Assembly: GCF_000708595.2 (NCBI RefSeq)
Contig: NZ_JARP01000001.1
Location: forward strand, 1,488,001-1,552,000
DNA from: Flavobacterium sp. KJJ
GTDB lineage: Bacteria > Bacteroidota > Bacteroidia > Flavobacteriales > Flavobacteriaceae
Reading direction: 5' to 3'
DNA length: 64,000 nucleotides
A model generated the notes under the pieces. It had not been told where the DNA came from, did no database searches, and saw nothing but the letters and a program-made list of their open reading frames with translations. Shown here piece by piece: positions 1 through 64,000 of the stretch. A program made the position numbers and the translations under genes. Within the stretch, counting starts at the first letter, position 1; each line of letters opens with the position of its first letter.

Positions 1-1
1 T

Positions 2-745
2 GCAACAGGAAGTGAAATGAATTCAGGATCTGTTGTTACGATCGAAGCTACTCAGGAAAAGCTGGCTTTTGGCGGAAGCGCTATGTTTCCGAAATTTTCT
101 ATTTGCGATCCAACTGTAATTGCTTCTTTACCAAAAAGACAAATTCAAAATGGTGTTGTCGATGCTTATACACACGTAATGGAGCAATACTTAACCTATC
201 CTCACGAAGGTTATTTACAAGATAGGATTGCAGAAGGAATTTTACAGACTTTAATTGAAGTTGGTCCAAAAGTGGTAGAGAACCCAACAGATTATGCATT
301 GGCATCAAACTTTATGTGGAGCTGTACAATGGCTTTAAACGGCTTGATTCAGAAAGGAGTTCCGTCAGACTGGGCAACACATATGATTGGTCACGAGTTA
401 ACTGCTTTATATGGCATTGATCATGCCAGAACTTTGGCCATTATAGGCCCAAACCTTTATAATGTAATGTTTGAGACAAAAAAAGGAAAATTAGCGCAAT
501 ACGGAAGAAGAATTTTTAGCCTAACGGGTTCAGACGACGAAGTCGCAAAAGAAGCCATAAATAAAACCGTTGAATTTTTTCATACAATGGGAATGGATAC
601 TAAACTTTCGCAATATACTGACGACTACAGCAAAACAGCAGATTTTATCGTAAATCGTTTTGATGAAAGAGGCTGGAAAGGATTAGGCGAAAAACAATTG
701 GTTACGCTAGACAAAGTAAAATCTATTGTTGAAATGAGCTATTAA
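2..745 (+). CDS. yqhD: Iron-containing alcohol dehydrogenase, YqhD-like (5' end outside window)
   Basis: This is the C-terminal two thirds of an NADP-dependent group III (iron-dependent) alcohol/aldehyde dehydrogenase of the YqhD/BdhA type. The frame is already open at base 2, reading ATGSEMNSGSVV, which matches the conserved ATGSEMN segment of the family, so the Met at 17 is internal and not a start. Metal ligands expected for the family are visible: the Asp and His of VDAYTHV, the His of ATHMIG and the His of GIDHAR. Family members reduce short-chain and lipid-peroxidation aldehydes in the cytoplasm. A strong hairpin terminator lies about 150 bp after the stop. The native substrate cannot be read from the sequence. 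Confidence 0.9.
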   Translation, partial: ATGSEMNSGSVVTIEATQEKLAFGGSAMFPKFSICDPTVIASLPKRQIQNGVVDAYTHVMEQYLTYPHEGYLQDRIAEGILQTLIEVGPKVVENPTDYALASNFMWSCTMALNGLIQKGVPSDWATHMIGHELTALYGIDHARTLAIIGPNLYNVMFETKKGKLAQYGRRIFSLTGSDDEVAKEAINKTVEFFHTMGMDTKLSQYTDDYSKTADFIVNRFDERGWKGLGEKQLVTLDKVKSIVEMSY

Positions 746-891
746 TAAGCAAATTTCAATCCCAAGCCTTGAGATAAATTATAAATTCTAATGATTTAAT
801 AGCGGTATTTGATTTGGATTTTTATTTGAAATTTAAACTTTTAACATCCAAACACTTTGAATTTAGAATTTAAAAATAATGGGGTTTGATA

Positions 892-930
892 AAAAAAGGC
901 GTTCTTAATTTATTTAGGAACGCCTTTTTA
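892..930 (+). terminator. Rho-independent terminator of the yqhD-like gene
   Basis: Near-perfect hairpin: AAAAAAGGCGTTC at the left pairs with GAACGCCTTTTT at the right across a short AT loop and ends in a T tract. The A tract on the 5' side would also allow it to work in the other direction. Confidence 0.85.
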
Positions 931-1113
931 AAATACTAAAACAAAACTAACTAACTCAATTCGTGTTAAACTCATTAAAATTCTAATTTATAAACAGTTA
1001 AAACGCAATGCTTTAATTTTTATTGTACAGAAGTTGAAATAATTTTTTATTTTTTCAAAACTTCTTGAAAACCACTGTCTTTCCTGCCATTTCAAAAATT
1101 TCTTAAATTAGAT

Positions 1114-1146
1114 TTTGTGTTATTACTACATTATTAAGTACTTTTG
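1114..1146 (+). promoter_or_regulatory. Predicted gpsA promoter (Bacteroidota type)
   Basis: A TTTG -33 element at 1114-1117 is followed, after 21 bp, by TACTTTTG (TAnnTTTG -7 consensus) at 1139-1146. The gpsA ATG begins 19 bp downstream, implying a very short leader. Confidence 0.6.
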
Positions 1147-1164
1147 TTTTAAATTATTAAAATA

Positions 1165-2160
1165 ATGAGCGAAAATTTAAAATTTGCAGTAATTGGAGGA
1201 GGAAGCTGGGCAACGGCAATTGCAAAAATGTTATGCGTAAATCTACCTGAAATTGCGTGGTACATGCGTAATGACGCTGCAATCGAGCACATTCAAAAAT
1301 ACAAACACAACCCAAATTATTTAAGTTCAGTAGAATTTGATACTAAAAAACTTAAATTAACTAACAATATAAACGAGGCAATTGAATATGCAGATTATAT
1401 CATTTTTGCCATTCCATCTGCTTTTTTAGATGCTGAATTAAAAAATATGACGGTTTCACTAGCTGACAAAATCATATTTTCAGCCATTAAAGGAATCGTA
1501 CCTGAAACGAGTTTAATTGTTGGAGAACACTTTCATATTCAATACGACATTCCATATTATAATATTGGAGTTATTACAGGTCCTTGTCATGCTGAAGAAG
1601 TGGCTTTAGAAAGACTTTCGTATTTAACAATTGCTTGTGGAGATCCTGAAAAAGCCTGTATCGTTGCAAAATCTTTATCTGGAAATTATATTAAAGCCAA
1701 AATTTCAGACGATATTATTGGTACTGAATATGCCGCAATGCTTAAAAACATCTACGCCATCGCTGCCGGAATTGCACATGGTTTAGGTTATGGAGATAAT
1801 TTCCAATCGGTTATGATGAGCAACGGAATTCGTGAAATGAAAAAGTTCATCAGAAAAGTACATAAAATGAAACGTAACATTAATGATTCGGCTTATTTGG
1901 GCGATTTATTAGTTACAGGTTATTCTGTTTTCTCCAGAAATAGAATGTTCGGAAATATGATCGGAAAAGGATATACGGTAAAAAGTGCTATGATGGAAAT
2001 GAGCATGGTTGCCGAAGGATATTACGCAACAAAAAGTGCATATAAACTAAATCAGGGTTACGGCGCAAAAACACCAATAATTGATGCCGTTTACAGTATT
2101 TTATACGAAGGTAAAGATGCTAAATCTGTTTTTAAGAAATTAACGGAATCTTTAGATTAG
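1165..2160 (+). CDS. gpsA: Glycerol-3-phosphate dehydrogenase [NAD(P)+]
   Basis: Cytoplasmic enzyme that interconverts dihydroxyacetone phosphate and sn-glycerol 3-phosphate, feeding phospholipid synthesis. The 331-residue length is normal. The N-terminal Rossmann motif GGGSWATA (residues 11-18) binds the dinucleotide; SAIKGI and GPCHAEE follow; the catalytic Lys lies in the EYAAMLKNIYAIAAG segment with downstream GLGYGDN, and GDLLVTGYS then SRNRMFG mark the substrate-binding C-terminal helical domain. The ATG start sits directly behind a good promoter. A terminator at 2223-2263 ends the transcript, so the gene is probably monocistronic. Confidence 0.96.
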   Translation: MSENLKFAVIGGGSWATAIAKMLCVNLPEIAWYMRNDAAIEHIQKYKHNPNYLSSVEFDTKKLKLTNNINEAIEYADYIIFAIPSAFLDAELKNMTVSLADKIIFSAIKGIVPETSLIVGEHFHIQYDIPYYNIGVITGPCHAEEVALERLSYLTIACGDPEKACIVAKSLSGNYIKAKISDDIIGTEYAAMLKNIYAIAAGIAHGLGYGDNFQSVMMSNGIREMKKFIRKVHKMKRNINDSAYLGDLLVTGYSVFSRNRMFGNMIGKGYTVKSAMMEMSMVAEGYYATKSAYKLNQGYGAKTPIIDAVYSILYEGKDAKSVFKKLTESLD

Positions 2161-2222
2161 TTTTTTAGTGAAAAGAAGAAAGAAGCAAGAACCAAGACTA
2201 GAGAAGACTAAATAGAATAAAG

Positions 2223-2263
2223 AAAAAAGAGCCAAGACTGAAATTCAGTTTGGCTCTTTTTTA
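2223..2263 (+). terminator. Terminator of gpsA
   Basis: Long hairpin: AAAAAAGAGCCAA and ACTGAA on the left pair with TTCAGT and TTGGCTCTTTTTT on the right, with one bulged G at 2236 and a minimal loop, followed by a T run. Confidence 0.85.
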
Positions 2264-2291
2264 TTTCAGTACAGAGAAGTCTTTTCTCTTC

Positions 2292-2341
2292 CTTCTTGCT
2301 TCTTGCTTCTTGCTTCTTGCTTCTTGCTTCTTTCCTTCTTG
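2292..2341. repeat. Heptamer tandem repeat CTTCTTG
   Basis: Five exact head-to-tail copies of CTTCTTG (2292-2326), a sixth variant CTTCTTT (2327-2333) and a shifted copy CCTTCTTG ending at 2341. Just upstream, around 2170-2195, purine-rich sequence containing AAGAAGCAAGAA is the reverse complement of two units, so the region can fold on itself. It lies between the ends of gpsA and the gene at 2363-2779. Confidence 0.8.
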
Positions 2342-2362
2342 ATTCTTTCCTCTTTCAACACT

Positions 2363-2779
2363 CTACTTCACCATAATTCCCTCAACAAACAAAATCGGCA
2401 CTTCTTCCGTATTTTCCTCATTTATAAGTTTTGATTTGAAGATGAATTTCTTGTCGTACAAAGTGTTGCCGATGAAGAAAGTTACCATGAATTCATTGTT
2501 TAAAACCAAAAGGCTTTTCTCTATCATTTCGATTTTTACGACTGAAACAGCTGGAACTTCAACAAATGCGTGACGCAAAACAGATGTTTTTTTCATTTCG
2601 CCATCAATTGTTCCAAATGCTTTTGAAACGACCATAACACTGTCTAAATTAAAATCGCTGTCATTTACAAGATAAGCGTACCATACTTTTTCCATAAAAT
2701 CGTCGCTCCATTCTTGAACTGCAGCTAGAAATACGTTTTCTACTTCAGGGATTGTTATATCTTTTTTCATATGAGTCAA
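2363..2779 (-). CDS. Conserved hypothetical protein next to pheS
   Basis: A 138-residue protein with no signal peptide, membrane segment or Cys-rich motif. I cannot assign a family. It is rich in short beta-strand-like stretches (VWYAYLVN, SVMVVSKAFG, FMVTFFIGN, PILFVEGIMV), suggesting a compact soluble beta or alpha/beta fold. Two start codons are possible: MTHMKKD at 2779 or the internal Met at 2770 (MKKDITIPEV), and no ribosome-binding site decides between them. It follows pheS on the same strand with an 88-bp spacer that contains a 20-bp perfect inverted repeat, so it could be expressed by read-through from pheS. Confidence 0.65.
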   Translation of the reverse strand: MTHMKKDITIPEVENVFLAAVQEWSDDFMEKVWYAYLVNDSDFNLDSVMVVSKAFGTIDGEMKKTSVLRHAFVEVPAVSVVKIEMIEKSLLVLNNEFMVTFFIGNTLYDKKFIFKSKLINEENTEEVPILFVEGIMVK

Positions 2780-2792
2780 AGTTTAAAAGTCG

Positions 2793-2857
2793 AAAGTCAT
2801 AAAGTCGAAAGTCAAAAGCCTTATTTTGGGACTTTCAACTTTCGACTTTATGACTTT
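2793..2857. repeat. Inverted repeat with 20-bp arms between pheS and the 138-residue gene
   Basis: The arm AAAGTCATAAAGTCGAAAGT at 2793-2812 is matched perfectly by its reverse complement at 2838-2857 across a 25-bp loop. The left side also contains two direct copies of AAAGTCGAAAGTC-like sequence. It could act as an attenuator or mRNA processing/stabilising hairpin downstream of pheS. Confidence 0.8.
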
Positions 2858-2867
2858 TATGTCTAAA

Positions 2868-3887
2868 TTATATATTTGCTTTAAATTGCTCTAAGAAACG
2901 AACATCATTTTCGTAAAACATACGAATATCACCAATTTGGTATAAAAGCATTGCAATACGCTCTACTCCCATTCCAAAAGCAAAACCATTATATTCATCA
3001 GGATTGATGTCGCAATTTTTAAGAACGTTAGGATCTACCATTCCACATCCTCCAATTTCTAACCATCCCGTTCCTTTTGTGATACGATAATCTGTTTCGG
3101 TTTTTAAACCCCAATAGATATCAATTTCAGCGCTTGGTTCTGTAAAAGGGAAATAAGACGGACGAAGACGAATCTTCGATTTACCGAACATTTCTTTTGT
3201 GAAATAAAGCAGCGTTTGCTTCAAATCTGCAAAAGAAACATCTTTATCAATGTACAATCCTTCTACTTGATGGAAAATACAGTGCGAACGTGACGAAATT
3301 GCTTCATTACGGAAAACACGTCCCGGAGAAATAGTACGGATTGGCGGTTTGTGATTTTCCATATAACGCACCTGAACAGATGATGTATGCGTACGCAACA
3401 GCACATCAGGATTTGTCTGAATAAAAAATGTATCCTGCATATCACGAGCCGGATGATATTCTGGCAAGTTTAATGCAGTAAAATTATGCCAGTCGTCCTC
3501 AATTTCTGGACCTTCAGAAACATTGAAACCAATATTGGCAAAAATATCTATAATTTGATTTTTAACTATTGAAATAGGATGACGCGAACCAATAATTACA
3601 GGTTCTGCAGCACGTGTTAAATCACCAAAAACACCTTTGATTTCTTCCTTGCTTTCAAGTTCTTCTTGAATAACTCTTACTTTTTCTTCAGCAACTGCTT
3701 TTAAGGTATTAATAACCTGTCCAAAGTCCTTTTTTTGGTCGTTTGGAATATTTTTAAACTCCGTAAAAAGTTCTTTCAACAAACCTTTACTGCCTAAATA
3801 TTTAATACGGAATTGCTCTAAGGATTCTTTATTTTTATCATTAAAGGATTTGGCTTCCTCTATATGTTGTTTTATCTTATCTATCAT
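2868..3887 (-). CDS. pheS: Phenylalanine--tRNA ligase alpha subunit
   Basis: Catalytic subunit of the alpha2-beta2 phenylalanyl-tRNA synthetase, which charges tRNA-Phe in the cytoplasm. The 339-residue length is standard. Residues 1-90 are the helical coiled-coil arm that binds tRNA; the class II core follows with [22 protein letters not shown], motif 2 ([18 protein letters not shown]) and motif 3 ([11 protein letters not shown]). The beta subunit gene pheT is not in the window. The ATG at 3887 is 22 bp downstream of a TAAATTTG -7 element. Confidence 0.97.
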
Positions 3888-3909
3888 TTTCCTTCAATAA
3901 TTGAGAATA

Positions 3910-3917
3910 CAAATTTA
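3910..3917 (-). promoter_or_regulatory. Predicted pheS -7 element
   Basis: On the minus strand this reads TAAATTTG, fitting TAnnTTTG, 22 bp before the pheS ATG. No convincing -33 TTTG was found at the right distance. Confidence 0.45.
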
Positions 3918-3939
3918 GTGTTTTTAGTTTAAAGTGCAC

Positions 3940-3992
3940 AGTCGCAGTCGCAGTTTTCAGCCCTAATTGAAATGAAAACTGCGACTGCGACT
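3940..3992. repeat. Inverted repeat with 20-bp perfect arms
   Basis: AGTCGCAGTCGCAGTTTTCA (3940-3959) pairs perfectly with 3973-3992 across a 13-bp loop. Each arm carries the internal hexamer repeat GCAGTC. It sits right after the stop of the 118-residue gene and upstream of pheS, so it probably ends the former's transcript although it lacks a strong T tract. Confidence 0.8.
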
Positions 3993-3997
3993 AAAAA

Positions 3998-4354
3998 TTA
4001 CTCAATAAGTTCACGTTCTAAAAAATAATTCACAATGGCTTCTTTCATCAAAACCGATTGCTCGCCAGCTTTTAAAGGCGGCAATTCTTCTTTTACTTTA
4101 TAATGCGGCCATCCTTCAGCATCAAAAAAATCGAATTCATAAAAACCATACGGCTCTAATAATCTACAAATAGCGATATGCATCAGGTTTAGTTTTTCAT
4201 CTTTTTTGAATTCACGGTGCACTTTTCCTAGTTCCTGAACTCCAATTAGGTAAATTATGGCATCCAAATCTAAATCTTCTCCTTGCGAAAATTGATTGGA
4301 TAATATATCGACGAGCTTTTCCCAGCGCTCTTTTAGTTGTGTATCTCTAGACAT
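3998..4354 (-). CDS. Conserved hypothetical protein, 118 residues
   Basis: A small soluble acidic protein of unrecognised family. The N-terminal half looks helical (ERWEKLVDILSNQF, DAIIYLIGVQELGKV), followed by NLMHIAICRLLEPYGFYEFDFFDAEGWPHYKV and a helical C-terminus. No signal peptide or membrane segment is present. The start at 4354 is supported by a consensus promoter at 4417-4450. It is read toward pheS but a hairpin separates them. It is a plausible Bacteroidota-specific conserved gene; no function is proposed. Confidence 0.65.
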   Translation of the reverse strand: MSRDTQLKERWEKLVDILSNQFSQGEDLDLDAIIYLIGVQELGKVHREFKKDEKLNLMHIAICRLLEPYGFYEFDFFDAEGWPHYKVKEELPPLKAGEQSVLMKEAIVNYFLERELIE

Positions 4355-4416
4355 TTCTTTTAATTATGAATTATGAATTGTGAATTATAAATTCAGAAAC
4401 CATAAAATTTAGCTTG

Positions 4417-4450
4417 CAAAGATACGTACTTCAAATTCAAAGGCATCAAA
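4417..4450 (-). promoter_or_regulatory. Predicted promoter of the 118-residue gene
   Basis: On the minus strand a TTTG -33 element (4447-4450) is followed after 22 bp by TATCTTTG (4417-4424), an excellent TAnnTTTG match. The ATG at 4354 implies a leader of roughly 55 nt. Confidence 0.55.
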
Positions 4451-4544
4451 AAATTAACCAGATCAAAACATAGATTTAACTTTATCTAAAAGAAGTAGTC
4501 CAAAAAAAAAGATAAAAACCCGTGAACCTTTGTAACCCTGAACC

Positions 4545-4572
4545 TTTGAACCTAAAAAAAGATATATATTTG
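4545..4572 (+). promoter_or_regulatory. Predicted promoter of the cvpA-like gene
   Basis: TTTG at 4545-4548 and TATATTTG at 4565-4572 (TAnnTTTG). The 16-bp spacing is somewhat short, so the -33 call is weak; the -7 element lies 24 bp before the ATG. Confidence 0.45.
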
Positions 4573-4595
4573 CGCCTCAATAAAACATAGAAAAT

Positions 4596-5135
4596 ATGAG
4601 CCTTTTTGATATTATTTTTGGAGTAATTTTGTGTTACAGTTTATATAAAGGCATCAAAAATGGGCTTTTTGTAGAAATCGCTTCTTTTGTTTCTTTGTTG
4701 TTGGGAATTTACATTGCGATTAAATTTTCTTTTTTAATGAAAGAAATTATCGGAAAACATGTTTCCTGGAATCCAAACACAATTCAGGTTACGGCGTTTA
4801 TTCTGACTTTTATTTTGGTTGTTGTTGTCGTTTATTTTTTAGCCAAAATACTTACCGGAATTGCTGATTTTGCCTTTTTAGGATGGGCCAATAAATTAGG
4901 TGGCGGTTTTTTCCGGGTTTTAAAAACCATCTTAATTATGAGTATTTTTATTGCCTTTTTCGAGAAAATAAACTTCAACAATACTTTTGCTAAAAAGGAA
5001 ACTTTAGACAATTCTATTTTTTATAATCCGGTAAAAAAAGTAGCCGCTTTTGTTTATCCTTCAATTGAAAAATGGTATGATACTTTTAAGAAAGAACATG
5101 CTAAAAATTCTGAAGAAACTTCTAAAAAAAAATAA
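4596..5135 (+). CDS. CvpA family inner-membrane protein
   Basis: A 179-residue protein of the CvpA (colicin V production) family. Four hydrophobic segments are visible at about residues 2-15, 28-45, 62-85 and 103-122, in the usual CvpA arrangement, followed by a Lys/Glu-rich soluble tail. N-terminal DIIFGVILCYSLYKGIKNGLFVE is typical, including the charged loop KGIKNG. In other bacteria CvpA affects envelope stress and colicin V export; the molecular activity is unknown. It is convergent with the GH95 gene, with a shared hairpin between them. Confidence 0.85.
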   Translation: MSLFDIIFGVILCYSLYKGIKNGLFVEIASFVSLLLGIYIAIKFSFLMKEIIGKHVSWNPNTIQVTAFILTFILVVVVVYFLAKILTGIADFAFLGWANKLGGGFFRVLKTILIMSIFIAFFEKINFNNTFAKKETLDNSIFYNPVKKVAAFVYPSIEKWYDTFKKEHAKNSEETSKKK

Positions 5136-5142
5136 TTTAATT

Positions 5143-5203
5143 TGTCATACTGAGCAAGTTTATACTTAAAAAATTTCAGCTTCGCTCAGTATGACACCTT
5201 TTT
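5143..5203. terminator. Bidirectional terminator-like inverted repeat
   Basis: TGTCATACTGAGC (5143-5155) pairs perfectly with GCTCAGTATGACA (5184-5196), followed by a T tract. It lies between the convergent cvpA-like gene and the last gene of the PUL. The arms resemble a dispersed palindromic repeat rather than a gene-specific terminator. Confidence 0.65.
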
Positions 5204-5215
5204 TAAAAATAAAAT

Positions 5216-7633
5216 TTAGATTTTCACTTCTAATTTTTCTCCTTTTTTCAAAGTGACATTTTGGTTTTTACCACCAAAAATCAAAGTTGCTTTTCCTCCT
5301 AATTTAGAAAAGATTGTAACTTTTTCAACTTTTTTATTGGCCCAAGTAATTGCAATTTCAAAACCGCCACGAGCACAAATTCCGCTTACATGTCCGTCTT
5401 CCCATGCATCTGGCAACGCGGGAAGCAATCTAATTTCGTTTTCGTTAGATTGAACCAGCATTTCTGCAACAGCTGCAGCGCCGCCAAAATTTCCATCAAT
5501 TTGAAATGGCGGATGCGCGTCGAATAAATTGGGGTATGTTCCTCCTCCTCTTCTTGGTTTTTCGGTTTTTTTCCCGTCAGGATCTACATATCGAAGTAAT
5601 TCGCGATACATTTTGTAAGCACGATTTCCGTCCCAAAGTCTTGCCCAAAGATTAATTCTCCAGCCTTTTGACCAGCCGGTTGTTTCATCTCCCTTTATTT
5701 CGAGTGTTTTTCTTGAAGCTATGGCCAAATCTGGCGTTTTTAATGGCGTAATATGATCGCCAGGAAAAAGTCCGAATAATTGCGATTGATGACGGTGTTT
5801 CGGGTCTTGATCTTCCCAATCAAAATACCATTCCTGCAAATTTCCTTTTTTGCCAATTTGGTACGGATGAAATTTAGAAAGTGCTGTTTGGAGTTTTGCT
5901 CTAAAATCAGCATCAATATTTAAAATTTCTGAAGCTTTAATTGTCTTTTCAAAACATTCTCTTATCATCGCCAAATCAGCTGTTCCTCCGTACATTGTTG
6001 CTCCAATAAAACCATCTGGCGCAATGTATTTGTTTTCTGGAGAAGTTGATGGAGATGTAATTAAATTTCCGTTTTTATCTACAACCATATATCCTAAAAA
6101 GAATTGCGAAGCGCCTTTCATAATTGGATATCCTTCATTTTTCAGATAATTTTTGTCTTGCGAAAAAACATAGTGTTCCCAAATATGCGTACTAAGCCAC
6201 GCACCAGAGATAGGCCAGCAAGCCCAGCTTGGATCTTCTTTTCCAAATTGTCCAACCGGATTTGTCATTGCCCATATGTCTGAATTATGCGCTGCGGCCC
6301 AGCCTTCATTCACGCCATAAAAAGTCTTTGCTGTCACTTTTCCGGTTACCGAAAGATTTTTTATAAAACTTAAAAGAGGTAAATGCATTTCTGAAAGATT
6401 GGTGTTTTCAGCAAGCCAATAATTTTCTTCCAGATTAATGTTCATTGTATAATTACTGCTCCAAGGCGGATTTAGATGCGGGTTCCAAATTCCTTGCAAA
6501 TTAGCTGGAACTCCTATAGTTCTTGAACTGCTGATTAGCAAATAACGTCCGAAATTAAAATATAGAATTTCTAGGTTTTTATCTTCTTTTCCTTCGGCGT
6601 AACGCAATAATCGCTCGTCTGTTGGCAGATCTGGAGCTGTTGTTTTTCCTAAATCTAAATTTACGCGATTAAAGAATTTTTGATAATCTGCAATGTGTGC
6701 GGTTTTTAATTTATCGAACGATTTTGATAACGCTGATTTTAAACTCTTCGCCGCAATTTCTTTATTGTTTAATCCAGAAATTGCCGGATTTTTATCAAAA
6801 CCATTAAAACTTGTAGCGATCGAAACATAAATTAAAGCTTCAGTTCCGTTTTTTACGCCTAAAGTTTTATTTGTATTTATAATAGTTCCGTCAACGCTCT
6901 TGATTTTTACTAAAGAAGTAAACCTTGTAGTGCTGCCTTTTTCTTTTAAATCTTTCCATTGCTCATTAGAAAGATAAGCGTTTGTTCCTATATATCCCGG
7001 ATTTTCATGAACCGGCGCTGTTCCGTTCATTGCCAAAACATTATCTTTTACTTCGATATTTGATTTTAATAAACTGCTTGAATTAATCTCAAAATTTAAG
7101 GCGCCTTTTTGACTGCTTGTCAATTTGATAATCATGATTTGATCTGGTGCAGAGACAAAATATTCGCGTGTAAATTTTACTCCGTCTATTTCGTAAGTCA
7201 CTTTTGAAATCGCATTAGAGATGTCAAGTTCACGACGGTAATTTGAAACTTTTCCTTTATTAGAATTTGTAATTTCTAAAGTTCCAAGCGGTGCGTACGA
7301 TTCAGAATTCTTTCCTTCGATTTTTTTATTGAGTTCGTCGGCGAGTTTGTAGTTTTCGTTTTTTAATGCTTCGCGAATTGCCGGAAGATTTTTATAAGCT
7401 TCGGGATTCATGTTTGCATTTACAGGCCCGCCCGACCAAAGCGTGGGATCGTTCAAATAGATTTTATCTGAATTGACGCCTCCATAAATAGTTGCGCCCA
7501 TTTTTCCGTTTCCTAAAACCAAGCTTTCTTCAAAAAATTCTGCCGGTTGATTGTACCATAAAACATGCGTGGATTGCGCAGAAATACTTGTATAGTAAAA
7601 TGTAAAAAGTAAGATGATAAATGTTTTTTTCAT
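5216..7633 (-). CDS. GH95 alpha-L-fucosidase / alpha-L-galactosidase
   Basis: Periplasmic exo-glycosidase, probably 1,2-alpha-L-fucosidase, removing fucose from xyloglucan side chains; the family also contains alpha-L-galactosidases. The frame is open further upstream, but the Met at 7633 begins a clean signal peptide (MKKTFIILLFTFYYTSISAQ), giving 805 residues, normal for GH95. Family features seen: LGNGKMGATIYGG in the N-terminal beta domain, NINLEENYW with the two Asn (about 398 and 400) that activate the water, SPSTSPEN with the catalytic Glu (about 533), and HPPFQIDGNFGGA with a conserved Asp. It is the last gene of the PUL and lies 246 bp after the acetylesterase gene, a spacer holding a folded repeat. 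Fucose versus L-galactose specificity cannot be decided by eye. Confidence 0.93.
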   Translation of the reverse strand: MKKTFIILLFTFYYTSISAQSTHVLWYNQPAEFFEESLVLGNGKMGATIYGGVNSDKIYLNDPTLWSGGPVNANMNPEAYKNLPAIREALKNENYKLADELNKKIEGKNSESYAPLGTLEITNSNKGKVSNYRRELDISNAISKVTYEIDGVKFTREYFVSAPDQIMIIKLTSSQKGALNFEINSSSLLKSNIEVKDNVLAMNGTAPVHENPGYIGTNAYLSNEQWKDLKEKGSTTRFTSLVKIKSVDGTIINTNKTLGVKNGTEALIYVSIATSFNGFDKNPAISGLNNKEIAAKSLKSALSKSFDKLKTAHIADYQKFFNRVNLDLGKTTAPDLPTDERLLRYAEGKEDKNLEILYFNFGRYLLISSSRTIGVPANLQGIWNPHLNPPWSSNYTMNINLEENYWLAENTNLSEMHLPLLSFIKNLSVTGKVTAKTFYGVNEGWAAAHNSDIWAMTNPVGQFGKEDPSWACWPISGAWLSTHIWEHYVFSQDKNYLKNEGYPIMKGASQFFLGYMVVDKNGNLITSPSTSPENKYIAPDGFIGATMYGGTADLAMIRECFEKTIKASEILNIDADFRAKLQTALSKFHPYQIGKKGNLQEWYFDWEDQDPKHRHQSQLFGLFPGDHITPLKTPDLAIASRKTLEIKGDETTGWSKGWRINLWARLWDGNRAYKMYRELLRYVDPDGKKTEKPRRGGGTYPNLFDAHPPFQIDGNFGGAAAVAEMLVQSNENEIRLLPALPDAWEDGHVSGICARGGFEIAITWANKKVEKVTIFSKLGGKATLIFGGKNQNVTLKKGEKLEVKI

Positions 7634-7764
7634 GAGCTTTGAATTCATATTGCAACGTTTAAAATTACCAATCATATGTTTCAAAGAAACATTATTGTGA
7701 TTTTTAATTTTGATCAACGGATTTCATTCGTTCAACCAATTGTTCCAATGGAACATTTTTTTCT

Positions 7765-7879
7765 GCGCGTGAGGGATAGGAGCTGGCTACCGAAGTAGCG
7801 CGGATAGCCCGACCGTATTTGCGAAAGGCGCACATAAGCGGCCTCTTAAATAGCGCCTTTTGTAAATATGGTCACGCCC
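7765..7879. repeat. 115-bp GC-rich folded intergenic element
   Basis: An island of high GC in AT-rich DNA that abuts the stop codon of the acetylesterase gene. Ends: GCGCGTGA at 7765-7772 pairs with TCACGCCC at 7872-7879 (7 of 8). Inside are a 21-bp stem (7811-7831 with 7853-7873; 18 Watson-Crick pairs and three G-U pairs when read on the plus strand) and a perfect 5-bp hairpin GCTAC-CGAA-GTAGC (7786-7799), which on the minus strand is a C(UUCG)G tetraloop. It has no coding potential. It is probably a dispersed non-autonomous repeat or a structured RNA. Confidence 0.75.
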
Positions 7880-9829
7880 TTATTTGCTGACTTTGTATGT
7901 TTCTTTTGCCGTAATCATTTCCCAATTATCAGTTCTAAAAGGCGATGCTGGAAATTTTTCTTTATTAAACAGATTGATTTCCGTATCGTCATCTGCCCAG
8001 CCGTAATGTACTGCAACAGGATTTTGAACCTGATCACTTGAAATAATGATTTTGTTGTTTTTTATTATCGCTTTCGCAGCATGAAAAACTTTATCAGTAC
8101 CAGCAATTTCAAATCCTTTTACGTTTTCTGAATTGTCTGAAGCTGTTAATCCCGAGCCAATATTGTCAAAAGTCAGAATGATTTGATTGCCTTTTATTTC
8201 CTGAGATTTATATGTTGGTCCGCTAAAAACTTGCTTTTTGCCGTATACATTGTTCAACGCAATTGCTGCCAAACGCAAACCAACATCTTGCTTATTTGTT
8301 GGGTGAATATCTTTTGCGTTTCCAATGTCTGTGGTTACGGCCATTCCTGTGTTTTTCAATTGCAGCGTTTCTGATTGTGCTTCGCGGAGTTCGGCCCATT
8401 TACTGCCAACTTTACTGTTTCCGTTAAATTCATTAAAAGTTGATAATTGAACAAAATAGAAAGGAAAATCGCCTTGCTTAAATTTTGTTCTCCAATCTGT
8501 TATCATTAAAGGAAATGCTTTTTTATATTGATTGGCTCTCCAGACATTGGCTTCGCCCTGATACCACAAAACGCCTTCGAAAGCATACGGAACCAACGGA
8601 TTTACCATTGCATTGTACAATAATGAAGGATAGCTGTTTGGCGATAAAGCGGTTTTTACGACAATAACTTTGTATTTCCATTTTCCGTCAAGCGGCATAA
8701 TTTTCGATCCGACCGTTAGTTTTAAATCGGCTGCATCTCCGTAAATGCCGCCACCGCCGCTGTTATCGACAATTCTTACTGCGATGACATTTAAACCTTC
8801 TTTTAAAATATTTGCAGGAACTTCATAAACGCGTTTGGCATCCCATTGTGTGTTTTTTCCAATTTCGATTCCGTTTACATACGTAATGTCTTCGTCGTCG
8901 ATTTTTGAAAGATAAAGTGTTGCTTTATTTTTAATGTCTTCTGCAGAAAGTGTTATAGTTTTTCGCATCCAAACAATTCCATCTAAATCGCCTAAAGGCT
9001 GATTTTCCCATAAACTTGGCGTATTGAGTTCGCCCCAAGCTGCATCGGTGAACGAAGCTTCTTTGAAAGTATTTTCATTTTCTGTACTTACCGGAGTTCC
9101 TTGAATTTTTTCGACTCTTTCTTTCATACGCGTTGCATATAATTTTGAAATCGAATCTATGTTTAATGCTGGAACATCAGCGATCATCGTTTTAAAATCC
9201 TTGCTTTTTTCAAAAGCTTCTCGGCTTGTCCATGTTTCTACATTTGTTCCTCCCCAAGAAGTATTGATAATTCCGATTGGAATTTTTAACTCAGCGTATA
9301 ATTTTTTAGCAAAATAATAACCAACTGCTGTAAAATTGCCAACATTTTCTTTGTTAGAAACTTCCCATTTTCCTGCTTTCAAATCGTCTTTTGGTTTACC
9401 GCTTAAATCTTGCGCTACACCAAAATGGCGAATCATTGGATAATTAGAATCTGCTATTTCTTTGTCAGAATTAATTGTTTTAAAAACCTGAAATTCCATA
9501 TTCGATTGTCCGCTGCAAATCCATACTTCTCCAACCAAAACATCTTTTATAACAATTTTATTTTTTCCTGTAATGATTAATTCGAAAGGACCTCCGGCTT
9601 TTTCAGGATTTAGACGAATCATCCATTTCCCGCTTTTATCTGCTTGAATGGTTTTAGTTTGATTATTAAAATGAACTTCTACTTTTTCATTAGCATCTGC
9701 CCAGCCCCAAACCGGAATCCCTTTGTTGCGCTGCAAAACCATTCCGTCAGAAAACAATAAAGGCATTTTTACATTTGCATTTGCAATTATGCCACAAAAC
9801 AATAAAACAAAGACTATATATTTTTTCAT
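7880..9829 (-). CDS. CE20-like SGNH carbohydrate acetylesterase (sialate O-acetylesterase family)
   Basis: A 649-residue secreted esterase with signal peptide MKKYIVFVLLFCGIIANA. The SGNH hydrolase blocks are: ICSGQSNMEF with nucleophile Ser109, SWGGTNVETW (about 191-200), LWYQGEAN (421-428) and KDIHPTN with Asp507 and His509. Residues about 280-375 (WMRKTITL, DEDITYVNGIEIG, GLNVIAVRIVDNSGGGGIYG) look like a GH2-type jelly-roll inserted in the SGNH domain, as in CE20 xyloglucan acetylesterases. General annotation would call it sialate O-acetylesterase, but its place in a xyloglucan-type PUL makes removal of acetyl groups from galactosyl residues more likely. No Cys lipobox, so periplasmic. 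Confidence 0.88.
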   Translation of the reverse strand: MKKYIVFVLLFCGIIANANVKMPLLFSDGMVLQRNKGIPVWGWADANEKVEVHFNNQTKTIQADKSGKWMIRLNPEKAGGPFELIITGKNKIVIKDVLVGEVWICSGQSNMEFQVFKTINSDKEIADSNYPMIRHFGVAQDLSGKPKDDLKAGKWEVSNKENVGNFTAVGYYFAKKLYAELKIPIGIINTSWGGTNVETWTSREAFEKSKDFKTMIADVPALNIDSISKLYATRMKERVEKIQGTPVSTENENTFKEASFTDAAWGELNTPSLWENQPLGDLDGIVWMRKTITLSAEDIKNKATLYLSKIDDEDITYVNGIEIGKNTQWDAKRVYEVPANILKEGLNVIAVRIVDNSGGGGIYGDAADLKLTVGSKIMPLDGKWKYKVIVVKTALSPNSYPSLLYNAMVNPLVPYAFEGVLWYQGEANVWRANQYKKAFPLMITDWRTKFKQGDFPFYFVQLSTFNEFNGNSKVGSKWAELREAQSETLQLKNTGMAVTTDIGNAKDIHPTNKQDVGLRLAAIALNNVYGKKQVFSGPTYKSQEIKGNQIILTFDNIGSGLTASDNSENVKGFEIAGTDKVFHAAKAIIKNNKIIISSDQVQNPVAVHYGWADDDTEINLFNKEKFPASPFRTDNWEMITAKETYKVSK

Positions 9830-9876
9830 TTTTTTTTATTTTAAAAGAATAAGGCAACCTATAAACAATTGATAAA

Positions 9877-9960
9877 TTTAAACCATATAAGTGATATAAG
9901 TAAAAATAAGCTCACAAATTATGCAACTTAAAATTACTTATATCACTTATATGGTTTAAA
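9877..9960. repeat. Perfect 27-bp inverted repeat after the GH5 stop
   Basis: The 27-bp arm at 9877-9903 (core AAACCATATAAGTGATATAA) is matched perfectly by 9934-9960 across a 30-bp loop. It starts 5 bp after the GH5 stop codon and lies upstream of the acetylesterase start. AT-rich arms without a terminal T tract suggest a dispersed palindrome acting as an mRNA hairpin rather than a classical terminator. Confidence 0.8.
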
Positions 9961-9965
9961 AAATA

Positions 9966-11195
9966 TTATTTCAATCCTTCAATCAGGGCGTTTAGCGCTT
10001 GAGTATCAAAAACAGTATTATCGCTTCTTTTTAAAATCCCGAAACCGTTGTTTCCAGTACTTCCTTCATCCCAATAAAAAGGCAATAAACCATTTGCTTT
10101 GGCTTGTTTGACAACTGTCTTTAAATAATATGCTCTTGAATTTAAATGCAAGGTCAGGGCCTCGCCAGTTAAAGTGCTTCTGCGAATTGCGCCAAATTCT
10201 CCCAATAAAACAGGAATTCCTTTGTCGACAAATTGGGTTTTCATCAGTTTGAAGTTTTTCTCCAAATCAGCTTCTTCTCCCCAGCTTGCGTTTCGTTCCG
10301 TATCTGTTGCCGAGTGAAAACCTGCTCCCCAATAGTAAAACATTTTGCCCCAGGTTTCATCTTTGGTTAAACCCGCAAAATTCCATGGAGCATAATAATG
10401 AACTTCTATCATCATTCGGCTCACTGCTTTATCCGTTGGAAGCGTCAGCATTAATTTATTTGTTTTTTCAATGTCTGTCGTTGGTCCTTGAACTACTAAA
10501 GTACGATATGCGTTTTTACCGCCAGTAGAACGAACAGCATCAATAAAAGTTTGGTGATAGGACGTTAAAACTGCCATCTGAGCTGCGTCTTCAACCGCTG
10601 GTTCGTTGGCACTGGCAAAAAGCAAATGCTCGTCAAATCCACGTAAGTGTGTTGCGATTTGTTCCCAAAAAGCTTTTTGTTTGGCGTTGTTTTCTGTTTT
10701 TTTGGCTTCGGTAATGTTATTTTCGAGCCAGCCTCCGTCCCAGTGAATATTAACTACAACATACATATCGTTTTCAACACAATACTGAACGACTTCTTTT
10801 ACGCGATCTAGCCATTCTGTTTTTATCTGTGCCGTTGTACTGTTTGATAAATATTGGTTCCAAGAACACGGAATTCGTATAGCATTAAAGCCATTAGCCT
10901 TAACGGCATCAATTAATGCTTTTGTAACTTTTGGATTTCCCCAAGCCGTTTCACCGCCGGTTGCTTCTAAAGTATTTCCGATATTCCAGCCTATTTTTAT
11001 TTTTGCTGCCAATTGAACGGCTGTACTTCCCATTCCGCTTGCATCTGCAGCAATTGGATTTGTATTATAACTTGGGTATAAACCAACAACTGGCGCTGTA
11101 TTTTCTAGATCTTTATCAGAACTGCATGCCCAAAGGCTTAAAAAAGACAAGCACAAAATCGCACTAAACAAGGAACTCTTAACAGTGTTTTTCAT
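9966..11195 (-). CDS. GH5 endo-glucanase lipoprotein, GH5_4 type (probable endo-xyloglucanase)
   Basis: Endo-acting beta-1,4-glucanase that would cleave the xyloglucan backbone at the cell surface. The signal peptide ends in the lipobox LWAC with Cys24 followed by SSDKDLEN, an acidic run compatible with surface export. The 409-residue protein has a short linker and one (beta/alpha)8 catalytic domain: GWNIGNTLEA and TAWGNP are hallmarks of subfamily 4, RIPCSWNQYL follows, the acid/base Glu198 is in SANEP and the nucleophile Glu333 in LGEFGA. No BACON or carbohydrate-binding module is attached, unlike the B. ovatus enzyme. It lies 14 bp after the GH3 gene, so the two are co-transcribed. Confidence 0.92.
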   Translation of the reverse strand: MKNTVKSSLFSAILCLSFLSLWACSSDKDLENTAPVVGLYPSYNTNPIAADASGMGSTAVQLAAKIKIGWNIGNTLEATGGETAWGNPKVTKALIDAVKANGFNAIRIPCSWNQYLSNSTTAQIKTEWLDRVKEVVQYCVENDMYVVVNIHWDGGWLENNITEAKKTENNAKQKAFWEQIATHLRGFDEHLLFASANEPAVEDAAQMAVLTSYHQTFIDAVRSTGGKNAYRTLVVQGPTTDIEKTNKLMLTLPTDKAVSRMMIEVHYYAPWNFAGLTKDETWGKMFYYWGAGFHSATDTERNASWGEEADLEKNFKLMKTQFVDKGIPVLLGEFGAIRRSTLTGEALTLHLNSRAYYLKTVVKQAKANGLLPFYWDEGSTGNNGFGILKRSDNTVFDTQALNALIEGLK

Positions 11196-11209
11196 GTCGC
11201 TGGATTTTT

Positions 11210-13447
11210 TTACTTAATTGTTACAACAATTTCTTTTTTGATATCTCTAGAAGAATTTCCAATTTTCAATGTGTATTTTCCTGATTCAACTACCCATTTC
11301 TTAGAAGCTACATCATAATATGCCAATTCTTTAGCTGGAATTTTAATGGTTACTGTATTCGAACCGCCAGATTTTACTTCTACTTTTTTGAATCCTTTTA
11401 ATTCTTTTGCAGCACGCGTTACTTTTGAATCTGATTTAGACGCATATAATTGCACTACTTCTTTTCCATCTACTTTTCCAGTGTTTTTTACATCAACAGA
11501 AACGGTGATGGTTTCATTAGCGTTATAAGAATCTTTATCTGCTTTAGCATTATCGAAAGTAAAAGTGGTGTATGATAATCCGTATCCGAAAGGATATAAA
11601 GGCGTAACATTTTTAGTATCAAACCAACGGTATCCTACCAAAATTCCCTCAGCATATTGAACTGTTTTTCCACCAGGGAAACTGTTAGTTGCGTGTGCAG
11701 GAGAATCCATAATATTTTTAGGCATTGTCCAAGGCAGTTTTCCTGACGGATTTACTTTTCCTAATAAAACGTCTGCTAAGGCATTTCCGCCTTCAGAACC
11801 ATTAAACCAGCTCCATACTAGTGCTGAAGATTTTTTGCTCACTTCGTTAATATCAAAAGGAGCTCCCGCAATCATAACGACAATTGTTCTTGGGTTTACT
11901 TCTAATACTTTTTTAATCAATTCTTCCTGTCCAAAAGGTAATTTCAAATTTCTGCGGTCAGAAGCTTCGGTTTCATAATCACGGTTAGAACCCGCAAAAA
12001 TGATCGCCACATCTGATTTTTTTGCTGCCTCAATAGCTTCTTGAAATTTAGCTGGATCTAATTGGTCAATTGTTACTGGACCATTTAGCGTAATATCTCC
12101 TAATTTTCCTTTATTTTTCTCGTCGTAACGCTCAAGATATCCTTCAGCATAATTGATTTTGATTGATGAAGGCAGTCTGTTTTTCAGACCTTCTAAAGGC
12201 GTTACTTCTCTCTTTGTTTTTACTCCAGCACCAAATCCGCCAAGAGCATTTTTTTTCATTGCATTGTTTCCAATTACCGCAATAGATTTTACTCCGTCTA
12301 ATTTTAAAGGCAATGCATTATTGTCATTTTTCAATAAAACGATTGCTTCTGCAGCAATTTTGTAAGCATCTTGATAATGTGCTTCAGTAGAAATACTTCC
12401 TTTCACACGGTCTTTGCCTCCCATTGCTTTTACTTGAAATAATACGCGCAAGATTCTTTTTACGTGTACATCAATTTCTGCTTCTGAAATTTCGCCCGCT
12501 TTTGCAGCAGTGATTAATTTATCTGCCAAGAAAAATTCATTGAATGGTTTTGGAGTTCCCATTTCAATATCTAAACCGCTGTTCAATGATTTTACGGTAG
12601 AATGAACGGCAGCCCAATCTGAAACTACAACACCTTTAAATCCCCATTCATCACGAAGAATTTTATTCAGCATATAATCATTCTCGCATAAATATTCTCC
12701 TCTAAATTTGTTGTACGCGCCCATTACGCTATATGCATGAGCCTCTTTTATAGAAGCTTCAAAAGCTGGAAGATAGATTTCACGAAGCGTACGCTCGTCA
12801 ATTTGTACATCTACAAAATCACGATTGGTTTCTTGATTGTTTGCTGCGAAGTGTTTTACGCAAGCCATTACATCATTATCTTGTAAACCAACGATTAACG
12901 GCACTGCAATTTTTTTATTTAAAAACGGATCTTCGCTCATATATTCATACGTTCTTCCTCCAAGCGGCGTTCTCACAATATTAATTGCTGGCGAAAGCAG
13001 CATGTCTTTGTCTCTGGCACGCAGTTCCTGACCAACACTGTTCCCAAAAGTATAAGCCATTTCTGTATTCCAAGTTGCTGCTAAACCGCCTCCGGCTGGA
13101 TAATATGTTGCAAAATCATCTTTTAACCCTGCTGGAGCCCAATTGTCACGCGAAATTTCCTCACGAACTCCTAGCGGTCCATCAGCCATTTTTAGTTCCG
13201 GAATACCCAAACGCTCTACAGCGCCCGTACTAAACATACTGTTACCGTGCAGCATTCCAATTTTTTCCTCAAGTGTAAGCTGAGAAACAAGTTTATCAAT
13301 TTCTGCATCAAATTCAGAACCTAGTTCTTTTCCTTGATGTTCTTCTGTCTGTGCCGAGTCAGCATTTGAACTTTGTACGTCTTTTTTACAAGAAGTAAAC
13401 AACGCAAAAGCCATAGCAACTGAGAGGTATATCATTTTATTTTTCAT
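11210..13447 (-). CDS. GH3 beta-glucosidase lipoprotein
   Basis: Exo-acting retaining beta-glucosidase that would release glucose from the non-reducing end of de-xylosylated oligosaccharides. Signal peptide with lipobox FTSC (Cys20) followed by KKD. The 745 residues hold the GH3 N-terminal barrel (MADGPLGVREE, YEYMSEDP, KHFAANNQE), the nucleophile Asp277 in VVVSDWAAV, the alpha/beta sandwich domain (AVIGNNA, IIFAGSNRDYETEASDR, VVMIAGAPFD) and a C-terminal fibronectin-like domain (about 640-745). Beta-xylosidase activity is possible within GH3, but the layout matches broad-specificity beta-glucosidases of PULs. Confidence 0.93.
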   Translation of the reverse strand: MKNKMIYLSVAMAFALFTSCKKDVQSSNADSAQTEEHQGKELGSEFDAEIDKLVSQLTLEEKIGMLHGNSMFSTGAVERLGIPELKMADGPLGVREEISRDNWAPAGLKDDFATYYPAGGGLAATWNTEMAYTFGNSVGQELRARDKDMLLSPAINIVRTPLGGRTYEYMSEDPFLNKKIAVPLIVGLQDNDVMACVKHFAANNQETNRDFVDVQIDERTLREIYLPAFEASIKEAHAYSVMGAYNKFRGEYLCENDYMLNKILRDEWGFKGVVVSDWAAVHSTVKSLNSGLDIEMGTPKPFNEFFLADKLITAAKAGEISEAEIDVHVKRILRVLFQVKAMGGKDRVKGSISTEAHYQDAYKIAAEAIVLLKNDNNALPLKLDGVKSIAVIGNNAMKKNALGGFGAGVKTKREVTPLEGLKNRLPSSIKINYAEGYLERYDEKNKGKLGDITLNGPVTIDQLDPAKFQEAIEAAKKSDVAIIFAGSNRDYETEASDRRNLKLPFGQEELIKKVLEVNPRTIVVMIAGAPFDINEVSKKSSALVWSWFNGSEGGNALADVLLGKVNPSGKLPWTMPKNIMDSPAHATNSFPGGKTVQYAEGILVGYRWFDTKNVTPLYPFGYGLSYTTFTFDNAKADKDSYNANETITVSVDVKNTGKVDGKEVVQLYASKSDSKVTRAAKELKGFKKVEVKSGGSNTVTIKIPAKELAYYDVASKKWVVESGKYTLKIGNSSRDIKKEIVVTIK

Positions 13448-13489
13448 ACTTGATAAATTATTTATAGTTTTTTTGTGGTTATTGATAGT

Positions 13490-15070
13490 TTATTGTTTTA
13501 CAAAATTGAAAAAGACAACATCATTTTCATTAATCTTAAAATCTTTACTAAACTTGCCTTTTGAGTCAATACTTACTTTTTCAGTCGCAAGCAAATCACC
13601 ATTATTTTTTTCTTTGATCGTTTTTACTTGATTGGCTGTCAGCTGAGTTGGTTTGCCCATCGCTAAATAATCTGCGAAAGCATCATTGACTTTATATCCA
13701 ACTTTGTAGATCTCTAATTTATAATTGCCTTTTGCCAAACCTTCAACTTCAATTTTAATGCTTCCCTTTGGTTTTGATGGCAAATCCTGAACATAATAGG
13801 TTTGATTGTTGACAGAATCTCCTGGATGCGTGTTTGTAAAATCCCAAAATAATAATTGAACATCTCCTTTTGCATTTTTAGAAGCCCATGAAGAAGTGTC
13901 TTTGTTTTGAAGTTCTGTTTCTCCTAATTTATTCAACAAATAATAAGAGAAATAAGCTGGCTTTTTAATTCCCTGCGTATTCAATAATCCGAATCCGCCA
14001 TGAAAAGGCGTGAATCGTGGCCCAGCTTCTTCAAAAATATCAGTAAAAACCCAATATGACATGGAGTTTGCGGCATTGCCGACCTGTTTTAATTTTTGCA
14101 GAATATAAGCAGCCGAATGATAACTGTCGTGAATAGGATCTGCTGGTGTATAAGATGAACTCCATTCTGTATAATGCAATTCTAATTTTGGCTTAGCCGA
14201 ATTTGAAATCTGTGTACGTGAGTTGATAACATCACCACTGATACTTGATTCATCTTTATTTAAAACGGTTCCTGTTGTTCCAAATTCATCTAAAAACCCT
14301 TGTTTTACTCCATAAGTATGTGTCGAAATAAAATCTAATGCAACATTCTTTTTTGCACAAAAATCAATTGTTTCCGGAACCCAAGCTGCTCCGGCAGTTG
14401 CTGGCCCGCCCACTTTATAAGCAGTGTTTACACTTTTTATTGCGCGTGCGCTGTGCTCGTATAATTTAAAATATTCATCTTGAGTGCCCGTCCAGAAACC
14501 TGGAGATAAGTTAGGCTCGTTCCAAACTTCAAAATACCAAGTTTTTACTTCATCTGCTCCATAACGTTCTGTAAAATGCTGTGTCAGATTGCGAATTAAA
14601 TCTTCCCATTTTTTATAATCTTTTGGAGGCGTAACATTTCCTCTCCACCAAAAAATCGTCTGATTTCCACTGGCCAATGCCGATGGCATAAAACCCAATT
14701 CTACAAAAGGTTTCATTTTTATGCTTAAAATAAAATCATACAAAGCATCAATATATTGGTAATTGTATTCTGGATTTCCTTTTGAATCTTCTCTATAAAC
14801 AGCCATATCATCAGACAATAAACCATGCATTCTGATGTATTTAAAATCACATTCTTTTTTCACCATTGCCAATTGCTGCTGCCAATCGGCGCGCAAACCC
14901 TCATTGGCTCTTCCGGCGCCAATACATTCTTTAAACATGGTGTTTAATTTTCCTGCCTCTTTCTTATAATCAACTTTTATGATTCGATTTTCAGCATTAT
15001 TGTTTTGTCCAAACAAATTAATATTGATTAGAATTACTGTAATAAATAGTATTGCTGAAAAATTTTTCAT
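13490..15070 (-). CDS. GH39 glycosidase (beta-xylosidase-like)
   Basis: A 526-residue secreted retaining glycosidase with signal peptide MKNFSAILFITVILININLFGQ. The (beta/alpha)8 barrel shows the GH39 acid/base Glu185 in EVWNEPNL and the nucleophile Glu302 in HYTEWSSS, with ISTHTYGV and SYWVFTDIFEEAGP also conserved. The C-terminal beta-sandwich (about 395-526) is typical. Characterised members are beta-xylosidases, alpha-L-iduronidases and some arabinosidases. In this locus a beta-xylosyl or similar pentosyl cap on plant xyloglucan is the likeliest target, but this is inference. It lies 42 bp before the GH3 gene in the operon. Confidence 0.88.
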   Translation of the reverse strand: MKNFSAILFITVILININLFGQNNNAENRIIKVDYKKEAGKLNTMFKECIGAGRANEGLRADWQQQLAMVKKECDFKYIRMHGLLSDDMAVYREDSKGNPEYNYQYIDALYDFILSIKMKPFVELGFMPSALASGNQTIFWWRGNVTPPKDYKKWEDLIRNLTQHFTERYGADEVKTWYFEVWNEPNLSPGFWTGTQDEYFKLYEHSARAIKSVNTAYKVGGPATAGAAWVPETIDFCAKKNVALDFISTHTYGVKQGFLDEFGTTGTVLNKDESSISGDVINSRTQISNSAKPKLELHYTEWSSSYTPADPIHDSYHSAAYILQKLKQVGNAANSMSYWVFTDIFEEAGPRFTPFHGGFGLLNTQGIKKPAYFSYYLLNKLGETELQNKDTSSWASKNAKGDVQLLFWDFTNTHPGDSVNNQTYYVQDLPSKPKGSIKIEVEGLAKGNYKLEIYKVGYKVNDAFADYLAMGKPTQLTANQVKTIKEKNNGDLLATEKVSIDSKGKFSKDFKINENDVVFFNFVKQ

Positions 15071-15085
15071 CTGATTTTTTTATTT

Positions 15086-15194
15086 CCTAACAGGTTTTCG
15101 AAACCTATTAGGTATTGTTTTTACCGATCCAATATTCCAAATTAATTTTAACCTCTCTGATTTAATACCTAAAATGTTTTGGAAACCTGTTAGG
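15086..15194. repeat. Imperfect 31-bp inverted repeat (CCTAACAGGTTT family)
   Basis: Left arm 15086-15116 and right arm 15164-15194 match at 27 of 31 positions; the outer 12 (CCTAACAGGTTT) and inner 9 are perfect. A further small palindrome AGGTTTTCGAAACCT sits in the left arm. The same CCTAACAGGTTTT sequence recurs at 19898, so this is a dispersed repeat family. Located between the GH97 and GH39 genes. Confidence 0.75.
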
Positions 15195-15233
15195 ATATTT
15201 AAAATCTAATCTTTGCGTTTGACAATCTATAAA

Positions 15234-17237
15234 TTACAATTTTTTAAATCTGATTGCTGTTCCTCCAGCACCGCCTAAATGTAATTTTAATGAATCTGAC
15301 GCTTTAACTGTTTTCTTAGAAATTGCTATAGCAGACGGATTATGTGTTTCATCAGTTCCTTCTGCGTCAGCATAAATCTGTGCTTCGTAAGTTGCATTTG
15401 GGTCTAAAAATGATAAAGAAACATTTACATCTCTTGCATTTTCATTTGTAATAGTTCCTAAATACCAATCGGCACTGTTTCTGTCTTTACGAACTGTTGT
15501 AATATATTGCCCAATTGATCCTTCTAATACTGTAGTATCTTCCCAATCTGTTGGAACATCTTTTAAGAATTGCAATGCTGGTTTTCCTTCGTAGTTCTCA
15601 GGAAGATCGGCCATCATCTGGATTGGCGCATAAATTGTTACATACAAAGCCAATTGCTGTGCAGCCGTTCCGTGCACTCTCTTTCCTGGAAAACCTTGTT
15701 TTACCTCAACATCAAAAATTCCCGGAGTAAAATCCATTGGTCCAGAAAGCAATCTTGTAAACGGAATAATTGTTAAGTGATTTGGCGGATTTCCTTCGCT
15801 CCAAGCGTTGTATTCCTGTCCTCTTGCTGCTTCTCTAGAAACCATATTTGGAAAAGTTCTGCGCTCTCCGGTGTCTTTTATTGATTCGTGATATAAAACT
15901 GCTAAATCATATTGCGCTGCTTTTTCTAAAATATATCTGAAATAGTTTACCCCAAATTGTCCGAAGTGGTTTTCTTTCATGTTTAATTTAGAACCCACAT
16001 GGCCAATTTTAACCGAGTGCATTCCTAATTTTTTATATAATGCAAAACCTTCGTCAACTTCTTTTAAATAATTAATTAAGTTAGAACCTGTTTCGTGATA
16101 TCCAATTAGTGCTACTCCTTTTTTATTTCCGTAATCGACTACTTTTTCTAAATCAAAATTATCTGCACTTTTGGTGAAACTGAACATGTGCATGTGATTT
16201 TCATACCAAGCCGGCGTCCAGCCTTTGTTCCAGCCTTCGATCAATAAATGGTGAAATCCTTCTTTTGCCGTGAAATCGATATATTCTTCTGCATGTTTGG
16301 TTGTTGCGCCTTGTTTTTCGCTTTCCCAAAAAGTATATTTCCCGATATGCATTCCCCACCAAATTCCGAAATATTTATACGGTTTAAAATAGCTTGTGTT
16401 TTTTAATTTATTTGGTTCGTTTAGATTTAAAATCAAATAAGAAGTAATTAAATCTGCTGGGGTTTCTCCAATTTGAAGCGTTCTCCAAGAAGAGGTAAAA
16501 GTGTCTTTTACGCGTACTTTTACTCCGTCAGCCCAAGGCACTAAATCTAATTTAAGTTGTGTTCCTTGTGTGTTTACCAAAGTCATACTTGCAAAATCTA
16601 CCAAGTTTGCTTCGTGAAAACTCAAGGCCAATCCGCTTTTGCTTTCAATTGTAAGCGGTGTCAAAACAGTATCTAAAGTACTTACTGCTGCATCTTTAAA
16701 AAGATATTCGTCACGGTTTTCTCGGTTTGCCGGAATCCACCATGCTTTTCCATCTTCTTTTAAGTTAAAAGTCGTTTTTTCATCCATAATGAAAATACTG
16801 TCTTTTACATTTTGTTTTGGATATACATATCTAAACGCGATTCCGTCATCGAAAGCACGAAATTGAATTTGCAGCTTTCGTTTGTTGCCAGTTTTTTGCT
16901 GTAAATCAACTACTAACTGATTGTAGTGATTTCTAATGTTTTTCTTTTCTCCCCAAACTTGTTCCCAAGTTTCATCAAATGTTGAATTCTTTACGCTTTT
17001 GATTTCGAAATCTGAGCTTAAATTTTCATTTCCCTTTAATAAAAAACCCATATCCGATGGTGTAATCACTTCGGTTTTTCCGTGTGAAACAGCATATTTG
17101 GGAGCGTTTTTTACTAATTCGAATTTTATTTTATTCTGCCCATTAGGCGAAGCCAATTCGTAAGCATTCTTATTTTTCTGACTGTAACCAATTGTAATTG
17201 ATAATAATACAGCTGGAAGAACTAGATATTTTTTCAT
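15234..17237 (-). CDS. GH97 alpha-glycosidase
   Basis: Secreted calcium-dependent alpha-glycosidase (alpha-glucosidase or alpha-galactosidase) of a family typical of Bacteroidota. The Met at 17237 is preferred over the upstream in-frame Met because it begins a signal peptide (MKKYLVLPAVLLSITIGYSQ); length 667. The N-terminal beta domain (about 25-260) precedes a barrel with YHETGSN, VKIGHVG, HESIKDTG, RTFPN, GQEYNAW, GPMDFTPGIFD and LPENYE. Where retaining alpha-galactosidases carry a nucleophile Asp after VK.., this protein appears to have Gly (VKIG), as in SusB-like inverting alpha-glucosidases. That assignment is by eye. Its substrate in a xyloglucan locus is unclear. Confidence 0.9.
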   Translation of the reverse strand: MKKYLVLPAVLLSITIGYSQKNKNAYELASPNGQNKIKFELVKNAPKYAVSHGKTEVITPSDMGFLLKGNENLSSDFEIKSVKNSTFDETWEQVWGEKKNIRNHYNQLVVDLQQKTGNKRKLQIQFRAFDDGIAFRYVYPKQNVKDSIFIMDEKTTFNLKEDGKAWWIPANRENRDEYLFKDAAVSTLDTVLTPLTIESKSGLALSFHEANLVDFASMTLVNTQGTQLKLDLVPWADGVKVRVKDTFTSSWRTLQIGETPADLITSYLILNLNEPNKLKNTSYFKPYKYFGIWWGMHIGKYTFWESEKQGATTKHAEEYIDFTAKEGFHHLLIEGWNKGWTPAWYENHMHMFSFTKSADNFDLEKVVDYGNKKGVALIGYHETGSNLINYLKEVDEGFALYKKLGMHSVKIGHVGSKLNMKENHFGQFGVNYFRYILEKAAQYDLAVLYHESIKDTGERRTFPNMVSREAARGQEYNAWSEGNPPNHLTIIPFTRLLSGPMDFTPGIFDVEVKQGFPGKRVHGTAAQQLALYVTIYAPIQMMADLPENYEGKPALQFLKDVPTDWEDTTVLEGSIGQYITTVRKDRNSADWYLGTITNENARDVNVSLSFLDPNATYEAQIYADAEGTDETHNPSAIAISKKTVKASDSLKLHLGGAGGTAIRFKKL

Positions 17238-17348
17238 GTTTTCTTTCTTAATTCGTCTTTTATAAATCGGATGCGAAAATCTCATCCGATTTAAAAAGAC
17301 TCAACTTAAACTAACTTATTTTTTATCCTGTTGGGATTATTTTTTTCT

Positions 17349-17461
17349 CACAGATTAAAGGATTTTAATGATTTCTTTAAATTCTGTATTTATTCTCACG
17401 CAGATTTGGCAGATCGAGCAGATTTTGCAAATTTTTAATTTTTAATCTGTGCAATCTGTGG
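17349..17461. repeat. CAGATT-type repeat element with 9-bp periodicity
   Basis: Spacer between GH31 and GH97. CACAGATTAAA (17349-17359) pairs perfectly with TTTAATCTGTG (17441-17451). Inside, GCAGATTTG, GCAGATCGA and GCAGATTTT are three tandem 9-mers (17400-17426), and AATCTGTGC/AATCTGTGG (17444-17461) are two more in the opposite sense. No coding potential seen; probably a dispersed repeat. Confidence 0.65.
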
Positions 17462-17470
17462 CTATTTTTT

Positions 17471-19870
17471 TTATTTAACCCACTCCGTTTTAAAAGTGGT
17501 TTTTCCTGTCAATGCGTTTGGTGTTACTTCAAAATTGTTTCCACTTTTTGTCACTTTTATTTCCTGAACTGCGTCGCCTTCTGGTAAAAATACTTTGGCT
17601 GTCGCCGAAGTTGTTTTGTCGCTTGCATATACTTTTAGCGTTAATTTACTCCAATCCATATCTTTTGTAGATTGTGCCAAAGCGATATGAGGCAATGCCG
17701 TTCCGTCTTTTACTAAAACTACAATTGGCACTTCGCCTGCTTTAATTTTATGCCATCCTGATTGGTATACTTTTTTAGTTTGATAATCAATCCAAGTTCC
17801 TTCTGGAAGATAAACATCTCTTTCTGTCACTTCTTCAAAAAGCGGTGCAACTAAAATGCTTGAACCAAATAAATATTCATTATCAACCAGCCAAGCTCCG
17901 GGATCGTTTGGATATTCTACAAATAAGGCACGCATCATTGGCAATCCTTTTTGAGAACTTTCTTTCGCTTGAGCGTAGATATAAGGCATCAATTCGTAAC
18001 GCATATTATCTGCTTTTCTAAATCCTTCCAAGAAATCTTTACTGTACAACCAAGGTTCACGCGGAGGTTCGCCGTGGCTTCTTACGTGCGAAGTAAACAT
18101 TCCGAATGGTGCCCATCTTCTGTATAAATTCTCTGGCGATTTTGTTGCAAATCCACCCACATCATGACTCCAAAAACTGAAACCGCTTAAACCTAATGAA
18201 AGTCCGCCTCTTAATTCTGCCGACATTGCACCGTTTGTAGTTTCAGCATCTCCGCCCCAATGTAATGGGTATCGCTGCGATCCTGCCCAAGTACTTCTCG
18301 CCCAGATTAAAGTATATCCTTTTTCTTTTTGGGTAATTTCAGCAACGGCTTTATTGTATCTTAACGGATATAAATTGTGCTCGTAGAAACCTGTACGTCC
18401 TGAATGGTAAATTCCATCTGGCGGTGCAGCTTCTCCAAAATCAACTTTAAAAACAGAAACACCTTGATCAAATAAATGTTTTAGTTTTGATTGATACCAA
18501 GTTACCGTTTCAGGATTTGAGAAATCTAAAACCGCGTCTTCATAAGGAAGATTTCCTTTGCGGTCTCTTACTGCAAGATTTTTATCCATGATTTCGTTGA
18601 ATAATGTATTCTTTGGTGAGAAATAAGGCAACTGCCATAAACACACGTGAAAACCATCATCTTTTAAATCAGACATCATTTTTTGAGCATCTGGAAAACG
18701 ATCTTTAGAAAACTCATAATTGTTTCTCCAATCTACATCAAACCAACCTGTATCAAAGTGAATAACATCTGTTGGGATTTTATATTTACGCAAATCTTTT
18801 GCTACTTCACGTCCTTCTTTTTCAGAGAAATACGTAATACGGCTCATCCAGAAACCAAATGACCAAAGTGGTGGCATTGCTGCTTTTCCGGTTAAATCTG
18901 TGTATTGGTCTAAAATATCTTTTGGTTCACCAATGAAGAAAAATAAATCGGCTTCATCATCTCCAATGTACATTTCGTTTGCGCTTCCGTAATATCTTCC
19001 AAAATCAACAGTAATTGGCGTTGAATGGTGCATGAAAACTCCGTAACCACGGCTGCTCATATAAAACGGAACAGGTTTATACATCGTTTCATTCTGAATT
19101 CCGTTCGCATCATCTGTCCATAAAACTACTTTTTGACCGCGTTTGTTGAATTGAGTGAAAGATTCTCCACAGCCAAATATTTTTTCGTCTGGCTCTAAAC
19201 TGAAAGCCGCGCCCATACTTCTTGAATAATCGCTGTTTCTGCGCACATACGAGAACGGAAGTGTTGGTGTATAGGTATTTTTAAAATCAGAATCGTGAAG
19301 TGTACTCGTTAACAATTTCCCTGTCTCATCGTAAATTTTTATGTGCCAAGGTTTTGATAAAATCTCTACAACTCCATGTTTGCTGGTATATTTATGACCG
19401 CCTTCAATTTTAGAATATTTCCATAATTCTGGATGATTTGGCGCAACACCGTTAATCAGCATTAAAGACTCTTTTTCTGGATGAAATTGTGGTCCCGAAG
19501 TGGTTTTGATTCGGATAGTTCGATCTGAAACAAACTGAATTTCAAATGGCAAAACAGGAGATTCTGCATATTCCGTTGTTGGGAATTCATTTGCCTTTTC
19601 CACATCTGGCTTCATCATCATATTGTTGAAAGCCTGACGCGTTTTATAATTGTATCTCAAATATTTTATAGTGCCTTTTCCGGTTGCCGGATCAAAAGAT
19701 GCTAGTTCATCAGCAAAATAAAAAGTGTTCAGATAGTTTTGAAAATCTTTGCTGATATCTATTGGAGCGTTTAATACATCTGCGTTCTGGATCTGTGCTG
19801 ATGCTTTTGGCATAGCAAGAAATCCAAACATGAAGATGGAAAACAATACTTTTAGTTGTGTGTTTTTCAT
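17471..19870 (-). CDS. GH31 alpha-xylosidase (YicI-like)
   Basis: A 799-residue secreted GH31 enzyme with signal peptide MKNTQLKVLFSIFMFGFLAMPKASAQ. It would remove alpha-1,6-xylose from the non-reducing end of xyloglucan oligosaccharides in the periplasm. Diagnostic segments: IFGCGESFTQFNKRG, IHFDTGWFDVDW, nucleophile Asp477 in VFKVDFGEA, acid/base Asp541 in HWGGDAETT, and LRGGLSLGLSGFSFWSHDVGGF, which closely follows E. coli YicI alpha-xylosidase rather than starch alpha-glucosidases. Distal beta domains follow from about residue 660. It lies 65 bp after the GH2 gene. Confidence 0.92.
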   Translation of the reverse strand: MKNTQLKVLFSIFMFGFLAMPKASAQIQNADVLNAPIDISKDFQNYLNTFYFADELASFDPATGKGTIKYLRYNYKTRQAFNNMMMKPDVEKANEFPTTEYAESPVLPFEIQFVSDRTIRIKTTSGPQFHPEKESLMLINGVAPNHPELWKYSKIEGGHKYTSKHGVVEILSKPWHIKIYDETGKLLTSTLHDSDFKNTYTPTLPFSYVRRNSDYSRSMGAAFSLEPDEKIFGCGESFTQFNKRGQKVVLWTDDANGIQNETMYKPVPFYMSSRGYGVFMHHSTPITVDFGRYYGSANEMYIGDDEADLFFFIGEPKDILDQYTDLTGKAAMPPLWSFGFWMSRITYFSEKEGREVAKDLRKYKIPTDVIHFDTGWFDVDWRNNYEFSKDRFPDAQKMMSDLKDDGFHVCLWQLPYFSPKNTLFNEIMDKNLAVRDRKGNLPYEDAVLDFSNPETVTWYQSKLKHLFDQGVSVFKVDFGEAAPPDGIYHSGRTGFYEHNLYPLRYNKAVAEITQKEKGYTLIWARSTWAGSQRYPLHWGGDAETTNGAMSAELRGGLSLGLSGFSFWSHDVGGFATKSPENLYRRWAPFGMFTSHVRSHGEPPREPWLYSKDFLEGFRKADNMRYELMPYIYAQAKESSQKGLPMMRALFVEYPNDPGAWLVDNEYLFGSSILVAPLFEEVTERDVYLPEGTWIDYQTKKVYQSGWHKIKAGEVPIVVLVKDGTALPHIALAQSTKDMDWSKLTLKVYASDKTTSATAKVFLPEGDAVQEIKVTKSGNNFEVTPNALTGKTTFKTEWVK

Positions 19871-19897
19871 TTGTTAGTAATTCTATATGTTAGTTGT

Positions 19898-19924
19898 CCT
19901 AACAGGTTTTGGAACACTGTTAAG
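19898..19924. repeat. Second copy of the CCTAACAGGTTTT palindrome
   Basis: Short imperfect palindrome in the GH2-GH31 spacer: CCTAACAGGTTTT (19898-19910) with TAACAG pairing to CTGTTA (19917-19922). It shares its left arm exactly with the repeat at 15086. Confidence 0.65.
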
Positions 19925-19935
19925 AGTGTAAATTA

Positions 19936-22425
19936 TTATTCTGCTGTAATTACGATCGTTGCAGGTTTTAATCCATTTGCTTTAGCGGTTAATTCTAATC
20001 TTCCTGATTTAGTATCCGACTGAACAATTACTAAACATTTCCCGTTAAGCGCAGTATGTTTTGAACCTTTATACGATTCGTGACTTACTGGATCTCCACT
20101 GCAGACTCCCACAATTTTTCCGTTTCCTTTTAAAGAAAAGTTAATTTCGTTATTTGCTTTTGGAGCCAAAGTTCCGTTTGCATCTAAAATATCGACTGTT
20201 ACAAATGACAAATCATTTCCATCTGCTTTAATCGTACTTCTATCTGCTTTCAATTTTAAGTTTGATGGATTTCCAGCAGTTTTGATTTCTGTTTCTAAAA
20301 CTGTTTTTCCGTTTTTACGAGAAACCGCTTTTAATGTTCCGGCTTGAAAAGGAACTTTCCAAACTACATGCAGCTCTTCTCCTTTTTTACTGCGAACTCC
20401 AACTGATTTTCCGTTTAAGAAAAGTTCAACCTCATCTGCATTATTGTAATAAGCCCAAACGTCTACGGTTTGTCCAGCTTTCCAATTCCAATGCGGAAAC
20501 AAATGCAAAACTGTTTTATTCGTCCATTCGCTTTGGTACATATAATAAACGTCTTTTGGGAAACCAGCTAAATCTACAATTCCGAAATAAGAACTGATTG
20601 ATGGCCATTCATAAGGAGTTGGTTCTCCGATATAATCGAATCCGGTCCAAATGTACATTCCAGAAAGATAATCGTGTTTTTTAATAATTTTCCAAGTTGC
20701 TTCGTGCGTAGAACCCCAAGGCGCCTGCACCTGATCATAAGCAGAAACAGTGTTTCCTGCATTTCCGTCTGTAAATTTAAGATCCCATCTTACTGGCCAT
20801 TTTTTAATCGAATCAGAACTTTCGTCGTAATAACCGCGAGTTTCTAAAGCCGATGTTGTTTCAGTAGCAATAAATGGTGTTTTTGGGAAATTCTTCTGAT
20901 GATATTCATACGTTTGATGAGCGTAATTATAACCAATAATATCTAAAGCACCAGAAGCTGCAATTTTATTGTATTGAACTGCTGCCTTATCAAACTGCAA
21001 ATCGATACCATCAAGATTCATATTAACTGGCGGATTCATGGCAGCCGTTATCGGACGTGTTTTATCGTATTGACGTGTAATGTCTGCCAATTCTTTGGCA
21101 ATTGTAACACCGCTTTCGTCCCACTGCTGTGGAATTTCATTTCCAATACTCCACATAAAAATACTCGGGTGATTACGGTCTCGAAGCAATTGATCGATTA
21201 AATCTTTCTTGTGCCATTTATCCCAATCATTTCCGTAATCGTATTTGGTTTTAGATTGTTTCCACATATCGAATGCTTCATCCATGACAATGAAACCCAT
21301 TTTATCGCAAAGATCTAAAAGTTCTGGAGCGGGCGGATTGTGAGAAGTTCTGATTCCGTTTACACCCATTTCTTTCAAGATTTCTAATTGTCTTTCGATC
21401 GCGCGCGTATTGATTGCAGTACCTAACGGGCCTAAATCATGATGCATACAAACTCCCTTAATTTTAACTTGTTTTCCGTTTAAAAGGAAACCTTTGTTTA
21501 AATCAAATTTAAAATCCCTGATCCCGAAATTAGTTTTGTATTCGTCTATAATTTGATTATCAACCGAAATTGCTATAACGGCTGTATACAGTTCTGGTTT
21601 TTCAACAGACCATAAAACAGGAGTTTCAACTTCTGTTTGCTGCTTAATTGTTTGATTGGCATTTGCACCAATTGTTATATCTTGAGTAACCGATGCTACT
21701 TTTGTATCTTCTTTATAAATAGTTGTGGTTACAGTTGCTTTTTTTGAAGCTGCGTTTTGATTTTGAACAGTAGTTTCAAATTGTACCGAAGCTTTTTGAG
21801 CGGTAACTTTTGGAGTTGTTACATAAGTACCCCATTGTGCAACATGCAATTTATCAGTGGTTTCGATCCAGACATTTCTAAAAATTCCAGAACCAGAATA
21901 CCAGCGTGAATTAGGTTGTTTTGAATTGTCAACCTTTACAATAATTTCATTGTTTTTGTCTCCGTAATTTAAGTATGGAGAAATTTGGTATTGAAAACCA
22001 ATATATCCGTTTGGACGTTTTCCTAAATAATGTCCGTTTACCCAGACTTCACTATTTCTGTAAACGCCATCAAAAATGATTGAAGTTACTTTACTGCTGT
22101 CTGCGGCATTTACTTTGAATGTTTTTTTGTACCAGCCTAAACCTCCGTTAAGCGCTCCGCCTCCGTATCCGGCAGGACTTTTTTCATCAAATTTTCCTTC
22201 GATGCTCCAATCATGAGGAACATTTAAAGTTCTCCATTTTGTTGATGCTCCAATAGTATCTTTATCTGCAATACTATCATTTAAGTGAAAACTCCAATCT
22301 GAATTAAAAGAAACTTTTCGGTTGCTGAAAGCTTCTTCTTTTTTACTGCAAGAATTGAATATTATAATTCCTGCCAACATTACTAATGACAGCCCGCTCC
22401 TTAAATACTTTCCTTTATTCTTCAT
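19936..22425 (-). CDS. GH2 beta-galactosidase lipoprotein
   Basis: Retaining beta-galactosidase that would remove galactose from xyloglucan side chains after fucose is cleared. The Met at 22425 is the likely start: it opens a lipoprotein signal with lipobox FNSC (Cys26) followed by SKKEEA; upstream in-frame sequence looks non-coding. Of 829 residues, about 40-200 are the jelly-roll sugar-binding domain (HDWSIEGKFD, GVYRNSEVWVNG), then an Ig-like domain, the barrel with acid/base Glu430 in SIGNEIPQ and nucleophile Glu522 in ATETTSA, and C-terminal beta domains (WNWKAGQ, NADEVELFLNGKSVG) as in PUL enzymes with a DUF4982-like module. The lipobox and basic/acidic residues suggest outer-membrane anchoring. 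Confidence 0.92.
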   Translation of the reverse strand: MKNKGKYLRSGLSLVMLAGIIIFNSCSKKEEAFSNRKVSFNSDWSFHLNDSIADKDTIGASTKWRTLNVPHDWSIEGKFDEKSPAGYGGGALNGGLGWYKKTFKVNAADSSKVTSIIFDGVYRNSEVWVNGHYLGKRPNGYIGFQYQISPYLNYGDKNNEIIVKVDNSKQPNSRWYSGSGIFRNVWIETTDKLHVAQWGTYVTTPKVTAQKASVQFETTVQNQNAASKKATVTTTIYKEDTKVASVTQDITIGANANQTIKQQTEVETPVLWSVEKPELYTAVIAISVDNQIIDEYKTNFGIRDFKFDLNKGFLLNGKQVKIKGVCMHHDLGPLGTAINTRAIERQLEILKEMGVNGIRTSHNPPAPELLDLCDKMGFIVMDEAFDMWKQSKTKYDYGNDWDKWHKKDLIDQLLRDRNHPSIFMWSIGNEIPQQWDESGVTIAKELADITRQYDKTRPITAAMNPPVNMNLDGIDLQFDKAAVQYNKIAASGALDIIGYNYAHQTYEYHQKNFPKTPFIATETTSALETRGYYDESSDSIKKWPVRWDLKFTDGNAGNTVSAYDQVQAPWGSTHEATWKIIKKHDYLSGMYIWTGFDYIGEPTPYEWPSISSYFGIVDLAGFPKDVYYMYQSEWTNKTVLHLFPHWNWKAGQTVDVWAYYNNADEVELFLNGKSVGVRSKKGEELHVVWKVPFQAGTLKAVSRKNGKTVLETEIKTAGNPSNLKLKADRSTIKADGNDLSFVTVDILDANGTLAPKANNEINFSLKGNGKIVGVCSGDPVSHESYKGSKHTALNGKCLVIVQSDTKSGRLELTAKANGLKPATIVITAE

Positions 22426-22522
22426 TTTGATATAATTTATAGTTTTTGAAAAACAAATATAAACATACCGGTAAGCGACTGTACCAATCACCTACCGGTT
22501 AGTTTTATATATTTAAGTAAAT

Positions 22523-23383
22523 TTAAGGTTTTGGTTTGTAATGAAACACTATTAAACAAACACCTTCGCCAGTACGGCTTTTATCTCTAATAACGGCTAA
22601 TCTTAACGATGTTGCAGTCAATTCGACTACTTTTACACTATACCAGTTGCTTACATCTCCATAATAATCGCCACCATAAAGCATTTCAACTCCACCATTA
22701 AAGATTAGTTTGTTGTTTGCAATATCAAAAGTATAAGTTCCTTTTTTTGTAGTTTGCGTATCGTTTGCAATTGCAGTTTGTGTAACATTTGTATTGTATC
22801 CGCCATTTAAGTCGAAATACATTTGTCCCCAATTTTTATTTGCCATAACCCATGAATTGCTTGCATAATCTGGAAGCCAGCTCCAGTTATCTCCAGACGC
22901 TGCTGGGTAGTCTAAACCAGCCCAACCAACAGGATCTGTAAAATCTAATACCCAAGTTTTACCTGTTACCCCATTTGTAAGCATGTTCCATTTAGGATCA
23001 TTAAAGTAAGTAGCATCATTTTTATCTACCAATACTTCTACAGGAGCTGCATCTACAGAACCTCCTCTTGTGTATGCTGTGAAATAAACAGTATATTTTC
23101 CTGCGAAAGGAAAAACTACATTGTCACTGCTTTTGTTAGAATGTCCTAATTCGTTTCCGTTTCCATCAACATATTTCCAATACGGAATTACAGTTGGATC
23201 ATCACTTTTTAAAGTAATTTGATTTTTATTTGTGGCATTTTGAGTTACAGAAAACTTAAGTGTCGACGGCGTTAAAGTTACCGCAGGCAAACTCTCGCGA
23301 TCTTCTACAGCCTCGCATGAGAATAATAACGAACCGATGGTTACAGCCGCTATTAATATATATAGTATACGTTTCATAATCAT
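22523..23383 (-). CDS. PUL surface lipoprotein, probable glycan-binding protein
   Basis: A 286-residue lipoprotein in the slot after susD where surface glycan-binding proteins are encoded. Lipobox LFSC (Cys23); the start could be Met1 or Met3 (MKRILYI). Residues about 35-120 look like a PKD/Ig-like domain (LPAVTLTPSTLKFSVTQ, YTVYFTAYTRGGSVDAAPVEVLV). The C-terminal part (about 130-286) has GKTWVLDF, many Trp (WSWLPDY, WVMANKNWGQMYFDLNGGY) and strands suited to sugar stacking. It is shorter than, and not clearly homologous to, the known xyloglucan SGBP-B. Lies 14 bp after susD. Binding function is inferred from position and aromatic content. Confidence 0.8.
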   Translation of the reverse strand: MIMKRILYILIAAVTIGSLLFSCEAVEDRESLPAVTLTPSTLKFSVTQNATNKNQITLKSDDPTVIPYWKYVDGNGNELGHSNKSSDNVVFPFAGKYTVYFTAYTRGGSVDAAPVEVLVDKNDATYFNDPKWNMLTNGVTGKTWVLDFTDPVGWAGLDYPAASGDNWSWLPDYASNSWVMANKNWGQMYFDLNGGYNTNVTQTAIANDTQTTKKGTYTFDIANNKLIFNGGVEMLYGGDYYGDVSNWYSVKVVELTATSLRLAVIRDKSRTGEGVCLIVFHYKPKP

Positions 23384-23397
23384 TTGTTTTTAGTTAA

Positions 23398-24984
23398 TTA
23401 CCAACCTGGATTTTGTTTGATTGTACCATTAGAAAGTATTACTTGAGATTGTGGCAATGGAAACCAGCCTAAAGTTTCAGTTCTGAAAGTCACATTAAAT
23501 TGAGAATCAGCATCTGTGTTATCGATTGCTAATTTTGCAACATCAACTCCTTGTCTGATCAAATCGAAATAACGTTGTCCTTCAAGAGCTAATTCTAAAC
23601 GACGTTCATTCAAAATAGCTGCTTTTGAAACCGCAATTCTGTGCGTTGTGTTTTTGAAAGCACGGTCACGAACTTTATCTAAATCTGCTTGCGCTAATCC
23701 GGCATTTGTTCCTAAGTTCAATTCGGCTGCCATTAATAAAACATCTGCATAACGAATGATTGCATAATCTTGGTAATTATCAATTTGGAAGTTTCCTCCA
23801 TTAGCCTCAACAACTGCAGTTCCAGCTGCATTGGTAATTGGGCAATATTTTTTCCAAGAATATCCTGTGTACTGGCGTTGTTCTCTTGCTTGTGCATCAA
23901 AATTTAAGTTTTCATCAGCATAGCTAATGATAGTTGCATTTCTACGAGTATCTCCAGCTTCATAAGCATTATATAAATCTGGATTTACAGTTGCTCCTCC
24001 CCATCCGGTTGCATATTTTCCGATAGCTCCACCACGCGGTGCAATGTTAACCTGAAAACGGTTTCCTTCGTGTAAGTCCCAGTTTCCTTTTCCCGATCCG
24101 TTAAAACGAACCGCCCAAACCATTTCAGTATTATCTTCTCCTGCAAAATTTTCAAAAGAAGCTGCAAGCCAAAGGTTCGCAAAATCAGCCACTAATCCGT
24201 GTCCGCTATTGCTTACTGCATCGTTAATATAAGTTACAGCCTGCGCTTTTGTAATTACACCAGCTAAATCAGCTTTTTTGTAATAATCTGTGTAAAACAA
24301 AAATGTTCTTGCGATATAGGCTTCAGCAGCCCATTTTGTAATACGACCGTAATTTGCATTTCCTTTTTGAGAATAATTTTCAGGACCTAAGTTATCAGCA
24401 GCAAATTTTAAATCATTTGCAATTAACGCATAAGTCACATCAGCAGTAGCTCTTGGCAATTCAAATTCGCTTGTTGTAACCGTATGGTCAAGCGGAATAA
24501 TATCGCCAAACATTTTTGCTGCCTGAAAATGAAAGTGCGCTCTTAAAAAACGTGCTTCAGCTTCGTATTGTGTTTTTAAAGCGGTGTTGGCTCCCCAATT
24601 TACTTTATCTAAATTTTCTAATAAGATATTTGCTCTGTAAATTCCTAAGTAAGAAGTAGTCCAGATATTTGCATTCATATCTTTATCGATCGTGTATAAA
24701 AAGCGATCCCACTCTAAATCTCCAGCTGGATCGGCAATACCAAATCCTCCAAAGCAATCATCAGATGCCTGCTCGCTCACAATAAGCGGTCCGCCGTAAG
24801 CCTCACGCTGTAATACATCATAAACAGCAACTAATCCTTCAAAAGCATCCGCTGGCGTTTTATAAAAATTTTCAGTTACTTTATCTGTGTATGGTTCATT
24901 TTCCAAAAAATCTTCCGAACAAGCTCCTAAAACCAATAAGCTTGAAAGGGCAAATAATTTTATATATCGTTTCATCGTTTTCAT
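23398..24984 (-). CDS. SusD-like outer-membrane glycan-binding lipoprotein
   Basis: RagB/SusD family lid of the SusCD uptake complex. Lipobox LGAC (Cys22) followed by SEDFLENE, an acidic stretch that resembles the surface lipoprotein export signal of Flavobacterium. The 528 residues show SusD landmarks: an N-terminal helical region with TPR-like repeats (EARFLRAHFHFQAAKMFGDI, ITKWAAEAYIARTFLFYTDYY), RYADVLLMAAELN, and the conserved C-terminal NERRLELALEGQRYFDLIRQG and ending GWFPLPQSQVILSNGTIKQNPGW. It starts 3 bp after the susC stop. Confidence 0.97.
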   Translation of the reverse strand: MKTMKRYIKLFALSSLLVLGACSEDFLENEPYTDKVTENFYKTPADAFEGLVAVYDVLQREAYGGPLIVSEQASDDCFGGFGIADPAGDLEWDRFLYTIDKDMNANIWTTSYLGIYRANILLENLDKVNWGANTALKTQYEAEARFLRAHFHFQAAKMFGDIIPLDHTVTTSEFELPRATADVTYALIANDLKFAADNLGPENYSQKGNANYGRITKWAAEAYIARTFLFYTDYYKKADLAGVITKAQAVTYINDAVSNSGHGLVADFANLWLAASFENFAGEDNTEMVWAVRFNGSGKGNWDLHEGNRFQVNIAPRGGAIGKYATGWGGATVNPDLYNAYEAGDTRRNATIISYADENLNFDAQAREQRQYTGYSWKKYCPITNAAGTAVVEANGGNFQIDNYQDYAIIRYADVLLMAAELNLGTNAGLAQADLDKVRDRAFKNTTHRIAVSKAAILNERRLELALEGQRYFDLIRQGVDVAKLAIDNTDADSQFNVTFRTETLGWFPLPQSQVILSNGTIKQNPGW

Positions 24985-24987
24985 AAA

Positions 24988-27900
24988 TTAAAAGTTAACA
25001 TTAAGACCCATCATGTATGTTCTAGGCTGTGGATAATATCCAACATCAATTCCTTTTGCCCAAGTTTGGTTTACGTTTCCAAAACCAATCTCTGGATCCA
25101 TTCCTTTATACTTTGTAAAAGTGTAAATGTTGTTTCCTGCTACATACAATCTGAATTTGCTGAAGAAACTTAACTTGTTTGTTAATTTTGTCAAATCACA
25201 TCCAATAGTTGCGTTCTTAATTCTGAAGAAATCAGCGTCTTGAACATATAAATCTGAAAATTTCGTGTAGTTTCCGTTAGGATCAGTCCCGTAAGTTACT
25301 CTTGGAACCGTATTAGAAGTTCCTTCAGAAGTCCATCTGTTTAAAACTTCTGTTGTATTATTTGTGTAGGCACGAGTTGCATCGTGAATTCCGAAAACGT
25401 TTTGACTTCCTGAAACACCGTAAGTATTGATAGAAAAATCAAAAGCTTTATAAGAAAGATCCATGTTTACACCATAAGAAATATCTGGATTTGGATTTCC
25501 GATTTCAGTTTTGTCATTCGCATCGATTTTTCCGTCTCCATTCAAATCAACAAAACGAACATCTCCAGGCGAAGCATTTGGCTGTACACCAGCTTGAACT
25601 TCTGCTGCATTTTGGAAAATTCCAGCTGTTTTTAATCCGTAGAAATAACCCATTGGTTTTCCTACCTCAACACGGTTCATCTCATCTAAACCTTGGAACA
25701 ATACATTTGATTCTCCGTGAATGATTCCTTCATTGTTTGCAATTCGAAGTACTTCATTTTTGTTTGCAGAAAGGTTTGCATTAATTCCGAAATTCCAATC
25801 TTTTGCAAAACTTTTGCGGTAACCAAGTGCAAATTCAAATCCTTTATTGCTTACATCACCACCATTAATATAAGGTGCTGTTGCTCCTGCATAAGTTGGG
25901 ATAGAAGCTAAAACCAGCCAGTCTTTTGTTTTCTTATCGTAGTAATCAAAAGTTAAAGTAAAGTTTTTGAACAAAACAGCATCAAAACCGAAATCTAACT
26001 GCTCTGAAGTTTCCCATTTTAAGTTACGGTCTGAAAGCTGATCAGGGCTAGAACCTACTAACAAAGTTTCATCTCCAGTACCAAAATGGTAACTTTTATC
26101 TGTTGAACTTACCGTAGACATATAAGCAAATCTTCTAGCAAACTGGTCGTTACCATTTTGTCCCCAGCTCGCTCTAAGTTTAAATGTATTTAAAACTGCA
26201 TTTTCTTTAAAAAAAGCTTCTTTATCTAAATTCCAACCTGCAGAGAAAGATGGGAAAATGGCATATTTGTTATTTGGACCAAATTCTGAAGAACCGTCTC
26301 TACGAACTGTTGCAGAGAATAAGTATTTGTTATTATAATCGTAAAGCAAACGTCCGAAGTAAGACTGAATTGCATAATCTGTACGATTTCCTGCTACTGT
26401 ATTAGAAGTTTGATCTTTCGCATTACTTAAATACGCATGTTCAAAATCATCAAAAATCAAGTTTCTACCTGTACCGCTCATATAATCTGAAGTATTCTTT
26501 TTAGCAGAAGTTCCTACTAAAACATCAAAATTATGTGTGTCGCTAATTGAGAATTTGTATTGCAACGTATTTTCAAAAATCCATCCCATCGCTTTTGTAC
26601 CACTTTGAGTAACGCTTGAAACCGTATTATTATCATTTGAAGAAAGAGAATAAACAGGTCTGAATGAACGGAAATTACTGTCTGTCATATCAACACCAAA
26701 ACTAGTTCTGAAAGTAAAATCTTTTGCGAATTTCAATTCTGCAAAAATATTTCCAACATAACGATTTACCTTTGTTTGATTAAAGTTGTTGTAATACAAT
26801 GATCCAACCGGATTGCTGACATCTGCAGAAATAATAGAATGAGCAAAATCTCCATTTGCATCGTAAGCTGCATCAACTGGAGCTGCATTTAAGAAGCTTC
26901 TGATACCATTGCTGTAAATTCCTTTATCAGCAACTCCGTTGCTTTTAATATTTGATAAAGTGAAGTTTTCACCAATTTTCAAATGATTTTCAATAATTTC
27001 AGAAGTTGAGTTTACACTAAAAGTAATACGATCGTATTGAGACTGATTATTTACGCCGCCAATCATGCCTTCTTGTCCGTAGTAAGACAAACCAGTAGCA
27101 ATTGTAGATTTTTTATCACCGCCAGTAATCAAAAGTGAATGATTTTGTTTCATTGCACCTTCATTAAACAAGTCGTCTTGCCAGTCATGATTTGGCAATG
27201 CTGCAACCTGAGCTGGTGTGTATAATGGAGTATATCCAGAATTAACACGTGCTTCGTTGATGATTGTAGTATATTCTTTGGTATTCATCAAATCTAATTT
27301 TTTAGCAACTTGCTGAAAACCAGTATAAGAATTGAATGACACATTCATTTTTCCGTCTTTTCCTTTTTTGGTTGTAACCAAAATAACTCCGTTTGCTGCT
27401 CTTGCTCCGTAGATAGAAGCGGCAGAAGCATCTTTAAGAACATCGACCCTTTCGATAACTGAAGGATCAAGATATCCGATTCCGTTATCAACCACAACAC
27501 CGTCTACTACATAAAGCGGATCGCTGTTTCCTGCAGTTCCGGCTCCACGAATATTTACCACCATATTAGCACCTGGCTGTCCTGAAGATGAAGTAACAGA
27601 AACCCCAGAAGCCTGACCTTGCAAAGCATTTACAACATCTAAACTTGCTACTTGCTGAATATCTTTACCTGAAACTAATGAAGTTGCTGCTGTATTTACC
27701 TTTTTCTTTTGTGTTCCGTATCCGATTACAACAATTTCTTTAAGTTCAGCAGTTTCAGCCTGCATCGTAACGGTTATTGTTTTTTGAGTTCCAACTGTAA
27801 TGTTTTGTGTTTTATATCCCATAAAACTAAATACAAGTACGTCGCCTGTTTTTGCTTCTATTTTAAAATTTCCGTCAAAATCAGTTGCTGTACTCGTTTT

Positions 27901-28080
27901 TGTTCCCTGTACTAAAACAGTTGCACCAGGAACTCCCATACCGTCATCTGCCGACTTTACATTTCCACTTACTGATTTAGACTGGTCCTGAGCAAAACCA
28001 GACTGCATCATAAATACGCTAAGCAACAGCGCCAAACAAAATGGAAGCATTGTTGTTTTAATACAATATTTGCTTTTCAT
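24988..28080 (-). CDS. SusC-like TonB-dependent outer-membrane transporter
   Basis: First gene of the PUL: the 1030-residue TonB-dependent channel (SusC/RagA family) that imports oligosaccharides under the SusD lid. Signal peptide ends at GFAQ (about residue 31). A carboxypeptidase-regulatory-like beta domain follows ([20 protein letters not shown], about 36-115), then the TonB-interacting segment [15 protein letters not shown], the plug domain ([60 protein letters not shown]) and the 22-strand barrel ending GLNVNF. Divergent from the regulator genes across 534 bp, so its promoter drives at least susCD and probably the whole locus. Confidence 0.97.
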   Translation of the reverse strand: [1030 protein letters not shown]

Positions 28081-28270
28081 AATAATTAAGAATTGGTTAA
28101 AATTTATAGTTAAGTTATTTTTAATCTAATTGTTGAAATCCGAATTAATTTTTATAATAACGGTCTTCCTTTTCAAGTTGAAATTTCCATCTACGATTTC
28201 ATTTTTAATTCCAAAAACAGTATCTGACCTATTTTTTTAAGTGAAGAATTATTTGCTATTTTAAAAGTTA

Positions 28271-28307
28271 TAGTCAAAATGAATTTATCTTATGGTTAAT
28301 TTGACTA
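28271..28307. promoter_or_regulatory. Candidate operator: TAGTCAAA inverted repeat
   Basis: TAGTCAAA (28271-28278) and TTTGACTA (28300-28307) form perfect 8-bp arms separated by 21 bp, about 190-230 bp before susC. The centre-to-centre spacing of about 29 bp is close to three helical turns. Confidence 0.4.
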
Positions 28308-28450
28308 CAAGTGTAAAACATTTTTTCATATTAACAAAATATTAGGCAAAAAAATTTGCTATTGCGATTAAACAACTATGATAATTATGGATATTTCAAT
28401 AGAGGGCGTTAAATTGAGATAAAAAATATTGAAAAAATAATAGTTTAGAG

Positions 28451-28497
28451 AATTGACAATCAATCATTTAAGGATAATCAATTTTAAGTTGTCAATT
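28451..28497. promoter_or_regulatory. Candidate operator: AATTGACAA inverted repeat
   Basis: AATTGACAA (28451-28459) and TTGTCAATT (28489-28497) form perfect 9-bp arms separated by 29 bp. A further TTGTCA half-site follows at about 28521. Confidence 0.4.
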
Positions 28498-28592
28498 TCA
28501 ACAATTTGATAAGTATCTGATTGTCAGAAAATTATTTCGTTAAAAAAAATATAAATGTTTTATCACACCAAGTATTCATTTTATTTATTTAA

Positions 28593-28615
28593 TTTGTCAA
28601 AATTTTGATAACAAA
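28593..28615. promoter_or_regulatory. Palindrome overlapping the first regulator start
   Basis: TTTGT and ACAAA flank the perfect 10-bp palindrome CAAAATTTTG (28598-28607); the right flank touches the ATG at 28615. Position fits autorepression of the regulator genes. Confidence 0.4.
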
Positions 28616-29331
28616 TGGTTAAAAGTACACAGGACGATTCGGCTTTAAAAAGCGAGCAGACCGCAATGAATGCGATCACGATTGACTGTGTTATTTTTGG
28701 TTTTGACAAAGGAAGTTTAGAAGTACTTTTAGTGCAGCACGGAGAAGGAATCAGTAAAGGAAAATGGGGACTTCCAGGAGGTTGGATTTATAAAAAAGAA
28801 AGCACCGATAATGCTGCGCACCGTTTATTAAATGAGCTTACAGGACTTGACAATATTTATCTGGAGCAGTTAAAAGCATTTGGAGATCCAGACCGTTTCC
28901 CGCTTCGACGCGTTATTACGATTGGATATTATGCCTTGGTAAAACGCGAAGATTATAACATTAAAGCAGGTTTTACAGCTTCTGATGCCAAGTGGTATCG
29001 AATCAATACTATTCCGGATTTAATTTACGATCATAATGAAATTCTTTCTTATAGCTTAAAACATCTTCAGAATCGAGTTCGTCAAGCACCGCTTGGTTTT
29101 AATCTTTTGCCTGAAAAATTCACTTTATTGCAATTGATGCATTTGTATGAAGAAATTTTAGGCGTCGAAATGGACAAATCAAATTTTAGAAGAAAAATTC
29201 TGCACATGAAGTTATTAGTTGCGTTAGACGAAAAACAACAGGATGTTTCACACCGTGCAGCAAAACTATACAGATTTGACCCAGCGATCTACAATAAACT
29301 GACACAAAAAGGATTTAATTTTGAATTTTAA
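28615..29331 (+). CDS. Nudix-fold transcriptional regulator, NrtR/AraR type (copy 1)
   Basis: A 238-residue regulator: residues about 18-150 are a Nudix-fold sensor (ITIDCVIFGFDKGSLEVLLVQH, GKWGLPGG) and about 155-238 a winged helix (LPEKFTLLQLMHLYEEILG, NFRRKILHM, KLYRFDP). The Nudix box is broken: after GGWIYKKES the REUxEE core reads RLLNEL, losing the metal-binding Glu residues, so it should bind a ligand and not hydrolyse nucleotides. In Bacteroides such proteins control L-arabinose or xylose utilisation genes. It is divergent from susC and directly followed by a paralogue, so control of the PUL is likely. A later Met (residue 18) is a possible alternative start. Confidence 0.88.
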   Translation: MVKSTQDDSALKSEQTAMNAITIDCVIFGFDKGSLEVLLVQHGEGISKGKWGLPGGWIYKKESTDNAAHRLLNELTGLDNIYLEQLKAFGDPDRFPLRRVITIGYYALVKREDYNIKAGFTASDAKWYRINTIPDLIYDHNEILSYSLKHLQNRVRQAPLGFNLLPEKFTLLQLMHLYEEILGVEMDKSNFRRKILHMKLLVALDEKQQDVSHRAAKLYRFDPAIYNKLTQKGFNFEF

Positions 29332-29350
29332 CCCCAGCCTGTAAGCAATA

Positions 29351-30088
29351 ATGAAATTTTCACCTTCTAAAAATATGCTAAATCCAGACAGCAAAAAAGC
29401 TGCAGAAATGCCACAGCCAGCCGTTGACGGAATCACGATTGACTGCGTTATTTTTGGATTTAACAAAGCAAGCCTCGAAGTACTTTTAGTTCAGCATGCC
29501 GAGGGAGAAAGTATTGGAAAATGGGGACTTTTGGGAGGATACTTAAAAAAAGATGAAAGTGCAGATGACGCCGCACAGCGAATTTTATACGAACTCACCG
29601 CTCTAGATAATATTTACTTAGAACAACTGAAAGCGTTTACGAACCCAAATCGTGTAAGCGAACGAAGAGTAGTTACTATTGGCTATTACACTTTAGTAAA
29701 TCGTGAAGATTATAATATTAAAGCCAGCTTAACGGTAATCGAAGCTAAATGGCACAAAATCAATGATGTTCCGGATTTAATATTTGATCATAACGAAATT
29801 TTAGGCTTTAGTTTAATGCAATTGCGAAATCGCGTTCGTCAAGCGCCAATTGGTTTTAATCTTTTGCCAGAAAAATTTACTTTATTGCAGCTAATGCATC
29901 TTTATGAAGAAATATTAGGAATTGAATTGGACAAGTCAAATTTCCGAAGAAAAATTCTGCACATGAAATTACTGGTTGAGCTCGATGAAAAACAGCAGGA
30001 TGTTTCGCACAGAGCAGCAAAACTCTACAAATTTGACCCCGATATTTACAAAAAACTGACCGAAAAAGGTTTTAATTTTGAATTTTAG
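29351..30088 (+). CDS. Nudix-fold transcriptional regulator, NrtR/AraR type (copy 2)
   Basis: A 245-residue paralogue of the preceding gene, 19 bp downstream and surely co-transcribed. By eye its C-terminal DNA-binding half differs from copy 1 at about 9 of 87 positions, whereas the Nudix half differs at about 40 of 131. The Nudix box is again dead (GGYLKKDES then RILYEL). The conserved Pro of GKWGLPGG in copy 1 is Leu here (GKWGLLGG). This suggests a recent tandem duplication in which the sensor diverged while DNA recognition was kept. Ligand unknown; xylose, arabinose or another pentose are reasonable guesses. Confidence 0.87.
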   Translation: MKFSPSKNMLNPDSKKAAEMPQPAVDGITIDCVIFGFNKASLEVLLVQHAEGESIGKWGLLGGYLKKDESADDAAQRILYELTALDNIYLEQLKAFTNPNRVSERRVVTIGYYTLVNREDYNIKASLTVIEAKWHKINDVPDLIFDHNEILGFSLMQLRNRVRQAPIGFNLLPEKFTLLQLMHLYEEILGIELDKSNFRRKILHMKLLVELDEKQQDVSHRAAKLYKFDPDIYKKLTEKGFNFEF

Positions 30089-30153
30089 AAGCCGTTTTAA
30101 ATTTCAGAATTTAACTATCACTCTTCAACATTCCAGAATCCAAAACTTTGCGC

Positions 30154-30161
30154 TATCTTTG
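30154..30161 (+). promoter_or_regulatory. Predicted lepA -7 element
   Basis: TATCTTTG followed by C is a strong TAnnTTTG match. The lepA ATG lies about 90 bp downstream, giving a long leader. A clear -33 element was not found. Confidence 0.45.
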
Positions 30162-30250
30162 CGCCTTAATAACATGCACTAAAGCAATTGCAATAGCGCA
30201 ATTTATACCCAGAAAAGACTAAAACTCGTTAAGAGAATTGATATATTAAA

Positions 30251-32047
30251 ATGAAGAAGATACGTAACTTTTGCATTATTGCACACATTGACCACGGTAA
30301 AAGTACACTGGCAGACCGCTTATTGGGCGCTACACAAACCGTTACAGCTCGTGAAGAAAAAGCACAATTGCTTGACAACATGGACCTGGAGCGCGAGCGT
30401 GGAATTACCATTAAAAGTCACGCCATACAAATGGAATACACTTATAAAGGTGAAGAATATATTTTAAATTTGATTGACACTCCTGGTCACGTTGACTTTT
30501 CATACGAGGTTTCAAGATCTATTGCAGCCTGCGAAGGTGCGCTTTTGATTGTTGATGCTGCACAAAGTATTCAGGCGCAGACTATTTCGAACTTATATTT
30601 AGCTCTTGAGAATGATCTGGAAATTATTCCGGTTTTAAATAAAGTTGATTTACCAAGTGCCAACCCTGAAGAAGTTAGTGATGATATTATCGATTTATTA
30701 GGATGTAAATTAGAAGATATTATTCACGCATCTGGAAAAACAGGTTTTGGTGTTGAGAATATCTTAGCTGCCATTATCGAAAAAATTCCAGCTCCAAAAG
30801 GAAATAAAGACGAACCATTACAGGCTTTAATTTTTGACTCGGTTTATAACCCGTTTCGTGGAATTGAGGTAATCTTTAGAGTTGTAAACGGAGAAATTAA
30901 AAAAGGTCAGAAAATTAAATTCATGGCCACTGGAAATGAATACTTTGCTGACGAAATTGGAACTTTAAAACTAAATCAAGTTCCGAAAAATGTAATTTCT
31001 GTTGGAGATGTTGGTTATTTAATTTCTGGAATTAAAGAAGCAAAAGAAGTAAAAGTTGGTGATACATTGACAGATGCCAAAACGCCAACAACTAATATGA
31101 TTACAGGTTTTGAGGATGTAAAACCAATGGTTTTTGCCGGAATTTATCCTGTTGATACGGAAGATTATGAAGATTTGCGTTCTTCTATGGAGAAATTGCA
31201 ATTGAATGATGCTTCGCTGGTTTTTACACCTGAAAGTTCTGCAGCGTTAGGTTTTGGTTTCCGTTGCGGCTTCTTAGGAATGCTTCATATGGAAATTATC
31301 CAGGAACGTTTAGAGCGTGAGTTCGATATGACTGTAATTACTACAGTTCCTAACGTTTCGTATTTGGCTTATACCAAAAAAGATCCTGAAACTGCGTTTG
31401 TAGTAAACAATCCTTCTGACTTGCCTGAACCTTCTCGTTTAGACAGAGTTGAAGAACCATATATTAAAGCCACAATCATTACAAAAGCTGATTTCGTAGG
31501 AAACGTAATGAGCCTGTGTATTGAAAAACGTGGTCAAATTACAAATCAAACTTATTTGACTACAGAAAGAGTTGAATTGAATTTTGATATGCCTCTGGCC
31601 GAAATTGTATTCGATTTTTACGATCGTTTAAAAACCGTTTCTAAAGGTTATGCCTCTTTTGATTACTCTCCTATCGGAATGAGGACTTCAAAATTGGTAA
31701 AACTGGATGTTCTTTTGAATGCACAGACTGTTGATGCACTTTCAGCCTTGATTCACGAAGACAACGCTTACAACATTGGTAAAAAAATGACCGAGAAATT
31801 ACGCGAATTGATTCCGAGACAACAATTTGACATTCCGATTCAAGCTGCAATTGGAGCAAAAATTATCGCTCGTGAAACGATTAAAGCACTTCGTAAAGAC
31901 GTTACCGCAAAATGTTACGGGGGAGATATTTCGCGTAAGCGTAAATTGCTGGAAAAACAGAAAAAAGGTAAAAAACGTATGAGACAAGTAGGAAACGTTG
32001 AGATTCCGCAAGAAGCTTTTATGGCAGTTTTGAAATTGAACGACTAG
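30251..32047 (+). CDS. lepA: Elongation factor 4 (LepA)
   Basis: Ribosome-associated translational GTPase that back-translocates stalled ribosomes and aids initiation. 598 residues, normal. GTPase motifs: [15 protein letters not shown] (G1), RGITIKS (G2), DTPGHVDF (G3), NKVDLPSA (G4). Then domain II, an EF-G-like domain (about 400-480) and the LepA-specific C-terminal domain rich in Lys/Arg ([28 protein letters not shown]). Ends before a good terminator. Confidence 0.98.
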
Positions 32048-32093
32048 ATTTTTTTATTTTTAGAAGAAAGAATAAAGAGAATAGAATAGAGAT

Positions 32094-32126
32094 AAAACCC
32101 GATGACGAAAGTTGTCGGGTTTTTTA
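32094..32126 (+). terminator. Terminator of lepA
   Basis: AAAACCCGA and TCGGGTTTTTT form the stem, with additional GAC/GTT pairing around a GAAA loop, followed by a T run. Confidence 0.85.
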
Positions 32127-32218
32127 CTGCTCTCAAATTATTTCTATTCAAAAAATTTAATACTATTTTTTTTATAAGTAAAAAGCAATAGATTTACTCT
32201 ACTAATTAACGATACCAT

Positions 32219-35200
32219 ATGATAGAAACTTTACTTAAAGCTAGATTGCAAATTATTTTGTTTATTTCACTTCTAACACCAATATTTGCGAATGCAGGAA
32301 CTAAATCTATTATTTCTGATTTACGCATTTTTTCCAGTATAGAAAATTCCTTTTCTCATTCAATTGCAGATACAGAAGCTCCAACCGCTCCTACAAATTT
32401 AGTGGCAACACAAATTACAGCATCAAGTGTAACTTTATCTTGGACAGCTGCTATAGATAATGTAGGTGTTGTGTCTTATGACATTTATCAGGGAGTCAAT
32501 ATACTTATGGGAAATTCAACGGCAACATCTTTTACTGTTACTCCTTTATCTTCAAATTATAGTACTAGTTTTAAAATAAGGGCCAAGGATGCCGCGGGAA
32601 ACGTTTCAGTTGCAAGTGTTTCACTTTCGATTAAAACGCTAGACATAACGGAGCCAACTATACCAACCAAATTAACAGCTTCAGGAGCAACTGCTACGAG
32701 TATCAATTTATCATGGGCAGCTTCAAAAGATAATGATGCTGTGGCTGCTTACGATATTTATCAAGGTGGCAGTTTGCTTGTTGGAACTTCAACTACCACA
32801 AACTTTACCGTTACAGGTTTAGTCCCAAACAACATTTACACTTTTACAGTAAAAGCCAGAGATGCTGCCGGAAATGTTTCTCAGAAAAGTGTTGCTGTTT
32901 TATTTGAAACTGTAGATACGCTGCCACCAACAACACCTAGTGTAATTACTACGGAAATTAACCCAACATCTATAAATTTATCGTGGATTCCATCAACAGA
33001 TAACAGAGGCGTTACTTCGTATGAGATTTTTAAAGATGGCTATCTTGCTGGTACATCAACATCGGCTAATTTTAATGCCACACTATTAAAAGCCAATACA
33101 AAGTATTCTTTTACAATAACCGCAAAAGATGCTACCGGAAATACATCTCCTTTAATTGCCGTAATTACTGTAACTACAGCACCTCCTATTCCTGCTTATT
33201 GTGTTTCTACAGGCTTTAGCAGCTCTATACCTATGTCTATAAGCAGAGTACAAGTTGGCTCTCTTGACACCAAACAAGATGCATCACAAAGTGGCAACAG
33301 TACGTCGCCGACTACAGATTTAAAGAAAGGAATATCATATAGTATTACCCTTACTGCAACTGAATATATTAGCGGTCAAACTCAGTTTGGTCAACGTTAT
33401 GCTGTTTGGATCGATTACAATAAAGATTTTGATTTTAATGATCCTGGAGAATTGATTTGGAATCAAGAAGTTACTACAACTTCACCGGTAATAGGTACTT
33501 TTCTAGTTCCTGAAAGCGCAATTAGTGGAGAAACTAGAATGAGAGTAACAACTCAAGGTGATGCTGTTGGCATTCCTTATCCTTGTGGAGATTACACTGG
33601 CACTTACAATTATGGACACACTTTTGATTATACTGTAAATATTATAAATTCGTCTAATGATCCTAATGCATCCTCACCACCAACAAATCTAGTCGCGTCA
33701 GGTACTACTTGGACAACAACTGATTTAGCATGGCTCGCGCCTGCAAATACAGCAGATATTGTTGGCTATGAAATTTACAAGGAAGATGTTTTGATTGGAA
33801 ATTCGCAAACCACCAATTTTTCCGTTACTGGTTTAATGCAATTAAGAGCCTATTTATTTACAGTAAAAGCAAAAAAATCTGACGGGACAGTCTCGAAGTC
33901 TAGCACTCCTGTATTTATTAAAACACTACGAGCTCCAAATCCTAGTGTTCCAACAAATTTAAAGATTACGGATGTAAGTGCTACTAAAATTGACATCTCA
34001 TGGAGTCCCTCAGTAAGCAGTGGCGATATAACTTACTATATTTATCTATCGTACGGGTCGCTTACCAATCAATCCTTTGGCTCAACGAAAAATCCTTATT
34101 TCACGATCAAAAGTCTTGGTCCAAATAGAGATTATACCGTTACGGTACAAGCAGTTGACGAAGCATCAAATAAATCGCCAATGAGTGATAGTATTAAAGG
34201 CACTACCTTAAACTATGGTCCCGCTCCACTGCCTGCGACAGATCTAACGGCAACAGAAATTACAACCTCATCAGCAACGCTAACATGGACACCATCGAAA
34301 AATGGCACACCTATAACATCTTACATAATCTATAAAGATGGTCAAAAAATTGGCACAGTTGATGGCAACATAACAACTTTTAATGTAACTGGATTGGAAA
34401 GTGAGAAAACATATTCGTTTATTGTTGAGGCTGTCCTTAATGATGATTCCTACACTTCTAAAAGCGGTACGCTAACAATTCAAACTGTCGCATTGCTAAA
34501 ATACTGCATTCCTGGGGCAACAATTGGAAAAAAAGACTACATTTCAAATGTTGATTTTGGAGCAGTCACTCACTTTTCTGGTTCATCCAGCTATGAAGAT
34601 GTTACGATTTATACCGCTTCAATAACTCCCGGGCAGGAAACCTCTATTATTACAACAATTTATAAAAGCAGTCCACAAACTGAATCTAATGGATTTGCAA
34701 TTTGGATTGACTTCAATGATGATAAAGATTTTGATGATGAAGGTGAATTGGTATGGAGTTCAACATACAAAAATATCTCAACCCTAAACTTTGATGCTGT
34801 TGCAAATTTTACGATTCCAACTACTGTAACTCCGAGAAAAACAAGGCTAAGAATTGCCATGAAGCAAAATGGAATTCCAACATCATGCGAAAAATTTCCT
34901 TATGGAGAGGTTGAAGATTATTCAGTCACTATTAAAAAACCAATAGTAGAATTTGAAGCTCCAACTGCACCCACAAACCTAACAGCATCGAACATCAAGT
35001 CATTCACAGCTAATTTGTCCTGGAAAGCTTCGACAGACAATATTGGCGTTGCCACTTACGAAATTTATAAGAATGGTATTCTTACAGCAAGTACCTCTAA
35101 TACAGAATATATAGTTACAGGCTTGAATTCGCAAACCGCTTATTCGTTTACTGTAAAAGCTAAAGATTATACTGGAAACAGCTCTTTAGAAAGCAACACT

Positions 35201-36745
35201 GCTTTAGTGACTACCTTGGCGGCTGATATAATGGCTCCAACACCTCCATTAAATCTTACCGCAAGCAATACCACAAAAACAGGAACAATATTATCATGGA
35301 CAGCATCAACAGATAATGTAGGCGTTGTTAGTTATGAGGTTTATAAGGATTACTCTTTACTTGAAACAATATCTACAACAACTTACAATGTTTCAAATTT
35401 AAAATCAAACTCAATTTATACTTTTACTGTAAAAGCCAAAGATGAAGCGGGAAATGTTTCTGAAGCTAGTACTAAATTAATGATAACCACTCTTGGCCAG
35501 GATGTAACGCCTCCAACTGCGCCAACAGATCTTATAGCCTCTAACACTACAAAATCAGGAACTACTTTATCATGGACAGCTTCGACGGATAATATTGCAG
35601 TTACCGGCTATAACATTTATTATCTGGATAATGTTCTTTTTGCTACAACAACAAATACGACTTATACTTTTACGAATTTAATAGCAGAACAAAGGTATTC
35701 GTTTACTGTAAAAGCAAAAGATGCTGACGGAAATTTATCTGACGCCAGCAAAAATGTTATAGTAGATACTTTACCGGAAGACTCAACGCCTCCAACAGCA
35801 CCAAAAAATCTTACTGCGACAACTAACGGAACAACAACAATCTTAACTTGGACAGCTTCTACAGATAATGTAGGTGTAACCAGTTATGAAATTTATATTG
35901 ATAATACGCTGATTGCAACGTCTACAACAACAACTTATACCGTTAAAAATCTAACATTAGGAAGGGATTATTTATTTACCGTTAAAGCAAAAGACAGGGC
36001 AAAAAATTTATCTGATGCGAGTAATACTGTAACTGTAACTACCGATAAAGAAATTTTATATTGTACTTCTGCTGGAACAGATACAGAAAAAGGACACATT
36101 AATAAAGTACTCTTAAACTCAATAGACAATACAACAAAAGGAGGAATTGGAGGATATTCTGACTTCACGACAATATCTACAAATTTAGCAAAGGGTCAAA
36201 GCAATACGATTACTATAGAAACTTGGACTTCAAACGGCAAATCAAATGTGTTTGCTGTTTGGATTGACCTAAATGGAGATAAAGATTTTGAGGATGCCAA
36301 TGAATTAATTTGGAGTTCAGCTCTGGTAACTTCAACAGCTGTAACAGGTAATTTTACAATTCCAAATACTGCTGTCAACGGATCGACAAGAATGAGGATT
36401 TCTATGAAACAAAGCGGAACTCCTGCCAGCTGCGAAACATTTGCTTTGGGAGAAGTCGAAGATTATACTGTAAATATCCAATCAAATCTTTCTGTCGAAG
36501 ATCATGACTCTTCAAAGAATCTTGGTTATATTTTGCATCCAAATCCAGCTCATGATAAATTGTTTGTCAGAATTCCTGAAAATAAAACAGCAACATACAA
36601 GATAACTAATCTAGTTGGTCAAAATATTGATGAAGGCAAGGTTGATGAAGCTGGCATTGATATTAGCAGAATTGGCTCAGGAATTTATATTATAGAATTG
36701 AATGATGGAGAAAAATCAGTTTTCAAGAAATTTATAAAGAAATAA
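32219..36745 (+). CDS. Giant secreted FnIII/GEVED protein with T9SS type A signal
   Basis: A 1508-residue cell-surface or secreted protein with signal peptide ending near FANAG (residue 27). It has about ten fibronectin type III modules with the repeated core APTNLxAxxxxxxxxxLSW, in three blocks (about 52-321, 484-757, 912-1280), alternating with three GEVED-like domains (about 330-470, 760-907, 1281-1425) marked by WIDxNxDxDFxDxxEL and GEVEDYxV. The last 75 residues (LHPNPAHDKLFV to KSVFKKFIKK) are a T9SS type A sorting domain. No catalytic domain is visible. Probably an adhesin or polymer-binding protein exported by the gliding/T9SS machinery. Adjacent FnIII modules are similar enough to suggest internal duplication. 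Confidence 0.88.
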   Translation: MIETLLKARLQIILFISLLTPIFANAGTKSIISDLRIFSSIENSFSHSIADTEAPTAPTNLVATQITASSVTLSWTAAIDNVGVVSYDIYQGVNILMGNSTATSFTVTPLSSNYSTSFKIRAKDAAGNVSVASVSLSIKTLDITEPTIPTKLTASGATATSINLSWAASKDNDAVAAYDIYQGGSLLVGTSTTTNFTVTGLVPNNIYTFTVKARDAAGNVSQKSVAVLFETVDTLPPTTPSVITTEINPTSINLSWIPSTDNRGVTSYEIFKDGYLAGTSTSANFNATLLKANTKYSFTITAKDATGNTSPLIAVITVTTAPPIPAYCVSTGFSSSIPMSISRVQVGSLDTKQDASQSGNSTSPTTDLKKGISYSITLTATEYISGQTQFGQRYAVWIDYNKDFDFNDPGELIWNQEVTTTSPVIGTFLVPESAISGETRMRVTTQGDAVGIPYPCGDYTGTYNYGHTFDYTVNIINSSNDPNASSPPTNLVASGTTWTTTDLAWLAPANTADIVGYEIYKEDVLIGNSQTTNFSVTGLMQLRAYLFTVKAKKSDGTVSKSSTPVFIKTLRAPNPSVPTNLKITDVSATKIDISWSPSVSSGDITYYIYLSYGSLTNQSFGSTKNPYFTIKSLGPNRDYTVTVQAVDEASNKSPMSDSIKGTTLNYGPAPLPATDLTATEITTSSATLTWTPSKNGTPITSYIIYKDGQKIGTVDGNITTFNVTGLESEKTYSFIVEAVLNDDSYTSKSGTLTIQTVALLKYCIPGATIGKKDYISNVDFGAVTHFSGSSSYEDVTIYTASITPGQETSIITTIYKSSPQTESNGFAIWIDFNDDKDFDDEGELVWSSTYKNISTLNFDAVANFTIPTTVTPRKTRLRIAMKQNGIPTSCEKFPYGEVEDYSVTIKKPIVEFEAPTAPTNLTASNIKSFTANLSWKASTDNIGVATYEIYKNGILTASTSNTEYIVTGLNSQTAYSFTVKAKDYTGNSSLESNTALVTTLAADIMAPTPPLNLTASNTTKTGTILSWTASTDNVGVVSYEVYKDYSLLETISTTTYNVSNLKSNSIYTFTVKAKDEAGNVSEASTKLMITTLGQDVTPPTAPTDLIASNTTKSGTTLSWTASTDNIAVTGYNIYYLDNVLFATTTNTTYTFTNLIAEQRYSFTVKAKDADGNLSDASKNVIVDTLPEDSTPPTAPKNLTATTNGTTTILTWTASTDNVGVTSYEIYIDNTLIATSTTTTYTVKNLTLGRDYLFTVKAKDRAKNLSDASNTVTVTTDKEILYCTSAGTDTEKGHINKVLLNSIDNTTKGGIGGYSDFTTISTNLAKGQSNTITIETWTSNGKSNVFAVWIDLNGDKDFEDANELIWSSALVTSTAVTGNFTIPNTAVNGSTRMRISMKQSGTPASCETFALGEVEDYTVNIQSNLSVEDHDSSKNLGYILHPNPAHDKLFVRIPENKTATYKITNLVGQNIDEGKVDEAGIDISRIGSGIYIIELNDGEKSVFKKFIKK

Positions 36746-36762
36746 AAATTTTCAAATAAGAT

Positions 36763-36790
36763 AAAAACCTCGCAAACAGCGAGGTTTTTT
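36763..36790. terminator. Bidirectional terminator
   Basis: AAAAACCTCGC, a 5-bp loop and GCGAGGTTTTT form a perfect 11-bp stem between the convergent FnIII gene and the small membrane protein gene. Confidence 0.85.
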
Positions 36791-36792
36791 AT

Positions 36793-37287
36793 TTATGCTG
36801 ATGGCTTGGTAAAAGACCAGCCAGACATAACTAGATCATGAATAAATTGGTTTGTTTCAGCACCATCTTTCATTGTATAGATTCCTTGATTACTCGTATA
36901 TGTCTCCGTTAATTTTGGAGCCAATAAAACTGCGCCAATAAAAATTCCAAAAAGCCCAAAGACAATTGAGAAAGGATTAAAACCAAAAAATAAGTAAATG
37001 ATAAAAACTAAAACAAATGCAGATATCCCGAGACTAACCCAATTTGCTTTGCTTTGCGTCGAAATATGGATTTTTTTACAAGAGGAACATCGTGGTACTC
37101 CAATCGTGATTGCTGCATATTTTACAGATCTGTAGACAATAAGGTTTGTTCTGTCATTAATTGCATAAAGAGATACAAAACAGCAATCATTAATACTTTT
37201 CATTTCTGCTTCTCCGCAATAAGTACATTTATTGTTAAGAGGTTCAAATCGTGTGTGAGTTTCATTAAAAGTGTAATTTTCTATCAT
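36793..37287 (-). CDS. Small membrane protein with CxxC pairs
   Basis: A 164-residue protein of unrecognised family. The N-terminal part contains CTYCG (about 21-25), a vicinal Cys pair in NDCCF and CSSCKK (about 82-87), suggesting one zinc-ribbon-like fold. Two adjacent hydrophobic segments follow (about 94-112 and 114-132, around a PFS turn), then a soluble C-terminal tail. No signal peptide; the zinc-binding part is probably cytoplasmic. Function unknown. Confidence 0.65.
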   Translation of the reverse strand: MIENYTFNETHTRFEPLNNKCTYCGEAEMKSINDCCFVSLYAINDRTNLIVYRSVKYAAITIGVPRCSSCKKIHISTQSKANWVSLGISAFVLVFIIYLFFGFNPFSIVFGLFGIFIGAVLLAPKLTETYTSNQGIYTMKDGAETNQFIHDLVMSGWSFTKPSA

Positions 37288-37384
37288 ATATTTTCATTAA
37301 AACTTATTTGTCATATTTATTCAAAAATAGCATTTTGAATTAATTATTAAAGACTTTCTTTTTATTTCCACATTAAAAACTCTG

Positions 37385-37392
37385 TATCTTTG
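37385..37392 (+). promoter_or_regulatory. Predicted -7 element of the WYL regulator gene
   Basis: TATCTTTG, a strong TAnnTTTG match, 25 bp before the ATG at 37418. Confidence 0.5.
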
Positions 37393-37417
37393 AACCTCTC
37401 AACCCTCAAAAAAAATC

Positions 37418-38377
37418 ATGCTCGACGAAACCCCAAAACGATTTGATCGAATTGTCGCCATTCTGATTCAATTACAATCTAAAAAAATTGTAAAAGCTCA
37501 GGAATTGGCTGATCGTTTTGACTGTAGTTTGAGAACTATTTACAGGGACATTCGAACTCTTGAAGCTTCCGGAGTTCCTATTTATAGTGAAGCCGGAGTG
37601 GGTTATGCTTTAATGGAAGGTTATAGATTGCCGCCAGTTATGTTTACGCGCGAAGAAGTGAGCAGTTTTATTGCTGCAGAGAAATTAATGCAGAAATTCA
37701 CTGATCCATCTCTTGGTTCACATTACGCTTCTGCCATGTATAAACTCAAATCGGTTTTAAGAAGTACGGATAAAGATTGGCTTTCGAATATTGAATCGAG
37801 AGTAGTTATGCAAACTGCCGAACCCATGTTTAATGACAGTTCTCCTAATACTTTAGCCGTTTTGTTTGAAAGTATTGCGGAGAAAAAGCAAGTTCTTTTA
37901 ACTTATAAAACCTTGGAAGCCGAAGAAGCGAGCAATAGAAATATTGAGCCTGTTGGTGTTTTTCATGATAACAATAATTGGTATTTTTTAGGATATTGTC
38001 ATTTGAGGAAAGATTATCGTCAATTTAGAACCGATAGAATTCAGGGAATTCAAAAAACAGATTACGATTTTACAATAGAACACGATTCTTTAGAAACATA
38101 TTTAACGAAAACAGAAACGATACCAACGACAAAAGTTCGCATTTTAGTCGATAAAAAAATTGCCTGTTACCTTCGTTATGAACAAAAATATCATGGATAT
38201 GTTTCTGAAAAAGAAGTAAACGGACAAATCGAAATGACCTTTATGTGCAGAGATATAGAAAGTGGTTTTCCACGGTGGTTTTTAATGTTTGGAGATTACG
38301 CTAAAATCTTAGAACCGGAAAGACTTAAAACTAGAACTTTAGAATTGTTGGAGGTTAATCGAAAAAGACTTTTATAA
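37418..38377 (+). CDS. HTH-WYL transcriptional regulator (YafY/DeoR-like)
   Basis: A 319-residue cytoplasmic regulator. Residues about 6-75 form an HTH_11 winged helix (RIVAILIQLQSKKIVKAQELADRF, SLRTIYRDIRTLE), then a linker, and about 140-230 a WYL domain (NNNWYFLGYCHLRKDYRQFRTDRIQGI) that binds small ligands or nucleic acid in known members. A WCX-like C-terminal extension follows (about 235-319). It is convergent with a DinB-family gene; such regulators are often found near DinB-like genes, but the target is not shown here. Confidence 0.9.
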   Translation: MLDETPKRFDRIVAILIQLQSKKIVKAQELADRFDCSLRTIYRDIRTLEASGVPIYSEAGVGYALMEGYRLPPVMFTREEVSSFIAAEKLMQKFTDPSLGSHYASAMYKLKSVLRSTDKDWLSNIESRVVMQTAEPMFNDSSPNTLAVLFESIAEKKQVLLTYKTLEAEEASNRNIEPVGVFHDNNNWYFLGYCHLRKDYRQFRTDRIQGIQKTDYDFTIEHDSLETYLTKTETIPTTKVRILVDKKIACYLRYEQKYHGYVSEKEVNGQIEMTFMCRDIESGFPRWFLMFGDYAKILEPERLKTRTLELLEVNRKRLL

Positions 38378-38423
38378 AAAAACTCCTAGAGAAGAATTTG
38401 ATTTCATCTTTTAGGAGTTTTTT
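38376..38423. terminator. Bidirectional terminator
   Basis: AAAAACTCCTA on the left pairs with TAGGAGTTTTTT on the right, with additional AAGA/TCTT pairing in the loop; it separates two convergent genes. Confidence 0.8.
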
Positions 38424-38441
38424 GTTATAAATTCTACGGTT

Positions 38442-38930
38442 TTATCTTTCCCAGAAAAAAGGAGGCTCAATATTTAAAGCTCTTAAATATACATATCCTT
38501 GTCCGCGGTGATGTACTTCATTATCAATAAAATATAATATATTCTGTATAACCGGAAATTCGTATTGACCAAACAGATTAAAAGTTTCACTAAAATCCTC
38601 AACCGACAGTTTTTCCCAATATTTATTAATTTCTAAAGTTGCTTCGTCCCATTTTTCAAGATATTGCGCTTTAAAAATCAATTTTTCCGATTCCTCTTCG
38701 GTAAAAGCTTTAATTTCTTTATTTACAATTCCTTTTAAGCCCGGAACTGCAATTGCTAAAAGTTCATCTACTAATTTTGCAAAAGGTCTCATTCCGCCAA
38801 TCGAAAATTCAAAAAAATCCTTCTCCGGAAAAACTTCGATAATTCGGCGTGTAAGTGCGCGGTGTCCTTGCCAGTGTTTTAATAAATCTTCTGAACTGAT
38901 TACTTGTGCATGTGCTTCTAATGTTTTCAT
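38442..38930 (-). CDS. DinB-family (YfiT-like) protein
   Basis: A 162-residue four-helix-bundle protein of the DinB/YfiT superfamily. A His near the N-terminus (LLKHWQGHRALTRR) and the C-terminal HHRGQGYVYLRALNIEPPFFWER segment provide the metal-binding His residues typical of the family. Members are metal-dependent thiol transferases or stress proteins, mostly uncharacterised. Convergent with the WYL regulator gene. The substrate is unknown. Confidence 0.85.
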   Translation of the reverse strand: MKTLEAHAQVISSEDLLKHWQGHRALTRRIIEVFPEKDFFEFSIGGMRPFAKLVDELLAIAVPGLKGIVNKEIKAFTEEESEKLIFKAQYLEKWDEATLEINKYWEKLSVEDFSETFNLFGQYEFPVIQNILYFIDNEVHHRGQGYVYLRALNIEPPFFWER

Positions 38931-39054
38931 GATTTTAAAGTTTTAATTTGTTTAATACTTCAAAATTATTGAGGGTCGGTGACAACAGTTTGTCAGCAGG
39001 AAAAAATATTTTACTTTATTTCCTAAACTCACAATTTATAATTAACAATTAAAT

Positions 39055-39987
39055 CTATTTATTCTTCAGCCATTCAAACAAACGGTTGGCATCTTCAAAT
39101 TTAAATAATTGCGTTCCTTCATTCATTGTCGCGGCTGATCCACAGGCAACACCCCAGCGAATTACTTCTTTCAAATCTTTATTTTGAGATAATGCCCAAA
39201 CTATGCCCCCAACCATACTGTCTCCTGCTCCCACAGTACTTTTTTTAGCAACATTTGGCGCAGGTACATATTCGTAACTGTCCTTAGTAACCAGAACTGC
39301 ACCTTGAGGCCCGAGTGAAACTACGACAATTTCTGCTCCGCCTTTGGCAATTATTTTTTTTGCGGCATCGTTTACTTCTTCCATTTCAAGGCGCTCTACT
39401 CCTACTAATTTTGCGAGTTCTCCAACATTTGGTTTTATAAGATAAGCACCCGTTTCTAAAACTTTCTTCAAGGCTTCTCCGGAAGTATCAACGATTAATT
39501 TAGAATTTGATTTTTTAGCAATTTCAGCCACTCTTTGATAAAAATCATCAGATAAACCTTCGTTCAAACTGCCGCTTGCCACCAAAAACTTAGGTTTTAA
39601 TTCTGAAATGGTTTCTAAAATCTTTCCAACCTCAGCATCAGCTAAAACATCGCCCGAAAATCCAAAACGATATTGCGAATTTGTATGATCATCAACAGCA
39701 ATAAAATTTTCTCTTGTTGCCGTTTCCGTTTCAATAACTTCAAAATCAATTTTTTCTTTTTTAACCAAATCTTTAAGCATTTCTCCAACAGGTCCGCCAG
39801 AAGTAAAGACAGCAAGAGAACTTCCGCGCAAGCGAGAAATTGCTTTTGAAACATTTATGCCACCGCCTCCAGCATCAAATTGAGGGTCTTTGCATCTAAT
39901 TTTCTGCTCAGCAATTAAACCAGAGAAATGTGTGCTCTTATCTACGGAAGGGTTTACGGTCAAGGTAACTATATCAAATGATTTCAT
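39055..39987 (-). CDS. pfkB: 6-phosphofructokinase II / hexose-phosphate kinase (PfkB family)
   Basis: A 310-residue ribokinase-fold sugar phosphate kinase that aligns along its whole length with the minor phosphofructokinase Pfk-2 of E. coli: TLTVNPSVD, DAGGGGINVSKAI, VVSLGPQGAVLV, STVGAGDSMVGG (catalytic Asp in the GAGD loop) and GSAATMNEGTQL are shared. It would phosphorylate fructose 6-phosphate in glycolysis; 1-phosphofructokinase or tagatose-6-phosphate kinase activity is an alternative within the family. Monocistronic by context. Confidence 0.88.
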   Translation of the reverse strand: MKSFDIVTLTVNPSVDKSTHFSGLIAEQKIRCKDPQFDAGGGGINVSKAISRLRGSSLAVFTSGGPVGEMLKDLVKKEKIDFEVIETETATRENFIAVDDHTNSQYRFGFSGDVLADAEVGKILETISELKPKFLVASGSLNEGLSDDFYQRVAEIAKKSNSKLIVDTSGEALKKVLETGAYLIKPNVGELAKLVGVERLEMEEVNDAAKKIIAKGGAEIVVVSLGPQGAVLVTKDSYEYVPAPNVAKKSTVGAGDSMVGGIVWALSQNKDLKEVIRWGVACGSAATMNEGTQLFKFEDANRLFEWLKNK

Positions 39988-40138
39988 ATTTTTTTATTGT
40001 GAAAATGGTTTCTATTTATAAGATGTATATGCAATTTAGTAAAATTAAAACCGATAATCACTTTTGGACAAATAATTAATCTTAACGAAATAAATCATAA
40101 AAAACTGACATTCATGGTATTAAAAATAAAATCATTCG

Positions 40139-40146
40139 TATCTTTA
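40139..40146 (+). promoter_or_regulatory. Weak -7 element before the adhesin gene
   Basis: TATCTTTA, one mismatch from TAnnTTTG, 28 bp before the ATG at 40175. Confidence 0.35.
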
Positions 40147-40174
40147 ATAACCCCAATTAATAAAAACAAGAATT

Positions 40175-43100
40175 ATGAGAGCAACTCTATTTCTTCTTTT
40201 ATTATTTTATTCGACTATATCTTTGTCACAGGGGATCGTTGTCGACACTACAACTTTGACTATACCTGAACTGGTTCGCGAAGAATTAATGCAGAATGCC
40301 TGTGCCAACGAAAATAACTTCAAGTTCTCATCACATCTGGGCATTGGTAAATTTACAAGTACGAATCCTAACTTTCCCATTTCAGAAGGAATCATTATTC
40401 GTAATGGAATCGCCAAATATACCGAAGGAAACTATACTGGCAATAATGAAAGCAGTCAATTGAATACTGCCAATGACAGCGATCTGCAGGTTATCAGTGA
40501 CAGCAACGGACAAATTGTTCCGATCACAGATGTAAGTTTTGTTCAGTTTGATTTTACGCCTTTATCGAGTAATTTTAGTTTTGAGTTTCTTTTTGCTTCG
40601 AATGAATATGGCGAATTTCAATGTGGTTTCAGCGATGTTTTTGCATTTATACTGACTGATTTAACTACAGGAACTACCACTAATCTTGCTGTAGTTCCGG
40701 GAACAAATACGCCTGTTTCGGTCAAGAATATTAGAGATCAACAATATAATTCTTCCTGTTTATCTGCCAATGCAAATTTATTTGACCATTATAACGTAAA
40801 TAATCCAGCAAATTCGGCCATAAATATGAGAGGTGAGACCAAAGTTCTAATGGCTTCGTCAACTGTAATTCCAAATAGAACTTACAGCATCAAACTGGCA
40901 ATTGGCGATTACAATGACAGCAATTATGATTCTGCAGTTTTTATAAAAGGGGGCAGTTTTATGACCAATATGGATTTGGGTCCAGACAGAAATATTTGTC
41001 AAGGCGAAAAAATCACACTTCAATCAGGACTTATCGGGAATTATACCTATATCTGGACTTTAAACGGAACCGTTATTGCTGGAGAAACAAGCAGTTCTTT
41101 AACGCTAGATAAAGCCGGAACTTATGGCGTTACGGCAACACTTTCTGGCTGCGTTATAAAAGATGAAGTCGTGATTAGCGATTTGGCGATTAAACCTCCT
41201 AATAATTTGATTGCCTGCTATACCGCAAACGGTATCTACCAATATGACCTAACTCAAAATAATGCGGCTGTCTTAGGTGTTAATCCGGCAGAATATTCAC
41301 TTTATTATTTTGCTTCTTTGACTGCTGCCAATGCAAACGGCCCAATAATACCAGAAAATCAATTGAACTATTTTACCAGCTCTGGCAATCAAACTATATA
41401 CATAAAAGCGGTACCAGTTAATAATAGAAATACGTTTTGCAATAATCTAATCTCATTTGATTTGTTGGTGACCGCTCCAATCAACGTTGTAAAACCGCCA
41501 GACTTGAGTGTTTGTGATACCAATTCTGGAAGAGTACGAGTTGATTTGACTGTTCAAGAACCGGCTATCTTAAATGGATTAAATCCATCAGATTATAAAA
41601 TTATATATTACACAAGCCAAACAGATGCAAACAATGGCAGGAACAGTATACCAAATCCAACTGTCTTTATTACTTCTTTATCTCAATCGCCACAAACCAT
41701 CTGGGTTCGAGTTCAAAATATTTCGAGCTCAGTTTGTTATACTATAGTAAATTTCGATATCATAATTAATTCGCTTCCGAATGTAGATGCTCTTCCAGAT
41801 GTTATTGCCTGCAACAGTTATACATTGCCGCCAATCACTTTTGGAAATTATTACACTGGTCCAAGCGGAACGGGAACCAAATTGAATGCTGGAGATGTTA
41901 TTACAAAAACTGGAGTATATTACATATACAGTGGTTCAACTAGTAATAATTGTACCAATGAGAATTACTTTAATGTAACCTTAGTTTATGAACTCTCATT
42001 TGCAAAAGAAGCTTGTGGAGCATACATTGTTCCCCGAGTAGCTACAGGCGGTTTTTTTACCGAACCTGGTGGCAGGGGAGATCCTATTCCAAATGGCACA
42101 TTATTTACTACTGATCAAACCATTTATTATTATGCCGTATTTAATGGATCAGTTTGTCGTGACGAAGCTGTGCCATTTATTGTTCATCCCCTGCCACCGA
42201 TAGACAAACCAAGTAATGTAGTAACTTGCGATTCGTATACACTGCCTTCTTTAGTTAATGGAAATTATTACACTGCAGCTGGTGGCGGTGGAACTTTATT
42301 GAATGCTGGAACGAATATAACTTCAAGCCGAACCTTATTTGTTTTTGCAAATGACGGCAGGTGTACCAATGAACATTCTTTTAAAATTGATATTGTTGAT
42401 TCTTCAATCTTTGTTCCAATTACGCAATGCGGCAGCTACACTTTGCCAGCAGTTGAAATAGGAGGTTATTATGATAGTCCTGGTGGACAGGGAAAAAATA
42501 TTCCTGCTGAAACCATTATTACCACCTCACAAACCGTTTATTATTATGTCGCCACTACAACTTCTAACAATTGTACAAATAACCTTAAATATGACATTAC
42601 CATAAAACCCTTGCCTTTGGTCGATATGCCTAGCAATAGGCTTGAATGCAAAAGTTATATTTTGCCTCCCTTGATAAATGGCAATTATTTTACTGGTACA
42701 AATGGCGGAGGAAATTCGTTAAAAGCTGGAGACATAATCACGTCAACACAAACCATCTATGTTTATTCCGTTGGAACGGAATGCAATAATGAACATAGTT
42801 TTATTGTCGAAATTAGAAAGCTTCCCCCAGTTGATAGTTTTACTGATGTCGTTACCTGTGCAGATTTTAAACTGCCTGTATTGAAAAATGGTCAATACTA
42901 TACCGCTACAGGAGGCCCAAATGGTTTGGGAACTCAAATTGCTGAAGGAACAAGCATAAAAACAACTCAAACTGTTTATATTTATAATGAATGGCCTGAT
43001 TTTAAAACGTGCACTAATGAAACTTTTTTTAAAATCAATGCCAACGGAATAGATGTTGGAACTTTCGAAAATATAAATGTTTGCGACAGCTACACTCTTC

Positions 43101-44233
43101 CACCATTAAATTTAGGCAATTATTTTTCACAGCCTGGAGGCAAAGGTCCCATTATTCCAGCGGGAACTGTTTTAACTTCCTCACAGACAATCTATGTTTA
43201 TGCGATTGTGGGAACGCGATCGACTTGCACGAGCGAAAAGAGCTTTTCTGTTACCATTTCTATAACGCCCATACTGGTTAGTACACCTGATGTTGCCATT
43301 TGTGAAAGCTACACATTGCCTCCCTTACCGATTGGAAGTTATTATTATAGCGGACCAAGTGCGACAGGAACGCAATATTTTGCTGGTGAACAAATAAAGA
43401 CCAGCCAAAAAATGTATATCTATGCTTTTCCAGAGACAAATCAGACTTGTGCTTCTCAAGATGATTTTAATATTACGATTTACCCTTTAAAAGATTTGCC
43501 AATAAATGGCGGCATAATTTGTGTCGATTATCAAACCGGAATTTTACTGAGCCCGGTACAATTAGATTCCGGACTTAACTCGAATATTTATACCGTTGAC
43601 TGGTTTTTAGAAGGCAGTAAAATAAGCACGGGACCAGCTTATACAGCCATCAAAGAAGGAACTTATACCGTTGTAAGTACTAAAATTACACCTAATATTG
43701 GTGACGATTGCGGTTATAGCACAACCACAGTTATCGTCGAAAAATCAAGTCCGGCAATTGCAACCGTTACTGTTACCGATGCTTTTGAAGATAATATCGA
43801 CATAATTGTAAACTTAACAAATGGATTTGGAACATATGAATATCAATTAGATGATGGGGGTTTTCAAACCAGCAATGTTTTTTCGGATGTTGATTCCGGA
43901 GAGCATGTTATTACAATTAAAGACATAAAAGGAAATTGTGATGATCAAATTTTAATTGCCAACGTTCTAAAATATCCTAAGTTTTTCACTCCAAACAACG
44001 ATGGTTTTCATGATATTTGGAACATTACAGATCTCGCTTTTCAGCCTGACGCAGTAATAAATATTTTCGACCGCTATGGTAAATTCCTAAAACAGCTCAA
44101 ACCTTCTGGAACCGGATGGGATGGTAATTATAATGGAAGTCCGCTTCCTTCCAGTGATTATTGGTTTCAAGCTTTTTATACCCAAAACGGCGTGTCTCAA
44201 ATATTTAAATCTCATTTTAGCTTAAAAAGGTAA
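40175..44233 (+). CDS. Choice-of-anchor L repeat protein with T9SS type B (gliding-associated) C-terminus
   Basis: A 1352-residue surface protein. Signal peptide MRATLFLLLLFYSTISLSQ; about 20-270 is a choice-of-anchor L domain (ACANENNFKFSS, FDFTPLSSNFSFEFLFASNEYGEF). An Ig-like segment and two repeats follow, then eight tandem repeats of about 70-80 residues between roughly 545 and 1125, each starting with Cys and the core SYTLPPLxxGxYYxxxGGxG and ending near CTNExxF. The last 80 residues (FFTPNNDGFHDIWNI, IFDRYGKFLKQL, GTGWDGNYNG, DYWF) are a T9SS type B sorting domain. One or two Cys pairs per repeat could form disulfides outside the cell. No enzyme domain is seen; an adhesin role is inferred. 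Confidence 0.87.
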   Translation: MRATLFLLLLFYSTISLSQGIVVDTTTLTIPELVREELMQNACANENNFKFSSHLGIGKFTSTNPNFPISEGIIIRNGIAKYTEGNYTGNNESSQLNTANDSDLQVISDSNGQIVPITDVSFVQFDFTPLSSNFSFEFLFASNEYGEFQCGFSDVFAFILTDLTTGTTTNLAVVPGTNTPVSVKNIRDQQYNSSCLSANANLFDHYNVNNPANSAINMRGETKVLMASSTVIPNRTYSIKLAIGDYNDSNYDSAVFIKGGSFMTNMDLGPDRNICQGEKITLQSGLIGNYTYIWTLNGTVIAGETSSSLTLDKAGTYGVTATLSGCVIKDEVVISDLAIKPPNNLIACYTANGIYQYDLTQNNAAVLGVNPAEYSLYYFASLTAANANGPIIPENQLNYFTSSGNQTIYIKAVPVNNRNTFCNNLISFDLLVTAPINVVKPPDLSVCDTNSGRVRVDLTVQEPAILNGLNPSDYKIIYYTSQTDANNGRNSIPNPTVFITSLSQSPQTIWVRVQNISSSVCYTIVNFDIIINSLPNVDALPDVIACNSYTLPPITFGNYYTGPSGTGTKLNAGDVITKTGVYYIYSGSTSNNCTNENYFNVTLVYELSFAKEACGAYIVPRVATGGFFTEPGGRGDPIPNGTLFTTDQTIYYYAVFNGSVCRDEAVPFIVHPLPPIDKPSNVVTCDSYTLPSLVNGNYYTAAGGGGTLLNAGTNITSSRTLFVFANDGRCTNEHSFKIDIVDSSIFVPITQCGSYTLPAVEIGGYYDSPGGQGKNIPAETIITTSQTVYYYVATTTSNNCTNNLKYDITIKPLPLVDMPSNRLECKSYILPPLINGNYFTGTNGGGNSLKAGDIITSTQTIYVYSVGTECNNEHSFIVEIRKLPPVDSFTDVVTCADFKLPVLKNGQYYTATGGPNGLGTQIAEGTSIKTTQTVYIYNEWPDFKTCTNETFFKINANGIDVGTFENINVCDSYTLPPLNLGNYFSQPGGKGPIIPAGTVLTSSQTIYVYAIVGTRSTCTSEKSFSVTISITPILVSTPDVAICESYTLPPLPIGSYYYSGPSATGTQYFAGEQIKTSQKMYIYAFPETNQTCASQDDFNITIYPLKDLPINGGIICVDYQTGILLSPVQLDSGLNSNIYTVDWFLEGSKISTGPAYTAIKEGTYTVVSTKITPNIGDDCGYSTTTVIVEKSSPAIATVTVTDAFEDNIDIIVNLTNGFGTYEYQLDDGGFQTSNVFSDVDSGEHVITIKDIKGNCDDQILIANVLKYPKFFTPNNDGFHDIWNITDLAFQPDAVINIFDRYGKFLKQLKPSGTGWDGNYNGSPLPSSDYWFQAFYTQNGVSQIFKSHFSLKR

Positions 44234-44303
44234 TTATTTGATGCCGTGGTTTAATGAAATTATCCTTTATCTGATAATTATAGCTATTAAACTATCAACT
44301 TTG

Positions 44304-44311
44304 TACCTTTG
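44304..44311 (+). promoter_or_regulatory. Predicted thiL -7 element
   Basis: TACCTTTG (TAnnTTTG) 30 bp before the ATG at 44341. Its position also argues against the upstream TTG at 44326 as the start. Confidence 0.5.
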
Positions 44312-44340
44312 TAGCTAAATAACTTTTGGAACTTAAAATA

Positions 44341-45387
44341 ATGATCGAAGATAAAAATCCGCAACGTACCAGTATAGCGCAATTAGGCGAGTTTGGTTTA
44401 ATTGAACATTTAACCAAAAATTTTGATGTTACTCAGGAATCTACTTTAAAAAGTATAGGTGATGATGCAGCAGTTCTTGATTTCAAAGATAAAAAAGCAG
44501 TTGTTTCTACAGATTTGCTAATCGAAGGTGTTCATTTTGATTTGGCTTATATGCCTTTAAAACATTTAGGTTATAAATCAGTAGTTGTAAATCTGTCTGA
44601 TATTTGTGCAATGAATGCCAAACCAACGCAAATAACTGTTTCTGTTGCCGTTTCTAATCGTTTTCCACTAGAAGCTTTAGAAGAATTATTTGAAGGAATT
44701 ACACACGCCGCAAAAGAATATAAAGTTGATGTTATTGGAGGAGACACTACCTCATCTCAAAAAGGGTTAATTATCAGCATTACCGCAATTGGTGAGGCTA
44801 ACGAAGATGAAATCGTATACCGAAATGGAGCAAAACAAACTGACTTATTAGTTGTTACCGGAGATATCGGTGCTGCTTACATGGGATTACAGGTTTTAGA
44901 ACGTGAAAAACAGGTTTTTCAGGTAAATCCTAACAGTCAGCCCGATTTAGATATGTACAGTTATTTAATCGAGCGCCAGTTGAAACCCGAAGCAAGAAAA
45001 GATGTTCGTACTTTATTGCACGCGCTTGAGATAAAACCAACTTCTATGATTGATATATCTGACGGATTATCATCAGAAATTATTCATTTGTGCAAACAGT
45101 CTAAAGTGGGATGTAATTTATACGAAGATAAACTGCCTTTAGATCCGCAATTTATTTCGACTTGCGAAGAGTTTAATATTGACAGTACAACAGTTGCTAT
45201 TAATGGCGGCGAAGATTATGAATTACTATTTACAATCGATATTAACGATTTTGACAAAATAAAAGGAAATCCAAACTTCTCAATTATCGGCCACATGGCA
45301 GATGAAAGCGAGGGAATTCATTTGGTAACCCGTGCTAATACAAAAATTGCTCTAAAAGCAAGAGGCTGGGATGCTTTGAGTGAGTAG
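44341..45387 (+). CDS. thiL: Thiamine-monophosphate kinase
   Basis: ATP-dependent kinase making thiamine pyrophosphate from thiamine monophosphate in the cytoplasm. The 348-residue form starting at ATG 44341 (MIEDKNPQRTSIAQLGEF) is preferred over a 5-codon extension from TTG. Motifs: GDDAAVLDF, STDLLIEGVHFDL, GGDTTSS, MIDISDGLSSE and NGGEDYELLFT, the Mg/ATP and substrate sites of the PurM-like fold. The other thiamine genes are not near. A long hairpin ends the gene. Confidence 0.95.
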   Translation: MIEDKNPQRTSIAQLGEFGLIEHLTKNFDVTQESTLKSIGDDAAVLDFKDKKAVVSTDLLIEGVHFDLAYMPLKHLGYKSVVVNLSDICAMNAKPTQITVSVAVSNRFPLEALEELFEGITHAAKEYKVDVIGGDTTSSQKGLIISITAIGEANEDEIVYRNGAKQTDLLVVTGDIGAAYMGLQVLEREKQVFQVNPNSQPDLDMYSYLIERQLKPEARKDVRTLLHALEIKPTSMIDISDGLSSEIIHLCKQSKVGCNLYEDKLPLDPQFISTCEEFNIDSTTVAINGGEDYELLFTIDINDFDKIKGNPNFSIIGHMADESEGIHLVTRANTKIALKARGWDALSE

Positions 45388-45392
45388 TTTTA

Positions 45393-45469
45393 AAAATTTC
45401 AAATAAAAAAAATTCCAAATTCCAATGTATAATTGTATTGGAATTTGGAATTTTTTTATTTGAAATTTT
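45393..45469. terminator. Long bidirectional terminator
   Basis: Arms of 34 and 33 nt (45393-45426 and 45437-45469) pair with a single bulge around a 10-bp loop; the inner part is AATTCCAAATTCCAAT. It lies between convergent thiL and the response regulator gene. A shorter relative with AATTCCAAATTC is at 52128-52170. Confidence 0.8.
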
Positions 45470-45473
45470 ATAT

Positions 45474-46172
45474 TTAGAAAAGCCCTTTGCTTTTTGCTTC
45501 TTTTACCAATTCTTCATCAGAACCTGATTTTATTTTAAGAAGTTCTTTTAAATTGATTCTGCGCTTTTCGATTGCGTTTAAGGAAATAGGAATGTATTGA
45601 GACATTTCTTCAACTTTCGTTCCTTTTGACAAATGAAATAAAATCTGTTTATCAAACTGATCAATTTCAATTGAATTATGAGGTGACTGATTCAGCATTT
45701 TTACAACTGACTGACTGTAATATTTTTCGTTTTTAATTACCTTATCAAAAGCAAAAAGCAACTCATCAAAAGTGAGATCATTTTTTATGATCAGTCCATT
45801 GGGCTGAATGGTTCTGATAATTGTTTTTATCTTAAGAAGTTCTGTATACATTGTTAGCAAGATAATCTTGCAATATGGCATTTTTTTCATGATAAGCTTT
45901 GCCAAATCTTCTCCAGAATAAAGCTCTTTCTCTTCATATGCTGGCATACTGATATCTAGAAAAGCAATATCAAAGTTTGGAGTTGCTTCATCTTCAAGCA
46001 AATCATAGGCAGATCTGCAGTCGTAAGCTTGCGAAATAACAAAGTCATACTCTTTTGGATTATACCGCGTAATTGCATTTTTATATCCCTCAATAATAAA
46101 AGGGTGATCATCTACGATTAGAATATTTCGCTTAATTGTTTGCGAAGATGAGGCTGTAAGGTCAAATGTCAT
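45474..46172 (-). CDS. NarL-type response regulator
   Basis: A 232-residue response regulator, partner of the overlapping histidine kinase gene (11-bp overlap). Receiver domain residues about 15-140: acidic Asp21-Asp22, phosphoacceptor Asp73 in FLDISMP, the Thr of LLTMY and Lys of IIKND. The C-terminal part (about 165-232) is a LuxR/NarL-like helix-turn-helix (QFDKQILFHLSKGTKVEEMSQYI, SLNAIEKRRINLKE). Intact catalytic residues suggest normal phosphorylation control. Targets are unknown. Confidence 0.88.
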   Translation of the reverse strand: MTFDLTASSSQTIKRNILIVDDHPFIIEGYKNAITRYNPKEYDFVISQAYDCRSAYDLLEDEATPNFDIAFLDISMPAYEEKELYSGEDLAKLIMKKMPYCKIILLTMYTELLKIKTIIRTIQPNGLIIKNDLTFDELLFAFDKVIKNEKYYSQSVVKMLNQSPHNSIEIDQFDKQILFHLSKGTKVEEMSQYIPISLNAIEKRRINLKELLKIKSGSDEELVKEAKSKGLF

Positions 46173-48231
46173 TATTATGCAGGTTAATTTTTTGATCTAT
46201 TGGGACTTTAACTATTAGAAGTGTTCCTTCTCCTTTGGCAGATTTTATCGTAACTGTACCCTTACATTCTGTCGCTCTGTATTGAATATTATGCAATCCT
46301 ATACCATTTTTGGTTCTTTTTGTATTAAAACCTATACCATCATCCAGAATAGATAAAACCAAATGATCTATCTCGCTTTTAAATTCAACCCTGATAATAT
46401 TTGCTTTAGCATATTTATTACAGTTTTGAAGCGCTTCCTGCACTATTCTGTATAAATTAATTTTAACAGCATTGCTGACCAATTCCCATTTTATATGAGA
46501 ATCAAATTTTGTAATTAATTCTGAATCGTACGTGTTCTGCTGATTTTCAAACAGTTTCGACAAAATTGCCACAAAATTATTAATTAATTCTGATTTTTCT
46601 CTATTTAAATCATGCGAAATTTCTCGTATATCTTCTTCTATGTGTTTAAGTTCTGTTAAGTATTTTTTTCTTTTTGGAGCTGCCTGCGCTTCATCTATTT
46701 TATCTAAACTGTCTAAACTTATTCTCACGCCAAACATTCGGCCCAAAACACCATCATGAAGCTCTTGCGCAACTTTTTTCTTCTCTTTTATACGAGTCAG
46801 CTCGATGTCATTTTGCTGCGAGATCATCAAATTATAAATATCTTCATTGGCAATCTGCTGTTGCTGTTTAAAAAGCAATTCACGATTCTTTGCCTGCTGT
46901 GTTTTGTATACATAGAAAAATAACCCCGCTAATGTACAAATACTAAAAACATATACTAATGTTTTATTCTTTTCCTGCAAATTCGAATTTTGATCTTTTA
47001 TTTCGTTTGTTTCATATTCAATACGGGAAAATTTCTCTCCCATTTTGCGTTCTGATTTCAGCATTTTTTCATTTAATCGAATGTATTCCTTTGAATAAGT
47101 CGAAGCATTTCTTGGGTCAACAATTGCAACTTGTTTAAGAGCATCTATCGTATTCCCTATTTTATTTGAATTTCTGGCTAAAATTAATGCTTGTTTTGAA
47201 AATTGAATTGCTCTAAAAGTATCTCTTTTAAAAGCAAAATATTCAGACAAGTGAATCTTATTTGAGATTATTCCAGATTTTAATCCCAGACTGTCTCTTA
47301 TTCGCAAAGCTTTAAAAAACTGATCAGGAAGTCCATCTGATTCTTTTAATTTAAATTTGGAATACGCCAAATTATCTAATAACATGGCATATAAAACTAC
47401 CTTTTCCTTAAAAAGATTTTTTTCCTTTAATCCGCGTTGAAAATATTTTTTGGCCTGCTCATAATCGCGCATACTGATATAAACAAATCCTATATTATTT
47501 AACGAAGTTGCTCTTAGCTGAAGTTCTGATGGTATAGAATTATCATTTAAAACTTCTAAAGCTTTATTATGAAATTCTAATGATTTTGTATATTCTTCTC
47601 TATCGCTATATAATATGCCTAAAAGATTATAACACTCATAAAGTAAATCACTAACATTCTTTTGTTTTTTTAAAATACTTAATGCTTTAAAAACAGCAAT
47701 TTCACTTTCAAAAAAATCTCCTTCGTTGTACTGAAGGCTTGCTTTGCTTAAAAATGCTTTTGCTAAATTATAATCATCATTAATTTGCAAATAGATTTTT
47801 TGAGCTCTAAAAAAAAACAAAAAAGCACTATCTGCGATTCCTTCAGAACTATAATAATCTCCCAAATAAGTATAAGCTTTTGCTGTGCTAACAGAATCTT
47901 TTGCACTTTTGGATCTTTCTAGGACTAAATGTGATATTTGCTGATATGATTTTAAATCATTCATATTATAATATCGATTAGCAATTTTAAAAAGATTAAC
48001 TCTATTCATTGAATCATTTTCTTGATTGCTAACAATAGAAAAAGCTTTATGGTTATATTTTTGCTTGTAGTCATAAGACAAGTTAATATCATTAGCCAAT
48101 GATAGGTATGTTGAAAGACTATCCTCTGAAGAAGTTATTTCTTTATTTAGATCAGTTTTCTTGGTACAGCTAAATACAAGCAGAACTAATAATATTTGAC
48201 AGGCTTTTCTCAATATTTTAATGAATTTCAT
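46162..48231 (-). CDS. TPR sensor histidine kinase (HisKA_3/NarX type)
   Basis: Membrane sensor kinase. The Met at 48231 is the likely start: it begins a hydrophobic N-terminus with lipobox-like VFSC (Cys22). Length 689. Residues about 80-375 are tetratricopeptide-like repeats placed outside the inner membrane, followed by a coiled coil, a transmembrane segment (about 425-443) and a second coiled coil. HisKA_3 has the phospho-acceptor His492 in AQELHDGVLGR; the ATPase domain has the N box (QEALQNCNKYAKA) and DDGIGF/GIGLHNI G boxes. This TPR-kinase layout is common in Bacteroidota. It overlaps the response regulator gene. The start lies just after a terminator, so its promoter would overlap that hairpin. 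Confidence 0.9.
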   Translation of the reverse strand: MKFIKILRKACQILLVLLVFSCTKKTDLNKEITSSEDSLSTYLSLANDINLSYDYKQKYNHKAFSIVSNQENDSMNRVNLFKIANRYYNMNDLKSYQQISHLVLERSKSAKDSVSTAKAYTYLGDYYSSEGIADSAFLFFFRAQKIYLQINDDYNLAKAFLSKASLQYNEGDFFESEIAVFKALSILKKQKNVSDLLYECYNLLGILYSDREEYTKSLEFHNKALEVLNDNSIPSELQLRATSLNNIGFVYISMRDYEQAKKYFQRGLKEKNLFKEKVVLYAMLLDNLAYSKFKLKESDGLPDQFFKALRIRDSLGLKSGIISNKIHLSEYFAFKRDTFRAIQFSKQALILARNSNKIGNTIDALKQVAIVDPRNASTYSKEYIRLNEKMLKSERKMGEKFSRIEYETNEIKDQNSNLQEKNKTLVYVFSICTLAGLFFYVYKTQQAKNRELLFKQQQQIANEDIYNLMISQQNDIELTRIKEKKKVAQELHDGVLGRMFGVRISLDSLDKIDEAQAAPKRKKYLTELKHIEEDIREISHDLNREKSELINNFVAILSKLFENQQNTYDSELITKFDSHIKWELVSNAVKINLYRIVQEALQNCNKYAKANIIRVEFKSEIDHLVLSILDDGIGFNTKRTKNGIGLHNIQYRATECKGTVTIKSAKGEGTLLIVKVPIDQKINLHNNDI

Positions 48232-48255
48232 CAAAAATACTAAAAGTAAAGACAC

Positions 48256-48290
48256 AAAAAAAGGCTCTCAAAATTTGAGAGCCTTTTTTT
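48256..48290 (-). terminator. Terminator of the small secreted protein gene
   Basis: AAAAAAAGGCTCTCAAA and TTTGAGAGCCTTTTTTT form a nearly loopless 17-bp perfect stem between the small gene (stop at 48311) and the kinase gene. Confidence 0.85.
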
Positions 48291-48310
48291 GTTATAGTAA
48301 ACTTGTATTA

Positions 48311-48550
48311 TTAGTCAAGTTTTATAGTATTCCCTAATGATTGTCTATCTTGACGAAATCCTTCAGATTGATTATTATTTTTCAGTTGATTACCATTAGA
48401 ATGAAAATCAAGTTTTCTTCCTTGATTTTGTCCAGTTATTACACCTTCTTCATTATATGAACTTGTTGCTGAATTTATTGTTGGGTTAGCAAAAGATGTT
48501 GCTACTACTACTAAAGAAAATAATCCGATTGTTAAAGCTGTTTTTTTCAT
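48311..48550 (-). CDS. Small secreted protein, 79 residues
   Basis: A short exported protein of unknown function. The frame extends upstream, but the Met at 48550 begins a standard signal peptide (MKKTALTIGLFSLVVVATSFA) and is preceded by GGAAC, so a start there is most likely. The mature part of about 58 residues is polar and Asn/Gln-rich (GQNQGRKLDFHSNGNQLKNNNQSEGFRQDRQ), with no Cys. It lies between a LytTR regulator and a two-component system on the same strand, so a role as a regulated or signalling secreted peptide is possible but unproven. Confidence 0.65.
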   Translation of the reverse strand: MKKTALTIGLFSLVVVATSFANPTINSATSSYNEEGVITGQNQGRKLDFHSNGNQLKNNNQSEGFRQDRQSLGNTIKLD

Positions 48551-48724
48551 GTTCCTGGGGGGTATTAAATGTGATTTTTTGTTTTTGGAGTTGATCGCTT
48601 TGTGCGAATCATGGTGTAAAACTAACTCCAGAATCAAAAAAAATTTATACGAAAAATTGGCTTTATGGTAGATCATGCCCAAATGATAGTCAATGAGCGT
48701 CAAATCTGTGTAAATATCTAATTT

Positions 48725-49627
48725 TTAGACCTCTAAGTAGTTTCCCGCTGCGAAATCAGCAATAATTAAATCGATATTTGATTTGTAGGTCTTTGAAAAA
48801 GGGATCTTTTTTGGAGAGTTTTTTATGTAACAAACTGAGTTCCCGTGGTGAATTCTAGAAATATAATTTTGATTGATAATATAACTATTGTGAATTCTTA
48901 CAAAAGGTAGAGATAATACAATTTCAAAATGTTTTAAAGTTTTAAAAGCAGTAACCATTTCGCCAGAACTCAAATAAATATCTGTCGAATTATTATCGGC
49001 TTGAAAATAGCAGATATCAGCCGCATTCATATAGCGATAATCGCCATATGATTTTACACAAATAATAAGCGGTTTTTCGGCCTCGTGAGTTATTTGTACT
49101 TCTCTAATAATAGTTGGTGTTATTTCTTCTTTTAAAACAGGATTTTCGACTATAGAAACAGTTTCTTGAGGAACAATAGTTTCAGGCAAAACTGCAGTAA
49201 TATTTGTATTTTTTGGCTCAATAAGTATTTTATCTAATTTGAGAAGTGTTTTGAGCAGATCAATGTGGGTTAAAGGCTTTATGATATAATCAAAAACGCT
49301 GTACTGAATAGCTTCGAAAGCAAAATCTTTTTTGGTTGTAGTAATTATTATTTTAGGAATAATAGCCAGATATCGATATAATTCGCCAATAAATGCCAAT
49401 GACAAATTACTTAAAGAATTTTCAGGATCAACTTCGAGAAAAACAAAGGACGGCCGATGTTCCAAAACTAAATTTAAACCTTGAAGGTAATTCGTAGCAG
49501 ATGCTATAAAAGTCAATTCTGAGAAACCTTCTGCAACGATTCTGGTTTTCAAAATACTTTCAGCGTCATTGTCAACAATAATGTACGAATATTTTTTCAA
49601 TTTTTGTTTATGGTGTATTATACGCAA
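48725..49627 (-). CDS. LytTR-family regulator with atypical receiver domain
   Basis: A 300-residue regulator. Residues about 13-130 are a CheY-like receiver and about 195-295 a LytTR DNA-binding domain (DICYFQADNNSTDIYL, FVRIHNSYIINQNYISRI). The receiver is degenerate: the phosphoacceptor position reads Glu65 (FVFLEVD instead of FLD), and the acidic pair is Asp19-Asn20, while the Thr and Lys117 (IIKPL) are kept. It may be a constitutively active or phosphorylation-independent regulator. No dedicated LytS-like kinase is next to it. It lies 174 bp upstream of the small secreted protein gene and could control it. Confidence 0.87.
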   Translation of the reverse strand: MRIIHHKQKLKKYSYIIVDNDAESILKTRIVAEGFSELTFIASATNYLQGLNLVLEHRPSFVFLEVDPENSLSNLSLAFIGELYRYLAIIPKIIITTTKKDFAFEAIQYSVFDYIIKPLTHIDLLKTLLKLDKILIEPKNTNITAVLPETIVPQETVSIVENPVLKEEITPTIIREVQITHEAEKPLIICVKSYGDYRYMNAADICYFQADNNSTDIYLSSGEMVTAFKTLKHFEIVLSLPFVRIHNSYIINQNYISRIHHGNSVCYIKNSPKKIPFSKTYKSNIDLIIADFAAGNYLEV

Positions 49628-49745
49628 TTAAATTTACACATTTCAATATTCTAAACATTTCATTGTTAACACATTAAAACAAAATGTTAATACATAAGGA
49701 CGAAATGCAGAAATCATCGATGAAATGCAAATCTCAAAATTAAAA

Positions 49746-49778
49746 AAATCCCAAACTCCTGCTAGGAATTTGGGATTT
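49746..49778. terminator. Terminator of glycyl-tRNA synthetase gene
   Basis: AAATCCCAAA and TTTGGGATTT pair with an inner TCC/GGA pairing; flanked by A and T runs. Confidence 0.7.
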
Positions 49779-49799
49779 ATATAGTGTTAAAATAAAAAA

Positions 49800-51338
49800 T
49801 TACATTTTCATCAACCAGTTTTTCATCGAAACTTCGTTCTCTATAATACCTCTTAATTCAGAGATTTTAACTCGATCTTGTTTCATTGTATCTCTATGAC
49901 GAATTGTTACTGTTTCATCTTCTATTGTTTGATGGTCTACAGTAACACAAAATGGAGTTCCAAGAGCATCTTGTCTTCTATAACGACGACCAACTGCATC
50001 TTTTTCATCATACGCTACATTGAAATCCCATTTTAAATCTTCGATAATTTTTTTAGAAATTTCTGGCAAACCATCTTTCTTAACCAATGGTAAAACCGCC
50101 ACTTTTGTTGGCGCTAAAACTGCTGGTAATTTTAGAACAGTTCTTGTTGATCCGTCTTCTAAAGTTTCTTCTTGCAACGATGTTGCAAAAACAGCTAAAA
50201 ACATACGATCCAGACCCACAGACGTCTCTACAACGTATGGAACGTAATTTTCATTCAATTCAGCATCAAAATATTGCAGTTTTCTGCCTGAATATTGTTC
50301 GTGCGCTTTTAAGTCAAAATCTGTACGAGAGTGAATTCCTTCTAATTCCTTAAATCCGAATGGGAAGTTAAATTCAATATCTGCCGCTGCATTTGCGTAA
50401 TGCGCTAATTTTTCGTGATCATGAAAACGGTAGTTTTCTTTTCCTAATCCTAGAGACAAATGCCATTTTAAACGCGTTTCTTTCCAGTGGTGGTACCATT
50501 TCATTTCTTCACCCGGACGAACGAAAAACTGCATTTCCATTTGTTCGAATTCACGCATACGGAAAATGAATTGTCTTGCAACAATTTCGTTTCTAAACGC
50601 TTTACCTGTTTGAGCAATTCCAAATGGAACTTTCATACGGCCTGATTTCTGAACATTCAGGAAATTCACAAAAATCCCCTGAGCTGTTTCTGGACGCAAA
50701 TATAAATCCATTGCAGATTCTGCAGAAGCTCCAAGTTTAGTTCCGAACATTAGGTTAAATTGCTTTACGTCTGTCCAGTTTTTTGAACCAGTTTCAGGGT
50801 CAGCAATTTCTAATTCTTCGATTAAAGCTTTTACATCCTGAAGATTATCAGTCATTCCTTTTGCAAGCCTTGATAAAATTTCTTTGTATTTTGAAAGATA
50901 TTCTACAACGCGGGCATTTGTGGTAACAAATTCTTCTTCATTAAAAGCATCACCAAAACGAGCTCTTGCTTTTTCAATTTCTTTTTGAGCTTTTTGATTG
51001 ATCTTTTCAGCAAAATCTTCTACTAAAACATCGGCTCTATATCTTTTTTTAGAATCTTTATTATCAATTAATGGATCATTGAAGGCATCAACGTGGCCTG
51101 AAGCTTTCCAAGTCGTTGGATGCATTAATATTGCAGCATCAAGGCCGACAATATTCTCATTCATCTGAACCATTGATTTCCACCAATATTCACGGATATT
51201 CTTTTTTAACTCGACACCATTTTGTGCGTAATCATACACAGCACTTAATCCATCGTATACTTCGCTTGACGGAAATATAAATCCGTACTCTTTTGCGTGC
51301 GAAACCACATTCTTAAATAAATCTTCTTGTTTTGCCAT
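49800..51338 (-). CDS. glyQS: Glycine--tRNA ligase (homodimeric class II)
   Basis: Cytoplasmic synthetase charging tRNA-Gly. The 512-residue single-chain alpha2 form typical of Bacteroidota. Conserved segments: EYWWKSMVQMNENIVGLDAAILMHPTTWKASGHVD, YLRPETAQGIFVNF, motif 2 (FRNEIVARQFIFRMREFEQMEM, with up to 20 residues quoted in parts), HEKLAHYANAAADIEF, SVGLDRMFLA (motif 3) and the C-terminal anticodon-binding domain (APTKVAVLPLVKKDGLP, RYRRQDALGTPFCVTVD). A -7 element ends only 8 bp before the ATG, suggesting an almost leaderless mRNA. Divergent from the comF-like gene. Confidence 0.96.
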   Translation of the reverse strand: MAKQEDLFKNVVSHAKEYGFIFPSSEVYDGLSAVYDYAQNGVELKKNIREYWWKSMVQMNENIVGLDAAILMHPTTWKASGHVDAFNDPLIDNKDSKKRYRADVLVEDFAEKINQKAQKEIEKARARFGDAFNEEEFVTTNARVVEYLSKYKEILSRLAKGMTDNLQDVKALIEELEIADPETGSKNWTDVKQFNLMFGTKLGASAESAMDLYLRPETAQGIFVNFLNVQKSGRMKVPFGIAQTGKAFRNEIVARQFIFRMREFEQMEMQFFVRPGEEMKWYHHWKETRLKWHLSLGLGKENYRFHDHEKLAHYANAAADIEFNFPFGFKELEGIHSRTDFDLKAHEQYSGRKLQYFDAELNENYVPYVVETSVGLDRMFLAVFATSLQEETLEDGSTRTVLKLPAVLAPTKVAVLPLVKKDGLPEISKKIIEDLKWDFNVAYDEKDAVGRRYRRQDALGTPFCVTVDHQTIEDETVTIRHRDTMKQDRVKISELRGIIENEVSMKNWLMKM

Positions 51339-51345
51339 AGTGATG

Positions 51346-51353
51346 CAAAAATA
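51346..51353 (-). promoter_or_regulatory. Predicted glyQS -7 element
   Basis: On the minus strand TATTTTTG (TAnnTTTG), with the start codon 8 bp downstream; transcription would begin at or next to the ATG. Confidence 0.45.
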
Positions 51354-51390
51354 TAAAAAGTACTTTTAAAAAAAAGAAAAATAATAAAGA

Positions 51391-51416
51391 TTGAAGGATT
51401 GATTTCGTTATTTTTG
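51391..51416 (+). promoter_or_regulatory. Predicted promoter of the comF-like gene
   Basis: TTG at 51391-51393 and TATTTTTG at 51409-51416, 21 bp before the GTG start at 51437. Confidence 0.45.
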
Positions 51417-51436
51417 TAACTAAATTCTTTCTATTT

Positions 51437-52120
51437 GTGTTTAATTATCTTATAAGCCTATTTTTTCCTAAAGTTTGTGCCGGATGCCGGCAACTTTTAC
51501 TAAATGATGAATCTGTGTTATGCACCAGCTGTCGACACGAAATGCCTCTTACGCAATATCATTTAGACTCAAATAATGAAGCCGTTAAAAAATTTTATGG
51601 CAAAATTGAAATTGAACATGCTTCGGCATTTTTGTATTTCAATAAAAAAGGAATAGTTCAGGAATTGATTCATAACCTAAAATACAAAGGTCACGAAGAA
51701 ATTGGTGCGCTCTTAGGAAATTGGTATGTAGAAGATTTGAAAGATTTAAATCTGAAAACTCCTTTTGATGTTGTAATTCCGGTACCGCTCCATCCGAAAA
51801 AATTTAGAGAACGCGGTTACAATCAAGTCACAACTTTTGGAAAAGCTTTATCCGAAGGTTTTAATATCAGCTTTGATGATTCTATTTTATACCGAAAGAA
51901 ATACACGAAGACACAATCTAAAAAGAATCTTTTGGGAAGATCTGAAAACATTGATGCCATTTTTGACGCCAACTTCTCAGAAGCAAATCAAAACAAACAT
52001 TTTTTAATTGTTGATGATGTTCTTACTACCGGCGCAACTCTAGAAGCCTGTTCACGAGCATTACTAAAAATTCCCGGAGCTAAGATTAGCATTGTTTGTA
52101 TGGCGATGGCGAACTCTTAA
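51437..52120 (+). CDS. ComF family phosphoribosyltransferase-like protein
   Basis: A 227-residue protein of the ComF/GntX family. It starts at GTG. The N-terminus has two CxxC pairs (CAGC, CTSC) of a zinc ribbon, then a phosphoribosyltransferase-type domain with the PRPP-loop motif FLIVDDVLTTGATLEAC (about 193-209). ComFC takes part in DNA uptake in naturally competent bacteria; in Bacteroidota the role is not established. Also visible: IPVPLHPKKFRERGYNQV, the family signature. Confidence 0.9.
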   Translation: MFNYLISLFFPKVCAGCRQLLLNDESVLCTSCRHEMPLTQYHLDSNNEAVKKFYGKIEIEHASAFLYFNKKGIVQELIHNLKYKGHEEIGALLGNWYVEDLKDLNLKTPFDVVIPVPLHPKKFRERGYNQVTTFGKALSEGFNISFDDSILYRKKYTKTQSKKNLLGRSENIDAIFDANFSEANQNKHFLIVDDVLTTGATLEACSRALLKIPGAKISIVCMAMANS

Positions 52121-52127
52121 AAAGAAT

Positions 52128-52170
52128 AAATTCCAAATTCCAACTCATTTTTAATTTGAATTTGGAATTT
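52128..52170. terminator. Bidirectional terminator-like inverted repeat
   Basis: AAATTCCAAATTC (52128-52140) and GAATTTGGAATTT (52158-52170) pair perfectly across a 17-bp loop between convergent comF-like and protease genes. Confidence 0.65.
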
Positions 52171-52182
52171 AAATAGTGAAAT

Positions 52183-54855
52183 TTAGTTAACTACAAGTTT
52201 CTTAACTGTTCTTCGATCTCCATCAATAACCGTTACTAGATAAATTCCTGAAGACACATTTTGCAATTGAATATTTTGATTGAACTGAGTTGTAGTTTCA
52301 AACGTATTAGAATACACATTTTTACCTAGAATATCATGAACAAATACTTTAACTCCTTTTTTTCCCTGGCTTTCAAACTGAATGTTGAAATTTCCTTTAT
52401 TGGGATTTGGATAAAGACTGAAATCTATATTTTCGAAATCACTAGTTCCTAAAGTAAATGTTTGACCGCAGATGCTTATTGAAGCTGAATTTAAAGTCCC
52501 GAAACTTCCAGTAACTGCATCTCGAACTCTTAAAGTCCAAGTTCCTTGTGTATTTTGCCCATTAAAAACACTTAAAGCATCTACAGGAATAACAATCTGC
52601 TGAGTAGTTGCATTACAATCTAGAGCGGCACCGGCATCATCAAACTGGAGTGCTAAAGTTGAATTTGTAGATCCGCAGTTTTTATTAAATAAACGCACAA
52701 TAGTTCCTTGTGGGTTTACGATTTGAATTTCAATATCAGAAAATCTTGCATGTGTTACATTTACAGAAACATTTACATCTGCAACCGTTGCACCAGTATC
52801 TGGAACTGTTATTGTTCTAGTTACAAAAGCAGCAGTATTTGGAATTGAAAATGAACTCCCAAAGCTATAAGAATCACAGGTTGCTGATGACGTATAACCA
52901 ACTGCAAAGGCTTTGCTGTTAATTGCATAATAAATATTTCCCGTAGGTTCAATCAAGATTCTGCAATTTTTAGATGAAGGTACGCTTGTTGGAAGTACAA
53001 TTGTCTCAGAACCGTCATTTGGAGTATTTGCCGCTAAAGTTATCGGAAAAGTTAAACCTCCGTCTGTAGATAATTTTATGTTAACCGTAGTAGAACCTTG
53101 CAGCGTATTTGTATTGTTTACACTCCAAGTTACTGTTTCGCTCAATCCCTGCCACCAGCTTACATTATCATTTGTATGAGAAGTTATCGCAAACGGACCA
53201 GCGAATGAAGCAACATTTACCACCATTGCATCTGTATTGGTTTGTGCTGTTCCTAAAGCTGCATTATCTCTTCCCGTTAAGGTAAAATGCAACGTTCTTG
53301 CAATAGACGAAACCGACTCCCAAGTTGTGGTTAATCTATTTTGAAGAACTGAGCTGTAGCTAGGCATATAACGAATTGTACTGCTGCTCGGAATTACAGA
53401 TCTAAACAAAGGGCCATCTGGTTTTGTTGGGTATGCTATACTGTTTGCTCCAGAAGTTGTTGTGGCATTATCATTCTGTTCCCAAGTATAAGTTACCGAA
53501 TCTCCTTCAGGATCAGAACCCGTTCCTGTTAGAATAAAAGCCGTACCAATGGGAATGGTATAATCTTCTCCAGCATTTATTGTAGGTGGATTATTTGTTA
53601 TAGCAGTATTTACCGGACAACTTTTCGATGCAAGAGTATTTTGTATCTGCAGAATACTAGCATAAGCAAAATAATCATCAGAAGCACTTTGAATATCATA
53701 ATCAACAGTAACTCCAGCATAAGCCATTATTGTTGTACCGCTTCCTGGCTCAACATTTACGGTGGTTCTTTCTTCAGAATCATATGAAAATGTATGATTT
53801 GCACCTAATTGATGCCCGAATTCATGCGCTACAAAATCAATATCAAATGTGTCTCCCTGAGGTTTTGAATCAGAAGGCGAAGTATAAGCACTTCCCTTTC
53901 CTAAAGGCACATTAACTGTTGGGTTGGTACAAACACAGCCTATACAGCCTGCGTTTCCGCCACCGCCCGAAGCTCCAAATAAATGCCCAATATCATAATT
54001 CGCATTTCCAATTACGTTGGTTAAAGTCGTTTGCACTTCCTGATTCCATGCGCCGTCTGCGCCTGTAGAAGCATTCGAGTAAGGATCACTTGCTGCATCT
54101 GTATAAATTACAGCATCTGTATTGGCGATTATGACCAATTTTACGGCCAAATCTTTATTAAAAACACCATTAACTCTCGTCATTGTTGCATTCATTCCGG
54201 CTAATGCAGCAGCTTTTGTACCTCCAAAAAAAGTAGTATACTCGGCGGTACAAGACAATGCCAAACGAATTGTTTTAAAAACTTTTGTATTAGATGCAGT
54301 TTTCGCCGTTTTGCCAGAAAGATTTTTATCTAAAAATAAATCGTCTGTTTTACAAAGTAATCTTTTTGAAGTAGTACTATTTTTAGCAAATAAAACATAT
54401 TCTGCTGTATTGTCTGGATTTGTTTCAATAAACTCAGTCGATTTATCAGGACGAAGTACCATGGTTTGTACTCCTGCAGGAGAAACGCTAAAATGAATTT
54501 TCGCCGTTTTATCATCTAAACCTCTTCCTTCATACGCTCTTATTTCTGGATATTTTGCCTGTAATTCTGGCTCAAAATTCGAAGATTCCCAAACTGCAAA
54601 CCTTTCTAAAACACCTGCTGCAGTTGGAAAAGTGATTTCTACAGTACCGTTTTGCGTCGTTTCATTTGTCGCAGGAGAAAGTTTTGATTTTAAAAAATCT
54701 GAATTTAATTTATAGTATAATTTATCAGAATCGGATGAATTTGTCTTTTTGCTGAGAGCAGAAATTGAATTTGACCTCTGCCACAAGTCATCGCTTTGAG
54801 CATAAATATTGGCGCAGCTAAAAATAAAAAATATAAAAAGTAGTTGTTTTTTCAT
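52183..54855 (-). CDS. Secreted reprolysin-like zinc metalloprotease with P domain and T9SS type A signal
   Basis: An 890-residue exported protease. The Met at 54855 opens a signal peptide (MKKQLLFIFFIFSCANIYAQ); the in-frame Met upstream is unlikely. After a propeptide of about 170 residues comes a metzincin domain with HEFGHQLGANH (His344, Glu345, His348, His354) and a Met-turn in TTIMAYAGV. An Ig-like region follows, then a proprotein-convertase P domain (SIPNTAAFVTRTITVPDTG, TWTLRVRDAVTG) and a C-terminal T9SS type A domain (FSLYPNPNKGNF to RRTVKKLVVN). It probably degrades extracellular protein. Cys residues in GCIGCVC may form disulfides. Confidence 0.92.
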   Translation of the reverse strand: MKKQLLFIFFIFSCANIYAQSDDLWQRSNSISALSKKTNSSDSDKLYYKLNSDFLKSKLSPATNETTQNGTVEITFPTAAGVLERFAVWESSNFEPELQAKYPEIRAYEGRGLDDKTAKIHFSVSPAGVQTMVLRPDKSTEFIETNPDNTAEYVLFAKNSTTSKRLLCKTDDLFLDKNLSGKTAKTASNTKVFKTIRLALSCTAEYTTFFGGTKAAALAGMNATMTRVNGVFNKDLAVKLVIIANTDAVIYTDAASDPYSNASTGADGAWNQEVQTTLTNVIGNANYDIGHLFGASGGGGNAGCIGCVCTNPTVNVPLGKGSAYTSPSDSKPQGDTFDIDFVAHEFGHQLGANHTFSYDSEERTTVNVEPGSGTTIMAYAGVTVDYDIQSASDDYFAYASILQIQNTLASKSCPVNTAITNNPPTINAGEDYTIPIGTAFILTGTGSDPEGDSVTYTWEQNDNATTTSGANSIAYPTKPDGPLFRSVIPSSSTIRYMPSYSSVLQNRLTTTWESVSSIARTLHFTLTGRDNAALGTAQTNTDAMVVNVASFAGPFAITSHTNDNVSWWQGLSETVTWSVNNTNTLQGSTTVNIKLSTDGGLTFPITLAANTPNDGSETIVLPTSVPSSKNCRILIEPTGNIYYAINSKAFAVGYTSSATCDSYSFGSSFSIPNTAAFVTRTITVPDTGATVADVNVSVNVTHARFSDIEIQIVNPQGTIVRLFNKNCGSTNSTLALQFDDAGAALDCNATTQQIVIPVDALSVFNGQNTQGTWTLRVRDAVTGSFGTLNSASISICGQTFTLGTSDFENIDFSLYPNPNKGNFNIQFESQGKKGVKVFVHDILGKNVYSNTFETTTQFNQNIQLQNVSSGIYLVTVIDGDRRTVKKLVVN

Positions 54856-55021
54856 ACTCGTGGCAAATTGATCAATCAAAATTAAACGAATTAAATTAAA
54901 TTCTTACATAAATACGACAATTAATGCTTTTTAGTCGACGAGCTGGCCATTTTTCACAAAAAGAAACCCAAACTCTCCAAAAAATCAACTTCGCTTGATA
55001 TAAAATTCAAAATAGATAGTA

Positions 55022-55029
55022 TAAATTTG
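55022..55029 (+). promoter_or_regulatory. Predicted ribF -7 element
   Basis: TAAATTTG (TAnnTTTG). It overlaps the most upstream in-frame TTG (55027), which therefore cannot be the start. Confidence 0.45.
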
Positions 55030-55050
55030 CAGCATCTTAAATTATTTGTT

Positions 55051-55980
55051 TTGAAGCTCTTTCATTCTATAAACGATTTCCATTCGACCAAGAAAACGAT
55101 TTTAACTCTTGGTACCTTTGATGGTGTGCATATTGGTCATAAAAAAATTCTGGAACGAATTACTCAAAATACTGAAAATGGGAAATACGAAAGTTTAGTG
55201 CTTACTTTTTTTCCACATCCGCGAATGGTTTTACAAGAAAAATCAGAAATAAAACTCTTAAATACTATTTCTGAAAAATCAAAACTTTTAGAAGCTACCG
55301 GAATTGAAAATCTTGTTATTCATCCGTTTAACGAAAGCTTCTCGCGATTAACTGCCGAAGAATTTGTGCATTCTATTTTAGTAGATCAATTTCAAATTCA
55401 AAAAATAATTATTGGTCACGATCACCGTTTTGGAAGAAATAGGACTGCAAATATTGACAATTTAATTGCTTTTGGAGCTGAATATGGGTTTGAAGTAGAA
55501 CAAATTTCTGCAGAAGAAATACAAGATGTTTCTGTAAGTTCTACCAAAATCAGGAAAGCTTTAAATGAAGGAAATATGGCTTTAGCCAATGAGTATCTGG
55601 GTTATGCTTACTTTTTATCTGGAGAAGTTGTTAAAGGAAAACAATTAGGAAGAACAATTGGTTTTCCGACAGCAAACATTCAAATTGAAGAAGATTACAA
55701 GTTAATTCCAAAAAATGGGGTTTATGCTGTTAAAGCCGTAATCGATCAAAAAGAAGTTTTTGGAATGATGAATATTGGTTTCAATCCAACTGTAAATGGC
55801 CAAAAGCAAACTATTGAAGTAAATCTTTTTGATTTTGATGCCGATATTTATGGCAAAAAAATTGAAGTTTCACTATTGCAATATCTTCGCGAAGAGCAGA
55901 AATTTGGTTCAGTTGACTTACTGAAAGCGCAATTAACTCAAGACAAAAAAGACGCTTTAGCTTTTGTGAAGCAGCTTTAA
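55051..55980 (+). CDS. ribF: Bifunctional riboflavin kinase / FMN adenylyltransferase
   Basis: Makes FMN from riboflavin and then FAD. The N-terminal adenylyltransferase has LGTFDGVHIGHK and GHDHRFGRNR; the C-terminal kinase has GRTIGFPTANI and GVYAVKA with FGMMNIGFNPTV. No ATG lies near the N-terminus; TTG at 55051 gives MKLFHSINDF, matching the usual N-terminus and a normal 309-residue length. The TTG at 55027 is within the promoter -7 element. Confidence 0.93.
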   Translation: MKLFHSINDFHSTKKTILTLGTFDGVHIGHKKILERITQNTENGKYESLVLTFFPHPRMVLQEKSEIKLLNTISEKSKLLEATGIENLVIHPFNESFSRLTAEEFVHSILVDQFQIQKIIIGHDHRFGRNRTANIDNLIAFGAEYGFEVEQISAEEIQDVSVSSTKIRKALNEGNMALANEYLGYAYFLSGEVVKGKQLGRTIGFPTANIQIEEDYKLIPKNGVYAVKAVIDQKEVFGMMNIGFNPTVNGQKQTIEVNLFDFDADIYGKKIEVSLLQYLREEQKFGSVDLLKAQLTQDKKDALAFVKQL

Positions 55981-56096
55981 AATATCCTGCACTATACTTT
56001 TTGCCTTTTTTAAATCATCGTAGTTATTTTTTTAGTAAATTTGATATAGAACTCTGTTTATCAAATATTTACTATTAACTTCTAAAAATAACCACT

Positions 56097-56534
56097 ATGA
56101 AATTACCTAAAGAAATAACAAACGGTTTTTTGATTTTCCTCGGAATAGGCATTTATTTTTTATTAATGAATCTATTAGGTTTAGCAGATTTGTTTTATTT
56201 ACGAACCCTAAATGTATTTTTTATCTTTTATGGCGTAAACAGAACTATGCAAATGAACCTTCACGAAGGAGAGAACAATTTTGTATCGAATGCTGTCTCA
56301 GCAATGGCAACTTCAGTAGTTGGCGTATCGATGAGTGTTTTTGGATTATTAATATATAGCTATGCCAGAGGGGGAGATGCCTACGTTAAAACATTATCAG
56401 AAACTTTTATGTTTGGAGGAGATCCTTCTGTTCCAACATACTGCATCTGTTTACTTTTTGAAGGAATTGCATCTTCGGTGATTGTCACCTTGATGATGAT
56501 GTTATATTGGAACAATAAATATATCGCTGATTAA
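56097..56534 (+). CDS. Small integral membrane protein, hypothetical
   Basis: A 145-residue protein with about four hydrophobic segments (roughly 9-27, 31-46, 66-88 and 113-137), a conserved-looking loop YGVNRTMQMNLHEGENNFVSN and no signal peptide. Not recognised. Inner-membrane location is inferred from hydrophobicity. A terminator follows. Confidence 0.65.
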   Translation: MKLPKEITNGFLIFLGIGIYFLLMNLLGLADLFYLRTLNVFFIFYGVNRTMQMNLHEGENNFVSNAVSAMATSVVGVSMSVFGLLIYSYARGGDAYVKTLSETFMFGGDPSVPTYCICLLFEGIASSVIVTLMMMLYWNNKYIAD

Positions 56535-56558
56535 TTATTCAAAATAAATCATATTATT

Positions 56559-56615
56559 AGCACTCTAAAATCATAAAAAAGTAAATTTCTTTGATTTTAG
56601 AGTGCTTCTTTTTTG
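56559..56615 (+). terminator. Terminator of the small membrane protein gene
   Basis: AGCACTCTAAAATCA (56559-56573) and TGATTTTAGAGTGCT (56592-56606) form a perfect 15-bp stem followed by a T tract. Confidence 0.85.
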
Positions 56616-56651
56616 AAAATAGCTGACAATTATTCATTTACAAATTCAATA

Positions 56652-56682
56652 TTTGGTGATTACGACAATTTAACTACTTTTG
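56652..56682 (+). promoter_or_regulatory. Predicted bioB promoter
   Basis: TTTG (56652-56655), 19-bp spacer and TACTTTTG (56675-56682), 22 bp before the bioB ATG. Both elements match the Bacteroidota consensus. Confidence 0.6.
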
Positions 56683-56704
56683 AAATACCAAAAAAAATTA
56701 ATCA

Positions 56705-57793
56705 ATGACCATTACGAAACACAACTGGACTAAAGACGAAATAATTGCAATTTATAATAAACCTTTGATGGACCTTCTTTATGAAGCTGCAACAATTCAT
56801 CGACAAAAGCACGATCCCAATGTTGTTCAGGTATCAACTTTACTATCCATCAAAACTGGCGGATGTCCAGAAGATTGTGGCTATTGTCCACAAGCTGCAC
56901 GTTATAACACAGGAGTTGAAGGCAATGATTTAATGAGTGTCAGCCAAGTAAAGGCACAGGCTTTGCGTGCAAAGTCTAGCGGTTCTTCTAGAGTTTGTAT
57001 GGGAGCGGCTTGGAGAAATGTAAAAGATGGTGAAGAATTTGATCAGGTTTTAGAAATGGTTCGTACCATAAACAAGCTTGATATGGAAGTTTGCTGTACT
57101 TTAGGAATGATTACAGAAAATCAGGCACAGCGTTTAGCAGAAGCAGGCTTATATGCTTATAATCATAATTTAGATACTTCTGAAGAATATTATAAAGACG
57201 TTATTTCGACACGTGCTTTTGAAGATCGTTTAGAAACTATAGAAAACGTCCGTAAAACAAATGTCACGGTTTGCAGTGGCGGTATTATTGGAATGGGAGA
57301 AAGTATTGAAGACAGAGCCGGAATGCTTGTTGCGCTTTCTACTTTAAATCCCCAGCCAGAATCAGTTCCAATAAATGCTTTGGTTGCTGTAGAAGGAACT
57401 CCAATGGAAGAAGAAAAACCAGTTGAAATCTGGGAGATGATTCGTATGGTTGCAACAACAAGAATTGTCATGCCTGATACGCAGGTTCGTTTATCTGCAG
57501 GAAGAACTAATATGAGCCGTGAAGGACAGGCAATGTGCTTTTTTGCAGGTGCAAATTCTATTTTTGCTGGAGATAAATTACTGACAACGCCAAATCCAGA
57601 TGTACAAGAAGACATGAAGATGTTTGAACTATTAGGATTGATTCCGCAAAAACCATTTGTTAAAGTCTCACAGCCACAAACGGTAGAAGCAGCTGATTCT
57701 CAATTTGGTCCACTAGGCGAAAAACCTAAATGGTCAAGACCAGGACATACCATTGAAAGAAACCTTGAGGCTTCGATCAAATCAAAAATTTAG
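56705..57793 (+). CDS. bioB: Biotin synthase
   Basis: Radical SAM enzyme converting dethiobiotin to biotin. 362 residues. The [4Fe-4S] Cys motif is in GGCPEDCGYCPQAARY; VCMGAAWRN, YNHNLDTS, GIIGMGES and RLSAGRTNMS are family signatures including Cys and Arg ligands of the [2Fe-2S] cluster. Other biotin genes are not adjacent. A good promoter and terminator flank it. Confidence 0.97.
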   Translation: MTITKHNWTKDEIIAIYNKPLMDLLYEAATIHRQKHDPNVVQVSTLLSIKTGGCPEDCGYCPQAARYNTGVEGNDLMSVSQVKAQALRAKSSGSSRVCMGAAWRNVKDGEEFDQVLEMVRTINKLDMEVCCTLGMITENQAQRLAEAGLYAYNHNLDTSEEYYKDVISTRAFEDRLETIENVRKTNVTVCSGGIIGMGESIEDRAGMLVALSTLNPQPESVPINALVAVEGTPMEEEKPVEIWEMIRMVATTRIVMPDTQVRLSAGRTNMSREGQAMCFFAGANSIFAGDKLLTTPNPDVQEDMKMFELLGLIPQKPFVKVSQPQTVEAADSQFGPLGEKPKWSRPGHTIERNLEASIKSKI

Positions 57794-57827
57794 TTAATTG
57801 AGTTAATACATCTCAATAAATATTTTT

Positions 57828-57861
57828 AAATTGCTTCTGAGTTCCAGAAGCAATTTTTTTA
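57828..57861 (+). terminator. Terminator of bioB
   Basis: AAATTGCTTCTG and CAGAAGCAATTT pair perfectly around a 5-bp loop, followed by Ts. Confidence 0.85.
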
Positions 57862-57871
57862 TTTCAAAGAG

Positions 57872-58753
57872 ATGAATTTAAAACAAATCGAAAGGGTAAA
57901 AAAGATCTCAAAATCCGATTTTATTTCCCAATACGTTAAAAAACAAATTCCAGTAGTTGTTGAAGAGCTGACCGAAGATTGGCCGGCTTATCACAAATGG
58001 AAATTATCTTATATCAATGATATCGCTGGTGATATTACAGTTCCGCTATATGATGATAGGCCTGTAAATCATGAAGATGGCTTTAATGAAGCACATACTA
58101 AAATGAAAATGAGCGATTATATTGCTCTTTTACAATCAAAACCTACCAATTACCGAATCTTTCTTTATAATTTAATGAAAGTGGTGCCTACGCTAAAAGA
58201 GGACTTCTTATGGCCGGATATTGGCCTCAAATTGGTTAAGCAAATGCCTATGCTTTTTTTTGGTGGAGAAAACTCCAAAGTGTTTATGCATTTTGATATT
58301 GATTATTCGAATATTCTACATTTTCATTTTCATGGAGAAAAGCAGTGTATGATTTTTGCTCCTGATCAGTCAAAATATATGTATAAAGTACCACACGCTT
58401 TAATTTCGAGAGAAGATATTGATTTTGATAATCCTGATTATGATAAATTTCCGGCTTTAAAAAATGCAGAAGGATTCATCACTAATCTAAAACATGGAGA
58501 AATGCTTTATATGCCTGAAGGTTATTGGCATTATATGAAATATTTAACTCCGGGATTTTCTATGAGTTTACGTGCGTTTCCTAGAAACATTGCGAACTTA
58601 TCTAAGGCGGCATATAATGTTTTTATTATGCGTCATTTTGATATAATGATGCGGAAATTTAAAGGCCAAAAATGGATTGATTATAAAAATGAAAAAGCAA
58701 TTCAGAATACACATGAAAATTTAGAAAAGACTTTTTTAAGGAAAGTATCTTAA
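57872..58753 (+). CDS. Cupin_8 / JmjC-like Fe(II)/2-oxoglutarate hydroxylase
   Basis: A 293-residue cytoplasmic protein of the cupin-like JmjC group. After an N-terminal segment (IPVVVEELTEDWPAYHKW) the double-stranded beta-helix has the iron ligands His and Asp in MHFDIDYSN and His in GYWHYMKYL, with HFHFHGEKQCMIFAPD and GEMLYMPEG in between. Bacterial relatives hydroxylate ribosomal proteins or small molecules; the target here is unknown. It starts 10 bp after the bioB terminator, so it may rely on read-through. Confidence 0.85.
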   Translation: MNLKQIERVKKISKSDFISQYVKKQIPVVVEELTEDWPAYHKWKLSYINDIAGDITVPLYDDRPVNHEDGFNEAHTKMKMSDYIALLQSKPTNYRIFLYNLMKVVPTLKEDFLWPDIGLKLVKQMPMLFFGGENSKVFMHFDIDYSNILHFHFHGEKQCMIFAPDQSKYMYKVPHALISREDIDFDNPDYDKFPALKNAEGFITNLKHGEMLYMPEGYWHYMKYLTPGFSMSLRAFPRNIANLSKAAYNVFIMRHFDIMMRKFKGQKWIDYKNEKAIQNTHENLEKTFLRKVS

Positions 58754-58760
58754 TAAATAG

Positions 58761-58805
58761 AAAAAAAGCAGTTGTAGAATTTTAAAAACTACAACTGCTT
58801 TTTTT
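58761..58805. terminator. Bidirectional terminator
   Basis: AAAAAAAGCAGTTGTAG (58761-58777) pairs perfectly with 58789-58805 across an 11-bp loop between the JmjC-like gene and the convergent type C T9SS gene. Confidence 0.85.
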
Positions 58806-58816
58806 ATTTAGCACTA

Positions 58817-61800
58817 TTAAAAAACTATCTTTTTTGTTACTGTTTTTCCATTTTCAAAAATTACTTTTATCAGTAAAACCTGGTGACGAAGCTGTAAATT
58901 GGATATTTGCAATTCTGTTGCATTAACATTGTTTTTATTAAAAACTTTCTTTCCAGATGTTTCAAAAATATTCACCTCGCTGATGTTTTCTTTTGATGAC
59001 GTGAGTTTAATGATTTTATCTTTTACAGAAACTAAAACATAATTTTCAGTATTTTCAAAATCATCTGTTCCCAGTGTTTTATTTGTATAACGAAGAACAA
59101 AGCGATCTGCAAAAGTACCAGCCAAAGTAGTAAAAGTATAATTACTGGCGCGTAAATCATGAATGGCCCCTGTATCTTTGTCTTCTAAATAAATAGATTG
59201 ATAATTCATATTGCCGTCGGTTTGATCTATTGCAATCGTAAACTCGCCGTCAATTGTTGTACGATACCCTAATGGAACTGAATCCCGATTAGTGAAAGGA
59301 AGAGCACGTCCTTGAATTACAAGGTTTTCTCCACTATTAATGCTATAAAAATCCAAATATTTATTTCCGTCAAGACTGGTTCCATCATATCTCTGATCAT
59401 ATTCATTAGTTGCTCCTTCAATATAACCAATCAGGGTTTGTTTAAATGCGCCTTCTGAATTAGTCATATTAAGCCATAAACGGTGTTTTTCTAGAAGAGT
59501 TTTTGATTCACTCTCGGGTTTGTAAAACTGACCGTTTGAAGCGCCTCCTCTTCTCATGTAGTTTTTAAATTGAATTGTACCTGATGATACAGTACTAGCA
59601 AAAAATGATTGTCCTGCCGCAATCTCACCGCTTGGCAAGCTTTTATTGTTTTCAGGATCAGACGGATTACCAGTAGATTGTGCTGCAAATGCTGCTCTAA
59701 CACCACCGCTTAAATTATAAGTAGCATAATCATCTGAAGCATATTTATAATTCGGGCCTAAAACTACAGGTGTGTTATGTGTCCAAAAGTGAAGCGTCCC
59801 TTCTAAGATATTATTTGCTAGTATGAAATCATCAGCATTCAAAGCCGATGGATATGGATTTCCAATCAAATAATATTTTGAATTCAGTACGGTTTCTCCA
59901 TTTATGTCTCCGTTATTAGGCACACCTACAAAAGCCACCGCAAACGGATTTCTTACTGTATTTGAATAGTTTTCGGGACCGCGTATGATATAACCTTTGC
60001 CAACAATCATCACATCAGTATTAGGATGAGCAACCCACTTGGTTCCATCATAACTTAAATATTTATCACTAGCTGTTAGAGGAGAAACTCCAGCTAAAGT
60101 TTGTCCTTTGACCGGCGTTGACCAATACACATAATCTGCTTGGCGAATTGGTTTACTTGCACGTTTATAAGTAATATTTCCAGTATTTAAATTATTGTCA
60201 GTACTAGTCTGCAATAAGTTCGATCCATCTGCAAATGTTAGGGAGCCCGAAACCACATGCACACCTTTAACTACATTTAATGTTTTCCCATTTTGTATGG
60301 TAACCGCTGCCGCATTGCTTATTGTGCACGAACAAGCATTTACATCTGCGCTTATATTGTAATCGCCGTTAAAATTCACTAAATTATCACTTGTAGGTTC
60401 TAAACCGTAAGACCAACTTGTTCCATTCCATGTGTTTGCCTGTATTGTTACATCTGTAGAATAGTTCAATCCACAGCTGTTATCAATCGCAAAATTATAC
60501 TTACCCATTGCTAATCCAGAAATTGCCAAAGAACTTCCTGTATAAGGGCGACTAACAATAGTACTACCGTCTGATTGAAGCAAATTTCCAGACCCAGGCA
60601 AACCATTTACAACAATACTCCCAGTAGCCGTTGTGCAGTTTGGCTGTATAATATTTGAAATTGTAGGAGCAGCTGGAACTAAATTAATCGTAACCGTTGC
60701 TGATCCTCCAGTAAATCCAGCATTTCGTACACATGTATTTGCCCCTGTTACTGAGACTAATGTATAAGTTGTTGTATTTAGTACTGGAGTTGTGAAAGGA
60801 GTAAAAGCTGTTCCGCTTATGACTCCTGTTGCACTGCGGTCTGCACCACCGTTTTCCTTATAAATAAGAGTATACGGACCTACTCCATTTGTAGCTGTAA
60901 ATATTAACTGAGGTACTCCAGACGTACAAAAAGGACCATTAGCAGTTAGACTACCTTGAGGCAGCGGATTAACAGTAACAGTTGTGGAAGCCGAATACGC
61001 TTCATCACAAACTCCATTTTTTATCACTGCTCTAAATTGAGTAGTTTCTGTTAATGAAACGGAAGTATATGTAGCTGCTGTGTTTGAAATATCTGTCCAA
61101 ACGCCTGATGAAGCAGTGAAGTATTGCCATTTTATAATTGAGCCTGTATGTGTTCCTAATGTAAGTGTACCACTTGTAAAACCACTGCAAATTGTACTGC
61201 CACCAGTAACAGATCCAGGAACAGAAGCTCCCGAAATTACAATGCTTCCTGTATTACCTGTTGTGATATTACTTACACATACTCCAGATGTTAATTTTGT
61301 AATTGTTATAGCTCTTGTTCCTACAGTTGTTAAACCTGAAATATCAAAATTTCCTGTTCCCGCTGTTGTAACACTCATTGTTGCGGTTCCGCTTGCAACA
61401 GGATTAGTTAAATTATAATCTACTGTATAAACACCAAATGGTAATGAAGCCGCACTTGAGTTTAGTATTATTTTAGCGGTGCCCACTGTAGCGCAAGCAT
61501 TTACAACTGAGATTCCTGTTATACTATAGGAAGGACAAGTATAAGTCACAACAACCTCTCCACGTTCACCTATCCCTCCAATCTGAGCAGCGGCACCTGC
61601 AGAGTTTAGAGCTCCACTTCCTCCTCCTCCTGGTGCGTTTCCAATATTTCCGGGATAACTACCTAAAACTACCGTTGAAGCTGGGTTACCACCATTTCCT
61701 CCACCAGGACTAGCTCCGTTGCCTCCTTTTCCAGAAGTAAGCAAAGCGGATATTAAAACGAAATTTCCAGCACCTCCTGTTTCCCCAGCAGCAGTCGATA

Positions 61801-62335
61801 AACCACCAATAGACGTTAGAGCTGAACCTCCTAATCCTCCTGCTGGCTGGTTTCCAGTTGTGTTCGCAATTCCACCTGCGCCACCACGAGCCAGAATACT
61901 TCCTTCGAAATTCAAAATGGTAGAATTTCCTCCTGAAGCTCCATCAGAAGTTGTTCCTAAAGTTTGAGGAGCCACAATTGCCGTTAAAGTTGTACCTGGC
62001 ACTACAGTAATATTTGATTTGGCATAAGCACCACCGCCACCGCCACCGGCACTTCTTCCCGTAGTCCCTACAGCCCCACTAGCTCCTCCACCTGCTCCAC
62101 CTGCTCCCCATGCTTCAACAGTTACCGTTGTAATTCCAGCCGGAACAACTAATGAACCGTTGGCAATAAATTTATGTGGTGGAGCTTGAGACCATAAAGA
62201 AGCGTAAGCAAAAATTAAAACAAGAGAAAATTTTACTTTTAAAAGTGAAAATTGTTTTGAATAGAGCCTTTTAAAAAATAAAAACGGCAATAAAATTTGG
62301 GCAAAAAGTAATAGTTGAAGTAAAGATTTTTTCAT
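58817..62335 (-). CDS. Large glycine-rich/Ig-like protein with T9SS type C sorting domain
   Basis: A 1172-residue exported protein. The start at Met 62335 (MKKSLLQLL) is likely but leaves an unusually long N-terminus with two hydrophobic stretches (about 4-22 and 36-48) before the apparent cleavage at SLWSQ. Then comes a glycine-rich domain (about 65-235: AWGAGGAGGGASG), Ig-like or SprB-like repeats with Cys (about 255-640), a beta-helix-like region, and a 500-residue C-terminal module ending LVSVKDKIIKLTSS to KTVTKKIVF, which is the type C (ChiA-like) T9SS signal. No catalytic domain is recognised. The C-terminal module is shared with the next gene upstream. Confidence 0.85.
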   Translation of the reverse strand: MKKSLLQLLLFAQILLPFLFFKRLYSKQFSLLKVKFSLVLIFAYASLWSQAPPHKFIANGSLVVPAGITTVTVEAWGAGGAGGGASGAVGTTGRSAGGGGGGAYAKSNITVVPGTTLTAIVAPQTLGTTSDGASGGNSTILNFEGSILARGGAGGIANTTGNQPAGGLGGSALTSIGGLSTAAGETGGAGNFVLISALLTSGKGGNGASPGGGNGGNPASTVVLGSYPGNIGNAPGGGGSGALNSAGAAAQIGGIGERGEVVVTYTCPSYSITGISVVNACATVGTAKIILNSSAASLPFGVYTVDYNLTNPVASGTATMSVTTAGTGNFDISGLTTVGTRAITITKLTSGVCVSNITTGNTGSIVISGASVPGSVTGGSTICSGFTSGTLTLGTHTGSIIKWQYFTASSGVWTDISNTAATYTSVSLTETTQFRAVIKNGVCDEAYSASTTVTVNPLPQGSLTANGPFCTSGVPQLIFTATNGVGPYTLIYKENGGADRSATGVISGTAFTPFTTPVLNTTTYTLVSVTGANTCVRNAGFTGGSATVTINLVPAAPTISNIIQPNCTTATGSIVVNGLPGSGNLLQSDGSTIVSRPYTGSSLAISGLAMGKYNFAIDNSCGLNYSTDVTIQANTWNGTSWSYGLEPTSDNLVNFNGDYNISADVNACSCTISNAAAVTIQNGKTLNVVKGVHVVSGSLTFADGSNLLQTSTDNNLNTGNITYKRASKPIRQADYVYWSTPVKGQTLAGVSPLTASDKYLSYDGTKWVAHPNTDVMIVGKGYIIRGPENYSNTVRNPFAVAFVGVPNNGDINGETVLNSKYYLIGNPYPSALNADDFILANNILEGTLHFWTHNTPVVLGPNYKYASDDYATYNLSGGVRAAFAAQSTGNPSDPENNKSLPSGEIAAGQSFFASTVSSGTIQFKNYMRRGGASNGQFYKPESESKTLLEKHRLWLNMTNSEGAFKQTLIGYIEGATNEYDQRYDGTSLDGNKYLDFYSINSGENLVIQGRALPFTNRDSVPLGYRTTIDGEFTIAIDQTDGNMNYQSIYLEDKDTGAIHDLRASNYTFTTLAGTFADRFVLRYTNKTLGTDDFENTENYVLVSVKDKIIKLTSSKENISEVNIFETSGKKVFNKNNVNATELQISNLQLRHQVLLIKVIFENGKTVTKKIVF

Positions 62336-62828
62336 AACGTGGCATTTAAAAAATTTAAAAATTAGATTCAAAGTCAAATGAAATCATCTTGAAATTTTAA
62401 CGGCTCACAATTAAACAGAAATACAAAAAAGTACCCTAAACTATATCCAAAATACAAAATCAATGTAACGTACTTTTTTGTTTATTATAATGAGGCATTT
62501 AAAACTTTACAAGAAGTATTTAGGCGGATAAAAACTAAAAAATATGTGATTTAGCTTTCTTAAAAAACTTACCAAAAAGGCAGTATAACGGGCTTTTACG
62601 TTGTTCGTCGAGTAAGAACAACAACAAGGTACGATTTTTTTTACATCTGTTTTTAAACTTTAACTTGAAAAACAACACTTTAACATTTCGAACAAAAAAA
62701 CATTTAATTCAATTAAAAATTAAAAGCAACTGTTAATGTTTTTTTGATAGGAACTTTTCAATCCTTATATAAGCAAAAAATCCACTTCTTATATTTGAAG
62801 TGGATTCTTAAAATCAATAAATTTTCCT
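62336..62828. other. Intergenic region, 493 bp
   Basis: Very AT-rich spacer between the two tandem type C proteins. It contains the terminator of the upstream gene (62775-62806) and a short inverted repeat GTTGTTC/GAACAAC (62600-62606 with 62616-62622) that might be a regulator site about 270 bp before the downstream gene. No ORF, no clear TAnnTTTG promoter on the minus strand. Confidence 0.5.
62775..62806 (-). terminator. Terminator of the upstream type C protein gene
   Basis: On the minus strand AATCCACTTC pairs with GAAGTGGATT around an 8-bp loop and is followed by a T tract. Confidence 0.8.
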
Positions 62829-64000
62829 TTAAAAAATTATTTTTTTGCTTATCAAATATTCATTTTCCGAACTAACCTTTAGCAATAAAACTTGATTTGC
62901 TGCCTGTAGATTTATTATATCAAATTCTGATTGTCCAATATCTTTTTTATTGTAAAGGAGTTTTCCAGATATATCAAAAACAGAAACTTCTTGTAAATTT
63001 TCTTTCATAGAAGTTATTCTGATTACTTTGTTCTTAACAGAAATTAAAATATCGCTTTCAGTATAAATATCATTACCTGTATTTAAAGGTTTATTTGTGT
63101 AACGTAGAAGAAATCGATCTGGAAATGTTCCTGACTCTGTATTGAATTTATAACTGCTAACTCTCAAATCGTGTATAAGTCCCGTATTTTTATCTTCTAA
63201 ATAAATGGGCTGAATACTCATGTTTCCATCGGATTGATCTATTCCAATTGTAAATTCTCCATCAACTTTAGTCATATAGCCAAGCGGTATAATATCCGTA
63301 TCTTCAAATGGCAGGCTTCGGCCTTGAATAACTAGATTTTTATCATCGACGATACTGTAAAAATCTGCAAATTTATTTCCGTTAAAAGATTGAGTATCAT
63401 ACTTCACATCATATGAATTTGTGGCTCCATCAATATATCCAATCAAAATTTGCTTAAAGACACCTTCAGGATTTTTAAAGTCTATCCAAATGCGATGCCT
63501 TTCAATTTCATTTTTATTATGTGATTGATTGTTTTTTCCAGGTTTAAAAAAAGTAGAATTTTTTTCTACCATACGCATACTATCATCAAATTCTATTGTC
63601 CCCAAATTTTCACTTTCTACTAAAAAGGCTTGTCCTGAAGCAATTTTATTATCTGGAATATTTTCGTTAATACCTGATGATAGTGCGCCTCGCGTACCTA
63701 CTCCTCCAAGCAAATTGTAAACGGCATAATCATCAGAGGCATATTTGTTATTCGCTACAGGAGTATTGTGAGTCCAAAAATGCAGTGCTCCTTTAATTTT
63801 TGATGCATTTTTTTTCAGAAAAATATCTGCATTAATAGTTGACGCGTAAGGATTTCCAACCAAATTAAAGACATATTTATCTCCTATGCTTACCTCTATT
63901 TTCCCATTTGTTGGAATTCCTTTAAAAGTTGCCTCAAACTTCTGAGCAACTGTTTCAGAAAAATTTTCTGGTCCTCTGATAATATATCCTGTTCCGAGGT
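62829..64000 (-). CDS. T9SS type C protein, C-terminal part (5' end outside window)
   Basis: The frame stays open to the window edge; codons upstream of 63863 read GTGYIIRGPENFSETVAQKF and then FNLVGNPYAST, so the apparent start at 63863 is only an internal TTG. At least 390 residues are present. The sequence parallels the C-terminal module of the neighbouring 58817-62335 protein step by step (GYIIRGPEN, VGNPYAST, LHFWTHNTPV, YASDDYA, IGYIDGATNSYD, GQSEFDIINLQAANQVLL), ending in SKKIIF, a type C T9SS sorting signal. A tandem paralogue pair. Function unknown. Confidence 0.85.
   Translation of the reverse strand, partial: LGTGYIIRGPENFSETVAQKFEATFKGIPTNGKIEVSIGDKYVFNLVGNPYASTINADIFLKKNASKIKGALHFWTHNTPVANNKYASDDYAVYNLLGGVGTRGALSSGINENIPDNKIASGQAFLVESENLGTIEFDDSMRMVEKNSTFFKPGKNNQSHNKNEIERHRIWIDFKNPEGVFKQILIGYIDGATNSYDVKYDTQSFNGNKFADFYSIVDDKNLVIQGRSLPFEDTDIIPLGYMTKVDGEFTIGIDQSDGNMSIQPIYLEDKNTGLIHDLRVSSYKFNTESGTFPDRFLLRYTNKPLNTGNDIYTESDILISVKNKVIRITSMKENLQEVSVFDISGKLLYNKKDIGQSEFDIINLQAANQVLLLKVSSENEYLISKKIIF

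Follow-up and report, generated by a model that had tools for sequence, protein, structure and literature searches.

The xyloglucan utilization locus of Flavobacterium johnsoniae (XyGUL, Fjoh_0772-0782) is proven for xyloglucan and is tied by its authors to life on plant roots, and the words "regulator" and "Nudix" do not occur in the main text of that paper (PMC11892949). A PUL whose gene set matches the one described there is encoded in the window analyzed here, i.e., the whole 64,000-nucleotide stretch of Flavobacterium sp. KJJ, which bears out its initial annotation as a xyloglucan-type PUL. Beside it lie two adjacent NrtR/AraR-type regulator genes, called A and B in this study (Table 1). 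Do these regulators control the PUL, and why are there two of them? Based on sequence patterns, phylogeny, palindrome distribution and gene context, we consider it rather probable that A and B arose as duplicates and share one operator, and that both likely repress the PUL in answer to different sugars.

The Regulator Pair and the Neighboring PUL

A and B are encoded on the same strand with an intergenic gap of 19 bp, between the minus-strand PUL (5216-28080) and lepA. In both proteins a Nudix-like domain precedes an NrtR/AraR winged helix, with PF00293, PF21906 and PF19368 all above cut-off, as expected for a tandem NrtR/AraR-type pair. The description "divergently placed" holds for the pair relative to the PUL; A and B themselves stand in tandem on one strand. 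The best PDB relative of A is the Bacteroides thetaiotaomicron AraR (E 2.7e-52).

Table 1. Window coordinates of the regulators, the divergent PUL and the predicted control elements between them.
Feature	Position	Strand	Basis or remark
Rest of xyloglucan PUL: SusD, GH2, GH31, GH97, GH39, GH3, GH5, SASA esterase (CE20-type), GH95; ORF at surface-protein position has no Pfam match	5216..24984	-	Pfam
xusC-type TonB-dependent transporter, first gene of divergent PUL	24988..28080	-	Pfam Plug, CarbopepD_reg_2
Candidate second, imperfect abutting site O2	28267..28289	+	half-site GTTATAGT at 28267-28274, 22 bp from O1
Predicted operator O1, CTTATGGTTAATTTGACTACAAG, palindrome CTTRTRGT-N7-ACYAYAAG	28289..28311	+	conserved in relatives
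Predicted -7 element TACACTTG of xusC promoter	28308..28315	-	overlaps O1
Predicted -33 element TTTTG of xusC promoter	28335..28339	-	19 bp from -7 element
Regulator A (XylR-like)	28615..29331	+	Pfam NUDIX, NrtR_WHD, AraR_C
A, Nudix sensor, presumed ancestral type	codons 21-151		
A, winged helix	codons 152-238		
Regulator B, derived duplicate	29351..30088	+	Pfam NUDIX, NrtR_WHD, AraR_C
B, Nudix sensor, presumed remodelled	codons 28-158		
B, conserved winged helix	codons 159-245		

The start codon of B varies among relatives. An ATG 3-45 codons ahead of the conserved IDC motif is absent in 31 of 81 B genes (from the best 80 of 126 loci plus the window), those of L029, L036 and L048 among them. 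In the eight of these genes that were examined a TTG is located 16-17 codons before the motif, and B may be translated from this TTG, perhaps at a lower level.

The transporter part of the PUL varies as well. In L118, L222, L235 and L238 the SusC/SusD/surface-protein module is only ~28-51% identical to that of the window PUL, against 74-95% identity for the enzymes, a pattern that resembles an exchange between two alleles of the transporter. Full-length SusC proteins encoded beside A+B pairs fall below 55% identity to the window SusC in 22 of 60 cases.

Divergence of A and B Is Concentrated in the Sensor Half

The initial annotation had described the pair as having the same DNA reader and different sensors, with differences estimated by eye at about 9 of 87 winged-helix and about 40 of 131 Nudix positions. 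Our recount gives 9/87 and 39/131 (Fisher p 0.0007). In codons that encode the same residue, the Nudix and winged-helix halves show no clear difference in synonymous changes (40/92 vs. 25/78, p 0.15), thus the contrast sits at the protein level.

The same pattern is seen across relatives in an alignment of 173 rows comprising 77 A, 83 B and 13 unpaired relatives, from which six remote relatives at or below ~60% identity were omitted and in which one B row is counted twice, the B of L116 being identical to that of L007 and probably from the same genome. Winged-helix identity is 0.922 within A, 0.938 within B and 0.905 between A and B; the corresponding Nudix values are 0.936, 0.815 and 0.687, which lends strong comparative support to the idea of a common reader with different sensors. 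Unpaired relatives compared with A show no such skew (Nudix 0.853, winged helix 0.863), and therefore neither domain is simply slower-evolving. Judged from these alignments, the one-sided divergence is a general and paralog-specific pattern.

With a fixed difference defined as a residue held by at least 85% on each side, 14 positions distinguish A from B: 12 in the Nudix domain, one in the winged helix (12 vs. 1, p 0.017) and one at the N-terminus. At all 14, the A residue is also the commonest among the 13 unpaired rows. In the tree, which was rooted by midpoint, B forms a single clade (support 100/100, stem 0.55) nested in a 64-row group (99/98) that also contains all A rows and whose finer branching is weakly supported. 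The well-supported clade together with the A-like residues of unpaired relatives marks B as the derived copy, and we read the sensor of A as ancestral. B is under purifying selection: its dN/dS of means is 0.059 for the Nudix and 0.036 for the winged-helix half (from 379 and 439, respectively, of 2926 pairs, dS 0.1-1.2), compared with 0.032 and 0.035 for A.

Nudix Box, Ligand Pocket and DNA-Contact Residues

Relative to the Nudix signature in the form printed in PMC4666351, A and B each lack two of the four Glu residues (RE to RL or RI; EE to EL), in agreement with the earlier remark that both boxes are short of catalytic Glu. Positions A71 and A75 are Glu in none of the 77 A and 83 B proteins; A62 is Glu in all of them and A74 in 159/160.

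Residues of A and B were mapped onto BtAraR, the L-arabinose regulator, whose arabinose site consists of Arg34, Phe36, Phe49, Arg86, Phe129 and His131 (PMC4666351). Arg34 is His in 173/173 rows (A, B and unpaired relatives), and neither Phe36 nor Phe49 is retained. Arg86 and His131 are the sole residues of this site kept in all rows, with Phe129 kept in B only: the equivalent position, A138, is Tyr in 77/77 A and 13/13 unpaired rows and Phe in 83/83 B. In BtAraR this residue lines the pocket and is said to set stereo-selectivity (PMC4666351). At the Gly89 position, 76/77 A carry Leu and most B carry Glu, Asp, Ser or Gly. B proteins vary at the pocket positions 44, 57 and 97 (A numbering), and His42, Gly55, Gly56, Arg94 and His140 are invariant in 83/83 B. 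Val92, near the BtAraR dimer interface (PMC4666351), corresponds to Val in 77/77 A and to Val or Ile in 83/83 B. The fixed sensor differences show no clear excess near arabinose-contact positions (4 of 12 within two residues, as estimated by eye).

The DNA contacts of BtAraR are Lys179, Arg180, Asn181, Lys184, Lys204 and Arg205 (PMC4666351). Each position matching 179, 181, 183, 184, 204 and 205 holds one identical residue throughout the 173 rows. Lys179, Asn181 and Arg205 are retained in all rows; Arg180, Lys184 and Lys204 are replaced in all, by Ser (Pro in 26/77 A), Arg and His, respectively, in A and B alike.

"AraR-type", if understood as AraR in the sense of an L-arabinose regulator, did not hold up. 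The replaced Arg34, Phe36 and Phe49 mean that A and B are not AraR; the recognition residues differ as well, and the same genome encodes a separate AraR-like protein. This third NrtR-type protein (L133, C2:304000-323500) has the AraR pocket residues by eye, lies between a group of SusCD, arabinofuranosidase and GH43 genes and a galactokinase gene, and is likely a true AraR. Phe138 in B was considered as a sign of arabinose sensing and dropped, since L219 and L220, two xylBA-linked relatives (47-51% identity) with a different, AraR-like pocket, also have Phe there. As these two carry an AraR-like pocket beside xylBA while A lacks Arg34, pocket residues do not name the sugar.

A Conserved Palindrome Overlaps the Predicted xusC Promoter

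Comparison of upstream regions by eye, followed by a scan of relatives, identified a 23-bp palindrome, CTTATGGT-N7-ACTACAAG, between xusC and A (O1). The window has no other copy, which speaks to uniqueness only as the pattern was drawn from the window itself, and the genome of Flavobacterium sp. KJJ has no other exact site. At up to three mismatches this genome yields 28 matches vs. 81 for a backwards control, and the two extra sites inspected at 2-3 mismatches both lie by unrelated genes. Across 81 loci (the best 80 of 126 plus the window) the half-sites are nearly invariant and the first spacer base is variable. We infer that O1 is bound by both A and B.

O1 has a weaker neighbor, O2, whose half-site is found with at most one mismatch at a distance of 22-23 bp in 77/77 A+B loci (best 80 of 126 plus the window). 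Elsewhere it is found in 3/10 unpaired Flavobacterium loci (another site was scored in two of the ten, L121 and L123), 1/7 loci of other genera, 0/11 other targets and 0/4 B-only loci. Its loss in the four B-only loci was considered as proof that O2 needs A; this was dropped because these loci lack xusC, which would stand on the O2 side, and the missing gene may explain the loss.

On the minus strand, the TACACTTG element and the TTTTG 19 bp from it fit the -33/-7 promoter of Bacteroidota, and a loose TTTTG-N-TAnnYT(T/G) pattern is present in 79/81 loci (same set of the best 80 of 126 plus the window). No RNA element between xusC and A matched Rfam at the gathering threshold. An inverted repeat upstream of A (window 28453-28526; TTGACAATCA / TGATTGTCA, ~55 bp apart) is distinct from O1 and, by eye, looks partly conserved in relatives.

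Distribution of A, B and the Palindrome

A named-genome scan with B as the query (best 80 of 126 loci, plus the window) gave 77 loci with A next to B and four with B alone; A-only genomes are missed in this set because the query was B. A second, overlapping sample consisted of 199 genus genomes, in which a regulator was counted as A/B-type at at least 65% identity. It was detected in 46, and the adjacent pair, which had been proposed for a search in other Flavobacteria, is present in 32 of the 199. In one of these 32 (G093) two stop codons fall within the B match. The remaining regulator genomes comprise eight with a single copy, two with two separate copies, one with a single unlinked copy (G117), two with B only (G107, G095) and one with a fragment (G186). 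In the family at large (Flavobacteriaceae, 249 genomes from 235 genera), ten further genera carry close A relatives (67-80%) as unpaired genes, and no adjacent pair outside Flavobacterium was found among the matches listed. The best explanation is that B arose by duplication within Flavobacterium, a step that belongs to the overall reading we judge probable.

The exact palindrome CTTATGGT-N7-ACYACAAG occurs in 39/46 regulator genomes vs. 0/153 genomes without the regulator, and at one mismatch in 44/46 vs. 13/153, a co-occurrence confounded by common ancestry and linkage and, at one mismatch, noisy (92 matches vs. 65 for the pattern read backwards). A stands alone beside the palindrome in L118, L119, L120 and others, with both copies (O1 and O2) present in L118 and L120. 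In the tree both cluster with A rows of species that have the pair (L120 with L016, 97/92; L118 weakly), which makes a loss of B probable in these two. The B-only loci L006, L007, L010 and L014 have intact palindrome half-sites and a shortened PUL, and in 4/4 a decayed C-terminal A fragment is located between the palindrome and B; they are close relatives and probably represent one event. G107 (probably the L007 genome) is the one B-only genome that was mapped further upstream; in the stretches covered, GH95, CE20-type esterase, GH3, GH97 and GH2 are present, and GH5, GH31, GH39, the transporter pair and A were not found. On the whole, and in few and related cases, each protein alone appears to go with a maintained site, as a shared site predicts. 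In the 28081-28614 region, where one shared operator had been expected, there is a single conserved, operator-like palindrome, and it persists beside A or B alone. The exception is G095 (L117), in which B is kept with no PUL gene nearby and no palindrome at 0-1 mismatch in the genome. A tie between the presence of B and PUL gene content was also considered and rejected, since six A-only and eleven A+B mapped PULs encode about the same enzymes.

Xylose Genes and the Putative Regulon

In 9/10 unpaired Flavobacterium loci with a PUL (not L124), xylBA, or a sugar transporter plus xylBA, is divergent from the A ortholog. The same holds for five of the ten loci in other genera (L208, L210, L211, L212, L215), with xylBA absent from this position in L209, L213, L214, L216 and L217. 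Among A+B loci with SusC in reach (best 80 of 126 plus the window), 16/76 have ~3 kb between A and SusC, and in the four that were mapped (L078, L011, L015, L017) this stretch is xylBA. No linkage of B to xylose genes was seen where A is missing: GH2 is first beyond the palindrome in the four loci with a decayed A.

We inspected 21 further non-PUL palindrome sites in regulator genomes, which are all those outside the loci already covered. Thirteen of them precede pentose, glycan or SusC genes, namely GH74, GH5, xylBA, GH43 (four), GH39 (two), PUL SusC (three, two of them next to GH67) and an SDR/MFS operon (L169). The other eight are not near relevant genes, five being inside ORFs. Two more GH74 palindrome sites are near A (L122, L123). 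Solved structures confirmed the identity of GH74 and xylose isomerase, and Pfam that of the other target genes. Taken together, the targets look like a xylose/xyloglucan regulon, which makes a xylose-type sensor the most likely role of A; our best reading of A is an XylR-like, xylose-responsive repressor of the xyloglucan PUL.

The genome of Flavobacterium sp. KJJ has two xylose isomerase-like genes (C5:268126-269421 and C4:107730-109025; 67% and 62% to a relative's PUL-linked one). Both are away from A/B with no palindrome near either, and xylose catabolism seems uncoupled from the pair in this genome. In G003, an unpaired genome, the SDR/MFS operon (L169:1-1611) has an exact palindrome, and an amidohydrolase gene (L123:198-1022) lies beside a GH74 gene that has its own palindrome. 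By Pfam only, this suggests that the regulon of that genome extends to another sugar pathway, which may be that of L-fucose.

Proposed Mechanism and Alternative Explanations

A would be released by D-xylose or a metabolite of the xylose pathway, as its orthologs are often divergent on xylE-xylB-xylA and the palindrome heads xylosidase/xyloglucanase genes elsewhere. B would have kept the operator-reading surface, changed its sensor and respond to a second ligand. By analogy with BtAraR, O1 and perhaps also O2 would be covered by dimers of A and B at the start region of xusC; as O2 abuts O1 as a weaker copy, there could be room for two dimers next to each other. If both proteins repress at one site, opening of xusC would need both to leave, i.e., AND-like control. 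The two-input control put forward in the initial annotation is in this sense a sound prediction. We infer DNA binding, repression, the ligands of A and B and the AND-like logic. A specific gate at a shared tandem operator, with xylose acting through A and another sugar from xyloglucan, for example galactose or fucose, acting through B, is possible, and we put it forward tentatively.

The pair could act in other ways. A and B could work mainly as a heterodimer, with B modulating or blocking A as its partner instead of serving as a sensor in its own right. The short gap between the genes suggests co-expression, the NrtR/AraR family dimerizes (PMC4666351) and the position of BtAraR Val92 is Val or Ile throughout. 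However, an intact palindrome also stands next to A without B (L118-L120) and next to B without A (the four B-only loci), indicating that neither needs the other over evolution, and we regard a principal role as a heterodimer as unlikely. The likeness of the winged helices could, on the other hand, result from gene conversion between neighbors instead of selection for one operator. The winged-helix synonymous difference between A and B is indeed lower at the same locus than between loci (0.408 vs. 0.442; 0/2000 permutations as low), but a smaller same-locus effect is present in the Nudix half (0.447 vs. 0.465, 0/2000), as shared codon bias would give, the same-locus value resembles that among A genes across species (0.419), and protein identity of the winged helix is 0.907 within a locus vs. 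0.905 for all pairings. As synonymous divergence between A and B is close to that seen from one species to another, gene conversion is a highly improbable cause of the likeness, and the small same-locus excess in both halves leaves room for occasional events.

Alternatively, B could have lost its response to sugar and act at the shared operator as a constant brake on basal expression. The faster Nudix half of B, in both identity and dN/dS, and the variable pocket positions 44, 57 and 97 are what a ligand-blind protein might display. The five invariant pocket residues (His42 to His140), the fixed Phe138 and a dN/dS far below 1 speak against it, and we doubt that B is blind. A and B could also respond to one sugar at different concentrations, which would make the response graded: Arg86 and His131 among the BtAraR contacts and the His replacing Arg34 are common to all A and B. 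It would then be hard to account for 12 fixed sensor differences, position 138 included, and we find this distinctly unlikely. A shared operator read by two proteins that answer to different sugars is our preferred reading.

Relation to Known Systems

The NrtR family, an inferred xylose branch and the xyloglucan PUL are known already. The closest described system is BtAraR (BT0354, PDB 5bs6), the NrtR-family L-arabinose repressor of Bacteroides, which is released by sugar and needs dimers for binding (PMC4666351). According to the passages of PMC4666351 used here, it resembles A and B in its two-domain Nudix plus winged-helix build, its impaired Nudix box, its control of sugar and PUL operons with tandem sites at the main promoter, and the GT-N7-AC core of its site, as in O1. 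It differs in that its half-site carries GTGT vs. CTTATGGT for A/B and in the replaced Arg34, Phe36, Phe49, Arg180, Lys184 and Lys204, and no duplicated pair is mentioned in those passages. XylR (BT0791), the predicted xylose regulator of Bacteroides, is also of the NrtR family and clusters with xylose genes (PMC3878776; PMC4666351); as far as these sources describe it, it is one gene in a xylose-use operon, and A is likened to it by description and gene context. The ADP-ribose-responsive NrtR of Shewanella (NAD metabolism) has the same domain order and detectable homology. Assignment of A and B to that type was rejected, as they score 135.9 and 125.4 on NCBIfam NF050029 vs. a cut-off of 400, and NAD genes are absent from their annotated neighbors.

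In the open full-text literature, which leaves most subscription journals outside, we found no description of the pair, its one-sided divergence or its operator, consistent with the earlier impression that the pair is undescribed. A and B are candidate regulators for a validated xyloglucan PUL whose paper names none in its main text, and with such candidates and a concrete predicted operator, control of the PUL becomes directly testable. The pair also offers a clean natural case of one domain locked to a likely shared site with the other changed, and A-only, B-only and A+B genomes are ready comparisons.

Additional Observations

In several genomes, a minus-strand gene for a 75-77 aa peptide with a double-glycine-like leader is located between the A/B pair (or A) and lepA (L036:5759-5989, L083:5763-5987, L118:9799-10029), with a palindrome upstream (L036:6100, L083:6087, L118:10148); the L118 peptide has no Pfam match. 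The product would be a small peptide of secreted type, possibly controlled by the same switch. A G+C-richer palindrome, CTTGTGGTGAACACCACCACAAG or near it, occurs in genomes with and without these regulators (L174:4336-4358, G004, G047, G130), and the L174 copy lies, by eye, between photolyase-like and ABC1-kinase-like genes.
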